A stretch of DNA of 64,000 nt, taken from the NCBI GenBank assembly GCA_017531225.1, contig JAFXLL010000007.1, forward strand, positions 62,001 to 126,000, read 5' to 3'. This DNA is from Bacteroidales bacterium. GTDB taxonomy: Bacteria; Bacteroidota; Bacteroidia; Bacteroidales; F082. The position numbers and the translations under genes are program-made. This document shows, piece by piece, positions 1-64,000 of this stretch (positions are counted from its first letter, which is position 1; each line of letters starts with the position of its first letter). Under the pieces are notes generated by a model. The model saw nothing but the letters and a program-made list of their open reading frames with translations, was not told the origin of the DNA and did not search any database.

Positions 1-1
1 C

Positions 2-664
2 ATTGAGGAGTACAAGAACCTCATCAAGGAGCAGCAGACCGACAAGGACAAGAACCTCGTCTATCTGTACGCCACCGACAAGGACGACCAATATACCAAC
101 ATCGAGAACGCCAAGGCCAAGGGCTATAACGTTTTAATGATGGACGGCATCCTCGACCCGCACTTCATCAGCGCCTACGAGCAGAAGGAAAGCGAGAAGG
201 ATGGCGAAGGCCGTGCGATGTTTGCCCGTGTGGACTCCAACACCATCGACAAACTCATCGTGAAGGACGACAAGGAAACTGCCTCGAAGCTCGATGACAA
301 GCAGAAAGAAACCTTGAAGGCCGCCTTCGAGAAGGTCATCGACAAGGTTCGTTTCAATGTGGAGTTCAGCAACGAAGGCGAGACCGATGCTCCCGTGGAG
401 GTCACCCAAAACGAGTGGATGCGCCGCATGAAGGAGATGGAACAGATGGGCGGCAGCCCGATGTCGTTCTATGGCTCCATGCCCGACAGCTACACGCTGA
501 TGCTCAACACCAACAGCCCAGTCATCACTGGCCTTTTGGACAAAGACGAAGCCGCACAGGAAGCTACCATCAGGCAGATTTACGACCTCGCACTGCTTTC
601 GAAGAACCTGCTGAAAGGCAAGGATTTGAGTGAGTTTGTCAAGAGGAATATGGCGCAGCTGTAA
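2..664 (+). CDS. htpG: Molecular chaperone HtpG (Hsp90), 3' part only
   Basis: The window opens inside this gene; the reading frame is continuous from base 2 to a TAA at 662-664, giving about 220 C-terminal residues. The sequence fits the Hsp90 middle-to-C-terminal region: the segment around YATDKDDQYTNIENAKAKG and the following LMMDGILDPHFISAYE, an acidic, lysine-rich linker, and the C-terminal dimerisation part with NTNSPVI and a closing helix LALLSKNLLKGKDLSEFVKR. HtpG is a cytosolic ATP-dependent chaperone; its N-terminal ATPase domain lies outside the window. The stop codon abuts the stop of the convergent lipoprotein gene with no spacer and no visible terminator. Confidence 0.95.
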   Translation: MEEYKNLIKEQQTDKDKNLVYLYATDKDDQYTNIENAKAKGYNVLMMDGILDPHFISAYEQKESEKDGEGRAMFARVDSNTIDKLIVKDDKETASKLDDKQKETLKAAFEKVIDKVRFNVEFSNEGETDAPVEVTQNEWMRRMKEMEQMGGSPMSFYGSMPDSYTLMLNTNSPVITGLLDKDEAAQEATIRQIYDLALLSKNLLKGKDLSEFVKRNMAQL

Positions 665-1417
665 TTATTTTGCTACTCGAACACCTCTGACACAGTGCCC
701 GCGACTGCGTTCGTAAGTGGCACACACGTGACATTCCTCCAGATCGGAGTGAAAACTCCATGCACTCACTTGCGAAGTTGTTTGGAGAGAACTTGACCAG
801 TATATGCCTAGGGTTGTGCAAATGAGTTCATCATACAAAACAAAACCCGTAGTAGGCAGAAAGAGGCTGTTGCCATTTTCACTGGTAAAAAGCCAACCCT
901 GAACATTGTTTTGAACCGTCACGACAAACGTCGTATTCTGTAAGAGTTCCCTCCATTCTACCTCGGAAGGCAATCGCCAGTTCTCGCCCCAATTGGCCCG
1001 AACTGCGTCATCCATGGGTTCCAAAACAGTTAGGCTGTCAACAAACCCGTTCAAACCACAAAACGAATCGATGCAATACTTTGTCAACCTATAGTCTACG
1101 CCATCGAATTCGCTGTATTTATAGCTCTTCCAATCATAAATATCCTTTGGCTGAGTCTCACCCCAAGCAAAGTAATCGCCACAATCTTCAGGGCAGCTCG
1201 CACCCACATTGCAAGTGGCCCACAAGATACCGCTCGGCAAGCCAAGATCAACGAAACCATGTGCGATGCTATCGTTGCCGCCTCCATTATGAGGGACGAC
1301 CGTGGCAACGTAACCATTATCGTTCCCTCCGTTGTTCGGAACATCGGGTTTGGTACAACCAACCGCGATGACCACCATTAACAGGATAACTGCCACTGTC
1401 TTCAGGGGACTTTTCAT
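665..1417 (-). CDS. FISUMP-type lipoprotein of unknown function
   Basis: 250 residues from the ATG at 1417; longer upstream starts would put the signal peptide internally. The N-terminus is a lipoprotein signal (KTVAVILLMVVIAVGC, lipobox Cys about residue 21) followed by a Gly/Asn-rich linker. The body carries the widespread Bacteroidales pattern DLGLPSGILWATCNVGA, GDYFAWGET, NWRLPSEVEWREL and a C-terminal YWSSS ... RGHCVRGVR segment, as in Fibrobacter 'major paralogous' (FISUMP) proteins, which have a C-type-lectin/FGE-like fold. Probably surface exposed; ligand unknown. Convergent with htpG, divergent from the DUF4301 gene. Family assignment is from recognisable motifs; function is not inferred. 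Confidence 0.75.
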   Translation of the reverse strand: MKSPLKTVAVILLMVVIAVGCTKPDVPNNGGNDNGYVATVVPHNGGGNDSIAHGFVDLGLPSGILWATCNVGASCPEDCGDYFAWGETQPKDIYDWKSYKYSEFDGVDYRLTKYCIDSFCGLNGFVDSLTVLEPMDDAVRANWGENWRLPSEVEWRELLQNTTFVVTVQNNVQGWLFTSENGNSLFLPTTGFVLYDELICTTLGIYWSSSLQTTSQVSAWSFHSDLEECHVCATYERSRGHCVRGVRVAK

Positions 1418-1440
1418 CTTGTTTGAATTTGATAAAATCA

Positions 1441-1471
1441 TTGCAAAAGAACGAAAAAAACAATACCTTTG
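1441..1471 (+). promoter_or_regulatory. Bacteroidota-type promoter for the DUF4301 gene
   Basis: TTG at 1441-1443, 20-bp spacer, TACCTTTG at 1464-1471 (consensus TAnnTTTG), 22 bp before the ATG at 1494. Confidence 0.6.
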
Positions 1472-1493
1472 CAAGCAAAACAAAACATTTGAC

Positions 1494-3002
1494 ATGAACA
1501 AAGAAGATCTCCTCCAACTTAAAGAGCGCAACGTCACCGAAGAGCAAGTGAATCAGCAAGTAGCCCAGCTGAAACGTGGCACCGCTTACGTGAAACTAGT
1601 ACGTCCAGCCACCATCGGCGACGGCATCATCCGAATGACCGACGATCAAGTGAAACAGATGACCGAGGCTTTCGAGGAAGATCGCGAATACTACCAGTTC
1701 ACTAAGTTTGTACCTGCCTCTGGTGCCGCCTCTCGCATGTTCAAGGACCTCTTCTCCTTCATCGAGAATGGCGAGGACACCAAGTTCACTGAGATTTTCT
1801 TTGCCCACATCCATAGCTTCGCCTTTTATGACGACCTGAATCAAGCTGCCGAAAAACTTTACGGCATGAACATAGACGCCATGCTGAAAGACGGCAGGAA
1901 AGTGGATGTGGTGAAGGCGCTGTTGCTTGACAAAGGCTTGGGCTATGGAAAGCTACCGAAAGCCTTGCTGAAGTTCCACCACTACGAGCATTTCAACCGC
2001 CTCGCTTTGGAGGAGCATTTGGTGGAAGCCGCCCGTTACGCCGCCAGCAAAGACGGTGTCGCAAGGCTACATTTCACCGTGTCGCCCGAACACGAAGCCA
2101 TGTTCAAAGCCACCGTCGACCAGCTGAAAGACGGTTATGAGAAGCAGTACGGCGTCCGTTACGACATCGGCTATTCCTGCCAGAAGCCGTCTACCGACAC
2201 GGTGGCCATTGACGCTGAAGGCAACCTCTTCCGTGAGAAAGACGGCAAGCTATTGTTCCGTCCTGGCGGCCACGGTGCGCTAATCGAGAATCTCAACGAC
2301 CTTGCCAGAGAGATCGTGTTCATCAAGAACATCGACAACATCGTCCCCGAAACACGCATGGAGACCACCTTCACCTATAAAAAAGCCTTGGCAGGCATGC
2401 TTTTAAGGCTCCAGCAGATGACTTTCGAATACCTAGAGATGCTTGACGAAGGCGACGTGAGTGATGAAGATCTGACCGAGATCATGCAGTTCGCCAAAGA
2501 ACAACTCCACATCGATATTCCAGCTTTCGTCAACGCTTACGAGCCTATGGAGAAGATCGACTTCCTGTACGATCGTCTGAACCGACCAATGCGCATTTGC
2601 GGCATGGTGAAGAACGAAGGCGAACCCGGCGGCGGTCCTTTCTGGGTCAAGAACAACAACGACGAGGTGTCGCTGCAGATCATTGAATCGTCGCAGATCA
2701 ACCACGGCAAAGATGACCAAGAAGCCATCTTCAAAGGCTCAACCCACTTCAATCCCGTTGACTTGGTGTGCGGCTGCTGGAACTACAAGGGCGAGGCGTT
2801 CAACCTTCTTGACTATGTGGACCCCAATACGGGCTTCGTCTCTTCCAAGTCGAAAGACGGCCGCGAGCTGAAAGCCCTTGAGTTGCCTGGCCTCTGGAAC
2901 GGCGCTATGGCTGACTGGATTACCCTCTTTGTTGAAGTTCCCATCGAGACCTTCAACCCAGTCAAGACCGTGAACGATTTGTTGAAACCAATGCATAACT
3001 AA
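1494..3002 (+). CDS. DUF4301 family protein, nucleotidyltransferase-like
   Basis: 502 residues, about the usual length for this Bacteroidota family. The ATG at 1494 is chosen because a good promoter box ends at 1471 and the upstream in-frame extension runs through it. Visible motifs resemble sugar-1-phosphate nucleotidyltransferases: FVPASGAASRMFKDL (residues about 74-88) in the place of a GxGxR nucleotide loop, and RPGGHGALIENLNDL with IVFIKNIDNIV further on, like the PGGHG / IKNIDN signatures of UDP-sugar pyrophosphorylases. No transmembrane segment or signal peptide, so cytosolic. The role is unknown; the nucleotidyltransferase link is my inference. It is followed after 10 bp by ftsE, probably in one transcript. 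Confidence 0.8.
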   Translation: MNKEDLLQLKERNVTEEQVNQQVAQLKRGTAYVKLVRPATIGDGIIRMTDDQVKQMTEAFEEDREYYQFTKFVPASGAASRMFKDLFSFIENGEDTKFTEIFFAHIHSFAFYDDLNQAAEKLYGMNIDAMLKDGRKVDVVKALLLDKGLGYGKLPKALLKFHHYEHFNRLALEEHLVEAARYAASKDGVARLHFTVSPEHEAMFKATVDQLKDGYEKQYGVRYDIGYSCQKPSTDTVAIDAEGNLFREKDGKLLFRPGGHGALIENLNDLAREIVFIKNIDNIVPETRMETTFTYKKALAGMLLRLQQMTFEYLEMLDEGDVSDEDLTEIMQFAKEQLHIDIPAFVNAYEPMEKIDFLYDRLNRPMRICGMVKNEGEPGGGPFWVKNNNDEVSLQIIESSQINHGKDDQEAIFKGSTHFNPVDLVCGCWNYKGEAFNLLDYVDPNTGFVSSKSKDGRELKALELPGLWNGAMADWITLFVEVPIETFNPVKTVNDLLKPMHN

Positions 3003-3012
3003 TTTGACTACC

Positions 3013-3687
3013 ATGGATGCGATCATAGAACTCAAAGGAGCCACCATCTATCAGCGCGACAACATCGTCCTTTCTGATGTCACTTTCACCATCTGCAAAG
3101 GCGAGTTCGTTTATCTCATCGGCAAGACCGGCAGCGGCAAATCGTCGCTTCTCAAGACCCTTTACGCCGAGTTACCTGTCGACGAAGGCATTGTCAACGT
3201 GGCCGGTTTCGATTTGACCGAGATCACTCGCAAAGAGATCCCTTTCCTGAGGAGGAAGTTAGGCATTGTGTTCCAGGATTTTCAACTGCTGGACGACCGC
3301 AACGTGGAGGCCAACCTTGAGTTTGTGCTCAAGGCCACGGGGTGGTACGACAAAGGTGAAATCAGCGATCGCATCGACTTAGTGCTGGATAAAGTCGGAC
3401 TGAAGGACAAGCGTAAAAGCATGCCTTACAACCTCTCTGGCGGCGAGCGTCAAGGCGTAGCCATCGCCCGTGCCCTACTCAACAACCCTGACATCATCCT
3501 TGCCGACGAGCCCACTGGCAACCTCGATCCCGAGACTGCCCTCGATGTTTTAAAAATGTTACTGCGAATCAGCGAATTCGGCACCGCTGTGCTGATGGCC
3601 ACCCACAACTACGGCCTCATTCAGAAGTATCCTGGACGCATCATCAAATGCGAGAACCATCAGGTCATTTGCTCACGTATTGAATGA
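3013..3687 (+). CDS. ftsE: Cell-division ABC transporter ATPase FtsE
   Basis: 224 residues starting at the ATG 3013 (a TTG at 3004 is possible but adds nothing conserved). It has a Walker A GKTGSGKSS at about residue 37, Q-loop VFQDFQLL, ABC signature LSGGERQGVAIARAL at about 141, and Walker B IILADEPTGNLD, followed by the H-loop ATHNYGLI. FtsE pairs with the membrane protein FtsX to control peptidoglycan hydrolases at the septum. No ftsX lies beside it, so the partner must be elsewhere. Its last 23 bases overlap the 3' end of the convergent glycosyltransferase gene. A LolD/MacB-type ATPase is the alternative, but the short length and PTGNLD region fit FtsE. Confidence 0.8.
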   Translation: MDAIIELKGATIYQRDNIVLSDVTFTICKGEFVYLIGKTGSGKSSLLKTLYAELPVDEGIVNVAGFDLTEITRKEIPFLRRKLGIVFQDFQLLDDRNVEANLEFVLKATGWYDKGEISDRIDLVLDKVGLKDKRKSMPYNLSGGERQGVAIARALLNNPDIILADEPTGNLDPETALDVLKMLLRISEFGTAVLMATHNYGLIQKYPGRIIKCENHQVICSRIE

Positions 3688-4789
3688 TAATCTGAGCATT
3701 CTCATCGTTCTGGTAAAGCTCTTTCATGGCTTCATCGCGTTCGTCGATGTCATCCTCAGTGAAATTCTCCTTCATCAAACGTTGAATTTCAGCGATGAAC
3801 TGTTCAGGCGTTTCAGCCACCACACAGAGACGATCCAAAGCAGTTCCACGGACCATATCGTCGTTAACGAGGCAAAAACGTCCGTTATATAAAGCATTCA
3901 ACAGCTTCAATTTTAATCCCGTAGGCTGATCGGTCACCATCACATTCACTTGAGCATTGCGGATCAGGTCGATCATCTCGGCATCGCCCGGATTGGCTTT
4001 AAGCGTCACATGGGGATAACGTCTGCAAAGCTTCCGTAGACTCTCGGGAGGATTCAAGCCTGCCACCACGCAGGGGATGTTCATGGTAGCAAACACATTT
4101 TCAACCAGCCACTCCGCCGCTTTTTTGTTCTCAACCACCGAGAGATTGCCGTGATACAGCACGTAGTCGCCCCTACCCGTCTCAGAACAGACACGACTCA
4201 ACGCACTGAATCCTGGCACTAACACGGCATGACCGTAATGCTCATTGAAATAATCGGTGTCAGCCTGAGTGATAGCGAAGATGCCAGCAGCCTTCTTCAG
4301 CACCGGCTCATAACGCTTCAGCTTCTTGGCTTCCATCCTGTAAAACCAACGTTTCCATAATGTAGGCTCCGACTCAGCGAGCAAGCGGTAATAGTCATGC
4401 TCCACATTATGGGCACGAACATAGATTTTTCTATTCTCAAAACGCGGATCGTTCAACACTGAGGTGGTATGCAGTCCTTCGCAAAGAATCGGGTAATCGT
4501 CCTTCAGCAAATCCTGCATCAAGGCCTCGGAGCTGCGTGAAACCACCACATAAGGCTCACGGCTAAACTGTTTCCAAAACGATGTGTCGCGCTTATAGTA
4601 TTTCACCTCATGGCAACGGTCCAATACCTCTGCCTCGCCCCTACCATATTCAAAGCAATGCAGATGCACCTTCACGCCTGCTTCCGACAGGGCTTTCACC
4701 CTATAAAACACGTCGATCACCCCACCGTAGTTGGCAGGATAAGGCACATCAAAAGCGATTACATGTAGGTGATAATCAGTATCATTCAT
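3665..4789 (-). CDS. Glycosyltransferase family 4-like protein
   Basis: 374 residues from ATG 4789 (a TTG at 4807 is an alternative). The N-terminus HLHVIAFDVPYPANYGGVID is the donor-side glycine-rich loop of GT-B transferases; the second half has the phosphate-binding strand VLYHGNLSVVENK and a late TGLKLKLLNALYNGRF segment matching the nucleotide-sugar site. No signal peptide or membrane span; it would act at the inner face of the membrane on a lipid-linked glycan. It overlaps the stop of the upstream glycosyltransferase by 8 bp, so the two are translationally coupled. Substrate unknown. Confidence 0.8.
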   Translation of the reverse strand: MNDTDYHLHVIAFDVPYPANYGGVIDVFYRVKALSEAGVKVHLHCFEYGRGEAEVLDRCHEVKYYKRDTSFWKQFSREPYVVVSRSSEALMQDLLKDDYPILCEGLHTTSVLNDPRFENRKIYVRAHNVEHDYYRLLAESEPTLWKRWFYRMEAKKLKRYEPVLKKAAGIFAITQADTDYFNEHYGHAVLVPGFSALSRVCSETGRGDYVLYHGNLSVVENKKAAEWLVENVFATMNIPCVVAGLNPPESLRKLCRRYPHVTLKANPGDAEMIDLIRNAQVNVMVTDQPTGLKLKLLNALYNGRFCLVNDDMVRGTALDRLCVVAETPEQFIAEIQRLMKENFTEDDIDERDEAMKELYQNDENAQIIIQYVSK

Positions 4790-5897
4790 AATGTTTATAG
4801 ATTTCAATCAGCGTTTGTTGTTCATTTTCCCAGCAGAGCTCTTCGGCGGCTTGAGCCAGGCCTTGTTGCCAACGCCGGCGGCTTTCGGCATCGTCTAAGC
4901 CCTTGCGGATAGTGGCCGCAATCGACTTGGGATCGTGGTCGGGGATGAACAGACCGATATCGTATTTTCTAATGATTTTTCCCACCTCCACCAGGTTGGA
5001 TGCCACAATAGGCACAGCTGCCTGAATAAAGTCGAAGAGCTTGTTGGGCAAGCAGAAACGGTAGTTGAGATTGGTGTCTTTATCAAGCACAAAGCCTAAT
5101 TCCGCCAGTTGAGTATAGCTCATCATCTCTGCATACGGCATCCTTGGCAGGAAGCGCACACGATCTTCGATGTGCAGGTCCATGACCATCTGTTTCAGCA
5201 CTGGCAACACATCGCCACCACCAATAATCATCAGGAAACAATCGTCGAGGTACTTCATGGCTTCCACCAACTCTTCGGCACCTCGCTGGATATTGATTCC
5301 CGAGCCTTGAAGCACTAATAAATGCTTGTCATTAGGCAGGTTCAGCGCCTTTTTGTCGCCTTTGGGAGGCAGCGCCGCCTTTGGCGGAATATTGCGCACC
5401 ACATGGCACTTCACACCATATTTCTCCTGAAACAAATCGGCAATGCTGTCGCACACCGTGATCATCTCCTTAAGCCGTGGCACCACAAAACCTTCAATGC
5501 GTTTCCACACTCGTTGCACTTTCGGCCTACCGACCAATTCTGGTGTTTCAGTGAAATACTCGTGGCTATCGTAAATCATCTTGACACCTTTCAGCTTTGA
5601 GATGAAATAGTTCGGCAGTGCAGTATCCAAATCATTGGAAAGCAACAAATTGGTTTTATGGAAAAGCAGGAAGAAGAACAGCCTTGTGTTATATTCGGCA
5701 TAAAACAGCGGGCCTTTCTCGAAGAGGAGTTTCATCCTGTGCGTCAGGTACGATCTCTCATCCATCGGTGGACTTTTACGTTGCTTACGGCCCACCAACA
5801 ACACCTCATACCCCATCTTTTGAAGTGTGAGGCACGACTTATTGACTCTCTGGTCAGTGACCAGATCGTTGATGACCGATACGATGACGCGATTCAT
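4782..5897 (-). CDS. Glycosyltransferase family 4 protein
   Basis: 371 residues. The N-terminus VIVSVINDLVTDQRVNKSCL is typical of a Bacteroidota GT4 group; IYDSHEYFTETPELVGRP is the conserved acceptor-side helix, and the C-terminal half contains LLVLQGSGINIQRGAEELVEA and FCLPNKLFDFIQAAVP, the E-x7-type donor-binding region. It probably adds a sugar during surface polysaccharide or lipopolysaccharide synthesis, together with the overlapping downstream glycosyltransferase. Only 33 bp separate its ATG from the divergent murB ATG, and a promoter box lies so close that the mRNA may have no leader. Confidence 0.85.
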   Translation of the reverse strand: MNRVIVSVINDLVTDQRVNKSCLTLQKMGYEVLLVGRKQRKSPPMDERSYLTHRMKLLFEKGPLFYAEYNTRLFFFLLFHKTNLLLSNDLDTALPNYFISKLKGVKMIYDSHEYFTETPELVGRPKVQRVWKRIEGFVVPRLKEMITVCDSIADLFQEKYGVKCHVVRNIPPKAALPPKGDKKALNLPNDKHLLVLQGSGINIQRGAEELVEAMKYLDDCFLMIIGGGDVLPVLKQMVMDLHIEDRVRFLPRMPYAEMMSYTQLAELGFVLDKDTNLNYRFCLPNKLFDFIQAAVPIVASNLVEVGKIIRKYDIGLFIPDHDPKSIAATIRKGLDDAESRRRWQQGLAQAAEELCWENEQQTLIEIYKHYE

Positions 5898-5901
5898 ATT
5901 G

Positions 5902-5909
5902 CAAAAGTA
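5902..5909 (-). promoter_or_regulatory. -7 box for the glycosyltransferase pair
   Basis: On the minus strand this reads TACTTTTG (consensus TAnnTTTG). It would place transcription start within a few bases of the ATG at 5897. Confidence 0.45.
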
Positions 5910-5918
5910 ATATTTTTT

Positions 5919-5926
5919 TATTTTTG
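5919..5926 (+). promoter_or_regulatory. -7 box for murB
   Basis: TATTTTTG matches TAnnTTTG and ends five bases before the murB ATG, predicting a leaderless or nearly leaderless transcript. A TTG at 5899-5901 is a possible -33 element with a short 17-bp spacer. Confidence 0.5.
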
Positions 5927-5930
5927 CACT

Positions 5931-6944
5931 ATGAAAAAGAATGTCGACCTACAGCCCTACAACAGCTTTGGATTTAATGCCACGGCGAAATATTTCGTTG
6001 AGATCAACAATGTTGATGACTTGCTACAGCTCATCAACACGCCTGAGTTTAAGGCGGAAAAGCATTTGATTCTCAGCGGCGGTAACAACATCCTGTTTAC
6101 CAACGATTGCTTTGACGGCATCGTCATCCTGATGAACAACAAAGGGATTGAGATCGTCCATGAAGATGAGGGTGATGTCGTTGTCCGAGCCCAAGCCGGC
6201 GAGGATTGGCCTGAGTTCGTAAAGCAGATGGTCACGAAAGGATTTTACGGCGTGGAGAATCTTGCCCATATCCCTGGCAAAGTAGGTGCCGCTCCCGTGC
6301 AGAACATCGGAGCTTACGGCATGGAGTTGAAGGACAGCTTCTTTCAATGCCACGCTTTGAATCTGGCCACTGGCAAGACAAGGATTTTCACCAACGAAGC
6401 TTGTGATTTCGGCTACCGCGAGAGTGTCTTCAAGCATGAGCTGAAAGGGCAATACATCATCACTTCGGTGGACTTTTTGCTGCACAAGCAATCCGAATTG
6501 AAGTTGGAATACGGCAACATCAAGGCTTACCTTGAGCAAAACGGCATCGCCGAGCCTACCTTGCAACAGCTTCACGATGCCATCTGTGCCATCCGTGAGG
6601 CAAAACTTCCCGATGTGAAACAGATTGGCAGCGCGGGCAGCTTCTTCAAGAATCCCGTAATCAGCGCCGAACAATTCGATGCTTTACAAAAACAATATCC
6701 TGATATCCCCCATTATCCCGATGCTGAAGGCATGGTGAAAGTCCCGGCGGGATGGCTTATTGAGCAAGCCGGATGGAAAGGCTGGCGCGACGATTATGTT
6801 GGCGTGTATGAGAAACAGGCGCTCGTCCTCGTCCATTATGGTGGTGGCAAAGGCGAAGACATCGTAAGTCTTTCACAAAGAATTCAGAAATCAGTGGAAG
6901 AGAAGTTCGGGATTCAGATTAGCCCTGAGGTTAATTTTGTATAG
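5931..6944 (+). CDS. murB: UDP-N-acetylenolpyruvoylglucosamine reductase MurB
   Basis: 337 residues, normal for type I MurB. It reduces UDP-GlcNAc-enolpyruvate to UDP-MurNAc with NADPH and FAD, the second committed step of peptidoglycan synthesis in the cytosol. Motifs: NSFGFNATAKYF at the start, FAD-binding LSGGNNILF and GAAPVQNIGAYG, FGYRESVFK, GSAGSFFKNP with the catalytic Ser at about residue 237, PAGWLIEQAGWKG, and the C-terminal SPEVNFV with the conserved Glu. The ATG at 5931 is fixed by the homologous N-terminus; the open frame extends upstream without conserved content. Confidence 0.95.
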   Translation: MKKNVDLQPYNSFGFNATAKYFVEINNVDDLLQLINTPEFKAEKHLILSGGNNILFTNDCFDGIVILMNNKGIEIVHEDEGDVVVRAQAGEDWPEFVKQMVTKGFYGVENLAHIPGKVGAAPVQNIGAYGMELKDSFFQCHALNLATGKTRIFTNEACDFGYRESVFKHELKGQYIITSVDFLLHKQSELKLEYGNIKAYLEQNGIAEPTLQQLHDAICAIREAKLPDVKQIGSAGSFFKNPVISAEQFDALQKQYPDIPHYPDAEGMVKVPAGWLIEQAGWKGWRDDYVGVYEKQALVLVHYGGGKGEDIVSLSQRIQKSVEEKFGIQISPEVNFV

Positions 6945-7011
6945 AACGGAGGAGATACTACTTCTTTATTAATTGTCAATACTTTTTTGGAATATTTTTT
7001 AGAACATTTAT

Positions 7012-7019
7012 TAAATTTG
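7012..7019 (+). promoter_or_regulatory. -7 box for the PBECR-like gene
   Basis: TAAATTTG fits TAnnTTTG. Transcription would start near 7026, immediately before an in-frame ATG at 7027. Confidence 0.4.
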
Positions 7020-7095
7020 CAGCGAGATGCAAGTGAACTATGTTTTTGTCGTTCCAACAATAGTTAATCGATTTCAAAACATAGATCTACTTGAA

Positions 7096-7563
7096 ATGAA
7101 AGAAACAAAAACCACCAACCAGGAAGCCGAGGTCGAAATTGGAGACTTTGGCCCAATTTACAGGCAGTTTAAAGGAAAAGCCAAAGAAGCTTTTGAATTT
7201 TTAATCACACATGAAAATGGCGATTTGTTAGCTGTTTTTCATCGGGAAGAATTCGGCGATGTCGATCTTGTTTGGGGCAACGAAAACGGCGGATTAAAAC
7301 ATATCCTTCTAAAACACTTAGGCGCTGAAAAGAGTTTTGTCAACATGGACGACGCCGCGTGCCAAATCAAAGAAATCATAGAGTCGGGCAGAACCGCTTT
7401 CGAAAACATAGACAAGGCCGTCTTTCAAATTGGGAACAAGATTGTAACCGTTCGAAAGAATTTCCGGGAGAAGGGCAAAAAAATAGCCGACAAAAACTGG
7501 GTTCTGACGGCTTACGATGAAACAACAGCAGATGGTGGAAGTGCTATAACCACCAGCAATTAA
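7096..7563 (+). CDS. Putative PBECR-like nuclease domain protein (orphan toxin-like)
   Basis: 155 residues from ATG 7096, or 178 from ATG 7027; the promoter box ending at 7019 would make the 7027 start leaderless, so the choice is open. The core GDVDLVWGNENGGLKHILLKH, followed about 30 residues later by a predicted helix, a strand NKIVTVRKNF and a C-terminal NWVLTAYDE, resembles the PBECR group (phage Barnase-EndoU-ColicinE5/D-RelE-like nucleases) normally found as C-terminal toxin domains of MuF or other mobile-element proteins. The conserved His in GLKHI and the final W-V-L-T would be key residues. Here the domain stands alone, with no recognisable immunity gene. Assignment is by pattern, so moderate. 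Confidence 0.5.
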   Translation: MKETKTTNQEAEVEIGDFGPIYRQFKGKAKEAFEFLITHENGDLLAVFHREEFGDVDLVWGNENGGLKHILLKHLGAEKSFVNMDDAACQIKEIIESGRTAFENIDKAVFQIGNKIVTVRKNFREKGKKIADKNWVLTAYDETTADGGSAITTSN

Positions 7564-7680
7564 GGCAAAGCTGCACGTACCACTGGTATTTTCATGGTGC
7601 AAAATTATAACAAACTTTTGACATCCGCAAGGGGTTACGGCGTTTTCTTCAAATCATGTGAAACTTAGCGATCGTCATTC

Positions 7681-7995
7681 TCATTTGAACGGCTTCGGGG
7701 AACTGTTCTTTATCTCTTCAAAAAACTCCTTCAAAGTCATCCGTTTGCCATCGGAAGCCCTGGTGATCATCCGCTCCTCTCCTTCATCCTCAATCTTGTA
7801 GGGATCCTCGGTTTCGGGCTTCGTCATCATTGGCATCTTAACAGGTGCTACAACGCCTTCCGGATTATAGACTCTTTTGCTGAGGCAGACCAGTTTCCCA
7901 TCGGGCCTGTAATTGATGGTCATTTCTATGGGCGGCGCGTAACGAAGTGGAGCGTTTGCCTTCGGCAACGAAGGCACTCCGCGACCTGATCGCAC
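7681..7995 (-). CDS. Small hypothetical protein, doubtful 5' part
   Basis: An open frame of 104 codons; a later ATG at 7926 gives 81 residues starting MTINYRPDGKLVCLSK. The C-terminal two thirds are charged and hydrophilic (DPYKIEDEGEERMITR, MTLKEFFEEIKNS) and could be a real short protein. The first 23 codons fall in palindromic, GC-rich DNA that looks like an extragenic repeat, so the 7926 start is more credible. No recognised domain. It may also be a gene remnant. Confidence 0.3.
   Translation of the reverse strand: MRSGRGVPSLPKANAPLRYAPPIEMTINYRPDGKLVCLSKRVYNPEGVVAPVKMPMMTKPETEDPYKIEDEGEERMITRASDGKRMTLKEFFEEIKNSSPKPFK
7958..7975. repeat. Small perfect hairpin
   Basis: GCCTTCG (7958-7964), loop GCAA, CGAAGGC (7969-7975). 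It sits in a GC-rich patch that does not look like coding sequence. Confidence 0.4.
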
Positions 7996-8049
7996 AGGAC
8001 TTTAGACCGACCGTGCGGCGGGTCCGATGCTGTCGGCCTTGATCTTTTG

Positions 8050-8075
8050 GTTCTTTTGGATCAAGCCAAAAGAAC
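8050..8075. repeat. 10-bp inverted repeat upstream of nothing coding
   Basis: GTTCTTTTGG (8050-8059), six-base loop, CCAAAAGAAC (8066-8075), perfect. Together with the hairpin at 7958 it makes the 7930-8150 interval a palindrome-rich extragenic element rather than a gene. The remaining bases to 8152 show nothing recognisable. Confidence 0.5.
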
Positions 8076-8152
8076 AAAGAAAAAAGTGGTTCAATTAAGT
8101 TAATATCGCAAAATAATGGAAGACGCTAAGAGTTCAATTTGAAGCAGAAGAA

Positions 8153-9082
8153 TCAGAAAAGTGCTGGAGTGATATTAAGAGCTCCTGTCAAATCAGCAAC
8201 TTTCTCAAACCCATGCCGTTCGCAGTAATCCTTCATGCCTTCGGCGACCTTTGCTGAAATGGCGGGATCAATGAAGTTAGCCGTGCCGATCTCGATGGCA
8301 GAAGCACCGGCGAGCATGAACTCCACGGCATCGGTGGCATTGCTGATGCCACCCAAGCCCACTACAGGAATCTTCACTGCCTTAGCCACCTGCCACACCA
8401 TTCGTAAGGCCACAGGCTTTACACAAGCGCCCGACAGTCCACCAGTCACCATGGAGAGTTTCGGCGTGCGGCGTTCCGCATCGATAGCCATGCCCATCAG
8501 GGTATTAATCAAAGAGACTGAATCAGCGCCAGCAACTTCGGCCGCAAGGGCTATCTCAGCGATGTTGGTCACATTGGGTGAAAGCTTCACCATCAGGTGT
8601 TTGTGATACACTTTACGCACCTCCGAAACCACTTGCGAGATGCCTGCGCAGGTCACGCCGAAAGCCATACCACCTTGTTTCACATTGGGGCATGACACAT
8701 TCAGCTCGATGGCAGGAATCTTGTCCAAAGCATCAATCAACTCAGCGCCACGGACATAGTCTTCCAAGGTAGAGCCTGAGAGATTCAGAATCACGTTAGT
8801 ATCGAAATCCTTGATGCGTGGATAGATGGTATCGATAAAGTATTGAACGCCTTTATTTTGCAGTCCAACGCAGTTGAGCATTCCAGAAGGGGTCTCAGCC
8901 ATGCGCGGATAGGGATTGCCTTGGCGGGGATTGAGGGTGGTGCCTTTCACGATGATGCCACCCAACTGGGCCAGGTCAACGAAATCGGTGTATTCCTCGC
9001 CGTAGCCAAAGGTACCCGAGGCCGTCATCACGGGATTACGCAGCACCAAGCCGCGACCCAAATCGATCGTCATATTCACCAT
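8153..9082 (-). CDS. pyrD: Dihydroorotate dehydrogenase B, catalytic subunit
   Basis: 309 residues. It oxidises dihydroorotate to orotate in pyrimidine synthesis with FMN. Features: [16 protein letters not shown] near the N-terminus, [12 protein letters not shown] with the class 1B catalytic Cys in [42 protein letters not shown], and phosphate-binding [19 protein letters not shown]. Its start overlaps the pyrK stop by 7 bp, so the NAD-dependent heterotetramer PyrD2K2 is made from one message. Use of NAD rather than quinone fits an anaerobe. Confidence 0.95.
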
Positions 9083-9840
9083 TTCAACCTCCTTGTGTTA
9101 AATACCGGACCTTCCTTGCAAACGCAGAGGTTACCCTCGACGGTGTCCTCAACGCAGCACAGACAAGCGCCGAGACCGCAAGCCATCATGTGTTCGAGGG
9201 AGACCTCGCACCACACGTCGTTGGCTTTAGCGATGTCGGCCACTGCCATCATCATCCGTTTGGGACCGCACACATAGATCTTATCGAACTTCCGTTCTTT
9301 CCATACGCTATGCATCGTGACCATGCCTTTCTCGCCCAAGGAACCGTCCTCAGTGGTGACAAACGTCTCGCCAGTGGAACGATAGACATCCAGTCTGACG
9401 ATGTCGGAAGCTTTCTTGCCTCCCAGCAAAAATGCAGGTTTCACGCCCTTGGCAGCCATGCATTTGGCAAGGTAATAAAGTGGTGCGATGCCGATGCCAC
9501 CTCCCACGAGCAGCACTGTTTCATCCTTTTCGGGAAGTGTGTAGCCATTCCCAAGAGGTAGCACCAGATTGATGCAATCGCCCACCGCGGTGGCGGCGAG
9601 ATGACGAGTCCCCTCGCCAACCATCTGAACCAAAAGGCTGATTTCGTTGTTGGCCGGATCCACATCGTGGATGGAGATAGGGCGGCGTAAATAGGTGCTT
9701 GGCGATCCGTCGACACGAACCTGCACAAACTGTCCAGGGAGAACCTCCGGAAGCGGCTGTTCATCACGGAGTCGCAACAGCACCGAATGTCCGTAGCACT
9801 CCTTCCCAACCAGGGTGAAATCAGCGATTTGTTTCATCAT
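9076..9840 (-). CDS. pyrK: Dihydroorotate dehydrogenase B, electron-transfer subunit
   Basis: 254 residues. It passes electrons from the PyrD FMN through its [2Fe-2S] cluster and FAD to NAD. Visible: FAD-binding [14 protein letters not shown]-binding [25 protein letters not shown], and the cluster ligands in [14 protein letters not shown] with a further Cys in [10 protein letters not shown]. The ATG at 9840 overlaps the TGA of the upstream DUF5606 gene (ATGA), and a second ATG follows at once. Confidence 0.93.
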
Positions 9841-10268
9841 GCTTCGCCTTCAGGTTTAGCTTCTTCGTTCTTTTCCTCCTCAGTGAAATCGAGCAGGTTC
9901 TTGTCCATCAGCATCTGATACCAGGCAAACACCTTCTTCATATCGGAAGGATACACGGCGTCTTGGTCGTAGTCGGGCATCACCTCAAGGAACTTGGCGC
10001 GAAGCTCGTCGTTTGAAGCCTTCTTGTAATCGAAATCCACCTTGTCACCCATCTTGTCATGGATGCATTTGAAGACTTCCTTGAGCGGTTTGTCCTCGTC
10101 GACGGAAAAGATGGAAATCTCTTCGAGAGAGCTCATGCGGTCGTGGGCGAATGCTGGAGAGCATTTACCGTCGATCAACGATTCAACAATGATTCTGCCA
10201 ATGGCTTGAGACTTGATTTGATACAGTCCTGGACGGCCTGCTATGGTGACAATTTTAGTTAAATCCAT
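9837..10268 (-). CDS. DUF5606 domain protein
   Basis: 143 residues. The N-terminus MDLTKIVTIAGRPGLYQIKS, then IIVESLIDGKCSPAF and RMSSLEEISIFS, is the conserved Bacteroidota DUF5606 pattern; the tail is Glu-rich. Function unknown. It is cytosolic (no signal or membrane segment), heads the pyrK-pyrD operon and overlaps pyrK by 4 bp, so a link to pyrimidine synthesis or simple co-expression is possible but unproven. Confidence 0.85.
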   Translation of the reverse strand: MDLTKIVTIAGRPGLYQIKSQAIGRIIVESLIDGKCSPAFAHDRMSSLEEISIFSVDEDKPLKEVFKCIHDKMGDKVDFDYKKASNDELRAKFLEVMPDYDQDAVYPSDMKKVFAWYQMLMDKNLLDFTEEEKNEEAKPEGEA

Positions 10269-10300
10269 ATTAAATACTTTTTAGTTGTTCAAAAAACGGG

Positions 10301-10308
10301 CAAAGATA
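10301..10308 (-). promoter_or_regulatory. -7 box for the DUF5606-pyrK-pyrD operon
   Basis: Reads TATCTTTG on the minus strand (TAnnTTTG), 33 bp before the ATG at 10268. Confidence 0.5.
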
Positions 10309-10336
10309 GGAATTATTTTTCGAAATCCGCCAAAGT

Positions 10337-11101
10337 TCACTTAAACTTCTGCCACAAGCGCGCCACCAATCCTTTCGGCAAAACGGCAATCAATGGTGGC
10401 AAATAATAATTCATCAAACCCGGCTTCACGACGCGACGATGATGGAACATCCTTCTCAAGGCACGGCGTACCAACCAGTGCGGGGTGCCGATCAAGCCAA
10501 TATTGACGCCCAATTTCAGCAGCGATGGCTTCAGCTTATAGAGCGGTGTGGCGATGGCCGCAGGACACACCGTGGTCACGCCTACGCCATAGGGACGCAT
10601 CTCAAAATACAACGACTTGCCGAAGCTCTTCAGATAGGCTTTGGTGGCCGAATAAATGGTAATACCAGGGCAAGGCAGCTTGGCCGCCATCGACGACATA
10701 TTGAGGATGTAGCCGCTGCCACGTTTCTTCATCTCCTCGCCATACAAGACGCAGAGCCTCGTCGGGGTGAACATGTGCAAACGCATCATCGTGAGCGCCT
10801 TGGCCTCGTTTTCGGTGGAGAGCTCCTCGAAGAAGAACATGCCAGCATTGTTGATCAGGATGTCGATCTGCAGGTTTTCCGCCTGGCAATAGCCAAACAG
10901 TTCCTCGGCAGCCGTTTCTTTGGCAAGATCCTGATAACGGCCAATCACATTGACGCCATAGGATTGCGAGAGTTCTGCTGCTGTTTTGGCCAATTCTTCC
11001 TGTTGGTTACTCACCAAAAGCAAGTCGTGGCCTTTGGCCGCCAATTGGCGTGCAAATTCCAGTCCCATACCTGAGCTTCCGCCCGTGATCAACGCTCTCA
11101 T
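10337..11101 (-). CDS. Short-chain dehydrogenase/reductase, candidate 3beta-hydroxysteroid dehydrogenase
   Basis: 254 residues from ATG 11101; the frame continues upstream only through non-ATG codons inside the preceding gene. Classical SDR: cofactor loop ITGGSSGMGLEFARQLA at the N-terminus, INNAGMFFFEEL, catalytic Ser in LNMSSMAA and YSATKAYLKSFG with Tyr-x3-Lys. One base separates it from the stop of the upstream flavin oxidoreductase, so it is the third gene of a three-gene operon. In Bacteroidota a cluster of SRD5A-like, flavin-oxidoreductase and SDR genes converts 3-oxo bile acids to isoallo forms; the SDR is then the 3beta-HSDH. That role is inferred from context only. Confidence 0.8.
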   Translation of the reverse strand: MRALITGGSSGMGLEFARQLAAKGHDLLLVSNQQEELAKTAAELSQSYGVNVIGRYQDLAKETAAEELFGYCQAENLQIDILINNAGMFFFEELSTENEAKALTMMRLHMFTPTRLCVLYGEEMKKRGSGYILNMSSMAAKLPCPGITIYSATKAYLKSFGKSLYFEMRPYGVGVTTVCPAAIATPLYKLKPSLLKLGVNIGLIGTPHWLVRRALRRMFHHRRVVKPGLMNYYLPPLIAVLPKGLVARLWQKFK

Positions 11102-11102
11102 A

Positions 11103-12332
11103 TCACAATGTCCTTTCCGCTTCGTCAATTTCCTTTTGCAGTTTCTCCGGCAGGTTTTCCACGCAGTGGTGACACTTCATCTCTAAGGTGTACATGCGGC
11201 CGATGCAGTAGTTAGAGTGCTTGCAGCCGCTGCGAGTGATCTCGCCGCGCTGAAGTTTGTTTACAAACTCGGTGTCGTGCACCAAGGCGCGCGCCACCTG
11301 CAAGCCCATGAAACCAGCATCAAGCACCTCTTCCATCTTTTCTTTCGAAATTAGGCCTCCCACATAGATCAACGGTAACTTCAAATTAGCCCGAAACACC
11401 TTGGCATCCTCCAAGAAGTAACCTTCGCTATAAGGTCTGGTGGGAATCATCAGTCGGCCTACGAAAGCCAAGCCCCACTTGAGCCACCAGAATTTTTTCA
11501 AGTCCATGTAATGGCGTAAGGTCTTCAAAGGCATGGCGCCACGCATCACCTCCATCGGAGCCTTACTAACGAAGCCCGCTGTCAGCACCAAGGCATGTAC
11601 GCCGAGACGTTCCAATTCTTGCGCCACCTTGATGCATTCCTCTTGCTGCATGCCGCCTTTGAAGCCGTCGTGCATGTTCACCTTGACCACCACGCCCATG
11701 TCGTCAGCCGCCACACGCATCACCTCTTCAATGACCAAACGCATGAAGCGCATACGGTTTTCAAGACTGCCACCAAACTCATCATGGCGACGGTTTGTGT
11801 AAGGTGACAGGAACTGGCTGATCAGGTAGCCATGTCCCGCATGGATCTCTACGCAGTCGAATCCCGCTTGACGAGCCAGCTCAACGGCATGTCCAAAGTC
11901 CTTCACCAAGCCATAGATCTCATCCTTGCGGAGCTTACGGACGAAAGTCGGAGAATAAAGGTTAAAGCCGCCTGAAGCGCCTACGGGCTTGCAGCCACAA
12001 GTGGCGCGATGCGTCATGTTGCCGCAATGACCCAACTGGATGGAGGCTTTGGCTCCCTCGGCATGGATGGCGTCGGTGAGCCGTTTCAGCTCGGGCACAA
12101 TCTCCTCGCGCATCCACAGCTGGCCGTTGAACGACAGTCCCGACTGACTCACAGCGGCATACGCCACCGTAGTCATGCCCACGCCGCCACGGGCTACCGC
12201 CGTGTGGTAGTTGAACAAATCCTCAGAAGGCCTGTTGCCATAGGCCATGTTTTCAAAAGCCGCAGAGCGGATCACCCTGTTGCGCAGGGTGACAGGTCCG
12301 ATCTGACAGGAAGTGAATATCTTTGATTCCAT
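11103..12332 (-). CDS. NADH:flavin oxidoreductase (OYE family), candidate steroid 5beta-reductase/ene-reductase
   Basis: 409 residues, an Old Yellow Enzyme TIM barrel. N-terminal LRNRVIRSAAFENMAYGN binds FMN; SIQLGHCGNM and EIHAGHGYLISQFLSP carry the active-site His residues; NRRHDEFGGSLENR is the family signature; a Gly in LIYVGGLIS binds the FMN phosphate. The end keeps paired cysteines (CKHSNYC, MKCHHC) reminiscent of the Fe-S motif of larger dienoyl-CoA-reductase relatives, but the FAD/NAD domains of those proteins are absent. Middle gene of the operon, 3 bp after the SRD5A-like gene. The 5BR-type role is inferred from the cluster. Confidence 0.85.
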   Translation of the reverse strand: MESKIFTSCQIGPVTLRNRVIRSAAFENMAYGNRPSEDLFNYHTAVARGGVGMTTVAYAAVSQSGLSFNGQLWMREEIVPELKRLTDAIHAEGAKASIQLGHCGNMTHRATCGCKPVGASGGFNLYSPTFVRKLRKDEIYGLVKDFGHAVELARQAGFDCVEIHAGHGYLISQFLSPYTNRRHDEFGGSLENRMRFMRLVIEEVMRVAADDMGVVVKVNMHDGFKGGMQQEECIKVAQELERLGVHALVLTAGFVSKAPMEVMRGAMPLKTLRHYMDLKKFWWLKWGLAFVGRLMIPTRPYSEGYFLEDAKVFRANLKLPLIYVGGLISKEKMEEVLDAGFMGLQVARALVHDTEFVNKLQRGEITRSGCKHSNYCIGRMYTLEMKCHHCVENLPEKLQKEIDEAERTL

Positions 12333-12335
12333 AGT

Positions 12336-13103
12336 TTACCAAATAAACGGGATCATCCGTTTTGTCTTTTTTGTATCCAGTTGATTACCAAACTCTACCT
12401 TATATCGGTCATAAATCCTCGACGCCCTTGGCGCTAAGTTGGCGAAGGTCCAAACGGCAAACACGGCTCCCGACCATGACCAGGTGAGGATGGCAAAGCC
12501 GATCCATTCCACCAACTCGCCAAAGTAATTGGCCGAGGTGACATAGCGGAACATGCCTTCCTTCGGAAGATAATGGCCTGAGTCGCCATCCTTGCGGAGA
12601 TTGCGAATGATATCATCCGACTGAATATTGATGTACATCCCAATCAGGAAAATCAAGAAACCGGAGATGAACTTCGGAGTGGTCAGCCAATCGGGACCAT
12701 AGTAGTCGTCAGGCGATAGATAAAAGATCCAGCCGCCCTGCATCAAGGCGTTCAGCACGTTGAATGTCACCCCCATCAAGATGATCGACAGAGGCATCAC
12801 GCTATTTCCACGCATGCGGAAAGGAAACACGAAGGAGCGCTGGATGTAATGGAGTTCAAACAAGAACAGAAAAGCCATTCGCACCAAATCATCACGTCGA
12901 TCCGAACACAGCCACAACACCAGCATGGCGATAAACACAGGCGCTTCCATCAGCACCCAGCCGAGTTTATTATTGATGGCCGGACCCCACTTTTTATCAT
13001 AGAACTTGCCGTAACCTGCATCCACGAAGAAAAGGCTCACAAACACCACCACAGCGATGCCTGTCATAACCATGAGAAAGATATTGAATTGATAAAGTGT
13101 CAT
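12336..13103 (-). CDS. Steroid 5-alpha-reductase family (SRD5A/DUF1295) membrane protein
   Basis: 255 residues with about six hydrophobic segments. The C-terminal half has the family hallmarks: IGMYINIQSDDIIRNLRK, GMFRYVTSANYFGELVEWIG, a WSWSGAVFAVWT span, NLAPRASRIYDRYKVEF and the terminal RMIPFIW. These enzymes reduce the C4-C5 double bond of 3-oxo-4-ene steroids with NADPH in the membrane. Length and motifs are close to human SRD5A1. First gene of a three-gene minus-strand operon; promoter box at 13130-13137. Substrate is inferred from family plus context. Confidence 0.85.
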   Translation of the reverse strand: MTLYQFNIFLMVMTGIAVVVFVSLFFVDAGYGKFYDKKWGPAINNKLGWVLMEAPVFIAMLVLWLCSDRRDDLVRMAFLFLFELHYIQRSFVFPFRMRGNSVMPLSIILMGVTFNVLNALMQGGWIFYLSPDDYYGPDWLTTPKFISGFLIFLIGMYINIQSDDIIRNLRKDGDSGHYLPKEGMFRYVTSANYFGELVEWIGFAILTWSWSGAVFAVWTFANLAPRASRIYDRYKVEFGNQLDTKKTKRMIPFIW

Positions 13104-13129
13104 TACTTGGATTCTTAAAAAGAAAACTG

Positions 13130-13137
13130 CAAAAGTA
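13130..13137 (-). promoter_or_regulatory. -7 box for the steroid-type operon
   Basis: Minus strand TACTTTTG fits TAnnTTTG, 26 bp before the ATG at 13103. It lies back to back with the plus-strand box at 13171. Confidence 0.45.
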
Positions 13138-13170
13138 AGATAATTCTGACAGATTTATAATAAAAAAACG

Positions 13171-13178
13171 TATATTTG
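13171..13178 (+). promoter_or_regulatory. -7 box for the CTD-protein/beta-helix operon
   Basis: TATATTTG fits TAnnTTTG, 25 bp before the ATG at 13204. Confidence 0.5.
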
Positions 13179-13203
13179 CCGTTTCAACTAAACCCACTGA
13201 CGA

Positions 13204-13686
13204 ATGAAAAAAAAGATCGTTAAAGCCCTGACGTTGCTATGCTTTATGGCTGGTTTCATGCTTCAAGCCAATGCGCAGAACGTCACCCTTGTCGTCACCA
13301 ATACCAATGGTTCTGAACAAACTTATCAGTTGACCGAAGAGAGTCAACTCCATTTTGAAAACGGCGAAAGACTTGTCATTGAAAATGCAAACGGCTCCAA
13401 CGTCACTTTGCAGCTTTCCGATATTCGTAAAATTGTATGCTCCGAAATGGTTGGCACCGAGGAAAACGCAGCTTCAAAGCTACAGATCCTCCCCAACCCT
13501 TCACATAACCAAGTCATCCTCAAAAACCTTTCAGGCAACTGCCAAGGACACATCTACACGCTCGACGGACGGATGGTCAAGGCTTTTGAGGCTTCCGAAG
13601 GCATGATGCTCGACATCAGCGACCTTTCCGAAGGAATGTATCTGCTCAACATCGATGGTCAAACCCTAAAACTGATGAAGCTATGA
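13204..13686 (+). CDS. Small secreted protein with T9SS C-terminal sorting domain
   Basis: 160 residues: a signal peptide ending in ANAQ at about residue 25, a short beta-rich middle with the common Bacteroidales motif VTLQLSDIRKIV, and from about residue 93 a type A T9SS sorting domain (LQILPNPSHNQVIL ... GHIYTLDGRMVKAF ... LSEGMYLLNIDGQTLKLMKL). Nothing catalytic is visible; almost the whole mature protein is the anchor domain. Its TGA overlaps the ATG of the beta-helix gene (ATGA), so the two are made together. Confidence 0.8.
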   Translation: MKKKIVKALTLLCFMAGFMLQANAQNVTLVVTNTNGSEQTYQLTEESQLHFENGERLVIENANGSNVTLQLSDIRKIVCSEMVGTEENAASKLQILPNPSHNQVILKNLSGNCQGHIYTLDGRMVKAFEASEGMMLDISDLSEGMYLLNIDGQTLKLMKL

Positions 13687-15950
13687 AAAAGATCGCATTC
13701 CTTTTGACCATTTTGATCAGTTGCCTCGGCCTGCAAGCCCAGGATTACTACATCAACCTGCATACGGCTGGACAGGTTATGTTTCAGAGCAATGTGAACG
13801 GAATCAATAGCATGAACTTCCAGGGAAGTAACCCCACTTCGCTCAACATCAACTTGTCGAACGACAATTACTCCTTCCCTATCAGTGCTTTTGACAGCAT
13901 CACTTTCGACCTTCAGAACCCGGCTCAACTTGGCGACACCGTGATGGTCAACTACAACGGAAGTACCGCTACCGTGCAGAATCCATTCCCGTCAAGCGTC
14001 TTTGTTACGACAAGCGGTGCGAAAGTCACCATCTCCTCCATCGGCACGTCGAACATCGTTTATTGCCTGTCAGGAACAGCTGAGCCTGGACGTTTCGAGA
14101 TTGAAAGCACCACCACTCCAACTATCTTGTTGAATGGAGTTAGTCTCACCAATCCCACTGGCAAAGCCATGGATTTGACCTGCGAAGATGGCATCATCCT
14201 CAAGCTTGCCGACGGCACTGAGAATCAGCTTTGCGATGGCGCGGAAAGCGACAAAAAAGCCGCTTTGATGTGCAACAACGACCTGCTCGTTCAAGGCAAC
14301 GGCACACTTACCGTGACAGGCCTCGTCCAACACGCCGCAAAGGTAAAAGGACAGCTTAACATGACTTCAGGAACTATCGTCGTTGCGAGCTCGGTCACCG
14401 ATGGCATTCACGCCGAAGGCCTTCTCGTTCAAGGCGGCAATATCAACGTGCTGTCATGCGGCGACGATGCCCTGACCAGCGAGTTGGATGCCTATATTTA
14501 CGGCGGCAACATCACGATTACCAGTAGCAGCGATAGCATCAACGCCATCTCTATCGATAGCACCTTAATCGTCAACGGAGGCACCATCGACATCAACATC
14601 ACTGGGAATGACGCCAAGTGTATCAAGGCTGACAAAGAGCTTACCATCAACGGCGGCACCTTCATCCTGAACCACTCAGGTGATGTGTCGAAAGGCATCA
14701 AGTCGAACCAAGCTATCACCATTACCGACGGTGACTTCACAATCGTTTCATCAGGCAGCACCGTTTTGGAAACCATTAGCGGCCAGAATGTGCCATCGTA
14801 TTGCACTGCCATCAAAGGCGACACCGACATCAACATCTCGGGCGGCACGTTCAATATCACTTTGCCTACCACCAACCATGGCGGAAAGAGCATCAGTGCC
14901 GATGGCAACCTGACCATCAGCGGTGGCACATTCGATATTCTTACGCAAGGTGACGGAGCGGCCTACACCGTTTCCGGCAACACCAAGGATGCCTACACCT
15001 CGTCGTGTATCAAGAGTGACGGCAACATGGTCATTTCAGGAGGTAACTTCACCTTGAGAAGCACGGGCTCAGGCGGCAAAGGTATCAGTGCAGACGGCAC
15101 TCTCGAGTTAGGCATTCCTAACGGTAACAACGAGGATTTGATTCTCGATGTCACAACCACTGGCAATCGCATCACCGTGTCTTCCGGTGGCGGCTGGCCC
15201 GGTGGCGGTGGTGGCGAATACGCCAATCCCAAAGCTATCAAGGCACAAGGACTGCTCACCATCAACAGCGGAACCACAACAGTTTTAACTACTGGCACCG
15301 GCGGTGAAGGTCTGGAATCAAAGACGCAAATCAATATCGAAGGTGGACAGCACTACTTCAAATGCTACGATGACTGCATCAATTCGTCAGGCAAGATAAT
15401 CTTCAACGACGGTGTGACCGTTTGCTTCAGCAACGGCAACGACGCTGTCGACTCGAACGCAGGACAAGCAGGTGCCATCACCATCGGCAACGGCGTTATT
15501 TTCGCCTATTCCACCAAAGGCAGCCCAGAGGAAGGTTTTGACTGCGACAACAACAACTACATCAGAATTACTGGTACCGGCATCGGAATCAGTGCAGGCG
15601 GTTCGCAAGGCGGCGGCTGGCCCGGTGGCGGTGGCGGAGGAGGCACTATCACCAACCCAGCGCAAGGCTACAAATTCTACACTAGCAGTTACAACTTCCA
15701 AACTGGGAAATACTACACTTTATCAAGCGCCAGTGGTTCGGGGGGCACCAACATGGTGACGTTTAGCTTCGAAGCCAACTGCAATAGTTCCCTTGCTCTC
15801 ATCACGGCAACAGGCATGGTAAGCGGTAGCACCTATTACGTAAAATATGGCAATGAAGCACCGACCAATCCGACAACGGAATTCCACGGAATATACCTCG
15901 GCGGAACCTCATCTGCATCAACGCAAGCATTCAGCTTTATTGCGCAGTGA
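13683..15950 (+). CDS. Cthe_2159-type parallel beta-helix, carbohydrate-binding-domain protein
   Basis: 755 residues with a signal peptide (LTILISCLGLQAQ). The N-terminal 80 residues carry the same FPISAFDSITFDL-type motif as its small partner. From about residue 125 it is a long series of beta-helix rungs: LNGVSLTNPTGKAMDLTCED, NITITSSSDSINAISIDS, and repeated ISGGTF / INGGTF turns, as in the Cthe_2159 family of calcium- and polysaccharide-binding proteins. Two Gly-rich WPGGGGG loops occur near residues 503 and 645. No T9SS sorting domain is evident at the C-terminus (ends STQAFSFIAQ). Likely exported and glycan binding; ligand unknown. Confidence 0.75.
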   Translation: MKKIAFLLTILISCLGLQAQDYYINLHTAGQVMFQSNVNGINSMNFQGSNPTSLNINLSNDNYSFPISAFDSITFDLQNPAQLGDTVMVNYNGSTATVQNPFPSSVFVTTSGAKVTISSIGTSNIVYCLSGTAEPGRFEIESTTTPTILLNGVSLTNPTGKAMDLTCEDGIILKLADGTENQLCDGAESDKKAALMCNNDLLVQGNGTLTVTGLVQHAAKVKGQLNMTSGTIVVASSVTDGIHAEGLLVQGGNINVLSCGDDALTSELDAYIYGGNITITSSSDSINAISIDSTLIVNGGTIDINITGNDAKCIKADKELTINGGTFILNHSGDVSKGIKSNQAITITDGDFTIVSSGSTVLETISGQNVPSYCTAIKGDTDINISGGTFNITLPTTNHGGKSISADGNLTISGGTFDILTQGDGAAYTVSGNTKDAYTSSCIKSDGNMVISGGNFTLRSTGSGGKGISADGTLELGIPNGNNEDLILDVTTTGNRITVSSGGGWPGGGGGEYANPKAIKAQGLLTINSGTTTVLTTGTGGEGLESKTQINIEGGQHYFKCYDDCINSSGKIIFNDGVTVCFSNGNDAVDSNAGQAGAITIGNGVIFAYSTKGSPEEGFDCDNNNYIRITGTGIGISAGGSQGGGWPGGGGGGGTITNPAQGYKFYTSSYNFQTGKYYTLSSASGSGGTNMVTFSFEANCNSSLALITATGMVSGSTYYVKYGNEAPTNPTTEFHGIYLGGTSSASTQAFSFIAQ

Positions 15951-15990
15951 GATAAAAGTTAAGAGATAAAAGATAAAAGATAAAAGTTAA
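15951..15990 (+). repeat. Short A-rich direct repeats
   Basis: GATAAAAGTTAA occurs at 15951-15962 and 15979-15990, with two further GATAAAA units between. The same 12-mer recurs at 45681-45692 after rnfA. Confidence 0.5.
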
Positions 15991-16009
15991 ACAACAAAAT
16001 AAACATAAA

Positions 16010-17017
16010 ATGATCAGTTACAAAGAATTAGGCCTCGTGAACACCAGAGCGATGTTTGCCAAGGCAGTCGATGGCGGCTATGCCATCCCAGCATTCAACT
16101 TCAATAACATGGAACAGTTGCAAGCCATCATCATGGCAGCAGTGGAGACCAAGTCACCCGTCATCCTGCAAGTGTCGAAAGGCGCTCGCAACTACGCCAA
16201 CCAGACCCTGCTGCGTTACATGGCAGAGGGAGCAGTGGAATATGCCAAGGAACTGGGCTGCGCCCATCCTGAAATCGTCCTCCATCTCGACCACGGCGAC
16301 AGCTTCGAGCTCTGCAAGTCGTGCATCGACATGGGCTTCTCATCCGTGATGATCGACGGTTCAGCCCTGCCTTACGACGAGAACGTGGCCCTCACGAAAA
16401 AGGTCGTCGACTACGCCCATCAGTTTGACGTGACCGTGGAAGGCGAACTCGGCGTGTTGGCTGGCGTGGAAGACGAAGTCGCCGCCGAAGAGAGCCACTA
16501 CACCAAGCCCGAAGAAGTCATCGACTTTGTCACCAAGACTGGTGTGGACAGCTTGGCCATCTCTATCGGCACCTCACACGGTGCCTATAAGTTCACCCCT
16601 GAACAGTGCACCGTGGATCCTCAGACTGGTCGTCTGGTTCCTCCTCCATTGGCCTTCGACGTACTCGAAGCTATCGAGAAGAAACTCCCCGGCTTCCCCA
16701 TCGTGCTTCATGGTTCCTCATCAGTGCCACAAGAAGAGGTCGACACCATCAACGCCAACGGTGGCTGCCTGAAAGCCGCTGTAGGTATCCCCGAGGAGCA
16801 GCTCCGCAAAGCCGCCAAGAGCGCCGTCTGCAAGATCAACATTGACTCTGACAGCCGTCTCGCCATGACCGCCGCCATCCGCAAGACCTTAGCCGAGAAG
16901 CCCGCTGAGTTCGACCCAAGAAAGTATTTGGGACCAGCTCGCGATAACATGAAAAAGCTCTACATCCATAAGATTGTCAACGTCTTGGGTTCGAATGATA
17001 AATTAATCGAAAAATAA
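16010..17017 (+). CDS. fba: Class II fructose-bisphosphate aldolase
   Basis: 335 residues. Zn-dependent cleavage of fructose-1,6-bisphosphate in glycolysis/gluconeogenesis. Features: YAIPAFNFNNMEQLQAII at the N-terminus, zinc ligand His in LHLDHGDSFE, VEGELGVLAGVEDEV with the acid/base Glu, SLAISIGTSHGAYKF, VLHGSSSVPQ with another zinc His, and KINIDSDSRLAMTAAIRK for phosphate binding. Cytosolic. No -7 box was found just upstream; the leader consists of the A-rich repeats. Confidence 0.95.
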   Translation: MISYKELGLVNTRAMFAKAVDGGYAIPAFNFNNMEQLQAIIMAAVETKSPVILQVSKGARNYANQTLLRYMAEGAVEYAKELGCAHPEIVLHLDHGDSFELCKSCIDMGFSSVMIDGSALPYDENVALTKKVVDYAHQFDVTVEGELGVLAGVEDEVAAEESHYTKPEEVIDFVTKTGVDSLAISIGTSHGAYKFTPEQCTVDPQTGRLVPPPLAFDVLEAIEKKLPGFPIVLHGSSSVPQEEVDTINANGGCLKAAVGIPEEQLRKAAKSAVCKINIDSDSRLAMTAAIRKTLAEKPAEFDPRKYLGPARDNMKKLYIHKIVNVLGSNDKLIEK

Positions 17018-17030
17018 TCGAATATGAAAG

Positions 17031-17120
17031 GCATCCGCCTTTGGCGGATGCTAGCTCTGTAGAAAATGAGGATTAATTTTTTCAATCATTTTCTACAGAG
17101 CTAGCATCCCTGCGGGATGC
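17031..17120. repeat. Compound palindromic element (three nested hairpins)
   Basis: Hairpin A: GCATCCGCC (17031-17039), TTT, GGCGGATGC (17043-17051). Long stem: 24 bp perfect, 17046-17069 with 17086-17109, 16-base AT-rich loop. Hairpin B: GCATCCC (17104-17110), TGC, GGGATGC (17114-17120). A and B share bases with the base of the long stem, so alternative folds compete. It lies between fba and purB and could act as a terminator, but its size and architecture resemble a REP/BIME-type mobile palindrome. Confidence 0.85.
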
Positions 17121-17139
17121 GACCATCTCAAAAAACATT

Positions 17140-18480
17140 ATGTCTGCTCTGAAAAACATTTCCCCTATTGACGGCCGTTACCAATCTAAGACCGTAGAAC
17201 TAAACGACTTTTTCTCTGAATTCGCCCTAATCCGTTACCGCGTGATGGTCGAAGTAGAATATTTCATCGCTCTGTGCGAGATCCCGCTGCCCCAGTTGGA
17301 GGACTTCGAAGGCGATTATGACGACCTCCGTGCCATCTACGAGGAGTTCCAGACCGAAGACGCTGAAGAAATCAAGGAGATCGAAAAGACCACCAACCAC
17401 GATGTGAAAGCGGTGGAATACTTCCTAAAACGCCAATTCGACGAGTTGGGACTCTCCAAATGGAAGGAGTTCCTGCATTTCGGCTTGACTTCACAGGACA
17501 TCAACAACACCGCTGTGCCGCTCTCCATGATGGAAGCCCACAAGCTGGTGGTGAAGCCAGCCATTGAAGAGGTCATCGACAAGCTGAAAGGCATGGCCAA
17601 GGAATGGAAAGACATCCCTATGCTGGCCAAGACCCATGGTCAACCCGCCAGCCCCACCCACCTCGGCAAGGAGATCTACGTCTTTGTGGAGCGCCTCGAC
17701 GACCAGTTGAAGATGCTCAACAGCGTGCCGTTTACAGCCAAGTTCGGCGGTGCCACAGGCAACATGAACGCCCATAAGGTGGCTTATCCTGATATCGACT
17801 GGCCGGTCTTCGCCAAAAATTTCGTGGAAAAGAGCCTCAAGCTGAAACGCCAGAAGACCACCACCCAGATCGAGCATTACGACTACATGGCAGCCTATTT
17901 CGATGCCTTACGTCGCATCAATACCATCTTGATCGACCTGTCGCGCGACATCTGGATGTACGTATCCATGGAGTACTTCAAGCAGAAGATCAAGGCTGGA
18001 GAAGTCGGCTCGTCGGCAATGCCCCACAAAGTCAACCCGATCGACTTTGAGAACGCTGAGGGCAACCTCGGCATGGCCAACGCTGTGCTTACCTTCTTGA
18101 GCACCAAGCTGCCTATCAGCCGCCTGCAACGTGATCTCACCGACTCCACCGTCACCCGTAACATCGGCGTGCCGATCGCTCATACCCTGATTGCCGTCAA
18201 GTCGCTGCTGAAAGGCCTCGACAAGCTGTTGCTCAACGAGGACAAGATTCGTCAAGACCTGCAGCAGAACTACGCTGTGGTGGCTGAAGCCATCCAGACG
18301 ATCCTGCGTCGTGAAGAGATCGAAGGTGCCTACGAGCTGTTGAAAGGACTCACCCGCACCAACAAGCATATCGACAAGGAGACCATCGACGAGTTCATCA
18401 AAGGCCTGCCCGTGAGCAAGGAAATCAAGATGGAGTTGATGGCCATCACCCCGGAGAACTACACTGGATACAATTATTGA
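17140..18480 (+). CDS. purB: Adenylosuccinate lyase
   Basis: 446 residues. It cleaves SAICAR and adenylosuccinate in purine synthesis. Features: N-terminal NISPIDGRYQSKT, TNHDVKAVEYFLK, FGLTSQDINNTA, AKTHGQPASPTHLG with the catalytic His, and the fumarase/lyase signature GSSAMPHKVNPIDFENAEGN. The length and the DGRY start match the longer, E. coli-like PurB type. The MsbA-like gene starts 38 bp downstream, so they may be co-transcribed. Confidence 0.95.
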   Translation: MSALKNISPIDGRYQSKTVELNDFFSEFALIRYRVMVEVEYFIALCEIPLPQLEDFEGDYDDLRAIYEEFQTEDAEEIKEIEKTTNHDVKAVEYFLKRQFDELGLSKWKEFLHFGLTSQDINNTAVPLSMMEAHKLVVKPAIEEVIDKLKGMAKEWKDIPMLAKTHGQPASPTHLGKEIYVFVERLDDQLKMLNSVPFTAKFGGATGNMNAHKVAYPDIDWPVFAKNFVEKSLKLKRQKTTTQIEHYDYMAAYFDALRRINTILIDLSRDIWMYVSMEYFKQKIKAGEVGSSAMPHKVNPIDFENAEGNLGMANAVLTFLSTKLPISRLQRDLTDSTVTRNIGVPIAHTLIAVKSLLKGLDKLLLNEDKIRQDLQQNYAVVAEAIQTILRREEIEGAYELLKGLTRTNKHIDKETIDEFIKGLPVSKEIKMELMAITPENYTGYNY

Positions 18481-18517
18481 TCGGAAACCGCGTTTGAATA
18501 AGAGTAAACCGAAGCCT

Positions 18518-20350
18518 ATGGCCAAGCAAAAGACTTTCTCACGCGTCCTCAACTACATCAAGCCGTATTGGGGCAGCATCGTCCTGAACCTAGTGTTCAA
18601 CTTGATCACTATCTTCTTCTCGCTGTTCTCCTTTGCCTTGGTGGGACCGTTCCTTACCTTGCTCTTCAAGGAAGGCGCGGTGGAGGTCGTGGCCAAGCCC
18701 GAGTTTGCTTTCACGTCCGACTACCTGATGGGCTATCTCAATTGGTTCATGAGCAGCCTCATCGCTGACGGAGGCAAATACCATGCGCTGATATTCATGT
18801 GCCTGTTGCTGCTGGTGGCATTCTTCTTCCGCAACCTCGGGCGTTTCTTTGCCTGCTATTTCATGGCTAACGTGCGTGTGGGTGCCGTCCACGACCTGCG
18901 CCGTGACGTCTACAACAAGATCCTCATCCTGCCCCTCTCCTTCTATCACAGTCGGCAGAAAGGCGACACCTTAGCCCGCATCACCACTGACGTGCAAGAA
19001 GTCGAGGTCTCGATTTTGAACTATCTGGAGATGCTCATTAAAGACCCGCTGACCATCTTGTTCTTCTTCCTCTTTATGGTAACGCTCAGCCCTAAACTCA
19101 CCCTTTTCGTGCTGATTGTCTTGCCTTTAGCTGGACTACTCATCGGCAAGGTTGGCAAGATGCTGAAGAAAGAGTCGAAGGAAGGTCAAACCAAACTGGC
19201 GGGTATCATCTCGACTGTGGAAGAGACTATCTCAGGACTGCGTATCATCAAGGCTTTCAATGCCATTCGTTATTCGGAAGACAAGTTTGAAGAACAAAAC
19301 GCTGACTACACCAAGGTACTGCGTGGCATCCACCGCAAACGCGACATGAGCTCTCCAATGAGTGAGTTCCTCTCCTCTGCGGTGGTCATCCTTGTGCTTT
19401 GGTTCGGTGGCAAACTTATCCTTGGCGGCAACGGCGGTATTGACGCAGGCAGTTTTATCAGTTACATCGTCGTCTTTTCACAAATCATTTCTCCCGCCAA
19501 GTCGTTTTCGAATGGTTATTACAATGTGCAGAAAGGCATCGCCTCGGCGGAAAGAGTATTTGAGATTTTGGACGCCGAAGAAGTAATTACAGAAAAGGAA
19601 AACGCTATTGAAATCAAGGAATTCAAGGATAGCATCGAATACAAGGACGTGCATTTCAGCTATGGCAAGGACGAGGTGCTAAAAGGCATCGACTTGAAGA
19701 TTACGAAGGGCAAGTTCGTCGCTCTCGTCGGTGAAAGCGGTGGCGGCAAGTCGACTATGGCCGACCTGTTGCCACGTTTCTATGAAGTCGGTGAAGGCTC
19801 AGTTTGCATTGACGGGCACGACATACGCGACTACAAGATCGGCGACCTGCGTGGTTTGATGGGCGTGGTGTCTCAGGAGACCATCCTCTTCAACGATACG
19901 GTGTTCAACAACATCGCCTTCGGTATGGAAAACGTCTCGAAAGAAAAGGTCATCGAGGCGGCTAAAATTGCCAACGCGCACGAGTTCATCATGGAACTGG
20001 AACAAGGCTACGACACCCGTATCGGTGACCGTGGCATGAACCTCTCTGGTGGTCAGCGTCAACGTCTGAGCATCGCCCGCGCCGTGCTCAAAAACCCACC
20101 TATTTTAATATTGGACGAAGCCACCTCATCGCTCGATACAGAATCAGAACGTCTGGTGCAAGACGCCTTGTCCAAGGTGATGAGCCAGCGTACCTCCATC
20201 GTCATCGCGCACCGTCTCTCCACCATCCAGCATGCTGACGAGATCGTCGTGATGCAGAAAGGCCACATCATTGAGCGCGGCAAACACGAAGAGCTGATCG
20301 CCATGAATGGCGTATACAAGAAACTTACAGATTTACAATCGTTTAACTAA
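18518..20350 (+). CDS. ABC exporter, fused permease-ATPase (MsbA-like)
   Basis: 610 residues from ATG 18518 (a TTG at 18494 would add eight residues). Six membrane spans are visible in the first 330 residues, with the exporter coupling segment SFYHSRQKGDTLARITTDVQEV. The ATPase domain has Walker A GESGGGKST, Q-loop VVSQETILFNDTV, signature LSGGQRQRLSIARAVL, Walker B ILILDEATSSLD and H-loop IAHRLSTI. The family flips lipids or lipid-linked molecules; MsbA-type lipid A export is plausible, but drug or peptide export cannot be excluded. It sits between purB and pepD on the same strand. Confidence 0.85.
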   Translation: MAKQKTFSRVLNYIKPYWGSIVLNLVFNLITIFFSLFSFALVGPFLTLLFKEGAVEVVAKPEFAFTSDYLMGYLNWFMSSLIADGGKYHALIFMCLLLLVAFFFRNLGRFFACYFMANVRVGAVHDLRRDVYNKILILPLSFYHSRQKGDTLARITTDVQEVEVSILNYLEMLIKDPLTILFFFLFMVTLSPKLTLFVLIVLPLAGLLIGKVGKMLKKESKEGQTKLAGIISTVEETISGLRIIKAFNAIRYSEDKFEEQNADYTKVLRGIHRKRDMSSPMSEFLSSAVVILVLWFGGKLILGGNGGIDAGSFISYIVVFSQIISPAKSFSNGYYNVQKGIASAERVFEILDAEEVITEKENAIEIKEFKDSIEYKDVHFSYGKDEVLKGIDLKITKGKFVALVGESGGGKSTMADLLPRFYEVGEGSVCIDGHDIRDYKIGDLRGLMGVVSQETILFNDTVFNNIAFGMENVSKEKVIEAAKIANAHEFIMELEQGYDTRIGDRGMNLSGGQRQRLSIARAVLKNPPILILDEATSSLDTESERLVQDALSKVMSQRTSIVIAHRLSTIQHADEIVVMQKGHIIERGKHEELIAMNGVYKKLTDLQSFN

Positions 20351-20362
20351 ATAATAACAACT

Positions 20363-21817
20363 ATGACAATCAACGAATTACAACCCAGTGGCATCTGGAA
20401 AAACTTCCACAGCTTGACGCAGATTCCGCGTCCTTCTAAGAAAGAAGCTAAGGTCATTGCCTTCATGAAACAGTGGGGCGAAGACCACGGACTGGAGACC
20501 ATGGTCGACGACTGTGGCAACGTCATCATCCGCAAGCCTGCCACCCCTGGCATGGAAAACCGCAAGGGCGTCATCCTTCAGGCCCACCTCGACATGGTGC
20601 CCCAGAAGAACGACGGAAACCCGCACGACTTTGAGAACGACCCCATCGAGACCCATATCGAAAACGGCTGGGTGAAGGCCAATGGCACCACCCTCGGCGC
20701 TGACGACGGTCTTGGTGCAGCCGCTGCCATGGCAGTGCTCGAAGCTACTGATCTAGTTCACGGTCCCGTTGAAGCCCTCTTCACCATCGACGAAGAGACT
20801 GGCATGACTGGTGCCAACCTGCTGAAACCCGGCGTCTTGAACGGTGACATCCTGCTCAACATGGACTCTGAAACTGAAGGCGAGCTCTACGTGGGTTGCG
20901 CTGGCGGTATCGACAACATCGGCACTTGGACACCAAAATATGAAAACGTTCCCGCTGGCATGGTAGCCTACAAGCTCTTTGTGAAGGGCCTCAAGGGCGG
21001 TCACTCCGGCATGGACATCAACCTCGGTCGCGCCAACGCTAATAAGGTGCTCAACACCATGATGCTGATGGCCGCTGACAAATACGGTCTCCGCATGGCC
21101 TGCATCGACGGCGGCAGCCTCCGCAACGCCATCCCAAGAGAGGCTATGGCTATCGTGGTCGTTCCTGAAGCCAAGAAAGCCGAGTTTGAGGCCTACGCTA
21201 AGGAATACGAAGTCATCGTGAAGGAAGAGTTTGAAGGCATCGAGCCTGAAATGGCCATCCTCTGCGAACCCGCCGAGATGCCTAAGCAGGTCATCGACCT
21301 CAAGACTCAGGACAACATCTTCTGCGCTATTGCCAAGTATCCCAACGGCGTCATCGCCATGTCGAAGGACTTCGAAGGTACCACTGAGACCTCATCGAAC
21401 CTTGCCACCATCAAGATGGACGGCGACAAGATCGTGTGCGCTTCATTGACCCGCAGCCTCGTCGACGCCGACAAGGACAAGCTGGCTGCCCAGATCCGTA
21501 AGAACCTCACCGACAACGGCGCCGAAGCCTACTCCACTGGCGACTACCCAGGCTGGAAACCGAACCCCAACTCCCCGATCCTCAACACTATGAAGAACGT
21601 CTACAAGGAGAAATTCGGTAAAGAGCCCAAGGTGATGGTCATCCACGCCGGCCTCGAGTGCGGCATCCTCGGTTCAAAGTACCCGAACTGGGATATGGTG
21701 TCGTTCGGCCCGACTTTGGTGCACCCCCACTCACCTGACGAAGCCCTGCTCATTGAGAGTGTCGGCCCATTCTGGGAGTTCCTGGTTGAGACTTTGAAGA
21801 ATATTCCTGAAAAATAA
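20363..21817 (+). CDS. pepD: Aminoacyl-histidine dipeptidase PepD (M20 family)
   Basis: 484 residues, the usual length. A cytosolic zinc dipeptidase hydrolysing Xaa-His and other dipeptides. Metal-site motifs: QAHLDMVPQK, GADDGLGAAAAMAVLE, TIDEETGMTGA with the catalytic Glu, NMDSETEGEL, and near the end VIHAGLECGILGSKYP and HPHSPDEALLIES. A lid-domain segment GLKGGHSGMDINLGRANA is also clear. It starts 12 bp after the ABC exporter stop and is probably in the same transcript. In an amino-acid-fermenting Bacteroidales it would feed on peptides released by surface proteases. Confidence 0.93.
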   Translation: MTINELQPSGIWKNFHSLTQIPRPSKKEAKVIAFMKQWGEDHGLETMVDDCGNVIIRKPATPGMENRKGVILQAHLDMVPQKNDGNPHDFENDPIETHIENGWVKANGTTLGADDGLGAAAAMAVLEATDLVHGPVEALFTIDEETGMTGANLLKPGVLNGDILLNMDSETEGELYVGCAGGIDNIGTWTPKYENVPAGMVAYKLFVKGLKGGHSGMDINLGRANANKVLNTMMLMAADKYGLRMACIDGGSLRNAIPREAMAIVVVPEAKKAEFEAYAKEYEVIVKEEFEGIEPEMAILCEPAEMPKQVIDLKTQDNIFCAIAKYPNGVIAMSKDFEGTTETSSNLATIKMDGDKIVCASLTRSLVDADKDKLAAQIRKNLTDNGAEAYSTGDYPGWKPNPNSPILNTMKNVYKEKFGKEPKVMVIHAGLECGILGSKYPNWDMVSFGPTLVHPHSPDEALLIESVGPFWEFLVETLKNIPEK

Positions 21818-21830
21818 TTTTCAAAAAAAG

Positions 21831-21860
21831 TTGCGTGAAATAAAAAGTTTTGTATTTTTG
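21831..21860 (+). promoter_or_regulatory. Strong Bacteroidota promoter for rpmH
   Basis: TTG 21831-21833, 19-bp spacer, TATTTTTG 21853-21860: full agreement with TTG-N19-TAnnTTTG, 46 bp before the rpmH ATG. Confidence 0.75.
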
Positions 21861-21906
21861 CAGCCCGAATTGAACGGATTAGAAATTAATTAATACATAT
21901 ACGAAA

Positions 21907-22053
21907 ATGAAACGCACTTTCCAACCATCGAACAGAAAACGCAGAAACAAGCACGGTTTCAGAGAGAGAATGTCAACTGCCAACGGCCGTAAGGTGTTAG
22001 CTCGCAGAAGAGCAAAAGGCAGAAAGAAACTGACCGTTTCTGACGAATACTAA
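21907..22053 (+). CDS. rpmH: 50S ribosomal protein L34
   Basis: 48 residues, very basic: [18 protein letters not shown], then [19 protein letters not shown] and a short SDEY tail. This is the near-universal L34 sequence, which lies at the exit-tunnel side of the large subunit. It is a single-gene transcription unit here, with its own strong promoter and a terminator at 22100. The usual neighbours rnpA, yidC and dnaA are absent. Confidence 0.97.
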
Positions 22054-22099
22054 AATAAAGATAGAAGCCGTTTCTATTTCTTATTTAAGGTATAACGAG

Positions 22100-22121
22100 A
22101 AAGCCGCCATTAGGCGGCTTT
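22100..22121. terminator. Bidirectional intrinsic terminator between rpmH and the methyltransferase gene
   Basis: AAAGCCGCC (22100-22108), loop ATTA, GGCGGCTTT (22113-22121), with A-rich and T-rich flanks that serve both strands; the convergent gene ends at 22124. Confidence 0.85.
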
Positions 22122-22123
22122 CT

Positions 22124-22903
22124 TTAGTTTATATCTTTTATCTCACATCTATAGATAATCTCTTCTCCCCTACGAGCCAACCTCATTCTTTCCCGTTGTT
22201 CCTCTGAAACTTCATAATAAAGTCTATCCTCTACCACTTCAAAGCCTGCCTTACGAAGCACGTCAGCATAGTCGCGACCGAACTGGCGCACATGGTCGTA
22301 TTGGCCATAGAGGCGTTGGCGTTCCTTAGGATCGGTAACGGATGGATCTTCAAAGGTATCCACATCAGGATTGATAGGCACCAGCAAGATGGCCCAGCCG
22401 CCAGGTTTCAGAATACGCTGAATCTCCTTGAAAGCTTTCCCAGCGTCACTCACGTGCTCCAACACATGGTTACAGATCACCACGTCGTAAGTATCCGAGG
22501 GCTGGTCGATGGCCGTCACGTCAAGATGCAGGTCTGCAATAGGTGAATCCAAGTCGGCGGTGGTGTAATCGAGGTTTTTCAGGGCACGGAAACGCTTCAG
22601 GTAAGGCTGTTCAGGGGCAAAATGCAATACCTTCAACGGGGCGGTAAAGAAATCCGTCTTCTCTTTGAGATACAGCCATAGCAGGCGGTGACGCTCCAGC
22701 GACAAGCAATTGGGGCACATCCTATTATCTACCGCTTCGCCGTAACCGTAGGGCAAGAACTTACGGAAATGTTTGCCGCAAACAGGACATTCCACCTTGT
22801 TCCCCCAATAAAACGGCCTGATCAGGAAACTGAAAAGATAGCTGCAACGAATCAGGAACTGACGGGGAAATATTTTGGTTAATAAGGAGATAAGCTTTTT
22901 CAT
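22124..22903 (-). CDS. SAM-dependent methyltransferase with N-terminal zinc-ribbon
   Basis: 259 residues. After a hydrophobic/basic N-terminal stretch (residues about 1-36) there is a four-cysteine element, CPVCGKHFRKF and MCPNCLSLERHRLLW, then a class I methyltransferase fold: KVLHFAPEQPYL (motif I region), DLDSPIADLHLDVTAI, VVICNHVLEHVSD and ILKPGGWAILLVPI. Substrate unknown; position behind a glycosyltransferase (overlap TAATG, one base) points to a glycan or lipid carrier. The N-terminal hydrophobic patch may anchor it to the membrane. Confidence 0.8.
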   Translation of the reverse strand: MKKLISLLTKIFPRQFLIRCSYLFSFLIRPFYWGNKVECPVCGKHFRKFLPYGYGEAVDNRMCPNCLSLERHRLLWLYLKEKTDFFTAPLKVLHFAPEQPYLKRFRALKNLDYTTADLDSPIADLHLDVTAIDQPSDTYDVVICNHVLEHVSDAGKAFKEIQRILKPGGWAILLVPINPDVDTFEDPSVTDPKERQRLYGQYDHVRQFGRDYADVLRKAGFEVVEDRLYYEVSEEQRERMRLARRGEEIIYRCEIKDIN

Positions 22904-24015
22904 TATAGGTTCATTATGACGTTTGACAACGTTTTCCAGGAATACTTTTCTTTCTCAACCGAGATTTTATGGGCGAATTCATCGGCTCTGTTGTTTTCGA
23001 AAAAGTCCAACAGCGCATCGGTGATGCTATGCACTTCGGGAAGTACCGCGTAGCCGACTTCACCATCAGGGACGATCTCGTCCAGACCTCCCACATTGGT
23101 CACCAGCATAGGCTTCTCGAAATGGTACGCCACTTGGGTCACACCGCTTTGGGTAGCTGATTTATATGGCTGTACAACGATATCGGCAGCGTTGAAATAG
23201 TCTTTCACTTGATCGTCAGGGATGAACTCGTCGTGAATGATGACATTGTTTCCCAAGCCATACCCCTGTATCTCATCGAGATAGCGTCTCTTATCGTCAT
23301 AGAACTCACCTGCCACGATCAGCTTGATGGGATATTTCCGCAGGCGGTCGTCAGCAAAAGCCTGAATCAGCCAATCCAAGCCTTTGTAGGCCCGAACCAA
23401 GCCGAAAAACAGCATGTATCGATAGTCAGGAGACAATCCAAGTCGTTCCAAAGCCACTTCGCGAGGCTCTTTTGGGCCATAGTGATCATAGATTGGGTGT
23501 GGTGAGCAAGCCTTGGGGTTGTCGCGTTTATCCAATCGTTGCACGTCTCTCAGCACCGATTGCGACAGCGCGACGAAGCCATCCATCGACTTAACGAAAA
23601 ATGGAGGCAACACTCTGTCAAGGATGCTCTTCTCGTGAGGCATCATATTGTGTACCAAAGCGATACGCTTAGTACTTTTCAGATATCGAGCAATCACCCC
23701 GTAACAAGGAGCGAAAAACGACATCCAGTAGGCGAAGACTACAAGGTCATATTGTTGATCACGAATGAGTCGCCCCACCTTCATCCAATTGAACGGATTG
23801 ATGGAATTCAGGCATCGGCGGATATTGAGATCGGCAGGGACCTCTCCTTCAGCGTATTGCGTCTTCCCTGGAAAGAGAAAGTTCGGGTATTGAAGGGTAA
23901 AGGTATAGACGTCCACCGTATGGCCTTCCGCTTGAAACTGACGTGCCAGGCGTTCGCTGAAGGCAGCGATCCCGCCACGATAAGGGTAAGCCGGTCCGAC
24001 AATAGCAACTTTCAT
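22903..24015 (-). CDS. Glycosyltransferase family 4 protein
   Basis: 370 residues from ATG 24015; an upstream in-frame ATG at 24054 lies at the predicted transcription start and is less likely. The N-terminus VAIVGPAYPYRGGIAAFSER is the glycine loop of GT-B enzymes; the donor half has YMLFFGLVRAYKGLDWLIQA, VIHDEFIPDDQVKDYFNAAD and VQPYKSATQSGVTQVAYHFE, a complete GT4 nucleotide-sugar site with the E-x7-E-like helix. Cytosolic, building surface glycans. First gene of a two-gene operon with the methyltransferase. Confidence 0.88.
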   Translation of the reverse strand: MKVAIVGPAYPYRGGIAAFSERLARQFQAEGHTVDVYTFTLQYPNFLFPGKTQYAEGEVPADLNIRRCLNSINPFNWMKVGRLIRDQQYDLVVFAYWMSFFAPCYGVIARYLKSTKRIALVHNMMPHEKSILDRVLPPFFVKSMDGFVALSQSVLRDVQRLDKRDNPKACSPHPIYDHYGPKEPREVALERLGLSPDYRYMLFFGLVRAYKGLDWLIQAFADDRLRKYPIKLIVAGEFYDDKRRYLDEIQGYGLGNNVIIHDEFIPDDQVKDYFNAADIVVQPYKSATQSGVTQVAYHFEKPMLVTNVGGLDEIVPDGEVGYAVLPEVHSITDALLDFFENNRADEFAHKISVEKEKYSWKTLSNVIMNL

Positions 24016-24061
24016 TTTACACCCCCAAAGAGTTTCTCTTTCATTACAATTCAAATAAAGG

Positions 24062-24091
24062 CAAAATTACAAAAAACCCCTTCAATCGCAA
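24062..24091 (-). promoter_or_regulatory. Promoter for the GT4-methyltransferase operon
   Basis: On the minus strand TTG (24089-24091), 19-bp spacer, TAATTTTG (24062-24069). Good match to the Bacteroidota consensus. Confidence 0.6.
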
Positions 24092-24154
24092 TGCTAATTG
24101 AAAATTTCGTAATTTCGCCATCTATTAAATACACGAAACCACATCACTTCAATC

Positions 24155-26719
24155 ATGAAAAATATCGACTGGAAATCTTTGATCAAAAAAACATTACCCC
24201 ATATTGGCGCCATCGCTGTCATGTATCTTTTCACCTTGATTTACTTCAGCCCCGTTTGCTTTGACAACAAAACAATTACGCAAGGTGATATGGTTAACTT
24301 CGCCGGAACTTCCCATGAAGTACAAGAATTCCACAAAGAAACGGGTGAATACTCAGGTTGGACCAACGCTATGTTTAGCGGAATGCCTACCGAAACATTG
24401 TTCGGGCAACCTCCTTTCAATATATTCAACGAGTTATCGGTGGTGTTTCGAGGAGGATTTGACTATCTCACCGCCGGCATGATGTTCAGCTATTTGATTG
24501 GTTTCTATATTTTTATGGTTTGTATTGGATGCAGTGCATGGTTATCGCTTCTTGGTGCCATTGCTTATGCTTTTTGCTCCTACAACTTCATTATCATAGA
24601 GGCAGGTCACGTAACCAAAGGTTACGCCATGGCTTTTATTGCGCCCCTTTTAGGAGGCATTATCCTCTCCTATCGCAAAAAGTATCTTGCCGGGTTCCTA
24701 GTCACACTGCTATTTTTGGGCATTGAGATTTCCAGAAACCACTTACAAATCACCTATTATGCAGCACTTATGGTGATTTGTTTCGCTATTGGATTTTTCA
24801 TCCATTATTTGGTCAAGTACATCAAAGAAAAAGAGTCTTTCATTCCTTTCTGGAAAGCCAGTGGTGTTTTATTATTAGCAGCCATCCTCTCCTTGGGGCC
24901 TAACATGGCCAATCTATATTCCAACTATGTCTTCAGCAAAGACACCATTAGAGGTGGCTCCGAATTGAGCATCAAACCCAATAGTGACACCAATACGGTT
25001 TCCTCGACACCCAACGAAAGCGGCTTGGAGATTGATTACGCTTATGCATGGAGTTATGGTAAAATGGAATCCTTCACCTTACTCGTTCCTAACATGTATG
25101 GCAGCGGTCACACGGTCCTTGAAAAGGGCGACCCTACTATCCAGCAGCTGCGACAAGTCGGATACGGTTCCACCTATCTTCCCACCTATTGGGGTGATCA
25201 GCCTTTCACCTCGGGCCCTGTTTATGCGGGAGCCGTAGTATGCCTTCTTTTCATATTAGGCCTATTCGTAGTAAAAGGCCCTGAAAAATGGATACTGCTC
25301 GCCACTTTCATCATCTCGTTAGTGCTCGCATGGGGCAAGAACTTTATGCCATTCAACGAATGGGCTTTTCACCATCTACCCTTATACAACAAATTCAGGG
25401 CTCCATCCATGGCCCTTATCATTGCAGGAGTGGCCACGCCCATACTGGGAATGTTGGCCCTAAAAAACATCTTCTCAGAGGATTACGACAAGAAAAAAGC
25501 CTGGAAACATCTTCGTTACAGTCTTTATATCACCGGAGGTTTATGTTTGCTTATCATGTTGCTTGGTTCCACTGTTTTCTCTTTCGTTGGAGCCAACGAT
25601 GCCCAATTCCAAAACCAACTCGCCTCAGCCGGATTTGACCGTAACGGCATCAACAATGTCATGGACATCCTTTACGATTATCGCAAGTCGATGCTCATGA
25701 AAGACGCTATCCGTTCGTTGATCTTCATCATATTGGCCTTTGTAGCCATTACTCTTCACCTGAAAGGCAAAACCAAAAAGACGTGGATCCCAGTGATGAT
25801 ACTTTGTGCCATCACACTGTTTGACATGTGGCCTGTTGCGAAACGCTATCTCAACAACAGCGATTTCGTGTCGAAGAAAAAAACAGAGAGTAATCTCGAA
25901 GCCACTCAAGCCAACAAGATCATCTCCATGGATCCCGATATCAACTTCCGCGTAGCCAATTTCACGTCTAGTACCTTTAATGATGCCCAAACCTCGTACT
26001 ATCACAAATCGATTGGAGGCTATAGTGGTGTTAAGCTTCGTCGTTACCAAGACATCATTGATTTTTATCTTCAGAACGAAATCAGGCAAGGATATGCAGC
26101 CATTGTTAACGCTCAAGGAATAATGGAATTCGTTAACCCTGACCAGATAAAAGTACTCAGCATGCTCAATACCAAGTACTTCATCCTTGCCGGAAGAGAC
26201 GGTCAAACCATCCCCCTTGAAAATCCTTATCGTTATGGAAACGCTTGGTTTGTCGACCATGTGCAATGGGTTGAGAATGCCGACGAAGAAATCCTTTCTC
26301 TTAAATCCACTGACCTAAAGCGCGTCGCCATCGTTGATAGGAAATTTAGCGATAGGATTACTCAAGAAGCCTTTGATATTGACTCCACGGCCACCATTGT
26401 CAACACCCTGTGCAAACCCAACAGATTGCAATACAAGTTCAATGCAAGCCGTGAACAACTCGTGGTCTTCTCTGAGGTGTTTTACGAGAAAGGCGGTTGG
26501 GACGTTACCATCGATGGACAACCCGCCAAGCATTTTAGAGCTGACTACTTGCTACGAGCCATGATAGTTCCGGCGGGCAGCCACGACATCGAGTTCACTT
26601 ATACTCCCCATGCCAGACTGCTCGGCTGCAAAATCAGCAACATAACCTCAGCCATTTGCATTATCATCATGCTATTGGGAGTTGTGTTGGCATTGAAGCC
26701 AAAGCGAAAGGCTCAATAA
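24155..26719 (+). CDS. YfhO-family polytopic membrane protein
   Basis: 854 residues with about twelve hydrophobic spans. It has the Bacteroidota YfhO-type start, an extracytoplasmic loop after the first span with ITQGDMVNF and WTNAMFSGMPT, and the conserved GYSGVKLRRYQDIIDFYL in the large C-terminal soluble part, which ends with YEKGGWDVTIDGQ and a last membrane span. The layout (multi-span N-terminus, acidic loop 1, periplasmic C-terminal domain) is that of GT-C lipid-linked glycosyltransferases; Firmicutes YfhO is linked to lipoteichoic acid glycosylation. The exact sugar is unknown. Its 3' end overlaps the convergent GT2 gene by 7 bp. Confidence 0.85.
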   Translation: MKNIDWKSLIKKTLPHIGAIAVMYLFTLIYFSPVCFDNKTITQGDMVNFAGTSHEVQEFHKETGEYSGWTNAMFSGMPTETLFGQPPFNIFNELSVVFRGGFDYLTAGMMFSYLIGFYIFMVCIGCSAWLSLLGAIAYAFCSYNFIIIEAGHVTKGYAMAFIAPLLGGIILSYRKKYLAGFLVTLLFLGIEISRNHLQITYYAALMVICFAIGFFIHYLVKYIKEKESFIPFWKASGVLLLAAILSLGPNMANLYSNYVFSKDTIRGGSELSIKPNSDTNTVSSTPNESGLEIDYAYAWSYGKMESFTLLVPNMYGSGHTVLEKGDPTIQQLRQVGYGSTYLPTYWGDQPFTSGPVYAGAVVCLLFILGLFVVKGPEKWILLATFIISLVLAWGKNFMPFNEWAFHHLPLYNKFRAPSMALIIAGVATPILGMLALKNIFSEDYDKKKAWKHLRYSLYITGGLCLLIMLLGSTVFSFVGANDAQFQNQLASAGFDRNGINNVMDILYDYRKSMLMKDAIRSLIFIILAFVAITLHLKGKTKKTWIPVMILCAITLFDMWPVAKRYLNNSDFVSKKKTESNLEATQANKIISMDPDINFRVANFTSSTFNDAQTSYYHKSIGGYSGVKLRRYQDIIDFYLQNEIRQGYAAIVNAQGIMEFVNPDQIKVLSMLNTKYFILAGRDGQTIPLENPYRYGNAWFVDHVQWVENADEEILSLKSTDLKRVAIVDRKFSDRITQEAFDIDSTATIVNTLCKPNRLQYKFNASREQLVVFSEVFYEKGGWDVTIDGQPAKHFRADYLLRAMIVPAGSHDIEFTYTPHARLLGCKISNITSAICIIIMLLGVVLALKPKRKAQ

Positions 26720-27489
26720 ACGCGTTTACGTGTGACGAAAGGATATTTGATGAGGATGCACACATGCGACCATAGTGTTGGAAGCAGTCCGAAATGCCTC
26801 TTCATGATGACAAACCTTTCCTTCAAACTTTGTTTACGGCGTTTCGTTGACAGTCCTGCTGTTTGAAACTTTGACAAGTATCCATCAATATATACATTCT
26901 TACGAGAAACGTCAAGTACTCGACACATCCAATCGTAGTCAGCGGTCAGTTTGTAGCTAAGGTCGTATTGCGGAGCAATGCTACGACGCACTATCACCGA
27001 CTGGTGGCAAACCACAAGTCCGTCCAGCAGGCTTTTCTTGGTAAGATTTGCCGGAGCAACGCGATGTCTTTCTCCCAGCACCTCGTCATCTTGACCAATA
27101 ATCACCGTCTGGCCATACACTACGTCTACATTGGGATTCTGTTCAATGGCATCCACCACCTGTTGGAGAGTTTCCGATGAAAATATTTTGTCACCGGCAT
27201 TGATAAACCAAATAAAATCGCCTTTGGCAAGACCTATAGCTTTGTTCATAGCATCGTACAGGCCTTGGTCTGGCTCAGAAATCCATCGATACTGTTCTGA
27301 ACTGATTCCAAACTCCCCTTTCTGCACACGGTTTTCGAACTCCTGAATAATGGAATTTGTATCGTCAGTTGAGTTGCCGTCAATTATCAAGTATTCAAAA
27401 TCATAACAAGATTGATTCAGCACGCTCAGCATTGTTTTTGGCAACGCTTTCTCGGCATTATATGTCACTGTAACAACTGAGACTTTCAT
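26713..27489 (-). CDS. Glycosyltransferase family 2 protein
   Basis: 258 residues. GT-A fold: VSVVTVTYNAEKALPKTMLS at the N-terminus, YLIIDGNSTDDT (UDP-binding Asp), GLYDAMNKAIGLAKGDFIWF leading to NAGD in the DxD position, and SYKLTADYDWMCRVL as acceptor region. It resembles colanic-acid-type WcaA/WcaE enzymes. Last gene of a minus-strand glycan block running from 32338 down to here. Cytosolic, peripheral to the membrane. Confidence 0.88.
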   Translation of the reverse strand: MKVSVVTVTYNAEKALPKTMLSVLNQSCYDFEYLIIDGNSTDDTNSIIQEFENRVQKGEFGISSEQYRWISEPDQGLYDAMNKAIGLAKGDFIWFINAGDKIFSSETLQQVVDAIEQNPNVDVVYGQTVIIGQDDEVLGERHRVAPANLTKKSLLDGLVVCHQSVIVRRSIAPQYDLSYKLTADYDWMCRVLDVSRKNVYIDGYLSKFQTAGLSTKRRKQSLKERFVIMKRHFGLLPTLWSHVCILIKYPFVTRKRVY

Positions 27490-27500
27490 TGAAATTTTTC

Positions 27501-28301
27501 TTATGATATTTGCTTTCTAATGACATAATAACAACTCTGTGGTGCAATACGCTGGATTTTACTTTTTGCATAATAGTGAATATTCCAGGAAAACAGCTCA
27601 GACAATACATGATCAATACGTAAAAAGCACTTACTATTAAGAAATTTTGCACCATGAAGCTTTCTTTCTAAATAGGAATGCATGAAATAATGATACGAAT
27701 AATAAAACACTCTGCCTTGGTGCCTTTCAATAATTTGTTTTATATAAAAAGCGGGTATCCCTCTCTCATTTTTAGTTAGGCCAACGCGATTATTTGTACC
27801 CAATTCCATAGAATGTACCCGTTCTCTAATTAACATGTATCCTCCTGGTTTTAATACACGCATTAATTCAGATAACACAAACGAAACATTGGGGATATGG
27901 TGTAATACGCTAAAACAAGTAATTAAATCAATACTATTATCTGGCAAATCTATATTACCCTGGATTGATGCTTTTACATATTTTGGCACAATAGATCCAA
28001 GTTGTTTAGAAATCATGGATTCTGAGGACTCAATGATTGTAATGCTTCCCATATGATCAATGTATGGCAAAAACTCATAACCCCATGCGGATCCAAGTCC
28101 TAGAACATTCTGATATGTTTTATTTGGAATTTTTCCATATCCGTATAGAACATCCATGTTCTTATATTTAAAATCTTCGGACTTGTCGAGTCGAATACCT
28201 TGCAGCTGAGCATATGCTTCTTCTTCCTCTTCATACCATTGCCGTATCTGCTCTGACGAATAGTCATCACCAATTAAATAGAAGCTGTTTTCTTTGTTCA
28301 T
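27501..28301 (-). CDS. SAM-dependent methyltransferase
   Basis: 266 residues. Class I fold: VLGLGSAWGYEFLPYID in motif I, ITIIESSESMISKQLG, DLPDNSIDLITCFSVLHHIP, and VLKPGGYMLIRERVHSM. The sequence is distinctly AT-rich compared with the housekeeping genes. It lies 11 bp upstream of the GT2 gene and 39 bp after the GT4 gene in the glycan block, so it probably methylates a sugar or a carrier-linked intermediate. Substrate unknown. Confidence 0.8.
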   Translation of the reverse strand: MNKENSFYLIGDDYSSEQIRQWYEEEEEAYAQLQGIRLDKSEDFKYKNMDVLYGYGKIPNKTYQNVLGLGSAWGYEFLPYIDHMGSITIIESSESMISKQLGSIVPKYVKASIQGNIDLPDNSIDLITCFSVLHHIPNVSFVLSELMRVLKPGGYMLIRERVHSMELGTNNRVGLTKNERGIPAFYIKQIIERHQGRVFYYSYHYFMHSYLERKLHGAKFLNSKCFLRIDHVLSELFSWNIHYYAKSKIQRIAPQSCYYVIRKQIS

Positions 28302-28340
28302 AAATTAAAGAGTTTCTCTTATTATATTAAAATATCTAGT

Positions 28341-29543
28341 CTACTGCACAAAACCATACACTTCCTGCCATTTCTCCACAATACTATTTATTTCAAACTC
28401 GTGGCTTTTTACAACAGCATTACGACCCATTTGTTGGCGTTGAGTATCATTCATCATAATGCTTACAAGAGCATCTTGAAATGCGCACAAATCATTGTTT
28501 TGAATAATCCTTCCGTTATACCCGTCTTCAACAATGTCGTGAAGTGCTCCAAAGGAGTCAAAAGCCACCGTTGGTACACCCATTTGCGAGGCCTCCATTA
28601 AAACCATAGGCCAGCCTTCTGCAGACGAGGTCATCAAAAAAACGGATGCTCTTCGATAATACTCAATAGGTTTTTGTAATCCCGTGAAAACGACACGATT
28701 CAATTTCCATTTTTTTACAAGATATTTGTAAAATCCCTCTGCCTCACCAGTGCCCACTAATGTTAAGTTCCAGTCTTTTAATCGCGGGTCTTTTTCTATG
28801 TTTTTCCAGACCTTTAATGCAAGAGAGATTCGTTTGCTAAATTCATCAAAACGGGCAACTACCAATACTTCTTTTCGCTTATTCTTTATATCATTCGAGC
28901 TAGCGAAATCGTCAAATGTCAATGCATTGCCTATAGCTTTAAACTTCTCGGACTCTTTCATCCCGATGATATCCAGATAAGGCTTGCGGTAATTAGAAGA
29001 CAACAAGACCACATTATCGCAATTTAAATAAGGCATCAAATACTTATTTCTGATTATCCTATTTGCAACAGGCTTCACCAATGGGCGTATTGCTGTTATC
29101 AACCATCTTCTTAATTCTCGCAAAGGATGATCACCATACACAATGCTGTATTTTACACGTAACCATGAGCCGTATGCTACGGTTTCAAATCCAGGACAAA
29201 CATGCAGACAATATAAAACCTTAATATGATGCTTTTGTGCGATACGAAATATAAGCGGTATAGTATAGATATTCTCTTTTTTCAGAAAATTAACCTGTAT
29301 AACATCTATGTCATTTCGAATCAAAAAGTCTTCGAATTCTTCCTCTCTAAAATCCTTATGCAATTGAATACGATCATAAAAGGGAGCAAGCAAACGACCC
29401 GCAGGCTGATTCTCATAAAAGCCAAGAAAGCAACGATACTCAAGTTTCTCTTGTAAATATCGAGATAAAACAAAAACAATTCTATTCACCCCCCCGCTTG
29501 AATCGGGAGAACAATCAAAACTGTTGATGTATAGGATGTTCAT
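28341..29543 (-). CDS. Glycosyltransferase family 4 protein
   Basis: 400 residues. It starts ILYINSFDCSPDSSGGVNRI, a GT-B glycine loop with the GG pair. The donor domain has VLVVARFDEFSKRISLALKV, LTLVGTGEAEGFYKYL, VVFTGLQKPIEYYRRASVFL, TSSAEGWPMVLMEASQMGVP (E-x7-E) and ending helices. AT-rich like its neighbours. It starts 6 bp after the stop of the CDP-polyol phosphotransferase-like gene, so these two are certainly co-transcribed. Sugar specificity cannot be read. Confidence 0.88.
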   Translation of the reverse strand: MNILYINSFDCSPDSSGGVNRIVFVLSRYLQEKLEYRCFLGFYENQPAGRLLAPFYDRIQLHKDFREEEFEDFLIRNDIDVIQVNFLKKENIYTIPLIFRIAQKHHIKVLYCLHVCPGFETVAYGSWLRVKYSIVYGDHPLRELRRWLITAIRPLVKPVANRIIRNKYLMPYLNCDNVVLLSSNYRKPYLDIIGMKESEKFKAIGNALTFDDFASSNDIKNKRKEVLVVARFDEFSKRISLALKVWKNIEKDPRLKDWNLTLVGTGEAEGFYKYLVKKWKLNRVVFTGLQKPIEYYRRASVFLMTSSAEGWPMVLMEASQMGVPTVAFDSFGALHDIVEDGYNGRIIQNNDLCAFQDALVSIMMNDTQRQQMGRNAVVKSHEFEINSIVEKWQEVYGFVQ

Positions 29544-29549
29544 CTGTAA

Positions 29550-30878
29550 TTACTTTTGCAAAACGTCCTTGAGAGTATTTATAATTTTTTGTGATGGCAT
29601 AACTCCATCCTTAGGATACAAGTAGTCATTATAGAACTTTTCTCGATCAACTCTCATCGGGTCATCCCCTTGAATTACCACATTATTAATGAATGCTTCG
29701 ATTTGATCTATATTTTCCGCATGATAGTGAACATCAAAGCATTTCCTTCCAAACGGGTTCCAATGTGTCAGCACTTGTGGATCACGCAACATGAATAGTG
29801 TTGGTTTTTGGGTATATAAATACTCAGCAGTAAACGAGGCACAATCATGAATCATTGCATCTGAGGTTTGAAAAAGATCCATATAATATCCTTGCTCTAT
29901 TTGGGTATTTTCCATATCCTCCCATTTTTTGTAATAAGCTTCGGTTTTCTCCTTTCCCCAGATATTGATAAGCTTAAACTTTAGTACAGGATGAGGTTTG
30001 AATGCGAATTGCACCTTATCCTCATATTTTTTTGCAAGGTCCAACATTTTATCGCAATAGACCAAAAAGTTGGAAAAATTGAAAAGATAATCTACCGTAT
30101 GATGAGGAGCCCAAATAACCCTTTTCTTAGGATGAGACTGCGGTTTCCATACATCCTTAGGACGGAATTTAGGATCAATCAGTTTTTCTGTAGCTAAAGC
30201 GCCAACCACTATGGCATTATCGCCTTTACACAACGAATACTGTTCAGCAAAACCTTTTTGGAATTCTGTTTCCACCAAAAATCTCCATAGCAAATTATTA
30301 AAAGGAAGATTGTAGTTTATCCTGTAAATATCTATACAACAGATGCCGTATGGGGCATATAAGGTCAATTTATCCCTAAAATTATATAAATGATACTTTG
30401 GAAGAGTATCCTTATAAGGCTTGGTAAAGAAGACAATGTCAGGATTAATTGTTTTCTTCACATCCAACCATTTATTAGCATCAAAATCATAAGCACAAAG
30501 GGTGTTATAACCTTGGGCCTGCGCAAAAGACAACGTTTCACGCATTACCTTGAAACACTCTTGTCTATCGTAACTAAGATGAACATTGTATGGAGATACG
30601 ATTACAAAGGGATCAAATTCCTCAGATTTTTCAAAAAGCCTATATAGTTCATCGTATTTCCAAATAGAACTGCTTTGAAGGAAGAAAGCAACCGTTAGTC
30701 TGCTTTTCCCCTTATAGTCACGAATCAAATCATCTTGTTTCTTTCTGATTTTCTTTATTTTGCGTTTTTGAATACTGGGAAAAGTCGCTATGAAAAAATC
30801 ATGGAACATCAATGTTTTATACAAAGTATCAATCATTGACAATCCTGTATGCTCTTTTATTTTTTTTATCAATCCCAT
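29550..30878 (-). CDS. CDP-glycerol/CDP-ribitol phosphotransferase-like protein (TagF/TarL-like)
   Basis: 442 residues. The C-terminal half fits the CDP-glycerol:poly(glycerophosphate) glycerophosphotransferase family: VIWAPHHTVDY, VQFAFKPHPVLKF, DLFQTSDAMIHDCASFTAEY, TQKPTLFMLRDP. In this family the two histidine motifs and the late D-x-S-S/F segment make the active site that transfers polyol-phosphate from a CDP donor. N-terminal helices are basic and probably membrane associated. The neighbouring bifunctional gene would supply CDP-ribitol, so ribitol-phosphate transfer is the best guess. AT-rich; in the minus-strand glycan operon. Confidence 0.78.
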   Translation of the reverse strand: MGLIKKIKEHTGLSMIDTLYKTLMFHDFFIATFPSIQKRKIKKIRKKQDDLIRDYKGKSRLTVAFFLQSSSIWKYDELYRLFEKSEEFDPFVIVSPYNVHLSYDRQECFKVMRETLSFAQAQGYNTLCAYDFDANKWLDVKKTINPDIVFFTKPYKDTLPKYHLYNFRDKLTLYAPYGICCIDIYRINYNLPFNNLLWRFLVETEFQKGFAEQYSLCKGDNAIVVGALATEKLIDPKFRPKDVWKPQSHPKKRVIWAPHHTVDYLFNFSNFLVYCDKMLDLAKKYEDKVQFAFKPHPVLKFKLINIWGKEKTEAYYKKWEDMENTQIEQGYYMDLFQTSDAMIHDCASFTAEYLYTQKPTLFMLRDPQVLTHWNPFGRKCFDVHYHAENIDQIEAFINNVVIQGDDPMRVDREKFYNDYLYPKDGVMPSQKIINTLKDVLQK

Positions 30879-30946
30879 TGTTGTTTCCGACCATCAATCT
30901 TTGATAAGGTAACTTACATTCTTGACCATTCTTTTTCTTTAACTAT

Positions 30947-32338
30947 CTATTCTTTTGAAATCTTTACATCAATAACCTGACCTGTAACATTGGAAACCAG
31001 TGTTTTAAGAGAAGTTTCCGCCACTTCCTCGGCTTTCAACAAACTATCTTCAGGCTCTATGCCAAAGTTCTTGACCCTCATAGGTGTCTTTGTCCTTTCA
31101 GGGTTAATGACATTCACACGAATTCCATCTTGATCCCATTCTTGTGCTATAGCTTGCATAAAATTGACTACTGCTGCTTTGGTGGAGGAATAGATGCTAT
31201 AAAACGAGCGGCCTCTAGTATATGAACTGGACGTGTAAAGCAATAATTGTCCTTTGGACTGCTGCAGATAAGGATAGGATACCAAAGCAACATTAATCAT
31301 CCCTTTATAATTGGCAGAAATCATTTCATCAATTAATGCCGTATCCATAGTAGCCAACGGCTCTTTCGACAAAATTGCAGCGCTGTTCACAACATAGTCA
31401 ATTCGATTCATTTGATGAACTACTTGGTCAATAGCTTTTTTAACACTTCCGTAGTCAGAGATATCAGTATTAGTCGTGGATCTTGAAAACGAGAATACCT
31501 TAGCTCCAAATTGACTAGCCATAGAAACCACTTTGGCACCAATACCTGAATTGCCTCCAAAAACCACCATCACTTTACCTTTCAGTACCTCAAGATTGCC
31601 ATTTTTGGGAGCCTTGAATGATCGAAGCTGGAAAAGCTTATCAAGTAGATACACATCCTCTTTATAGGTAAGCTTCATGTTGGATTCCTCTCCCTCAACC
31701 ACAAATATGGGCGTTTCAGGAAGATATTTCACCACAATCCCACAATCATCGGTACTTTTGAAGCATGAATCCTGCAAAGCCAATTCGTATGCTTTTTTTA
31801 TTGTAGATAAACGGAAGGCTTGGGGGGTTTGGCCGCGTCTAAGTAAACTGCGGTCTGGAATACTGGTAATCCTTTCCCCTTTATTATCGACCTCAATAAT
31901 TGTATCTGTGGCAGCAACTGCAACATCAACTGCTTCATAACGATTCAAGGCCTCAATAACGTCATCAATAATCCTATTGCTAACAAGTGGGCGTACCGCA
32001 TCATGGAATAATAGATTAGCTTCCGGTTCATTGCCATAGGCTTGGATGGCGGACAACGATGATAGATATCTTTCGTTTCCACCCTTCAATACTTTTTTCA
32101 CCTTTGACCAATGGTTACGAAGAATAAGATCCTCCACGGTATTGACATAACTCGGATGAACCACTATTGCAATTTCATCAATACCTTCGTGACGTTCGAA
32201 AACATCAATCGTATGTTCGATAATCATTTTGCCAGCCACTTTGAAGAACTGCTTAGGCGTGGCAGTACCCAACCGAGCGCCAACACCACCAGCCAAAATG
32301 ATAGCAATGTTTCTATTCCTATTCGCAGAAGCTTTCAT
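30947..32338 (-). CDS. Bifunctional cytidylyltransferase / SDR reductase (CDP-ribitol synthase type)
   Basis: 463 residues, two domains. Residues about 10-235 are an IspD/TarI-like cytidylyltransferase: IAIILAGGVGARLGTATPKQF, LLFHDAVRPLVSNRIIDDV, RGQTPQAFRLSTIKKAY and MKLTYKEDVYLLDKL. Residues about 250-463 are a short-chain reductase: VMVVFGGNSGIGAKVVSM, VVNSAAILSKEP, LLYTSSSYTRG and YSSTKAAVVNFMQ with Tyr-x3-Lys. This order matches Haemophilus Bcs1-type enzymes, which reduce ribulose-5-phosphate and make CDP-ribitol. First gene of the glycan operon, with a -7 box at 32364-32371. Confidence 0.88.
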   Translation of the reverse strand: MKASANRNRNIAIILAGGVGARLGTATPKQFFKVAGKMIIEHTIDVFERHEGIDEIAIVVHPSYVNTVEDLILRNHWSKVKKVLKGGNERYLSSLSAIQAYGNEPEANLLFHDAVRPLVSNRIIDDVIEALNRYEAVDVAVAATDTIIEVDNKGERITSIPDRSLLRRGQTPQAFRLSTIKKAYELALQDSCFKSTDDCGIVVKYLPETPIFVVEGEESNMKLTYKEDVYLLDKLFQLRSFKAPKNGNLEVLKGKVMVVFGGNSGIGAKVVSMASQFGAKVFSFSRSTTNTDISDYGSVKKAIDQVVHQMNRIDYVVNSAAILSKEPLATMDTALIDEMISANYKGMINVALVSYPYLQQSKGQLLLYTSSSYTRGRSFYSIYSSTKAAVVNFMQAIAQEWDQDGIRVNVINPERTKTPMRVKNFGIEPEDSLLKAEEVAETSLKTLVSNVTGQVIDVKISKE

Positions 32339-32363
32339 TATCCATTTATAGTTATTCTCATTG

Positions 32364-32371
32364 CAAAAATA
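32364..32371 (-). promoter_or_regulatory. -7 box for the CDP-ribitol/glycan operon
   Basis: Reads TATTTTTG on the minus strand (TAnnTTTG), 25 bp before the ATG at 32338. Confidence 0.5.
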
Positions 32372-32451
32372 GAGTTTTTATATGAATTAGCTATAAAAAA
32401 AGCTCATATCGATACCAATAATTCAACATATCCATTTTCGTCACGTTTTGT

Positions 32452-32459
32452 TACCTTTG
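32452..32459 (+). promoter_or_regulatory. -7 box for the EEP lipoprotein gene
   Basis: TACCTTTG fits TAnnTTTG, 20 bp before the ATG at 32480. Confidence 0.5.
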
Positions 32460-32479
32460 CAAAAAAAACTTACATTCAT

Positions 32480-33253
32480 ATGAATCACCGAATCATTTTG
32501 GCTTTCCTACTGATGGCTCTGATGCTGTCATGCGGCAGACAGCAATCCAAGAACCAACCAGAGCAATCATTTCAGTTGCAAGTGATGAGCTATAATGTGC
32601 GTCATTGCGCAGGTATGGACCTGGTGGTGGATTATGATCGGACTGCTGCAGTGATTATCCAACAACAACCCGATGTGGTGGCTCTTCAGGAGTTGGACAG
32701 CATGACCGGTCGTAGCGGACAGTGTTACCAGTTAGGCGAGCTGGCAAGTCGCGCCTCCTATTATCCCACCTTTGGAAGCGCCATCGATTACGACGGAGGT
32801 AAATACGGTGTTGGCATTCTATCCCGCGAACAGCCTTTGAACAGCAAATGCATCCCTTTGCCAGGAGAAGAACCTCGAGTATTATTGGTAGCTGAGATGA
32901 AGGATTATGTTTTGGCCTGTACCCACTTGGATCTCGAAGAAGAGGCTCGACTGGCATCTGTTCCCTTGATTGTGGAAGAGGCTCAACGCTGGCAAAAACC
33001 TTTTATCTTGACAGGAGACTGGAACGACACCCTTAGTTCCGCCTTACTTCAGGAGTTGACAAAGCATTTTACCATTCTTTCAGACAACACTCCCTCCTAC
33101 CCGGCCGATGAGCCGAAAGAATCCATTGATTACGTAGCCTCATTTAAGACGCATTCCATTGAATCATTGGAATCCATTGTAATCAATGAGCCCGAAGCCT
33201 CGGATCATCGCCCTTTGTTGGTAAAACTTAGATTGGCGCTTCGTTCTTATTAA
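32480..33253 (+). CDS. Endonuclease/exonuclease/phosphatase-family lipoprotein
   Basis: 257 residues from ATG 32480, which begins a lipoprotein signal (IILAFLLMALMLSC, lipobox Cys at about residue 15). EEP superfamily motifs in order: QVMSYNVRHC, VVALQELDSM (metal-binding Glu), KYGVGILSRE, ACTHLDLEEE, LTGDWNDTLSS, SIDYVAS and ASDHRPLLVKL (catalytic Asp-His). All key metal and catalytic residues are present. It is probably a periplasmic or outer-membrane phosphodiesterase or phosphatase; nuclease, sphingomyelinase-like and inositol-phosphatase activities all occur in this superfamily, so the substrate is open. Confidence 0.85.
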   Translation: MNHRIILAFLLMALMLSCGRQQSKNQPEQSFQLQVMSYNVRHCAGMDLVVDYDRTAAVIIQQQPDVVALQELDSMTGRSGQCYQLGELASRASYYPTFGSAIDYDGGKYGVGILSREQPLNSKCIPLPGEEPRVLLVAEMKDYVLACTHLDLEEEARLASVPLIVEEAQRWQKPFILTGDWNDTLSSALLQELTKHFTILSDNTPSYPADEPKESIDYVASFKTHSIESLESIVINEPEASDHRPLLVKLRLALRSY

Positions 33254-33264
33254 AACTTATTTTT

Positions 33265-33272
33265 CTAACTTT
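33265..33272 (+). promoter_or_regulatory. -7 box for the fucose-type operon
   Basis: TAACTTTG fits TAnnTTTG, 26 bp before the ATG at 33299. Confidence 0.5.
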
Positions 33273-33298
33273 GCAATGCTGTTAATAGCATCAATGTT

Positions 33299-34471
33299 AT
33301 GACAAACAAGAAAGTCTTCGTTTCGGGTTGCTATGACCTGCTGCACAGCGGTCACGTGGAGTTCTTCCGTCAGGCTGCACAGTACGGCGATTTGTATGTT
33401 GGCATTGGAAGCGATGCCACCATCCTTGATTATAAGCACCACAAAACCGTCTATTCCGAACAAGAGCGCCTCTTCATGGTGAAAAGCATCCGCTATGTGA
33501 AAGACGCATACATCAACGCCGGAAGCGGAATCATGGACTTTATCCCCACTGTCGATTTCCTGAAACCTGACATACTTCTTGTTAACGAAGACGGTGACAA
33601 AGAGGAAAAACGCCGCTTTTGCGAAGAAAGAGGCATCGAATATGTGGTGTTAAGACGAGACCCTCATGAAGGTCTGACGGCACGTTCTTCCACCGATTTA
33701 AAAAAGACCCAAAGCCGCATCCCGACACGCCTCGACATCGCCGGCACATGGATTGACCAACCTTATGTAAGTTGCTTTGCTCCAGGTTGGGCTATCACCA
33801 TCTCACTCGAACCAAATTTCGAGATTCGCGAACGCTGCGGACTGAGCACCTCAACCCGTAACGTCATCAAGCGAATCTGGCCATATCAGTTGCCAAACAT
33901 GGATCCAGAGACCTTGGCCCGACTAGTGTTCTGCTTTGAGAACCACCCCGAACGCGATGACGGCATCATCAGCGGAGCACAAGATGCTATCGGCATCTGC
34001 GTCCCTGGTCTTTGCCGACATTGGTACAACAACCATTTCTGGCCGGAAAAGATTGAGACCTGCCATGACGAATCCATCCTTCAATGGCTCGAAAACCATC
34101 TCGTGATGATTCCAATGGAGCCGCGCAAGCCAGGTTGCTCAGTGATGGAAGGCAAAGATATCACCGAAGCGAAGGTGAAGACTTTAGCCAATGCCGCCGA
34201 ACGTTGCTGGGAAGCCATCATGAATAAGGACCTTAAAGCTTTTTCCGAGGCCTACCGCGACAGCTTCAACGCTCAAACCGCCTTGTTTCCCGCCATGATC
34301 CAAGGTTGCGTCCCCAGCTACATTCAGAAATACGAGCATCAGGTTTTGGCCTATAAAATGCCCGGTGCCGGTGGCGGAGGCTATTTAGCATGTGTTGTAG
34401 ACGATGCCGCACAGTTCTCGGACAAACACCCCGAAGCCATATCACTCACCATTCGTCGTCCCGGCTTTTAA
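33299..34471 (+). CDS. Fused nucleotidyltransferase / GHMP kinase-like protein
   Basis: 390 residues. Residues 1-135 are a cytidylyltransferase-like domain: VFVSGCYDLLHSGHVEFF with the HxGH nucleotide site, and YGDLYVGIGSDATI, as in RfaE/TagD-type enzymes; RSSTDLKK closes it. From about 140 on, GHMP-kinase motifs follow: RLDIAGTWIDQP (motif 1), GLSTSTRNVIKRIW in the place of motif 2, SGAQDAIGICVPGL and GAGGGGYLACVVDD (motif 3), most like fucokinase/heptose-phosphate kinases. A kinase followed by nucleotide transfer would give an NDP-sugar from a free sugar. The fucP and mutarotase genes directly downstream point to L-fucose or a similar 6-deoxysugar. Function is inferred. Confidence 0.75.
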   Translation: MTNKKVFVSGCYDLLHSGHVEFFRQAAQYGDLYVGIGSDATILDYKHHKTVYSEQERLFMVKSIRYVKDAYINAGSGIMDFIPTVDFLKPDILLVNEDGDKEEKRRFCEERGIEYVVLRRDPHEGLTARSSTDLKKTQSRIPTRLDIAGTWIDQPYVSCFAPGWAITISLEPNFEIRERCGLSTSTRNVIKRIWPYQLPNMDPETLARLVFCFENHPERDDGIISGAQDAIGICVPGLCRHWYNNHFWPEKIETCHDESILQWLENHLVMIPMEPRKPGCSVMEGKDITEAKVKTLANAAERCWEAIMNKDLKAFSEAYRDSFNAQTALFPAMIQGCVPSYIQKYEHQVLAYKMPGAGGGGYLACVVDDAAQFSDKHPEAISLTIRRPGF

Positions 34472-34491
34472 CCGAACAAGAATTGCACGAA

Positions 34492-35787
34492 ATGAAACTG
34501 GTTGAAAAGAAATACATAGTCCCTTTTGTCTTCATCACCGCACTCTTTGCGCTGTGGGGCTTTGCCAACGACATCACCAATCCAATGGTAGCGGCCTTCC
34601 AGACTTTGATGGAACTGCCAGCCGCCAAAGCCTCGCTCATCCAATTCGCCTTCTACGGCGGATACGCCACCATGGCCATCCCGGCAGCGTTATTTATCCG
34701 GAGATATAGTTACAAAAGCGGCATCTTATTGGGTCTGGGTCTTTACGCCATCGGTGCATTGCTCTTCATCCCCGCCGCAGCGCGACAAAGTTTCACCTTT
34801 TTCTGCTTTAGTCTGTACATCCTAACCTTCGGTCTCGCCTTTCTTGAAACCACAGCAAACCCTTTCATCCTCTCTCTCGGTGCCAAGGAAAACGCCACAC
34901 GCAGGCTCAACCTCTCACAAGCCTTTAACCCCATCGGTTCCCTGGCTGGTATGGCTGTAGCTTCGATGGTAATATTACCCAACCTACTGAGTGACAAGCG
35001 TGATGCCGTAGGCAACATTCTCTTCCCAATGCTAAGTGAGTCTGAGAAAGCGGAGATACGTTTGCATGACTTGGCAGTGATTCGCGACCCGTATGTCATC
35101 CTTGGCATCGTGGTTCTCGTCATGTTTGTGGTAATAGCATTAGTCAGAGTACCTAACAACTCTAAACTTGACAACTCTGAACCAACTCTAAACTCTAAAC
35201 ACTCAACTTTAAACTCAATAAGAAGATTGTTCCACAACCGAGTATATCGCGAAGGCGTGATTGCCCAGGTCTTTTACGTTGCCGCACAAATCATGGTTTG
35301 GACTTTCATCATCCATTATGCCGATCATCTTGGAATTGACAAAGCCACGGCACAAAACTACAACATCCTGGCCATGTGTCTCTTCCTTAGTGGCCGCTTC
35401 CTCTCCACCTGGCTCATGAAATACACCGACGGCCGTCGCCTACTCACCATATTCGGAATCGGAGCTGCCCTTTGCTCCCTTGGTGCCATCCTCATCGTGG
35501 GCAAAGCTGGTCTCTGGTGTCTTGTAGGCATCAGCCTCTTCATGAGTTTGATGTTCCCCACCATCTATGGCACCGCCTTAGAAAAAGTATCACAACAAGA
35601 CACCTCCCTCGGTGCCGCTTTCTTAGTAATGGCTATCGTAGGAGGCGCATTGATGCCTCCTTTGCAAGGCCTCATCATCGACTGTGATACCATCCTCGGC
35701 CACCCCGCCGTCAACGTAAGCTACAGTCTGCCTCTTTTATGTTTCATCATCGTCGCCATTTATGGCGTAAGATCAAGAAAAGTATGA
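34492..35787 (+). CDS. fucP: FucP-type L-fucose:H+ symporter (MFS, FHS family)
   Basis: 431 residues from ATG 34492 (a longer in-frame start inside the previous gene is not credible). Twelve membrane spans; FALWGFANDITNPMVAAFQ at the start and LETTANPFILSLG in span 5 are the FHS-family fingerprints, the Asp in NDITN and the Glu in LETTANP being the proton/sugar residues in FucP. The loop between spans 6 and 7 contains a low-complexity stretch (35158-35220) encoded by repeated AACTCTAAAC units. Inner-membrane uptake of L-fucose is likely. Its stop overlaps the mutarotase start (ATGA). Confidence 0.85.
   Translation: MKLVEKKYIVPFVFITALFALWGFANDITNPMVAAFQTLMELPAAKASLIQFAFYGGYATMAIPAALFIRRYSYKSGILLGLGLYAIGALLFIPAAARQSFTFFCFSLYILTFGLAFLETTANPFILSLGAKENATRRLNLSQAFNPIGSLAGMAVASMVILPNLLSDKRDAVGNILFPMLSESEKAEIRLHDLAVIRDPYVILGIVVLVMFVVIALVRVPNNSKLDNSEPTLNSKHSTLNSIRRLFHNRVYREGVIAQVFYVAAQIMVWTFIIHYADHLGIDKATAQNYNILAMCLFLSGRFLSTWLMKYTDGRRLLTIFGIGAALCSLGAILIVGKAGLWCLVGISLFMSLMFPTIYGTALEKVSQQDTSLGAAFLVMAIVGGALMPPLQGLIIDCDTILGHPAVNVSYSLPLLCFIIVAIYGVRSRKV
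35158..35220 (+). repeat. Low-complexity direct repeat inside fucP
   Basis: AACTCTAAAC occurs at 35158, 35184 and 35191, with a variant AACTCTGAAC at 35173 and a degenerate tail. The reading frame is kept through the repeat. Confidence 0.7.
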
Positions 35788-36107
35788 AAAGATACTGCCA
35801 AACCCTCACCCTCGTCGATGACGAGGTGATGATTCAAAAATATGTTGAAGCACACGCCCACGTATGGCCTGAAATCATCCAAGGCCAACGTCAAGTCGGT
35901 ATCATAGATATGCAGATCTACCGCAAAGACCGTTCTTTATTCATGATCATGGATACCATTGACGACTTCGACTTTACTCGTGATATGGCTAGATTGGCTC
36001 AGCTTCCACGACAAGCCGAGTGGGAGGCTTACGTAGCCCAATTCCAAGGCTGTTCGGCTAACGCTCGCAGTGATGAGAAATGGCAACTGATGGAGCGGAT
36101 CTTTTAA
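35784..36107 (+). CDS. L-rhamnose/L-fucose mutarotase family protein
   Basis: 107 residues, the usual RhaM length. The pattern YVEAHAHVWPEIIQGQRQVG, then IYRKDRSLFMIMDT, and PRQAEWEAYVAQFQ matches the DUF718/RhaM fold, in which the His and Tyr of the first segment catalyse anomer interconversion of 6-deoxyhexoses. The start at 35784 overlaps the fucP stop by four bases. Beside a FucP-type importer, L-fucose is the likelier substrate than rhamnose. No sugar isomerase, kinase or aldolase of the classical pathway follows. Confidence 0.85.
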   Translation: MKRYCQTLTLVDDEVMIQKYVEAHAHVWPEIIQGQRQVGIIDMQIYRKDRSLFMIMDTIDDFDFTRDMARLAQLPRQAEWEAYVAQFQGCSANARSDEKWQLMERIF

Positions 36108-36117
36108 CCACTACGCA

Positions 36118-36149
36118 TTTTTTCGTTACGACTTTTTTCGTAATCCCTT
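36118..36149. repeat. Direct repeat copy A flanking the toxin-antitoxin module
   Basis: Matches 37268-37299 at 28 of 32 positions (mismatches at repeat positions 13, 15, 23 and 27). It begins with TTTTTTCGTTAC and ends with CCCTT. T-rich, so part of the similarity is low complexity. Confidence 0.55.
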
Positions 36150-36159
36150 CTCTCACCCC

Positions 36160-36603
36160 CTACAAAAACAACGCTTTTACCTCACGAGGGATCTGCGTAC
36201 TCTTCAACACGCCTCTGCTAATCAGTTTCAAATCTTCCTCTGTAAAGCTACCGTCCAAGAGCCTAACCTCTCCCTTCATCATTAAATCAACAAAATCCGC
36301 AATAGAGATATCATAACATCTATTACAGTTTACATAAGTCATAGATTCTTTAAAGCGGTTGGTGGCCTGATTGGCAGCATATACCGGAAAAGTATTAATA
36401 TCCCAACCAAAGCGTTGGGAAAGCGACATGGCCGTTTGAATCCGTGATGAACAAGTAGAGAAAAACAGCAAACGATCGGAACGCTTCACACATACGTGCA
36501 TATGCCCAGGAACACCAAACGAAGAATCATTTTCAAAATAATAGATATTCCCCTCGCATACAGACTCCTCCAGTAGCTGCCGAGGAATTACAGACAACTC
36601 CAT
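36160..36603 (-). CDS. Putative toxin partner of a Panacea antitoxin
   Basis: 147 residues, no recognised domain. Beta-rich first half (NIYYFENDSSFGVPGHMHVC, VKRSDRLLFFSTCSS) looks like a small barrel of the kind seen in MazF/PemK-like toxins, followed by helices with FKESMTYVNCNRCYD and SFTEEDLKLISRGVL. It starts 3 bp after the stop of the Panacea-domain gene and has no promoter of its own, the layout of an antitoxin-first toxin-antitoxin pair. Toxin identity is inferred from partnership; the fold comparison is only an impression. Confidence 0.55.
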   Translation of the reverse strand: MELSVIPRQLLEESVCEGNIYYFENDSSFGVPGHMHVCVKRSDRLLFFSTCSSRIQTAMSLSQRFGWDINTFPVYAANQATNRFKESMTYVNCNRCYDISIADFVDLMMKGEVRLLDGSFTEEDLKLISRGVLKSTQIPREVKALFL

Positions 36604-36606
36604 TTC

Positions 36607-37188
36607 TTAACAAGCAGTAAACTCGTGAAACATTTGCTTGGTCAAAGACAACAATTCTGGGTCATCCACAAATAAGCCACTTTGATCCTTTTCCGCATCG
36701 CAAAAGAAATATTCCAAATCTATTTTGTATGCCTTTGGCATATTGTCAGCCTTTATCTGGTCCTTATATGCGAGCCACTCGGGAAACTCGTGAGAAAGAC
36801 ACTCCAACTGATATTGGTCCATGCCACCATAATTCTGAAGAATCTTGTCCAAAGCTTCTTGATCCGACTCGGAAAAAACCATCAAATCAGGCTCCGACAC
36901 AGCCTTATACCCATATTTACCCACTCTTTGGATATATCGGTCACAATAATCAACATCATTGGGGATATGCGTGGGCTGATGCTCCACCACATTTTTGGCA
37001 TCCGACGGAACAACTCCATGAGGCAATGCATAAAACGTGTCGCCAGTGATCGTCCTACCCGTCTGACGTAGATGATATCTGTCAGCCAACCACAACAATT
37101 TATACGCCTTCATACTGTTCACTTCATGGTTAGGCTGCTGATAAGCAATATACGCCAAAGCCTGTATAATCTTTCTTGTCGTTTTCAC
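36607..37188 (-). CDS. Panacea-domain (SocA/DUF4065-like) antitoxin
   Basis: 193 residues using a GTG start at 37188. The core ALAYIAYQQPNHEVNSMKAY then KLLWLADRYHLRQTGRTITG and YALPHGVVPSDAKNVV is the Panacea/DUF4065 signature (KLLY-x-AD-x3-L, the G-x-x-I-x-GD-x-Y-x-A-x-xxG-PV pattern). Panacea proteins neutralise unrelated toxins encoded next to them. A -7 box at 37209-37216 and an A-rich, GG-containing leader just before the GTG support this start. Transcribed with the downstream putative toxin. Confidence 0.82.
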   Translation of the reverse strand: MKTTRKIIQALAYIAYQQPNHEVNSMKAYKLLWLADRYHLRQTGRTITGDTFYALPHGVVPSDAKNVVEHQPTHIPNDVDYCDRYIQRVGKYGYKAVSEPDLMVFSESDQEALDKILQNYGGMDQYQLECLSHEFPEWLAYKDQIKADNMPKAYKIDLEYFFCDAEKDQSGLFVDDPELLSLTKQMFHEFTAC

Positions 37189-37208
37189 ACCTTTTTATTT
37201 TTATGCTG

Positions 37209-37216
37209 CAAATATA
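37209..37216 (-). promoter_or_regulatory. -7 box for the Panacea module
   Basis: Minus strand TATATTTG (TAnnTTTG), 20 bp before the GTG at 37188. Confidence 0.5.
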
Positions 37217-37267
37217 AAATAATATTTTCACATAGGTGGGATTCTTTCTTCCTTTTTTTATTATGAC

Positions 37268-37299
37268 TTTTTTCGTTACAAATTTTTTCTTAACCCCTT
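37268..37299. repeat. Direct repeat copy B, overlapping the 3' end of the flippase gene
   Basis: 28/32 match to 36118-36149. It covers the last seven codons and the stop of the flippase gene. A 12-mer GACTTTTTTCGT is also shared by 36130-36141 and 37265-37276. Confidence 0.55.
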
Positions 37300-38802
37300 T
37301 GCCTTGTCAATCAAATCATTCACTGACTGGGAGACCCTTAGTTTGTAAATAATCGTCACGCCGAGGATCACGAAGATCGAGGACTTCAAAGCGGCGTCAA
37401 TCAATAAACCAAAAATGGGTTTGGCAAACAGACCGGCAAACCACGGCGTCAGCAACGCCGTCCATCCCCAGTTCAAGGCAAAAAGTGCCAACACTGTCAA
37501 GGCTACAGGGAACATTTTACCAGAAAATGGTTGGATGCCAATTTTCCACCTGATAAATGCTATCAGCAATACGTAATAAACCGAATACGCTCCTACCGAA
37601 GCCAAAGCACCTCCATTAATATCCCATTTCGGCACCAACCATTGGTTCAAGCCGATAGACACGCATGCTAATAGGATGGTGAATATCAACGAATAATAGT
37701 AGTATTTCGAATAACCAAGCGCCGTACCCGTCACGCTTAACGTGGAATTGATCAAACGACCCAACGAAAGGAACAACACCGCCCATTTGCCTAATCGATA
37801 AATGTCGCCGTTGGGCAACAAGTCAAATATGAAATCGATGTTAATCCATATCAAAAAGAGCACAAACGAACCAACTATAAACTGATGTAAAGCCACATTC
37901 TTGCACAAACCGTCAGCAGTCTTCACATCATTTTTCGACATGGCCTCGGAGATATGCGGCTGCGAGATGGCTCCCAACGAACGATACGGCATCTCTACAA
38001 GTGCCGCCATATTGGTAGCGATGGCAAACACACCCGCTAGATGGAACCCAGTCAAACCAGCCACAAAAAACTTGCTCAGCATCGGGATGACATTGCCAGC
38101 CAACGCAGCAGTGATCATAAACAAGGTGTAAAACATGAAATCCCGTTTCAACTGGGATGAAATATACTTCCTGTCAATCTTGAATGAGACACGCTTCAGC
38201 GACAGCAGATATACCACATTGATCAATGTGGCCAGACCATACATCACACAAAATGAAACGATTACACCATCAAAACTGATAACCTTATAAAAATATAGGA
38301 GATAGATCAGCAACGTTCCAACTCGCAATCCTACTTCCCTGACAAACTTTGGCAGGACAATACGAAGTAAAAGATTACTATTTACCTCAAAGACAGAGAG
38401 ATAAAGCATAAAAAACGCTAAAGGAATCAAGAAGTAGACGTAATCGCCAAACATGCTCGAATCCTTGGAGAAGAAACCTACCACGGAATCCTTGAAAAGG
38501 AAAAAAGCCAGCAAAAAGAAGGTGAACCCGATCAAAGGAACCAACAGCGTCCAGCCGAAAAAGCCATGGTCTCGATGTTCCTCGTCCTTGAAGAACGGAT
38601 AGTAACGCATGGCCGACGAGTTGGTACCCAACTGCGCCAATCCCGAAAACAGGATGGAACACTGCAGCAACACGTCAATCAAGCCGATCTGCTCTGGCTG
38701 AAGCGCCTTGGTCTGGATGAAAAACGTAGTGACAATGCCCACGGCCACCCCGATATAGGTGGCTATCGTTCCCTTGATGCTCTGTCGCGCTACGATACCC
38801 AT
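37276..38802 (-). CDS. Polysaccharide/lipid flippase (Wzx/MATE-like, MOP superfamily)
   Basis: 508 residues, about 12-14 hydrophobic spans, no signal peptide. The N-terminus GIVARQSIKGTIATYIGVAVG with LQPEQIGLIDVLLQ, and MPYRSLGAISQPHISEAMSK in the middle, is typical of oligosaccharide flippases of Bacteroidota. It would move undecaprenyl-linked glycan units across the inner membrane. It starts 2 bp after the YihY gene stop and shares its transcript. Its last codons form part of the direct repeat that borders the toxin-antitoxin module. Confidence 0.85.
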   Translation of the reverse strand: MGIVARQSIKGTIATYIGVAVGIVTTFFIQTKALQPEQIGLIDVLLQCSILFSGLAQLGTNSSAMRYYPFFKDEEHRDHGFFGWTLLVPLIGFTFFLLAFFLFKDSVVGFFSKDSSMFGDYVYFLIPLAFFMLYLSVFEVNSNLLLRIVLPKFVREVGLRVGTLLIYLLYFYKVISFDGVIVSFCVMYGLATLINVVYLLSLKRVSFKIDRKYISSQLKRDFMFYTLFMITAALAGNVIPMLSKFFVAGLTGFHLAGVFAIATNMAALVEMPYRSLGAISQPHISEAMSKNDVKTADGLCKNVALHQFIVGSFVLFLIWINIDFIFDLLPNGDIYRLGKWAVLFLSLGRLINSTLSVTGTALGYSKYYYYSLIFTILLACVSIGLNQWLVPKWDINGGALASVGAYSVYYVLLIAFIRWKIGIQPFSGKMFPVALTVLALFALNWGWTALLTPWFAGLFAKPIFGLLIDAALKSSIFVILGVTIIYKLRVSQSVNDLIDKAKGLRKNL

Positions 38803-38804
38803 GA

Positions 38805-40100
38805 TTATGCTTTTACGTCATTGGTAAGCTTCTCCCTCATGGAATCGGTTTCAAGATTCTCTCGATCCGCCTGCTGCTTCTCCTGCAGAATGAATTGACG
38901 ATAAGCTAAAATGATCAACTCGCTGTCCTTGTTTTCTTCAATCAAGTTGTCCACGATGACCTCCTTATCCTTAATCTCATTGCGCAGACGCTCTATCTTT
39001 TCTTTCCTAACGGCAATGGCGCGTTCTTCACTTTGAATGGATTTGCTCAAGGAATCAATCACAATCTGCTTCTTCCTGGTGTTATCCTCCGAAGCGCTCA
39101 ATCTGTCTGCATTCCGACGAATACCTGAATTCAAATCATTGCCCGTAAGAATCAAGATGGACACAATCCAAATCCAAAGCAGTAGGATGATCAGCGTACC
39201 GATGGAGCCATAAAGCACATTGTATCTGGAGAAATTGGAGATATAAATATTGAAACCAACGGTACCCAGCACAAACAAGATAGTTGCCAGTATGGCACCA
39301 GGACTAAAGATAACAAATTCACGGTATTTCTTGCCCTTGCGATTAGGATGCTTCAGCTCCACACGGTAGTGCTCGTTATAACGTACATTGCCGAAATAAT
39401 ACAGGATGGCGATACCGAAGCACAAGGCGAAGACAGCGATAACCCAACGCAACAGGTTAAAGAGGAAGAACACAAACTTGCCGGCAGCAATAACCTCATT
39501 ATCTGCAAGCTGCTTTAACACCGTGCCTCCCAATGAGATGAGAAGGATGGAGATCAGCAGCAGGGCACCGATGATCAACAGCATGAGGATGGCGAAAATA
39601 CGCTGAATCAGCCAACCTTTGAGACCGATATCCTTGTCGGAGATATAGTCGGCATAAACATTACGGAAGCCATTGAAGAAAGCCACAATGCCACTGGAAC
39701 CGAACACTAAGCACAGAATGATACTGATAGATAGCAATCCTTCATGCGGCTGGTTCATAATGCCATTGATAATACCGGTTACATAATCGAACGTCCCCAT
39801 CGGGATGAAGTCCTGCAGCACCTGCATCAAACGTTCATCAAGATGCGGGATCGGGATGTAGGGAATCATCGTGAAGAAAAAGAGAATGAGCGGGAACAAG
39901 GCCACAAAGAAGTTGAACGCCACGCCCGCTGCACGGTCGATGGTACGGCCTTTGGTGAAGAGCTTGATGAAGTCAGTGAGCACGTCAAGCAGAGGCACCT
40001 TAGTACCGGGAAAACGCACCCTCCTGAGGAAGTTGTCGTCCTTATGGTACCAAGCCTTCAGTTCCTCATATTTTCGTTGGATCCACATATTCATTGCCAT
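38805..40100 (-). CDS. YihY/BrkB-family inner-membrane protein with C-terminal coiled coil
   Basis: 431 residues from ATG 40100; ATGs at 40094 and 40088 are equally possible because the -7 box (40110-40117) puts transcription start at about 40103. Family marks: TIDRAAGVAFNFFVALFPLI, LVFGSSGIVAFFNGFRNVY, FSPGAILATILFVLGTVGFN and YGSIGTLIILLLWIWIVSI, within six membrane spans. After about residue 330 there is a charged helical tail (residues about 340-400, heptad-like) that most family members lack or have short. The function of this family is unknown. Confidence 0.85.
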   Translation of the reverse strand: MAMNMWIQRKYEELKAWYHKDDNFLRRVRFPGTKVPLLDVLTDFIKLFTKGRTIDRAAGVAFNFFVALFPLILFFFTMIPYIPIPHLDERLMQVLQDFIPMGTFDYVTGIINGIMNQPHEGLLSISIILCLVFGSSGIVAFFNGFRNVYADYISDKDIGLKGWLIQRIFAILMLLIIGALLLISILLISLGGTVLKQLADNEVIAAGKFVFFLFNLLRWVIAVFALCFGIAILYYFGNVRYNEHYRVELKHPNRKGKKYREFVIFSPGAILATILFVLGTVGFNIYISNFSRYNVLYGSIGTLIILLLWIWIVSILILTGNDLNSGIRRNADRLSASEDNTRKKQIVIDSLSKSIQSEERAIAVRKEKIERLRNEIKDKEVIVDNLIEENKDSELIILAYRQFILQEKQQADRENLETDSMREKLTNDVKA

Positions 40101-40109
40101 TATAATGTG

Positions 40110-40117
40110 CAAAATTA
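40110..40117 (-). promoter_or_regulatory. -7 box for the yihY-flippase operon
   Basis: Minus strand TAATTTTG (TAnnTTTG). Confidence 0.45.
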
Positions 40118-40127
40118 AATAAAAAAG

Positions 40128-40135
40128 TAACTTTG
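40128..40135 (+). promoter_or_regulatory. -7 box for rseC
   Basis: TAACTTTG fits TAnnTTTG, 18 bp before the ATG at 40154. Confidence 0.5.
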
Positions 40136-40153
40136 CAAACAAAAATTCACGCC

Positions 40154-40567
40154 ATGAGCGAAGAAACCGTTTCCCACGAGGGAGTCATCACCAAGATCAA
40201 TGGCGACACGCTTGAGATCAAGATCATCGCACAGAGTGCCTGTGCCGCCTGCCATGCCAAAAGCGCTTGCACCATGAGCGACCAAGCCGAAAAGGTGCTT
40301 ACCGTCCCCAAGCCCGAAGGCCAGGCATTCCAGCTCTTCCAAAAAGTGAAGGTCGTAATGGCTGTCGGCCAAGGTAATAAAGCCGCGATTTTAGCCTATC
40401 TCGTCCCCATCATCCTGCTGTTGGCGGCACTCTTCATCTGCCTCGGCATAGGCTTGAGCGAAGGATTGGCTGCCCTCATCGGCATCGCCGTGCTGATACC
40501 TTATTATTTTATATTGTACTTGCGTCGGGATCAGCTCAAAAAAAAGTTTGACTATCGAATCGAATAA
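40154..40567 (+). CDS. rseC: RseC-family SoxR-reducing/Rnf-associated protein
   Basis: 137 residues from ATG 40154. N-terminal domain VSHEGVITKINGDTLEIKI, a cysteine cluster SACAACHAKSACTMSD, then two membrane spans (about residues 77-120) and a basic tail. RseC proteins sit in the inner membrane next to Rnf/Rsx complexes, and in Bacteroidota the gene usually precedes rnfB, as here. It probably helps assemble or redox-tune the complex. The gap to rnfB (52 bp) contains a further -7 box. Confidence 0.88.
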   Translation: MSEETVSHEGVITKINGDTLEIKIIAQSACAACHAKSACTMSDQAEKVLTVPKPEGQAFQLFQKVKVVMAVGQGNKAAILAYLVPIILLLAALFICLGIGLSEGLAALIGIAVLIPYYFILYLRRDQLKKKFDYRIE

Positions 40568-40572
40568 ATAAT

Positions 40573-40580
40573 TATTTTTG
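40573..40580 (+). promoter_or_regulatory. -7 box for the rnf operon
   Basis: TATTTTTG (TAnnTTTG), 39 bp before the rnfB ATG. Confidence 0.5.
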
Positions 40581-40619
40581 CAAGTTAAAAATTGAAAAAC
40601 AACTAAAAATATTCCACTA

Positions 40620-41495
40620 ATGAGTAACATTCTACTTATTTCATTGATCGTACTCGGAGTACTGGGTGCCGTGTTGTCGGTGATCCTGTATTTCGTGGCC
40701 CAGAAGTTCAAGGTCGAGGAAAATCCTTTGATCGACGAGGCTGAGGCCTGCCTGCCTGGCGCCAACTGCGGCGGCTGCGGCTTTGCCGGATGCCGTGCTT
40801 TGGCCGAGGCCTGCGTGAAGCAAGCCGCTGAGAAAGGCAACATCGACGGATTGGCCTGCCCTGGCACTGACATGGGCAAGGTAGCCGCTGTGCTCGGACT
40901 CACCGCTGCCGCCTTCGAGCCTAAGATCGCCGTGGTGCGCTGCAACGGAAGCTGCAAGAACTCGCCTGCCAAGGTGCATTACGAAGGCGCTGACATCTGC
41001 GCTTTCGCCAGCACTCTTTACGCCGGCAAGGGCGGCTGCTCCAAAGGCTGCATGGGCTTAGGCGACTGCGTGAAGAAATGTAACTTCGGTGCCCTGCACA
41101 TCGACAAAGAAACCGGCCTGCCGGTGGTCGATCCCGACAAGTGCGTCGGCTGTGGCGTTTGCGCCCGTACCTGCCCTCGCAACATCATCGAGATCCGTCC
41201 AAGAGGCAAGAAAGACCGCCGCGTCTACGTTTGCTGCTCCAACACCGACAAAGGTGCCTTGGTCGTCAAGAACTGCTCCGTGGGCTGCATCGGCTGCCAG
41301 AAGTGCTTGAAGGAATGTCCATTTGAGGCTATTGAGATGCGCGGCAACCTCGCCTACATTGACCCCGCCAAGTGCAAGGCCTGTGGCAAGTGCGCTAAGG
41401 TATGCCCTCGTGGCGCCATCCACGCCATCAACTTCCCAACGCCCAAAGCGGAAGCTCCAACTGAAGTTGAACAAGAAAAAACCGTTACAGCATGA
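40620..41495 (+). CDS. rnfB: Rnf complex subunit B (electron input, Fe-S)
   Basis: 291 residues. One N-terminal membrane span (residues 1-25), then the Fe-S domain with LPGANCGGCGFAGCRALAEA, a third cluster around CAFASTLYAGKGGCSKGC, and two pairs of ferredoxin motifs (CVGCGVCARTCPRNI; CIGCQKCLKECPFEAI; CKACGKCAKVCPRGAI). It takes electrons from reduced ferredoxin on the cytosolic side. Its stop overlaps the rnfC ATG. Confidence 0.95.
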   Translation: MSNILLISLIVLGVLGAVLSVILYFVAQKFKVEENPLIDEAEACLPGANCGGCGFAGCRALAEACVKQAAEKGNIDGLACPGTDMGKVAAVLGLTAAAFEPKIAVVRCNGSCKNSPAKVHYEGADICAFASTLYAGKGGCSKGCMGLGDCVKKCNFGALHIDKETGLPVVDPDKCVGCGVCARTCPRNIIEIRPRGKKDRRVYVCCSNTDKGALVVKNCSVGCIGCQKCLKECPFEAIEMRGNLAYIDPAKCKACGKCAKVCPRGAIHAINFPTPKAEAPTEVEQEKTVTA

Positions 41496-42847
41496 ATCCA
41501 ATAAAGACCTTCCATAAGGGCGGCGTCCATCCCGAGGAGAACAAATTCTCGGCCGACCAGCCCATACAAGACTTCCCGATGCCCAAGCAGATCATCGTCC
41601 CGCTGGGACAATGCCTTGGCGCACCGGCTGAGTGCATCGTCAACAAAGGCGACCGCGTGCTGACCGGACAACTCATCGGCACAGCTAAGGGCTTCGTCTC
41701 CGCCAACGTCCACTCCCCCGCCACCGGCACCGTTGCCAAGGTGGATGTGGTGATGGACCACACTGGCTACTACAAACCCGCCGTCTTCATCGACCGTGAG
41801 GAACAAGACGAATGGGTTGAAGGTGTCATCACCTCCGATGAACTCATCACCGACATCAAACTCGACGGTAAAGCTATTATTGATAAGGTAAAAGAATGCG
41901 GCATCGTCGGCATGGGCGGCGCCACCTTCCCCACCCACATCAAGATGATGGTGCCCGAAGGCAAGAAAGCTGAATACGTCATCATCAACGCCGCTGAGTG
42001 CGAGCCTTACCTCACGTGCGACTACCGTCTGCTGCTCGAGAAGACCATGGAGTTCCTCGTTGGCGTGAAGATCGTGATGAAGGGCGTGGGCACTGACAAA
42101 GGCATCATCGGCATCGAGACCAATAAGATGCCTGCCATCGAGCTGCTCGACAAGACCATCCGCGAGCATCAAGACCTCTTTAAAGGCATCGAGGTGCAGC
42201 CGCTGAAGACCAAATATCCTCAAGGCGGTGAGAAGCAGATCATCAAGGCCATCACCGGCCGTGAGGTACCTTCTGGCAAGCTGCCTATCGAGACGGGTTG
42301 CGTGGTGGTCAACGTGGCTTCCACTTTCGCCATCTATGAGGCTGTCCAGAAGAACAAACCTTTGATTGAGCGTATCGTCACCGTCACCGGTAAGTCCGTG
42401 AAGAAGCCTTCGAACTTCCGTTGCCGTTTCGGCGTGCCTGCCGACCTCCTCATTGAGGCTGCTGGCGGTCTGCCAGAGGACATCACCGATGTCATCAACG
42501 GTGGCCCGATGATGGGTAAGTCCGTCTCCGTGACCAGCTTCCCCACTATGAAAGGTACCTCGGGCATCCTGCTGATGACCCGCCGCGAGGCTCAGGATCG
42601 CCACCAGACCAACTGCATCCGCTGCGGCCGCTGCGCCAAGGCTTGCCCGATGGGTCTGCAGCCCTTCCTGCTCCACAAAGTGGCCAAGCTCAACGACTTT
42701 GACGAGACCGAGAAGAACCACATCATGGACTGCATCGAGTGCGGTTCGTGCGAGTTCACCTGCCCCGCCAACATCCCGTTACTCGACTACATCCGTTACG
42801 GCAAAGCCAAGACCGGAGCGATTATCAGAGCTAGAAGTCAGAAGTAA
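41492..42847 (+). CDS. rnfC: Rnf complex subunit C (NADH-binding)
   Basis: 451 residues. N-terminal FHKGGVHPEENK, FMN/NADH-binding GIVGMGGATFPTHIKM and NAAECEPYLTCDYRLL, then two [4Fe-4S] motifs CIRCGRCAKACPMGL and CIECGSCEFTCPANIP. Peripheral subunit that exchanges electrons with NAD. The last codons and the spacer to rnfD consist of AGAAGTAAGA-type repeats (42833-42864), so the extreme C-terminus is repeat-derived. Confidence 0.95.
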   Translation: MNPIKTFHKGGVHPEENKFSADQPIQDFPMPKQIIVPLGQCLGAPAECIVNKGDRVLTGQLIGTAKGFVSANVHSPATGTVAKVDVVMDHTGYYKPAVFIDREEQDEWVEGVITSDELITDIKLDGKAIIDKVKECGIVGMGGATFPTHIKMMVPEGKKAEYVIINAAECEPYLTCDYRLLLEKTMEFLVGVKIVMKGVGTDKGIIGIETNKMPAIELLDKTIREHQDLFKGIEVQPLKTKYPQGGEKQIIKAITGREVPSGKLPIETGCVVVNVASTFAIYEAVQKNKPLIERIVTVTGKSVKKPSNFRCRFGVPADLLIEAAGGLPEDITDVINGGPMMGKSVSVTSFPTMKGTSGILLMTRREAQDRHQTNCIRCGRCAKACPMGLQPFLLHKVAKLNDFDETEKNHIMDCIECGSCEFTCPANIPLLDYIRYGKAKTGAIIRARSQK

Positions 42848-42864
42848 GAAGACAGAAGTAAGAA
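42833..42864 (+). repeat. A/G-rich short direct repeats at the rnfC-rnfD junction
   Basis: AGAAGT(C/A)AGA units overlap the rnfC stop codon and fill most of the gap before rnfD. Confidence 0.5.
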
Positions 42865-42884
42865 TTTAAATCACATTTAAAAAA

Positions 42885-43880
42885 ATGGCAAATTACACAA
42901 TATCCGGCTCGCCGCACGTTCATTCGACGGAGAACACCCAAAAGATCATGTGCAGGGTCTTCCTTGCCTTGGTTCCCGCCTTGCTTGTGGCTATTTATTA
43001 CTTCGGCTGGTATGCCCTCAGACTGACCATCGTGACAGTCGCCGCCTGCATGCTCACCGAATGGATTATCCAGAAGTTCCTCATCAAAGGACCTTTGACC
43101 ATCAACGACGGTTCGGCTGCCGTGACAGGTCTGCTTCTGGCTTTCAACGTGCCTGCCAACCTTCCTATCTGGATGGCTATTGTGGGCAGCATCGTCGCCA
43201 TTGGTATCGGCAAGATGCCTTACGGCGGCTTGGGTAAGAACCCCTTTAACCCGGCTTTGGTAGGCCGTGTGTTCATGCTCGTGTCCTTCCCGACCGCCAT
43301 GACCACCTGGCCTCAGGCCAATCCCATCTTCGAAAAAGGCTTCTTCGCTGACGCCATCACAGGTCCCACACCTCTCGGCATCCTGAAGGAGTCGGGGGCT
43401 GGCACCCTAGCTGAGATGGGCGACATGCAATTCCTTGACATGGTGCTTGGCAACCGCGGCGGCGCTTTCGGCGAGGTCTGCGCCATTGCCCTCCTCATCG
43501 GAGCCATCTATCTCCTCATCCGCAAAGTCATCGATTGGCAGACTCCGCTGACCATATTGCTCACCGTGTTTGTGTTCACTGGCATCTGCCACCTGATCGA
43601 CCACGAGACGTTTATCGCTCCTTGGTACCACTTGGTATACGGCGGTCTGATCCTCGGCGCCTTCTTCATGGCTACCGACATGGTGACCACCCCAATGACC
43701 GTCAAGGGCAAGATACTCTTCGGCTTTGGCGTCGGCTTGATCACCGTGGTGATCCGTCTCTGGGGTGCTTACCCCGAAGGCGTTTCGTTCGCCATCCTGA
43801 TCATGAACGCCTTCACGCCGCTCATCAACAAGGCCTTCAAGCCTCAAGTTTTCGGTGTTGTCAAACCTTCTAAACAATGA
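42885..43880 (+). CDS. rnfD: Rnf complex subunit D (membrane, covalent FMN)
   Basis: 331 residues, about nine membrane spans. N-terminal SGSPHVHSTENTQKIM; INDGSAAVTGLLLAFNVP; GGLGKNPFNPALVGRVF; DAITGPTPLGILKE, where the Thr is the covalent FMN attachment site in the family; late EGVSFAILIMNAFTPLI. Forms part of the ion-translocating membrane core. Overlaps rnfG by four bases. Confidence 0.95.
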   Translation: MANYTISGSPHVHSTENTQKIMCRVFLALVPALLVAIYYFGWYALRLTIVTVAACMLTEWIIQKFLIKGPLTINDGSAAVTGLLLAFNVPANLPIWMAIVGSIVAIGIGKMPYGGLGKNPFNPALVGRVFMLVSFPTAMTTWPQANPIFEKGFFADAITGPTPLGILKESGAGTLAEMGDMQFLDMVLGNRGGAFGEVCAIALLIGAIYLLIRKVIDWQTPLTILLTVFVFTGICHLIDHETFIAPWYHLVYGGLILGAFFMATDMVTTPMTVKGKILFGFGVGLITVVIRLWGAYPEGVSFAILIMNAFTPLINKAFKPQVFGVVKPSKQ

Positions 43881-44476
43881 TCGCCATGGCAAAGAAAGAA
43901 TCCTCACTTAAAAACATGCTGGTCGCCCTGTTCGTCATTACGGCGGTATCAGGCGGACTGCTCGGCCTCGTCTATGGCATGACCAAAGACGCCATCGCTG
44001 AGGTGGATCTGAAGAAGAACCAAGCCGCCATTGAGGCGGTGCTCAACACCGGCACTCCCATCGAGCGTATCGAGGAAGCTGTTGTAGGCGAATTGCCTTG
44101 CAACTTGGCTTACGACGCTGAGGGCAACCTTCTCGGCGCTGCCGTCAAGACCTACTCGAACACGGGCTTCAACGGCCGCATCGAACTGATGGTCGGCATC
44201 TTGGCCGACGGCACCATTAACGCCGTTTCGGTACTATCACAAAGCGAGACCCCTGGCTTGGGTGCCAACATGGTTCAGCCTAAGTTCAAGGATCAGTTCA
44301 ACGGCAAGAACCCCGCATCATTCAACCTAAAAGTCAAGAAGGACGGCGGCGACGTGGATGCCATCACGGCAGCCACCATCAGCTCACGCGCCTTCACTGG
44401 TGCCGTGAAGCTCGCCTGCGACAGCTTCGAGGCACATAAAAGCGAATTCATGAAAGGAGGAAATGACAATGAGTAA
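43877..44476 (+). CDS. rnfG: Rnf complex subunit G (FMN-binding)
   Basis: 199 residues from ATG 43877 (ATG 43886 also possible). One N-terminal membrane span, then a periplasmic FMN-binding domain with QSETPGLGANMVQPKFKDQF and the flavinylation motif DAITAATISSRAFTGAV (FMN on Thr). Passes electrons between membrane subunits. Its end contains AAAGGAGG, which serves as ribosome-binding site for rnfE. Confidence 0.95.
   Translation: MIAMAKKESSLKNMLVALFVITAVSGGLLGLVYGMTKDAIAEVDLKKNQAAIEAVLNTGTPIERIEEAVVGELPCNLAYDAEGNLLGAAVKTYSNTGFNGRIELMVGILADGTINAVSVLSQSETPGLGANMVQPKFKDQFNGKNPASFNLKVKKDGGDVDAITAATISSRAFTGAVKLACDSFEAHKSEFMKGGNDNE
44455..44460 (+). promoter_or_regulatory. Strong Shine-Dalgarno site for rnfE
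   Basis: AGGAGG inside the 3' end of rnfG; 8 bases before ATG 44469 but only 2 before ATG 44463, so it decides for the 44469 start. Strong SD sites are rare in this window. Confidence 0.65.
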
Positions 44477-45062
44477 CAACTTGCAAACCTTCACCAAGGG
44501 TCTCATCAAAGAGAACCCCATCCTGGTGCTCCTTTTGGGCTGCTGCCCGACCTTGGCAACGACAACCAGCGCCATCAACGGTATGTCGATGGGCTTAGCC
44601 ACCACCTTTGTGCTCATCATGTCGAACCTGGTGATCTCCCTCTTGAAGGGCTTCATCCCCGACAAGGTGCGTATCCCTTGCTTCATCGTCGTCATCGCCT
44701 CGTTCGTGACTATCGTTCAGTTGGTGATGCAGGCCTATGTGCCTGATATCTATGAGACCCTCGGTCTGTTCATCCCCCTCATCGTGGTGAACTGCATCGT
44801 GTTGGGTCGCGCTGAGGCTTTCGCCTCCAAGAACCCCGTGTTCCCGTCCATCCTCGACGGTGCTGGCATGGGATTGGGCTTCACCTTGGCCCTCACCGTG
44901 TTGGGTTGCATCCGCGAGTTCCTGGGCAGCGGCTCCATCTTCGGAATGGGCATCCTGCCTGAGACGGCCAACATCCTGGTGTTCATCCTGCCTCCAGGCG
45001 CTTTCATCTGCCTCGGTTTCGTCATTGCTATTGTCAACAAACTCAAAAAAGAAAGTCACTAA
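44469..45062 (+). CDS. rnfE: Rnf complex subunit E (membrane)
   Basis: 197 residues from ATG 44469. Six membrane spans; NPILVLLLGCCPTLATTTSA has the conserved Cys that helps ligate the intramembrane [2Fe-2S] cluster with RnfA, and IVVNCIVLGRAEAFASKNP contains the second cluster cysteine. It pairs with RnfA as inverted homologues in the ion channel core. The rnfA ATG follows after 3 bp. Confidence 0.95.
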   Translation: MSNNLQTFTKGLIKENPILVLLLGCCPTLATTTSAINGMSMGLATTFVLIMSNLVISLLKGFIPDKVRIPCFIVVIASFVTIVQLVMQAYVPDIYETLGLFIPLIVVNCIVLGRAEAFASKNPVFPSILDGAGMGLGFTLALTVLGCIREFLGSGSIFGMGILPETANILVFILPPGAFICLGFVIAIVNKLKKESH

Positions 45063-45065
45063 GCC

Positions 45066-45665
45066 ATGAAATACCTCATCATTATCTTATCGACCATCTT
45101 GGTCAACAATGTGATCTTCAGCCAATTCCTTGGCATTTGCCCCTTCTTGGGCACTTCTAAGAAGACCTCGACTGCTTTGGGTATGGGCGCCGCCGTCATC
45201 TTCGTGCTGACTTTGGCCACCCTCGTGACTTGGCTGACGAACCAATACATCCTGATTCCCTTGAATCTGACCTTCTTACAGACTATTGCCTTCATCCTCA
45301 TCATCGCCGCTTTGGTACAGATGGTGGAGATCATCCTGAAGAAAATCAGTCCATCGCTCTACACCGCCCTCGGCGTGTTCCTGCCTTTGATCACTACCAA
45401 CTGCGCCGTGTTGGGTGTTTCGTTGACTGTGGTCACCAAGGAGTTCAACTATGGCGGCGTGGCCCACATGCTGAGCCTCGGCGAGTCCGTCGTTTACGCT
45501 GTGGGTATCGCTCTCGGCTTCGCCATGGCCTTGGTCATCTTCGCCGGCATCCGTGAGCACATCGACCTGATGGAGCCTCCCAAGGGTATGAAAGGCACCC
45601 CTATCGCCTTGATCACCGCTGGAATCCTGGCCTTGGCCTTCATGGGATTCACGGGAATCGTGTAA
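45066..45665 (+). CDS. rnfA: Rnf complex subunit A (membrane)
   Basis: 199 residues, six membrane spans. VNNVIFSQFLGICPFLGTSK and PLITTNCAVLGVSL carry the two cysteines matching those in RnfE. Last gene of the operon; an intrinsic terminator follows at 45698. With B, C, D, G and E all present the complex is complete and should couple ferredoxin oxidation by NAD to Na+ or H+ export. Confidence 0.95.
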   Translation: MKYLIIILSTILVNNVIFSQFLGICPFLGTSKKTSTALGMGAAVIFVLTLATLVTWLTNQYILIPLNLTFLQTIAFILIIAALVQMVEIILKKISPSLYTALGVFLPLITTNCAVLGVSLTVVTKEFNYGGVAHMLSLGESVVYAVGIALGFAMALVIFAGIREHIDLMEPPKGMKGTPIALITAGILALAFMGFTGIV

Positions 45666-45680
45666 AGTTAATAATTAAGA

Positions 45681-45692
45681 GATAAAAGTTAA
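45681..45692 (+). repeat. Copy of the GATAAAAGTTAA repeat
   Basis: Identical to the 12-mers at 15951 and 15979; lies between the rnfA stop and the terminator. Confidence 0.45.
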
Positions 45693-45697
45693 GAATT

Positions 45698-45730
45698 GAG
45701 GTTGACTGTAAAAGTCAACCTCTTTTTTTT
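45698..45730 (+). terminator. Intrinsic terminator of the rnf operon
   Basis: GAGGTTGACT (45698-45707), 5-base loop, AGTCAACCTC (45713-45722), then eight T. Confidence 0.9.
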
Positions 45731-45771
45731 CACCTAATTAAAAAAAAGCCTAAAAATTCCAATAAAAGATG

Positions 45772-45779
45772 TATATTTG
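45772..45779 (+). promoter_or_regulatory. -7 box for the T9SS-cargo locus
   Basis: TATATTTG (TAnnTTTG), 27 bp before the ATG at 45807. Confidence 0.5.
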
Positions 45780-45806
45780 GCGTTTGTAATTTTAATTGGA
45801 ACAACT

Positions 45807-48800
45807 ATGAAACGTCATTTTATAAATACATTGGTGATTGTCCTGATTTTACTGGCCATCCCGAACACCCAATACGGACAGGAAGTCAAAAACCACTCCA
45901 TTAAACTTGAGCTTGAGAAAATTGTCAATCCTGATTATCGTTATTGCATGTTGGCTTATATCGTCAACGATTCCAATTTCGATTATACGATTGATGAGGA
46001 AGACAACTCCGTACTGCTGTATTCCGCTGAGCATTGGTCAGACAGCCAATTTCAAAACTATTTTGATAAAACCTTATCAGAAATCCAAAACGAATTCAGC
46101 ACTTATGATAGTGCTGTCAAAGAAACTAGGGGAACAATGTTTTCCTCTTGGAAAGATTCATTGCCCGAGGATCTTTTTGTGCTGCTTTTCAGACTTATGT
46201 TAATGGAAAGCCCAAATTATCGCGATGGCAACCAGACTTGCGCTACCTCAGATCCTTTCTGCACCACTGATGTTGTAACATTCCACGTCGAGGCCAATCC
46301 TGGCGGTTCATGCGAAAATGGTCCCCATTATGGTTGTTTGGCACCCTACATCGACAGGCCTCCTTTCTGGTTTCACATGAAAATTGGTGTAGCTGGAGCC
46401 TTCACTATTAGAATGACAAACTCCGCCAACGTTGATATTGACTATTGCTGCTGGGGACCTTTTAATGACCCAGTCACACCATGCCCCAGCCAATTAACCC
46501 AATCAAAATATATCGACTGTGGATCATCCGGCTCAGCCAATGAAGAATGCGACATCCCTTCCTCTGCTCAGGTAGGACAGTATTACATCATGGTAATCAC
46601 CAAGTACAATCAATCTACCGCTACCAACATTACCTTCCAGAAAAAGGCCAACAGCGGTCCTGGTGAAACCGACTGCGGCATCCTGCCCCCATTGGTAGAT
46701 AACGACGGTCCTTTCTGCGTGGGTGACCCCATCCACCTGACAGCTAACGGACAAGCCGGAGCTTCATACTCCTGGTCTGGACCGAACGGTTACACCTCCA
46801 ACCAACAGAACCCCACCATTAACAATTGCAACTTATCGCACACTGGATCGTACACTTGCACCATTACACTTGGCAACCAATCCAACAACGCCAGCACTGA
46901 AGTAGCAGTTTATGCTAAACCCACGGCCAACTTCACAGCCACTTCAGTGTGTAAAGGTGAGCCCACACAATTCACCAGCACCTCCACCACTAACCCTTCT
47001 GGGCAAAACATCACGAGCTATTTGTGGGACTTCGGCGATGGTCAAACTTCAACCCAACAGGACCCCACCCACACCTATACCGAGGCAGGCAATAAGACCG
47101 TTACCCTCACCGTGGGCGTCGGCCATGGCACTTGCACCAGCTCCAAGACACAGACCGTCACCGTTAATGCCGTTCCTGTGGCTAATGCCGGCAACGACCA
47201 AACCATCATTTACGGCGCCACGGCACAACTCAGCGGCTCAGGAGGCAACGGCAGTTTCAACTACCATTGGGAACCCGCCAACCTCGTGGTCAACCCCAAT
47301 GCACAAAACACCCAAACCGTCGGCCTTTCCGCATCGCAAACATTCACGCTGACTGTTACCAATCCTCAAGGCAACTGCTCTGACACCGATGATGTGACCA
47401 TTAGCATTGAAGGCAGCAACATGACATTGTCACCTAACGCCAACCCATCCACTATCTGCGAAGGCAGCTCAACCACCCTTAACGCACATGCAGTCGGAGG
47501 CTCTGGTAACTTCACTTACAACTGGTCACCTTCCACTGGACTCAACTCCACCACCATCGCCACCCCAACGGCATCACCCACCACCACCACCACTTATACC
47601 TGCACGGCATCTGACGGATACACCACTTTGTCAGGTACCGTAACCATCACCGTCAACCATCCTGAGTATTCTGAAGAAACAGCTTACACCTGCCCCGATG
47701 AACCTTACCAATGGAACGGCCAATACTACACTGGTGAGGGTGATTACCTGTACGAAACAACAACCGCACAAGGATGCTACAAGGCCATCACCCTGCATCT
47801 GCATTATTATCCCACCTACGCCGAAGGATCCGTCACCTACGCTTCCATCTGCCATGGCGACAGCTACCCATTCCACGGACAGTCATACAACACCACAGGA
47901 CGGTATTCCCACACATTGGAGACCGTTCACGGATGCGATAGCATCGTGTGGCTTGACCTCACGGTATACCCCGACAATGGCGTGACCGAGCACCCCTGGA
48001 CAACATGCGAAGCTGATCTTCCTTACCAATTCAACGGAGTGTATTTCAACCAAGCGGTTGACACCATATTCACCATGCAGGACATGTACGGCTGCGACAG
48101 CCTTGTAAGATTCGTCCTGACCATCAACGAATACACCATCCTTCCAACGGAGAAGCACTATCTCTGTTATGATGGAGACACTCCTCCTCCATTCACATGG
48201 AGCGCAAATGGCCAGACCTACGAAGGCGAGATGATCGTTCAAACGGATATCCTTCCCTACGGCAACTGCCAAGGCATCTACAGCCTCGAGGTTCACCAAC
48301 TCAAGACACCCACAGTGGTTCAGGAAACCGTCACTGATTGCGACAGCTATGAATGGATTGTTGAAGGCGTAACCGTTGGGAACTATACCACATCAGGCGA
48401 TTATCATTATTCCATTCCGATATATTACGACAGCAACGATCCATCAACCCGTTTTGATTGCGACCGTGAGTTCGTACTGCATCTCACCGTGAATTATTCC
48501 GACCAAGGTAGCGACATGATCTCAAGCCAATGTGATTCTGTGCCTTTCACCTGGTTTGGACAAACTAACTGGTATAGCGAAAACGGAGTTTATGAGTTTA
48601 ACAACGGCCTTACCACTCTTGGTTGCGATAGTACATTTATCCTGAGGATTGAGGATATGAAGTACACCCCGATACCATTGATTGTTTGTACCGACAACGG
48701 CATTGCCTATCCCCATTATCCAATCACCGCCACTGAGTTCAACGTCAACCGCTACACCTATGCCGTTACCGATCCTCATACCACTGACACCTACACTGTT

Positions 48801-49244
48801 GAATGGAGCATATCCAAGGACACTTGGCCCATCAGACCCCAAGGCCTTACTTGCGAAGTGTATGCGATGGATTGGTCCACCGATACCGTATGGCTCAACT
48901 GCAAGGTGAAGAATATTTGCGAATCTGTCGGCATCGAAACATCTTACTATCTCATTCCTTCCTTCTATGGCGTACAAGAGCAAGAGTATTATCCCGCTTC
49001 GGTGAGCATCTTCCCGAACCCCAACAATGGACAAATGCAGATGCGATTCGAAAATATGGAAGGCAAACTCAGCATCAAGGTCTTCGGCTCAACTGGAGTT
49101 CTGGCTGATAGTTTCGAGATTACCACAAAGCAAGCCGGAGAAACCTACAACTACTCCATGAAGCGCTTAAACAACGGCGTTTATTTCTTCGTCATCACTG
49201 ACGGCAAACGTAGCATTACCAAAAAAGTCGTCATCATCAACTAA
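45807..49244 (+). CDS. Large T9SS-secreted adhesin with PKD domain and GCDS repeats
   Basis: 1145 residues from ATG 45807 (signal peptide VIVLILLAIPNTQYGQ). Order: N-terminal domain with DIDYCCWGPFNDP and IPSSAQVGQYYIMV, a common start module of Bacteroidota adhesins (about residues 130-290); an Ig-like segment (SYSWSGPNGYTS); a PKD domain with ITSYLWDFGDGQTS (about 375-450); two more Ig/PKD-like modules; six Cys-containing repeats ending in GCDS or similar (about 620-950); and a C-terminal T9SS sorting domain, SIFPNPNNGQMQMRFENMEG to KKVVIIN. Surface anchored, probably binding. Followed 5 bp later by the lipoprotein gene. Confidence 0.85.
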   Translation: MKRHFINTLVIVLILLAIPNTQYGQEVKNHSIKLELEKIVNPDYRYCMLAYIVNDSNFDYTIDEEDNSVLLYSAEHWSDSQFQNYFDKTLSEIQNEFSTYDSAVKETRGTMFSSWKDSLPEDLFVLLFRLMLMESPNYRDGNQTCATSDPFCTTDVVTFHVEANPGGSCENGPHYGCLAPYIDRPPFWFHMKIGVAGAFTIRMTNSANVDIDYCCWGPFNDPVTPCPSQLTQSKYIDCGSSGSANEECDIPSSAQVGQYYIMVITKYNQSTATNITFQKKANSGPGETDCGILPPLVDNDGPFCVGDPIHLTANGQAGASYSWSGPNGYTSNQQNPTINNCNLSHTGSYTCTITLGNQSNNASTEVAVYAKPTANFTATSVCKGEPTQFTSTSTTNPSGQNITSYLWDFGDGQTSTQQDPTHTYTEAGNKTVTLTVGVGHGTCTSSKTQTVTVNAVPVANAGNDQTIIYGATAQLSGSGGNGSFNYHWEPANLVVNPNAQNTQTVGLSASQTFTLTVTNPQGNCSDTDDVTISIEGSNMTLSPNANPSTICEGSSTTLNAHAVGGSGNFTYNWSPSTGLNSTTIATPTASPTTTTTYTCTASDGYTTLSGTVTITVNHPEYSEETAYTCPDEPYQWNGQYYTGEGDYLYETTTAQGCYKAITLHLHYYPTYAEGSVTYASICHGDSYPFHGQSYNTTGRYSHTLETVHGCDSIVWLDLTVYPDNGVTEHPWTTCEADLPYQFNGVYFNQAVDTIFTMQDMYGCDSLVRFVLTINEYTILPTEKHYLCYDGDTPPPFTWSANGQTYEGEMIVQTDILPYGNCQGIYSLEVHQLKTPTVVQETVTDCDSYEWIVEGVTVGNYTTSGDYHYSIPIYYDSNDPSTRFDCDREFVLHLTVNYSDQGSDMISSQCDSVPFTWFGQTNWYSENGVYEFNNGLTTLGCDSTFILRIEDMKYTPIPLIVCTDNGIAYPHYPITATEFNVNRYTYAVTDPHTTDTYTVEWSISKDTWPIRPQGLTCEVYAMDWSTDTVWLNCKVKNICESVGIETSYYLIPSFYGVQEQEYYPASVSIFPNPNNGQMQMRFENMEGKLSIKVFGSTGVLADSFEITTKQAGETYNYSMKRLNNGVYFFVITDGKRSITKKVVIIN

Positions 49245-49249
49245 TCACC

Positions 49250-50008
49250 ATGATCTCCCGAATACTCAAAATAGCTTCTCTTTCGTTTTTGATCTTTGCG
49301 GCCATTTCGTGCCAAAAAGACAATGTTGAGCCATTGGACTATTCGGTTCAGGTGATTCCTGACATCGCCACCATCTTTAAAGATCATTACGACCTGATCG
49401 AAGCAATGTATGATCTGGATCAGTTACACTTCGGCGACAACCCGCCAAAGCTCTATGCTGTCGACACCACCAACGGGCACCAGGATACCTTGGGATTCTG
49501 TAGTAGCCATTTGTCATTGAAGACATTCATCAAATCGGACTCGACGAGTACTTTCCCTGCTCCTACCGTCATTTTCTACACTTATCAATTCCTCATTAAC
49601 GACCAGCATAAAGGCGTTTCCTCCTTGTATTTCAGAAGTCCCAAACTTGAAGAAGGTCCCGAAAACCATTTCATCGAGACGGCTACATGCCTTGACTCCG
49701 TTTTCATCATGGGAGAAAAGCCTTACTTCACTGCCTATTATTATCAGGATATCAAAACCGACAAAGTCATTTATGGCAGCACCTTCCCTGACCCAGGGCC
49801 CAAACAGGCTGTCATCCTTTCAGGAAAGATCACCGATAATGGTATTGAAGACTTTTATATTGGGGTCAAGATTTGTGGCTTCAGCAACCTGGAAGGAAGC
49901 GGATTTACTCCTGGTTTTAGTGGCTTAAATATCGGCGATATTGAAGTTTACTATAAGGACTTTATGCCATTCACGTATTGGGATCCAAACCAAACCAACA
50001 ACGACTGA
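49250..50008 (+). CDS. Lipoprotein of unknown function
   Basis: 252 residues. Lipoprotein signal ASLSFLIFAAISC with Cys at about residue 21. The rest is beta-rich with no motif I recognise (SSLYFRSPKLEEG, DNGIEDFYIGVKICGF). It sits between the adhesin (5 bp gap) and the PorT-like barrel (1 bp gap, TGAGATG), so it is part of one unit and may be an outer-membrane partner of either. Confidence 0.65.
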   Translation: MISRILKIASLSFLIFAAISCQKDNVEPLDYSVQVIPDIATIFKDHYDLIEAMYDLDQLHFGDNPPKLYAVDTTNGHQDTLGFCSSHLSLKTFIKSDSTSTFPAPTVIFYTYQFLINDQHKGVSSLYFRSPKLEEGPENHFIETATCLDSVFIMGEKPYFTAYYYQDIKTDKVIYGSTFPDPGPKQAVILSGKITDNGIEDFYIGVKICGFSNLEGSGFTPGFSGLNIGDIEVYYKDFMPFTYWDPNQTNND

Positions 50009-50009
50009 G

Positions 50010-50852
50010 ATGAGAAAGGTTTTTCGTTACATATTGATCCTTGTTTTGATTCAACTCGGCGTTGAAGCGACGGCACAATTCAAGAAACCTTTGTCGGGGC
50101 CCAAGAAGCAATCGGACGAGGCCATGTTCAATATTGGAATCATCGCTGGTCCAAGCATCACCCAATGGCATCATTTCAATGTGACTGAAGCCGAGAAATG
50201 GTATCTGAAGGATTACACCTCAAAACTGCAGCTGGCCTACACAGGTGGACTTTATTTTGAAGCCATCCTAAGCAAACATTTGTCGGTAGGCGTCAATGTC
50301 CTTTATACCCAGCATAACATCAGCATGCAGTACATCAACGAGCATTTCGCTCACAGTTGGAATAATGGGGTTCAGTATTCCAAACGTACATACGACATCA
50401 CGGCTAATTACCAAACCGTTTCCGCGACCTTGCCTTTGACCTATTATTTCTTAAATGTCAAGGATCCCATCAGGCCGTATCTCTACATCGCGCCTCGTTT
50501 CTCCTACATCATTAACGGAAAACTCACCCAAAACGTTAAAGATTACATACAGAGTTCATCCGGTCAGACTGTAATCGACACGACGGGCCAGATTGCTCCC
50601 AATAACCATGTCAATTTCAACGTAGGGGCCACTATTGGAGCCGGCGTCCAATTCCGCATCAATACGGCTTATTATTATTTCCTAATCAAGACGGAAGCTT
50701 TTGCCAACTGGAATTTCCTGAACACTTTCTCAGAAAAACAACTCGAAAACGAGTTCAATAACAAGCGTCAGGATGCCGAAGCCGCAGCAACCATCACCTT
50801 TATCTTCCCGCTGAAGAAGAGTCTGAAGGACGCTTGTTACCTCACACGATGA
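50010..50852 (+). CDS. PorT-family outer-membrane beta-barrel protein
   Basis: 280 residues from ATG 50010, with signal peptide (YILILVLIQLGVEATAQF). After a short linker the sequence alternates in a barrel pattern: NIGIIAGPSITQWHHF, LAYTGGLYFEAILSKHLSVG, VSATLPLTYYFLN, YLYIAPRFSYIING, VGATIGAGVQFRI, as in the outer-membrane protein beta-barrel/PorT group. It probably forms an 8-stranded barrel in the outer membrane. It is not the dedicated T9SS PorT by context alone. Confidence 0.75.
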   Translation: MRKVFRYILILVLIQLGVEATAQFKKPLSGPKKQSDEAMFNIGIIAGPSITQWHHFNVTEAEKWYLKDYTSKLQLAYTGGLYFEAILSKHLSVGVNVLYTQHNISMQYINEHFAHSWNNGVQYSKRTYDITANYQTVSATLPLTYYFLNVKDPIRPYLYIAPRFSYIINGKLTQNVKDYIQSSSGQTVIDTTGQIAPNNHVNFNVGATIGAGVQFRINTAYYYFLIKTEAFANWNFLNTFSEKQLENEFNNKRQDAEAAATITFIFPLKKSLKDACYLTR

Positions 50853-50892
50853 TCATCATTTTCAATACTTAATAACTCAACAAAACAAACAA

Positions 50893-53800
50893 ATGAAAAA
50901 AACATTACTTCAACTGCTCGCCATCGCTTTTTTGGTATTGACCGCCAACATGGCTGTGGCACAGACGTACACCTTCCCCGTGAGAGGAACTCAGGGTTTC
51001 ACCCTGACTCAATCCACCAGGAACGGTGCACGCGTCAACTATGAGCTGGGACAGTTCTCCTTGAGCCAGATCAACTATCGTGGCGAGGAGATGTCAGAAA
51101 TCAGCATCAACGCCATCTGCATCCCCAACGATGCTGGTCTCCCGAACCTCCCTGTGGAAAGCCGATTGATCGCCATCCCACAAGGTGCCAAGGCTCAAAT
51201 CAACGTGGTTCGCGCTGAGAAGCAGACATTCCAGAACGTGAATATTGCTCCTGCCCTTCGCCTCCAGGCTGAAGACGAGGAACCTGAGATGAATTATGAG
51301 AAGGACATGAAGGTCTACGCTAAAAACGCCTTCTATCCTGAAAATCCCTTCTCCGTGAACGAGTCGTATATCCGTGGTGTGGACGCCATCAACGTATCCA
51401 TCACTCCTTTCCAGTACAACCCTGTCACCAAGGAGTTGGTGGTGTATACCGATATCGAGCTCTCCGTCGAGTATAGCGGTGGCAACGGCCACATCGGCGA
51501 TGACCGTCTGCGTTCCCCCTACTGGGATCCCATTCTCGCCGCTGAGCTGATGAACTATGACCAGCTGCCAGTGATCGACTATGAGGCTCGTATGCAGGAC
51601 TGGATCAGAAACAACCGCGATGGTGCCGAGTACCTCATCATCATCCCGAACAATGATGCATGGGAACCATACGCACAACAGCTGAAGGAATTCCGCACCA
51701 AGCAAGGCATCATCACTGAAGTCTACCGCTTGGACGAGATTCCGGCAACCACCACGTCACAACTGAAGACCTGGTTCCACAACGCATACTCCACTTGGCA
51801 AATCGCCCCAGTGGCCGTATGTCTGTTTGGCGACCATAACACCAACATGGCTCTGGGTATTCCTGCCGAGACCACCAGCCACCCCTACAGTGGTAGCTGC
51901 ATCACCGACAACTTCTATGCTGACGCAGTAGGTAACGACAACCTGCCCGACATGGTATTCACCCGTCTGGTAGCACAAAACGAGACCGAGCTTCCAATTT
52001 TTGTCAGCAAACAGATTGAGTATGAAACCGCTCCTAACACCGACGCCTCTTTCTATAACGCTCCTATCACTGCCTTAGGATGGCAAACCGAGCGTTGGTT
52101 CCAGCTCTGCTCCGAGGTGTTCGGCGGCTATATGCGTAACCATGGCTACAACCCACAACGTATCAACTGCCTCTATCAAGGTAGCACACCAGGCAGCGTG
52201 TGGTCATCAGCACAAAACACAGCCACCGTGGTCAACTACTTCGGTCCTAACGGTCAAAACTACATTCCATCAAATCCTCAAGACATGGGCGGTTGGACCG
52301 GCGGCACCCCTGATCAAGTAGTGCAGGCTGTGAACAACGGTACCTTCTGGGTACAGCACCGCGACCACGGTCTTGACGAAGGCTGGGGCGAACCTGCTGT
52401 CCGTAACCATCATATCGATCAACTGAACAACGTCGGCAAACTGCCTTTCGTGATGTCCATTAACTGCCAGACTGGTATGTTCAACTACACTGGCTCAAAC
52501 GGCAACTGCTTCACCGAGAAATGGCTGCGCCGTACCTTCAACGGACAGAACGCTGGCGCTGTTGGCGTGCTCAGCCCCACTGAAGTCTCCTACTCATTTG
52601 TGAACGATGCCTTTGTATGGGGTGTGTACGACCTCTTCGATGGCGACTTCCTGCCCACCTATGGCCCATTTGCTGCAAACACTGGCAACTGGATGCCCGC
52701 CTTCGGTAACGTAGCTGGTAAATACTTCCTGGCCCAGAGTTCATGGCCTTACAACGCCGACTCTAAGGATATCACCTACACCATGTTCACCGCACACTGC
52801 GATGCCTTCTTGAGAATCTACACACAAGTGCCTCAGACCATGGCCGTGAATCACCAGAGTGTTCAACTGGCTGGTCTCGTCCAATTCCAAATTACAGCCC
52901 CCGAAGGCACTACCATCGCACTGACCAAAGGCGAAGGCGCGAACTTGGAGATCGTGGCCGTTGCAACAGGTACAGGATCCGTCCAAACTATCGACATCGC
53001 TCCTCAGGTTCCTCCAACAGTACTCCATCTCACTGTGACAGGTCAAAACTACCTCCGTTACGAGGCCGATATCGATGTGATTCCTGCTGACGGACCGTAC
53101 ATCATCGTCAACGAATATGAACTCAGCGACGAAGCTACACAACTCAACTTCGGTGAGAATGCTGGATTCAACATCCAGCTTAAGAACGTTGGCAACTCAA
53201 CAGCTCCTGCCGGCTCCATGACGCTTACCTCCGAATCAGAGTATGTGAGCATCACCAACGGCACCGCTGAATTCACTACCATCAACTCAAACAATACCCT
53301 CGACCTGTCAGAGGCCTTTGCTTTCACCATCTCCGACGAAGTGCCCAACAACACCCCCATCGAGTTCTTGATCACCATCTCCAGTGGTGATGACACATAC
53401 GAGAGTTATATCACCATGAAAGCTTATGCTCCTGTCTTCCAAATTGGCGACGTCACCATCACTGAGCTTGAAGGCGATGGCAACGGCCGCCTCGATCCAG
53501 GCGAGCGAGTCAGACTGAGATTCCCCGTCATGAACAAAGGTAACGCTGCCTCAAGAGAGACTAACATTGAGTTGGTGATGAACAACGTCTTCATGCAAAT
53601 CATCAGCGATCCTGTGATCACTACCAATAGTATCGGCGCCAACGGAACCATGGCTGTAGAATATGAAGTCTATGTAGGTGGCGCTCCTTCGGGTTTCGCA
53701 GCAGAATACACCTTGAATGTGGTTTCAGGCGTTTACACGGCTTCGAAAGACTTCATGTCAAAGATCGGCCTCAACGTCGAAGACTTCGAAGCTGGCGAGT

Positions 53801-55506
53801 TCAACACCACTCTTTGGACCAACGACCTGCCCTATCCTTGGACGTTTGTAACCGATGATCCATACGAAGGCCAATACTGTGTGAAATCAGGACACATCGG
53901 CGACAATCAGGAAACTGTATTGACGCTGAACTTTGAAGTTGGCGAGCCCGACTCCATCGCCTTCTATTATAAGGTGTCATCAGAATCAGGCTATGATAAA
54001 ATGCATTTCTTCATTGACGGCCAAGAACAAGGAACCTGGTCAGGCACTGTGGCATGGACTATAGCACAATACGCTGTAAACCCTGGCACTCACACCTTTG
54101 TCTGGAAATACACAAAAGACACCAGTGTGGCAAGCGGCGGCGACTGCTGCTGGATCGACTTTGTCATCCTGCCACGGGATGTGAGCCTCTCCGTCAACGC
54201 AGGTCTTGACATGACCACTTGTGTTGATATGCCAGCCCAAATCAACGGCTATGCGGCAAACCAAACCTCTCTGGAATGGACTACTGCCGGTGACGGCACT
54301 TTCGATGATGTCACCAGTCCAACTCCTGTTTATACTCCTGGCACACAAGACATCGACAACGGCAGCGTCGTGCTCACCATCACCGCCCATAAGGACTCTG
54401 AGACCCTCTCAGACGACATGACGCTGAGCTTCGAAAGCCCTCTCTATATTAACAACGCCTTGATCGATTACTACTATTGCGCTGACAACAGCCCGAAAGA
54501 GATTGCTGTAGAAATCAGTGGTGATTACACTACATTCACTTGGGTTACCGAAGGCGATGGCACATTTGAAAATGCCTCCGCATTAGAGACCTCCTACACT
54601 CCAGGTCCTCAAGACCTTGCCAATGGTTATGCTCCTATTATCGCCTTGGCGGAGAATGAAGCTTGCGGTCCAACAAGCTATGATTACACCATCTCGTTTG
54701 AGCCATTGCCACAGATGACCCTTGCCGCAGAATCCATCGAAATCTGCCAAACCGAAGAGGCTGTGATGAACTTCACCTTATCAGGCGGAATCATTTACAT
54801 CCCTTCTGAACCCGTATTCGTCATCAACATCAACGGTGTCAATTACGATGAATTCTACTCCGGTGCCAACTCACTCAACCTTGGCACTATGGAACCAGGT
54901 GAGAACATTATCAACATCCGCAGTATCCGGAACCAGCTTTGCCACGTGACATTCGAAGAAGGTGAATTCACCTTCACCGTCAACGTGATTCCTGGTGAAG
55001 CCGCTCCTGAAATCGAAGGTGTTGCCGAACTTGATGTTTACCTCGTCTCCTCCACCTCCTACAATGTCACCAGCGACGTAATGGTTGACTTCACTTTGGA
55101 ACCAGAAGACGCTGGCACCTTGGTTCCTGCTAACGATGGCAAGAGCGTTGAAATCAGATGGAGCGAGTCCTACAAAGGCAATGCTGTGCTTACAGCCATT
55201 CCTGTGGATGGTTGCTACATCGACAATGGCACCATGAACATTGTGGTTAAGAACTCATACGACGTAAACGAGATTGCCAACAACACCAAGATCTACCCCA
55301 ACCCAACATCAGGAAAGATTAACATCGAAGTTGCTGGCATGACCCACGTCACCGTGGTCAACGCCATCGGACAGTTCGTGTATGACACCGACGTCGATGC
55401 CGACCAAGTAAACGTTGACATGACTCCATTCCCAGCAGGTACCTACCTGGTGAGAATCGTCACCGACAAGGGCGTGTGCACCAAGCACATCAACCTGATC
55501 AAATAA
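50893..55506 (+). CDS. Gingipain-family (C25) cysteine protease with T9SS sorting domain
   Basis: 1537 residues. Signal peptide (AIAFLVLTANMAVAQ), gingipain-type propeptide (about 25-225: VNYELGQFSLSQINYRGEEM, SVEYSGG), then the C25 catalytic domain: EYLIIIPNNDAWEPYAQQL, VCLFGDHNTN, the catalytic His in WVQHRDHGLDEGWG (H492) and the nucleophile in FVMSINCQTGMFN (C525). Downstream are CARDB-like modules (GDGNGRLDPGERVRLRF), a cleaved-adhesin/MAM-like lectin domain (NVEDFEAGEFNTTLW, about 960-1095), two immunoglobulin-like repeats with EWTTAGDGTFDD and TWVTEGDGTFEN, and a T9SS CTD (KIYPNPTSGKINIEVAG). Exported by the T9SS; extracellular proteolysis. Confidence 0.93.
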   Translation: MKKTLLQLLAIAFLVLTANMAVAQTYTFPVRGTQGFTLTQSTRNGARVNYELGQFSLSQINYRGEEMSEISINAICIPNDAGLPNLPVESRLIAIPQGAKAQINVVRAEKQTFQNVNIAPALRLQAEDEEPEMNYEKDMKVYAKNAFYPENPFSVNESYIRGVDAINVSITPFQYNPVTKELVVYTDIELSVEYSGGNGHIGDDRLRSPYWDPILAAELMNYDQLPVIDYEARMQDWIRNNRDGAEYLIIIPNNDAWEPYAQQLKEFRTKQGIITEVYRLDEIPATTTSQLKTWFHNAYSTWQIAPVAVCLFGDHNTNMALGIPAETTSHPYSGSCITDNFYADAVGNDNLPDMVFTRLVAQNETELPIFVSKQIEYETAPNTDASFYNAPITALGWQTERWFQLCSEVFGGYMRNHGYNPQRINCLYQGSTPGSVWSSAQNTATVVNYFGPNGQNYIPSNPQDMGGWTGGTPDQVVQAVNNGTFWVQHRDHGLDEGWGEPAVRNHHIDQLNNVGKLPFVMSINCQTGMFNYTGSNGNCFTEKWLRRTFNGQNAGAVGVLSPTEVSYSFVNDAFVWGVYDLFDGDFLPTYGPFAANTGNWMPAFGNVAGKYFLAQSSWPYNADSKDITYTMFTAHCDAFLRIYTQVPQTMAVNHQSVQLAGLVQFQITAPEGTTIALTKGEGANLEIVAVATGTGSVQTIDIAPQVPPTVLHLTVTGQNYLRYEADIDVIPADGPYIIVNEYELSDEATQLNFGENAGFNIQLKNVGNSTAPAGSMTLTSESEYVSITNGTAEFTTINSNNTLDLSEAFAFTISDEVPNNTPIEFLITISSGDDTYESYITMKAYAPVFQIGDVTITELEGDGNGRLDPGERVRLRFPVMNKGNAASRETNIELVMNNVFMQIISDPVITTNSIGANGTMAVEYEVYVGGAPSGFAAEYTLNVVSGVYTASKDFMSKIGLNVEDFEAGEFNTTLWTNDLPYPWTFVTDDPYEGQYCVKSGHIGDNQETVLTLNFEVGEPDSIAFYYKVSSESGYDKMHFFIDGQEQGTWSGTVAWTIAQYAVNPGTHTFVWKYTKDTSVASGGDCCWIDFVILPRDVSLSVNAGLDMTTCVDMPAQINGYAANQTSLEWTTAGDGTFDDVTSPTPVYTPGTQDIDNGSVVLTITAHKDSETLSDDMTLSFESPLYINNALIDYYYCADNSPKEIAVEISGDYTTFTWVTEGDGTFENASALETSYTPGPQDLANGYAPIIALAENEACGPTSYDYTISFEPLPQMTLAAESIEICQTEEAVMNFTLSGGIIYIPSEPVFVININGVNYDEFYSGANSLNLGTMEPGENIINIRSIRNQLCHVTFEEGEFTFTVNVIPGEAAPEIEGVAELDVYLVSSTSYNVTSDVMVDFTLEPEDAGTLVPANDGKSVEIRWSESYKGNAVLTAIPVDGCYIDNGTMNIVVKNSYDVNEIANNTKIYPNPTSGKINIEVAGMTHVTVVNAIGQFVYDTDVDADQVNVDMTPFPAGTYLVRIVTDKGVCTKHINLIK

Positions 55507-55523
55507 GATCAGATGACGACAAC

Positions 55524-55554
55524 AAAAAAGGCGGCCGATTGGCCGCCTTTTTTT
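55524..55554. terminator. Bidirectional intrinsic terminator between the C25 protease and porV
   Basis: AAAAAAGGCGGCC (55524-55536), loop GATT, GGCCGCCTTTTTT (55541-55553). Runs of A and T on either side serve both convergent genes. Confidence 0.9.
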
Positions 55555-55569
55555 ATTGCTCTTAAACTC

Positions 55570-56751
55570 TTACTTCGAAATAATGTCATAAGACAGATTG
55601 AATCTCAAGGTGTTCTCCAAAGGACTTACACCAATGGTGTTTCCAATAGGAATCAAATAAGAGACATCCAGACCAAAAACATTAAATTTCAAAGCAGCGC
55701 CCAAGGTAAAATACTTACGATTACCCTTCATGGCTGATTCATTGAAATAACCGCCACGGACAGAGAAAACGTGGTTGTACCAATATTCCACGCCAATGCC
55801 GAAGTTATATTCGCTCAACTCTTCCATAAATGGACCGCTGCCGTTGCCGTTTCTGTCATAGCCTGGAGCATCGTAGAAAGATTGGATGATACCAGCCATT
55901 ACAGAGACGTTGTCATCCTTGCCGTACACAATTTCGCCTGTGTTAGGATCCTTGATGGGAGGTGTAGGCACCAAAAGCTTGGTAACATCCACCGTAAAAG
56001 CCAATGAGTTGTATTCATCAAGATCCATTCTGAGGCCAGCGCCTAAACGCAAGGTGGTCGGGATGAAATCTCTGGAAACAATATCCTGACGATAGCTCAC
56101 CTTTGAACCGATGTTGCTGATATTCACACCCCAAGTGAAGTCGGCATCCATATCACGGAACCATTCCACGGGACGCTTGTAGTAAATGGCGACGTCAGCA
56201 GCCACTGACCAACCAGCATTGGTACCTTCAGCGTTTTGGGTCAGGTTGGAATAGATGAAACGACCTGCCACTGCACCGGAGAGGTAATCAGTCAACATTC
56301 TGGAATAAGCTACATCGATAGCCCATTCATTAGGCTTGTAGGTGCCGATTTCGTGACCAGTTTGATCTCTAAAAGTGATCTCACCTACGTTAAAATAACG
56401 CAATGTAGCTGCCAAAGCCGAAGTGGAATTCAACTTGGTGGCAAATGCGAGATAAGCCAAACCCATATCGGGTACCAAGTTGTGCAACCATGGGCTGTAA
56501 CCCAAACCGACACTCATGCGCGGCTCCATAAAGGTATACTTAGCTGGATTGAAATGCATACTGTAAACATCAGGATCCGTAGCCACGCCGCAATCGCCCA
56601 TAGAACCGCCACGGGCATCAGGAGCGATAGATACAAAAGGAACTGCCGTGGTAATGACATTGGGCTCTCGTGCCACCGTAGTCCCCTGGGCAAAGGATTT
56701 AACTCCCATAACGACCATAACGGCCATCAAAAGAAAAACTTTAATCTTCAT
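55570..56751 (-). CDS. porV: T9SS outer-membrane shuttle protein PorV
   Basis: 393 residues from ATG 56751, with signal peptide (VFLLMAVMVVMGVKSFAQ). It is a FadL-like barrel: VPFVSIAPDARGGSMGDCGVA, PAKYTFMEPRMSVGLGYSPW, VGEITFRDQTGHEIGTYKPN, and NTLRFNLSYDII at the end, all close to the T9SS PorV/LptO pattern. PorV receives CTD cargo from the translocon and hands it to PorU in the attachment complex. It has its own -7 box (56783-56790) but also follows the two porU-like genes. Confidence 0.93.
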   Translation of the reverse strand: MKIKVFLLMAVMVVMGVKSFAQGTTVAREPNVITTAVPFVSIAPDARGGSMGDCGVATDPDVYSMHFNPAKYTFMEPRMSVGLGYSPWLHNLVPDMGLAYLAFATKLNSTSALAATLRYFNVGEITFRDQTGHEIGTYKPNEWAIDVAYSRMLTDYLSGAVAGRFIYSNLTQNAEGTNAGWSVAADVAIYYKRPVEWFRDMDADFTWGVNISNIGSKVSYRQDIVSRDFIPTTLRLGAGLRMDLDEYNSLAFTVDVTKLLVPTPPIKDPNTGEIVYGKDDNVSVMAGIIQSFYDAPGYDRNGNGSGPFMEELSEYNFGIGVEYWYNHVFSVRGGYFNESAMKGNRKYFTLGAALKFNVFGLDVSYLIPIGNTIGVSPLENTLRFNLSYDIISK

Positions 56752-56782
56752 ACAAACAAAATTATTTTCAGATAATAACATG

Positions 56783-56790
56783 CAAAAATA
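56783..56790 (-). promoter_or_regulatory. -7 box for porV
   Basis: Minus strand TATTTTTG (TAnnTTTG), 31 bp before the ATG at 56751. Confidence 0.5.
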
Positions 56791-56829
56791 ACGATAAACT
56801 GCTTGAATTAGTATGTAACTCGTGTATTT

Positions 56830-59800
56830 TTATTGTTTCACCATTCTTTGGCACATGGAACTGCTCTTGCCTTTGGAGTCAGTTACCGTGATTCTATAGA
56901 CATAAAGTCCTGGAGACAAGCAACTTCCGTCCCAACGAATCGGGTTCACCACGCCACTTTCGGCATTGGTCTCTTTTTGTATGGAAGTCACCTGACGGCC
57001 AAACACGTCATACACGTCAATGTTGACGGAAAGACGGTCAGTCATGTCGCCATGGTCGAAAACGAACCAAGTCTCACTATCAAATGGATTCGGGAAATTA
57101 CGCACTTGGGCAATGATGGCCCCTTGACGCACCGTAAACGTCATCTCCACTTCCGAAGAGTTATTCTGAGTATCCCACGCTTTCAGTGAAAACTCATAAG
57201 TACCATTCTCCAAATTCGACATCGGAATAGCGATACGTCCCCGTTGATAATCGTCAACAGCTGGCTCATACCAGTCATTAAGGATTTGGTTTTCATAGCC
57301 ATCCACATTGCTTCTGAGAATGATGTCACGGCCAAAACTCACATCGTAATGATAAATGCCATGCTCATCATATAAGTCGGCATAAAACACGCCGCTTCGA
57401 CGCACAACATCACCATTCTCGAAATCAGGAGTATTCCAATACAGCTTGATCTCGGGCCCCTTGTTATCGACTACATCCAATGGCTTGTTGACAATCAAAC
57501 CGCCCAGCACTCCGTTGGCATCCACCTTTCTGATGGAGTCGTAGGCATAATAGCTCACACGGCCGGCACCTGATCCCTGGTTGACATCGGCTGGGACAGG
57601 GAACTGTATCTTAAAATGGCCTTTAACGACGCTGGCTTTACCCTCAAAAATCACATCATTATAGAAGGAATAATTATACTGGGTTCCAAAATTGCCTAAA
57701 GTAGTGTAATTCGACTTGACATCATAAACCTTCACTTCGATCACACCATTAAACTCAGTGTCAATCGTCGTTCCTATGCTAGTGACAAAACCTTCGATGG
57801 TGCCCAAACCAGCGTTGACTTCAGCCTGAGTCGTCATAATTCCTTGAGACGGATAGGAAAAACGCAAGGCTGGATCGCCAAACAACACATACACCATATT
57901 GTCTTTCTTGTAGTACCGAGAATCGGATTTCACAAGTCGGTAAATATCGCCGAAACGCATCGTCTGTTGATCCAATTTGTCATACAAGTGATCGTGGAAT
58001 GACTTTGACAACTCAAAGTTCTTGGGAGCCAAGGTCGGCCGCATGGTAGTCAGCAAAGCGATAGCGCCGCCATGCGCATTGAGCAATAGCAACTCGCCGC
58101 CCGACACCACATTAGGATTGTCGAACTTGCTAAACTCACAGGTAGCGGTATGAATAAAAGGCAGGTGGTCATAGTTGTCAAGAGCAAGAATGTCAGAAAT
58201 ACCCAACACCCATTCGTCGCTCAGACTCTTCACGCCGCCATGTCCGGTATAACTTAACACGCTTACGCCCTTGGTAAAATAATCCATGAGTTGGGCATTC
58301 GCCTCGGGAATGCGCTTACCCACAGCTGTATTAATGATTGGATAGGAGTCAATATACAGCTTTTTAGTCATGGCAACACAGTTAGAGGTATCCAGCATAT
58401 AGTCAAACGTATCGGTATGGGTAGCATACGTTCTTGTATCATTGTCAGCCATCAAGAGATGGTTGTTCTTCCAGATACCATGCGTTGCAGAAAGGTCAGC
58501 GTAATGCTTTATCTTAGCCACCACGGCATCACCCTGTTCAGGAGTGGTAATGGGGATGCGCCCTAAGCCAATGTCCACCATACCATCACAATTCTGTCCT
58601 TCTTCCTGATCCATCAAGGCGAAATAATCGTCAGAGCACATTGAACTCACCTCATCAAACGGATAACTGGCGATTTCATAGGTAGGAACAAAATTCCTGT
58701 GCATCCCTTTGATGTCCCTGTAGTCGTGGGAGCCTTTACCCATGAACAGCACATATTTCAAGTTGCCTTGGCTGCGAAGATACACCATCCGAATAAAATC
58801 ACGGACAGCCGTAGGATCCATCGCTCCTGTGGCAAACTCGTTATAAATCTCTTGGACATCTACCACCAAACAATTCATGCCGTCGTTCACACGGTGGAAC
58901 GTTGCCAAAGCCTCCGATTGGTCCCAAAAGACACGTGGAGTGATAATCAGCATATTCGCATCAGTGATAGCGTGAAGGTTTTGGTTAGGGATGCGGTATA
59001 GCGAGGCAACCTGCTTCACTCCTGCAGGCTCAAACAAATGGAAATACCGCTCTATGGCCACATCAATGCCAAATGACGCATCACCCGAATTATAATCCAT
59101 GGGCTGACGGGAAGGGCATAATGGATTGGTGACATCCCAACATACCGTTTGCGTGCCAACACCAGTGAGTTGCACCTTGGTAGATGGTTCAGTCACTTGT
59201 GAAGGGACTATTCTGAAAGCCATCTCTCCACCGTGAAAACGCAACATACGCCAAAAGTTCAACACTATATAGTCGTTAAACAGCATCGGATTGGATGTAG
59301 TCTGAGGGATTTCATAGCGGATAACGACCGGGCCGCTATTGACAAAGACATTCCTAGCGACCCTATGTTCCTTACCAAAATCATAGTCGCCGTACTTTGC
59401 AATGGAATATTGATTGACAATTAGGATGTCATTGACCAACAGATTGTATGGAAAAGCCGCATTGCAACGACCAAGAACCTTTGATTCGATCCGGCAGGAC
59501 TTTGAATTATCGAGATCCGGTACATCAAAAACAAATTCCTTAAACCCATCCTGACCGGTGAAAAGGTCTCCATACCACGTCCTACCTGATGCGTATGGCG
59601 ACAATTCATCACTTTCATGATACAGGTAATCGGGGTAAGTATTGATAACAGGACTTGACGAGGTAGTCGACACCGGTTGGTTATCCTGAATACGCTGTCC
59701 CGAAACATCACTATCAAGACACAAAAAATAGAAGGTTGTGTCAGTATATGGGTTGGGCTCGTAGCTAAAGCCCTCATGGAAATCCATCACCATTTTGGTA

Positions 59801-60147
59801 GGGCCTTTACCATAAAACAGCACTTGAAGCGATCCGTCAACCGCCGAAGTCACCTGGATGGGAATTTCTGTAAGGTCATCGTAGCGTTCACTGGCATTGG
59901 CTTCAGGTAGTACGCCTGTAACATTGCCAAACATGCGGATCCTATCGGGGTTGAGATTACTAGTCTCCAGCCCTGCGGCTTGCAGCATGGCGTTGTCGAC
60001 AGCATAGACACCGTCTTCGGTGACGCCTATCTTAACCCAAGTGTTTTTGCTCAGGACAGACTCGTGCGACAGCCATTGGGCCCGCAACGGTGACGCACAA
60101 GCCAGTGCCATCCATAGCAATAAATATATCGTTTTTTTATAATTCAT
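56830..60147 (-). CDS. PorU-like C25 sortase, copy 1 (porV-proximal)
   Basis: 1105 residues from ATG 60147 (signal peptide LLLWMALACASPLRAQW). N-terminal VLSKNTWVKIGVTEDGVYAV is the PorU start; the catalytic C25 domain has the His in SYTGHGGVKSLSDEW (H636) and the nucleophile in HTATCEFSKFDNP (C670); ends with a CTD-like NFPNPFDSETWFVFDHGD and SPGLYVYRITVTDSKG. The family cleaves CTD signals and anchors cargo at the cell surface. It shares domain layout with the next copy but is clearly diverged. Starts 8 bp after copy 2 stop, so one operon. Confidence 0.88.
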   Translation of the reverse strand: MNYKKTIYLLLWMALACASPLRAQWLSHESVLSKNTWVKIGVTEDGVYAVDNAMLQAAGLETSNLNPDRIRMFGNVTGVLPEANASERYDDLTEIPIQVTSAVDGSLQVLFYGKGPTKMVMDFHEGFSYEPNPYTDTTFYFLCLDSDVSGQRIQDNQPVSTTSSSPVINTYPDYLYHESDELSPYASGRTWYGDLFTGQDGFKEFVFDVPDLDNSKSCRIESKVLGRCNAAFPYNLLVNDILIVNQYSIAKYGDYDFGKEHRVARNVFVNSGPVVIRYEIPQTTSNPMLFNDYIVLNFWRMLRFHGGEMAFRIVPSQVTEPSTKVQLTGVGTQTVCWDVTNPLCPSRQPMDYNSGDASFGIDVAIERYFHLFEPAGVKQVASLYRIPNQNLHAITDANMLIITPRVFWDQSEALATFHRVNDGMNCLVVDVQEIYNEFATGAMDPTAVRDFIRMVYLRSQGNLKYVLFMGKGSHDYRDIKGMHRNFVPTYEIASYPFDEVSSMCSDDYFALMDQEEGQNCDGMVDIGLGRIPITTPEQGDAVVAKIKHYADLSATHGIWKNNHLLMADNDTRTYATHTDTFDYMLDTSNCVAMTKKLYIDSYPIINTAVGKRIPEANAQLMDYFTKGVSVLSYTGHGGVKSLSDEWVLGISDILALDNYDHLPFIHTATCEFSKFDNPNVVSGGELLLLNAHGGAIALLTTMRPTLAPKNFELSKSFHDHLYDKLDQQTMRFGDIYRLVKSDSRYYKKDNMVYVLFGDPALRFSYPSQGIMTTQAEVNAGLGTIEGFVTSIGTTIDTEFNGVIEVKVYDVKSNYTTLGNFGTQYNYSFYNDVIFEGKASVVKGHFKIQFPVPADVNQGSGAGRVSYYAYDSIRKVDANGVLGGLIVNKPLDVVDNKGPEIKLYWNTPDFENGDVVRRSGVFYADLYDEHGIYHYDVSFGRDIILRSNVDGYENQILNDWYEPAVDDYQRGRIAIPMSNLENGTYEFSLKAWDTQNNSSEVEMTFTVRQGAIIAQVRNFPNPFDSETWFVFDHGDMTDRLSVNIDVYDVFGRQVTSIQKETNAESGVVNPIRWDGSCLSPGLYVYRITVTDSKGKSSSMCQRMVKQ

Positions 60148-60155
60148 AGTAATGC

Positions 60156-63100
60156 TTATCTGATAATGACAAATTTCGAAGTGACGGAAGCCTTTTCTCC
60201 TTGATCGTTGGTAGCACTGATGCAATACACATAGATACCAGAAGGAAGCAGCTGCCCGTTATTGGCACGACCATTCCAATAGAGAGGGTTGGTACGCGCC
60301 GAAGTACCGGCAACATGATCTTCGAGAATGGCTACATGGCGTCCCATGATATCGAAGATATTGATTTGGATATCCATATTGTTACCGATCTGATTATGGC
60401 CGAAGCTGAAATAGGCCTCGTTGCTGATAGGATTGGGGAAGCAGATGGGATCTTCGAGTACCATGAGGTCACTACTGGCCACCTTGAAATCAATGCTCGC
60501 CAACGTCGAATTGTTGTAAATATCCCATACCTTCAAAGTAAGCGTGTATTCTCCTTCCGCCAGGCCTTGCATCCTGTATTGAATCATACCCTTACCCTGA
60601 CTGCCGATATCAGCGACAAAATAGTCGTTTAGGTTGTACGATTCGTTTGAAGGCCCGTACAGCGTAGCCACAATATCATGACCGATGCCAGCACCAGTGG
60701 TGTTAATGCCGCTATCGTCATCCACATAGGCGATCAGCGTGGGGCTATCGCCAGTGACTCCACCGCTAACGAATCTCTCGTCATCGATAAACAACTCAAC
60801 CTGCGGTGGGGTTTCATCCATCTCGGCATCGTCGTAGAAACCACCGATAATGAAGTCTTCAAACAATCCCGAAGCATCTTTCTCATAATCGGTGGCATAA
60901 TAGCTCACCATACCCTTGCCAAAAGGATAGGCAATATCACGAGGAACGATGAAGTCGACAGAGAAATGCCCATTCACCACTTCGGCCTTTCCGTTGTACA
61001 AAACGCTTTGGCGTAAGTTGAACGATCTTGGGGTTGTTTCTTCGTCGCCAAAAGTGGTATAGTTCGTTTCCTTGTCATAAACACGCACATACACGATGCC
61101 ATTGAATGACTCATCCACCATACCTTCCATGTTTTTGACCACACCCTCGATGGTGGAGGGCTGCAATGCCTTGATGGTATCGCTGATGTTCGTGGTCTCC
61201 ACAGTCCATTTCGGCATGGGCAGCCGTAGTGCGGGATCTCCGAAGAACGCATAGTTCCTCTCGTATTCCGAGCCTTTGGTCTTGGCCATCCTGAACACAT
61301 CGCCAAGACGACGACGCTCACCATTTTCAATTTCAAACAGATGGTCGTAAATAGCACTGATAAAATGCTGGTTATTGGAGCCATAGGTTACCCTTGAGGT
61401 GGTGAACATGGCTATCATTCCACCATATTGGTTCAAAAAAGCGTATTCGCCCAATGAAGTTCTTTCATAGTCGTCATAACGGCTGAACTCGCAAGTGCCC
61501 GTGATCATCAATGGGTACATGGGACCGTTGCGCCATGAATTCACATCGGCGCGTTGAATAATACGCTCATCAGCCAACTGCACCTCGCCACCATGCCCAA
61601 CATAGTTAAGCACCAACGTACCTTTTTCCATCCTGTCGTTTATCGCCTTGTTGACATCTGGTGCCAGTTGCCCATTAGGCGTGTTTTCCTGTCGATAGGC
61701 ATCCAAATAGATTTTGTCAACTACCAAACGGTCTCCTCCTGTTTCCTTGATTTGGGCGGCATATCCTTCGGAATGATCAATGAACTCATCGCCTTGGGCA
61801 TCATCGCATACAAATGTAATGACGTTTCGCCAAGGTTGCATAGTGTTTTCGTTGGCTTCAAGATAACGTTCCACCTTGTCAACCATCTGGGTGGCCTGTT
61901 CAACCGTCGACACCGGGAAGCGGCCAGCGCCGATATCCGGTCTGGAGCCCGACAAAGCGCCTTCGCCATCGCCCATAAAGCAGAAATAATCATCAGTGAC
62001 GATACTGCTATGAATGTCAGCAGCTTGTCGAGCCTCGTAGGAAGGCACGAAGGTAACAACCCCATTCCTATTCTTGAAATCATAAGAAGCATCGCCAAAC
62101 AGCAACAGGTAACGCAACGGACGGCTGTCGGAATAAAGCATCTTGCAATAATCGCGGATGGCAGTGACATCAGTGGCACCGCATGCAAACTCGTTGTATA
62201 TCAGTTCCGGAGTCACTATTTTGATTCGCAAATCAGGATCATATTCCGCGTGGATGTCTTTCAGCCTGGAGGCCTGCGCAACAAAGTCGGGATATACCAC
62301 CATCAAATAATCATAGTTCCTATCGCCATGCAGATTCTGATTGGCAACAGCGCCCAACAAGGTAGGAGTGTGGAACGACGAACCGTCAAAGGCAATGAAT
62401 TCGTTTTTCTCATTTCCATACACCTTAAAGCTAAACACCAATCCCGAGAGCTGTCCATTGACCCGCTTAGGGCAAATGGAGTCGGTCACATTCCACACCT
62501 GTACCGAGCTTGACGCTCCGGAGAGCCTATAGGAATAGACCTTTGTTTCATCGGACGCCTCTGGGTTGCGAAACAGCATTTCAGCACCCGTGAATGAGAG
62601 CGACCTCCATGCGTTGACTTCGATGTAATCAACATAGCCAATGGATGTGGTTCCCGCCACGCCCACATGGTTAAGCGTCACTTTGACATCATCGCCCGTC
62701 ATAGAACCAGTAGCATTGCCAAACACCTCGTGAGCGAACGTCTTGTCAGATGCCAAGGTGGTGGTAGGGATAGAATAAGATTGGAGCATCTGGCCATTCA
62801 TAAAAAGCTGGAAGCTCGCCGGTCTCACATTCCGGCCGGCCGTAGCCAAACTAATCTTACATGGCCGATTGGTTTTGGCGTTTTTGAAGGTGAAGGTCTG
62901 CGTTATCGAGCCATTACCATCAATGATGTCGCTATAGTAGGTTCTTCCTCCATGGATGATATTGTACTTATCGATTTCATAAACCTGATAATCAAGAAAT
63001 TCATTCACTACCGAAGTCTCAGCAGAGGATGGTTGCGTATCTGTCGCCAACCTTTTTCCAGTACCTAAGCTGGCAGTAATGAAAGCATAGGAAAAGTCAT

Positions 63101-63521
63101 CATAGGCATTGGGGCGATGTAACGAGGCTCTCTCGCGTGGATTGTAGCTCCACGTCACTGGACCGCGGGCATAAAACAGCACATAGTCGCCGTTATCAAA
63201 TTTTCCATCCGACTCTCCAGCGACAACAATCGGCAGTTCATTCAGGTCATCGATTCGTGTGGGAGCGTTGATTTCGTTCAGGACACCGCCTCCGTTATGA
63301 TAAACACGAATATGGCGGGGATCGATATTATCGACATCCATGCCGAGGGACGACAAATCCGAATACGTAAGCTTATAAATGCCCGTCTCAGAAATACCCA
63401 CCTTAAACCATCTCCCGCTCGAAAGCACTGATTTGGTGGCATATCTTGACCCTTCGTTTGTCTGGGCCCAAAGACAATGGCATGTGAACAATAATATAAG
63501 GAAAGATATTCTTTTAATCAT
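60156..63521 (-). CDS. porU: PorU-like C25 sortase, copy 2 (gldJ-proximal)
   Basis: 1121 residues with signal peptide (FLILLFTCHCLWAQ). Begins VLSSGRWFKVGISETGIYKL; catalytic His in NYVGHGGEVQLADE (H643) and Cys in MITGTCEFSRYDDYERTSLG (C677); late TSRVTYGSNN and SFGHNQIGNNMDIQINIFD, with a CTD-like end, ICFPNPISNEAYFSF to SKFVIIR. Its position next to gldJ is that of the canonical PorU, so I give it the symbol. First gene of the minus-strand porU-porU2-porV unit. Confidence 0.9.
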   Translation of the reverse strand: MIKRISFLILLFTCHCLWAQTNEGSRYATKSVLSSGRWFKVGISETGIYKLTYSDLSSLGMDVDNIDPRHIRVYHNGGGVLNEINAPTRIDDLNELPIVVAGESDGKFDNGDYVLFYARGPVTWSYNPRERASLHRPNAYDDFSYAFITASLGTGKRLATDTQPSSAETSVVNEFLDYQVYEIDKYNIIHGGRTYYSDIIDGNGSITQTFTFKNAKTNRPCKISLATAGRNVRPASFQLFMNGQMLQSYSIPTTTLASDKTFAHEVFGNATGSMTGDDVKVTLNHVGVAGTTSIGYVDYIEVNAWRSLSFTGAEMLFRNPEASDETKVYSYRLSGASSSVQVWNVTDSICPKRVNGQLSGLVFSFKVYGNEKNEFIAFDGSSFHTPTLLGAVANQNLHGDRNYDYLMVVYPDFVAQASRLKDIHAEYDPDLRIKIVTPELIYNEFACGATDVTAIRDYCKMLYSDSRPLRYLLLFGDASYDFKNRNGVVTFVPSYEARQAADIHSSIVTDDYFCFMGDGEGALSGSRPDIGAGRFPVSTVEQATQMVDKVERYLEANENTMQPWRNVITFVCDDAQGDEFIDHSEGYAAQIKETGGDRLVVDKIYLDAYRQENTPNGQLAPDVNKAINDRMEKGTLVLNYVGHGGEVQLADERIIQRADVNSWRNGPMYPLMITGTCEFSRYDDYERTSLGEYAFLNQYGGMIAMFTTSRVTYGSNNQHFISAIYDHLFEIENGERRRLGDVFRMAKTKGSEYERNYAFFGDPALRLPMPKWTVETTNISDTIKALQPSTIEGVVKNMEGMVDESFNGIVYVRVYDKETNYTTFGDEETTPRSFNLRQSVLYNGKAEVVNGHFSVDFIVPRDIAYPFGKGMVSYYATDYEKDASGLFEDFIIGGFYDDAEMDETPPQVELFIDDERFVSGGVTGDSPTLIAYVDDDSGINTTGAGIGHDIVATLYGPSNESYNLNDYFVADIGSQGKGMIQYRMQGLAEGEYTLTLKVWDIYNNSTLASIDFKVASSDLMVLEDPICFPNPISNEAYFSFGHNQIGNNMDIQINIFDIMGRHVAILEDHVAGTSARTNPLYWNGRANNGQLLPSGIYVYCISATNDQGEKASVTSKFVIIR

Positions 63522-63608
63522 ATATAATAAGTCATATTAAGAGGAAACGAAATTACTACTTTTTTATTATTTTTAGGCATGCTTTTCTTACAAAACGAAA
63601 AAAAAATG

Positions 63609-63616
63609 TAATTTTG
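63609..63616 (+). promoter_or_regulatory. -7 box for gldJ
   Basis: TAATTTTG (TAnnTTTG), 52 bp before the ATG at 63669. Confidence 0.5.
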
Positions 63617-63668
63617 CGCACAATAAAAGCGATATAAGATAGTTTTTATAGCACAAAATTTGTTTTTA

Positions 63669-64000
63669 ATGATGATCAGATCAGGATTGAAAGCTTTGAC
63701 TATCTGCCTTTTGGCAGGCATTCTCTTAACCTCATGTGCCAAAAAGACCTCCAGAACCACAGGTTGGGCTTATAACGACCCCAAGAATGGCGGTTTTGAG
63801 GTGACTACTATCAACGAACAACAGGTCGGTCCAGGCCTTGTAGCCATTGAAGGCGGCACCTTCGTTATGGGCGGCACCACCGACAACCTCACATACAGTT
63901 GGGACAATTTGCCACGCAAGGTCACTGTGCCGTCATTCTACATAGACCGCACAGAGGTTAGCAATTTGGATTACCGCGAGTATGTGTACTGGCTGAACCG
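63669..64000 (+). CDS. gldJ: Gliding/T9SS lipoprotein GldJ, 5' part only
   Basis: 110 residues before the window ends. Lipoprotein signal LTICLLAGILLTSC, then TTGWAYNDPKNGGFEV, GPGLVAIEGGTFVMGGTTDN and VPSFYIDRTEVSNLDYREYV. The SUMF1/FGE-like fold beginning and the linker before it match GldJ more than GldK. GldJ is an outer-membrane lipoprotein needed for T9SS motor function. Its position beside porU/porV is the same as in Flavobacterium. A second ATG directly follows at 63672. Confidence 0.88.
   Translation, partial: MMIRSGLKALTICLLAGILLTSCAKKTSRTTGWAYNDPKNGGFEVTTINEQQVGPGLVAIEGGTFVMGGTTDNLTYSWDNLPRKVTVPSFYIDRTEVSNLDYREYVYWLN

Follow-up and report, generated by a model that had tools for sequence, protein, structure and literature searches.

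A predicted steroid A-ring redox operon in an uncultured, largely ruminant clade of Bacteroidales

A compact three-gene operon on the minus strand

The window (the whole 64-kb stretch of DNA that was analyzed) carries three tightly spaced genes, preceded by a candidate promoter box:

12336-13103, minus strand: SRD5A-type membrane NADPH reductase (predicted delta4-3-oxosteroid 5alpha-reductase), 255 aa; PF02544
11103-12332, minus strand: OYE-family FMN oxidoreductase (predicted 5beta-reductase / delta4-dehydrogenase), single domain, 409 aa; PF00724
10337-11101, minus strand: classical SDR (predicted 3-keto/3beta-hydroxysteroid dehydrogenase), 254 aa from ATG; PF00106
13130-13137, minus strand: candidate Bacteroidetes -7 promoter box TACTTTTG, a weak pattern match

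An earlier note on this DNA had described an SRD5A-type, an OYE-family and a classical SDR gene on one strand, separated by 3 and 1 bp. Both the open reading frame coordinates, which leave 3 bp between the SRD5A and OYE genes (12333-12335) and 1 bp between the OYE and SDR genes (11102), and the Pfam matches agree with this description: Steroid_dh PF02544 at 144.1 bits (cut-off 22.6), Oxidored_FMN PF00724 at 185.7 bits (cut-off 27) and adh_short PF00106 at 141.6 bits (cut-off 26.6). For the SDR we used the ATG start; the program-made list of reading frames instead begins this gene at a TTG, at 11128.

The note had also placed the trio behind one promoter box, a claim that we retain in part. Indeed, TACTTTTG lies 26 bases upstream of the first start codon, that of the SRD5A gene, and matches TANNTTTG, which we take to be the Bacteroidetes -7 promoter consensus. 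However, TANNTTTG is common in the window (52 occurrences against 35.9 expected from shuffles), so that a lone match upstream of the trio is weak promoter evidence, and no TTTG was seen by eye at the -33 position of the candidate. The upstream and divergent neighbors encode a sorting-domain protein and a Cthe_2159-type protein, and the downstream neighbors a DUF5606/DUF6852 protein and dihydroorotate dehydrogenase. Nothing in these flanking genes is suggestive of bile, and searches for Rfam families (gathering threshold) and tRNAs gave no match anywhere in the 64-kb window.

The membrane protein is an SRD5A-family reductase with a substituted motif

The Steroid_dh match of the membrane protein exceeds the curated cut-off, and its nearest solved structures are both steroid reductases, PbSRD5A (7c83, E 2.2e-49) and human SRD5A2 (7bw1, E 2e-34). 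We also considered a plain DUF1295 protein or an enoyl-CoA reductase. The DUF1295 match (28.8 bits) passes its cut-off of 20.4 but falls far below the Steroid_dh score, and the enoyl-CoA reductase 22of is matched weakly (E 8.5e-09); both assignments were therefore rejected on the Steroid_dh bits and the E-values of the 2 steroid reductase structures.

The paper on PbSRD5A names a Q-E-Y motif and a set of NADPH-binding residues. In a pairwise alignment of the window protein with PbSRD5A, the NADPH residues N159, D163, R170, N192, Y193, E196, T219, N222 and R226 recur with the same letters and numbers. E53 and Y86 of the window protein align with E57 and Y91 of SRD5A2, and are identical in all 215 aligned SRD5A rows, a set that includes near-copies. 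The exception is the first motif position: in the same 215 rows, whether cassette-linked or not, the residue corresponding to Q56 of SRD5A2 is Met (M52 in the window). Because rows without an OYE also carry it (80/80), this Met was rejected as a marker of the cassette. At the position of H230 the window has Ile, while His is found in 63 of the 80 rows without an OYE. As reported in the PbSRD5A paper, the motif Gln is highly conserved in the 5alpha-reductases studied there and is needed in human SRD5A2, where both Q56A and Q56L abolish activity; enzymes that bear Met must therefore compensate or differ in some way.

This change from Gln to Met would accord with a non-steroid role, in which the SDR and the SRD5A protein together saturate allylic isoprenoid alcohols (phytol or the organism's own polyprenol) in a dolichol-like manner, the OYE serving as a further ene-reductase. 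A precedent comes from reports on the dolichol route, in which an SDR, then an SRD5A3-type enzyme and then again an SDR act in turn, with SRD5A3 and the SDR DHRSX described as acting on polyprenol; phytol, moreover, is reported to be biohydrogenated to dihydrophytol in the rumen. We nevertheless regard this role as very unlikely. For an acyclic enal a second ene-reductase, of another fold, would seem superfluous, whereas 5alpha/5beta stereochemistry explains why one operon encodes both. Furthermore, Pfam and PDB group the protein with steroid reductases, an SRD5A3 structure being absent from the 4 PDB matches compared, and disruption of the corresponding 5AR gene in Parabacteroides merdae is described as altering its bile acids (PMC10382948).

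The OYE and SDR proteins keep their catalytic residues

Cassette OYEs were aligned over rows of 380-500 aa, covering 132 of 135 cassette loci. H164, H167 and Y169 are present in 131 of these 132, the remaining row being masked at these positions. Near the C-terminus, C370 and C376 occur in 132/132, C387 in 131/132 (one gap) and H372 in 129/132; this near-invariant C-x-H-x3-C...C set may bind a metal cluster. At 1e-60, a profile search with the OYE against the PDB gave no match. Against the BaiCD profile it scored 190.3 bits over the first 257 of 642 positions; given an NCBIfam equivalog cut-off of 825 and a length of 409 aa against a 642-position profile, we rejected the protein as a true BaiCD. 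Residue sets have been reported that tell clostridial hormone reductases from bile-acid reductases, and by our placement the window's OYE has neither, with a Gly before the active-site Tyr and a Gln 4 residues after it.

The SDR has the classical Ser-Tyr-Lys triad, which is conserved in 81/81 aligned cassette SDRs (>100 bits, 230-330 aa). The protein is about equally near many non-steroid SDRs, and none of the 60 PDB matches listed of 557, nor of the 60 listed of 254, is a hydroxysteroid dehydrogenase by name; neither the substrate nor the stereochemistry at C3 is readable from the sequence. The earlier note was right to caution that substrate specificity cannot be read in this way.

The three genes travel together in Bacteroidales relatives

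To describe gene neighborhoods, we used the best 80 of 568 relatives, ranked by match to an alignment built from cassette members, so that the linkage rates that follow do not hold for all SRD5A genes; these 80 may omit records of the window's own genome. A partner was counted if it lay anywhere in the locus, within up to 12.8 kb. By this measure an OYE gene is found in 78/80 loci, at a median gap of 3 bp (in 2 loci, L134 and L174, it is not adjacent to the SRD5A gene), and both OYE and SDR genes are found in 65/80, all 65 with the trio on one strand. The gene order is that of the window in 58 of these 65, and 6 of the remaining 7 have the SDR gene in front. The second or third partner is missing from 15/80 loci, 2 of which are cut off inside the OYE gene or shortly past it.

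Of 295 genomes sampled from the class, 97 have a PF02544 match, as do 162 of 393 from the order. Within the order, 48 matches besides the window's scored 118-157 bits, and 33 of these 48 were examined with long flanks: 27/33 have an OYE and 20/33 have both OYE and SDR, all 20 in the window's order. These 33 loci overlap with the best 80, some being the same contigs. An OYE was found in 0/10 loci with a PF02544 match of at least 164 bits, and 2 loci from other orders of the class (L033 and L034), which have the same PF02544 score range and stand outside the 33, have neither OYE nor SDR. Since the linkage on one strand recurs across relatives, the arrangement is beyond chance, and chance adjacency was rejected; the earlier judgment that coincidence is unlikely thus holds. 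When neighboring genes were clustered, and clusters judged by their place and first residues, no recognized bile or transport gene recurred besides the trio and overlapping reading frames among the 30 largest clusters. The dihydroorotate dehydrogenase and DUF5606 neighbors recur in 15-17 loci.

In line with this linkage, the SRD5A phylogeny has a branch (SH-aLRT 100) that separates cassette from other proteins. The tree, built by a quick method with a midpoint root and containing some long branches, has 186 rows (172 different) of 200-345 aa, with the genus mates L188-L216 left out. On one side of this branch lie all 105 cassette rows, including the window's, with 9 unlinked rows; on the other lie 71 unlinked Bacteroidia rows and PbSRD5A. 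A row was counted as cassette-linked if its locus had an OYE of >300 bits, so that L130, whose OYE is partial at a contig end, is scored as unlinked, and the flanks of L002-L031 and L037-L066 span about 1.5 kb or less. The window protein thus sides with cassette-linked rows rather than with unlinked Bacteroidia proteins. Within the tree it groups with ruminant uncultured Bacteroidales. Among the best 80 of 568, the cassette group further includes loci with the titles Sanguibacteroides, Barnesiella, Alistipes and Parabacteroides; the short Parabacteroides contig has no SDR. None of these 80 titles names the Parabacteroides merdae, Odoribacter or Bacteroides species from which the cassette has been characterized.

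Sites of relatives and bile salt hydrolase matches suggest a non-bile substrate

Cassettes of this make-up are known from gut Bacteroidota. According to one review (PMC10382948), strains of P. merdae, Odoribacter laneus and Bacteroides dorei make isoallolithocholic acid (isoalloLCA) from 3-oxo-delta4-LCA, disruption of 5AR in P. merdae stopped formation of alloLCA derivatives, and the 5AR gene lies in a cluster with those of a predicted 3beta-HSDH and of an NADH:flavin oxidoreductase regarded as a 5beta-reductase. A second review gives the same 3 steps for Bacteroides, and a study of chicken isolates noted an SRD5A gene in all its Bacteroidetes but 2 Odoribacter and a Parabacteroides. Reviews associate isoallolithocholic acid with immune regulation and with the inhibition of Gram-positive pathogens. 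The window's trio, which has an SRD5A-family protein, an OYE-family protein and an SDR in one cluster, could thus be a strict bile-acid cassette, making isoallo-bile acids from 3-oxo bile acids as in P. merdae, in an organism that would live at least partly in the intestine. Its gene content equals that of the described P. merdae cluster (PMC10382948), and the large intestine of dairy cows is reported to contain isoalloLCA.

We compared this reading with the sites of origin of related loci. Sites were taken from titles, of which 40 of the 80 loci (the best 80 of 568) state one or bear RUG, presumably denoting a rumen genome; the other 40 were left out, and include at least 5 less close loci with names hinting at faeces or chicks. 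A label of this kind describes the contents that were sampled, and DNA recovered from abomasum or duodenum may have been carried there from elsewhere. Among the 20 closest loci (>=80% identity), 13 have a site in the name, and 11 of these 13 lie before bile entry (reticulum 1, abomasum 4, RUG 6), which argues against a strict bile-acid role; the other 2, from cecum and duodenum, are compatible with it. At 66-79% identity, 14 loci with a stated site lie upstream of bile entry and 5 do not. Below 66% identity the balance turns in favor of bile, with 1 of 8 upstream and 7 of 8 from hindgut or faeces.

The distribution of bile salt hydrolase (PF02275) was examined in the genus as well. The window's genome, which is 98.4% complete, has no PF02275 match. 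The SRD5A gene is present in 60 of 100 genomes of the genus, many of them incomplete (47/100 are >=90% complete with <=5% contamination); 53 of these genes, among them one fragment, belong to the window type (78-100% identity) and 7 to a type with 68-72% identity. PF02275 matched 29/100 genus genomes, 17 of these matches being weak and partial and not scored as full-length. A full-length match occurs in 0/53 genomes with the window type, 11 of which have weak partial ones, and in 7/7 genomes with the 68-72% type, a subclade that would suit a bile-acid role; 5 more genomes have the hydrolase and no SRD5A gene. Hydrolase and cassette type are associated by a Fisher test that ignores relatedness (p 2.6e-9), and the pattern amounts to 2 subclades rather than 60 independent cases; it is in keeping with a lineage independent of bile. 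If other microbes carried out the deconjugation, however, the organism would need no hydrolase of its own. On balance, we consider a strict bile-acid cassette unlikely here. The earlier suggestion that this organism may convert bile acids is not supported, given the genome without PF02275 and nearest relatives whose stated sites lie mostly before bile entry.

Proposed reactions and substrate

We consider it likely that the operon is a steroid A-ring redox cassette, akin to the gut 5AR-5BR-3beta-HSDH cassettes, whose main substrate in this organism is probably not a bile acid. As its make-up is the same as that of the P. merdae cluster, the reaction set of that cluster is the natural one to propose for the window's trio. 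With NADPH as hydride donor, the membrane SRD5A protein would reduce a 3-oxo-delta4 steroid at C5, giving a 5alpha-3-oxo product. The flavin-dependent OYE would likewise reduce the delta4 double bond, here with the 5beta product as outcome, or, in reverse, form the enone from 5beta-3-oxo steroids, and the SDR would interconvert the 3-keto group and a 3-hydroxyl, probably in the 3beta configuration. Together, the 3 enzymes could flip a steroid between the 5beta and 5alpha forms, and then fix the 3-hydroxyl.

A mainly non-bile substrate is suggested by the stated sites of close relatives, mostly before bile entry, together with the lack of a full-length bile salt hydrolase match in window-type genomes. 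We therefore favor the reduction of 3-oxo-delta4-steroids from a non-bile source, possibly plant sterols: 3-ketones derived from feed sterols, or other host steroids, are more likely here than bile acids. Microbial reduction products of plant sterols are reported to serve as faecal markers. Phytol, as another substrate met before bile, we rank as less likely than plant sterols.

A broader proposal would be that the cassette is a general module for the reduction of plant lipids in the bile-free rumen, recruited secondarily for bile acids in the hindgut. In such a module, 3-ketones derived from phytosterols would become 5alpha- and 5beta-stanols, or phytol would be saturated by a route of oxidation followed by 2 reductions. 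We hold this extension to be doubtful. If true, the module would be an unrecognized source of the stanols used as faecal markers of herbivores, or of the dihydrophytol that gives rise to phytanic acid in dairy products. For the favored reading, steroid reduction on a non-bile substrate, the occurrence of the cassette in a clade sampled largely upstream of bile entry raises the possibility that it evolved for something other than bile acids, and the trio provides a concrete gene set for testing steroid or plant-lipid reduction in the rumen.

Comparison with known systems

Among titles and the beginnings of abstracts in the open-access papers searched on rumen steroid reductases and on isoallo bile acids with 5AR/5BR, we recognized no paper on this clade. 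The SRD5A protein shares with PbSRD5A (7c83) and human SRD5A2 (7bw1) the family, the catalytic Glu and Tyr and most NADPH residues; it differs from them by Met in place of the motif Gln, by Ile in place of H230 and by its linkage to an OYE and an SDR. With the clostridial steroid 5beta-reductases and BaiCD, the OYE protein has the OYE barrel in common, whereas its 409 aa lack their long second-domain form and its specificity residues are different. The H-x-x-H-G-Y segment with H164, H167 and Y169 is shared with the YqjM OYE (1z41), while the C-x-H-x3-C...C set and a hydrophobic W-W-L-K stretch lie outside aligned residues 2-265 and set the window's protein apart.

The closest system as a whole is the 5AR-5BR-3beta-HSDH cluster of P. 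merdae, to which the trio is likened through its description in a review (PMC10382948): the 3 enzyme classes are the same, and are likewise clustered. In contrast to that cluster, members of the window's subclade with a stated site (among the best 80 of 568) come mostly from the ruminant forestomach or abomasum, and full-length bile salt hydrolase matches are absent from window-type genomes. With this difference in setting, composition, recurrent linkage and phylogeny uphold the assignment that the earlier note had made: the trio is a further member of the known, conserved SRD5A-OYE-SDR cassette of Bacteroidales, and what is new here is its occurrence in a clade that is uncultured and largely ruminant.

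SRD5A types and bile salt hydrolase in the genus

Within the genus of the window, a full-length PF02275 (bile salt hydrolase) match was found in all 7 genomes whose SRD5A gene is of the type 68-72% identical to that of the window (G678, G686, G687, G688, G699, G700 and G712), and in 0 of the 53 genomes carrying the window type.

The genome that holds cassette locus L181 bears the Firmicutes name Pseudoflavonifractor. The SRD5A of this locus, however, clusters with Heminiphilus in the SRD5A tree, and the title therefore probably comes from a mislabelled or mixed genome.

Neighbouring genes

Two genes are divergent from the cassette, the first overlapping the start of the second:

13204-13686, short sorting-domain protein
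13683-15950, Cthe_2159-type carbohydrate-binding protein

Elsewhere, the window holds a type IX secretion neighbourhood, in which the PorV gene adjoins three large peptidase C25 (gingipain/PorU-type) proteins:

50893-55506, peptidase C25 protein
55570-56781, PorV
56830-60225, peptidase C25 protein
60156-63521, peptidase C25 protein

Sequence motifs of the cassette enzymes

The motif Gln is described as necessary in SRD5A2. In our alignment, the window protein (12336-13103) and all 215 SRD5A rows (near-copies counted) carry Met at this position, a replacement common to cassette-linked and unlinked rows.

The cassette OYEs end in a near-invariant C-x-H-x-N-Y-C...C segment (residues 370-390 of the window OYE, 11103-12332), which is possibly a 3Cys-1His cluster site. 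The usual iron-sulfur motif of long OYEs is CxxCxxxC, from which the cassette segment differs.
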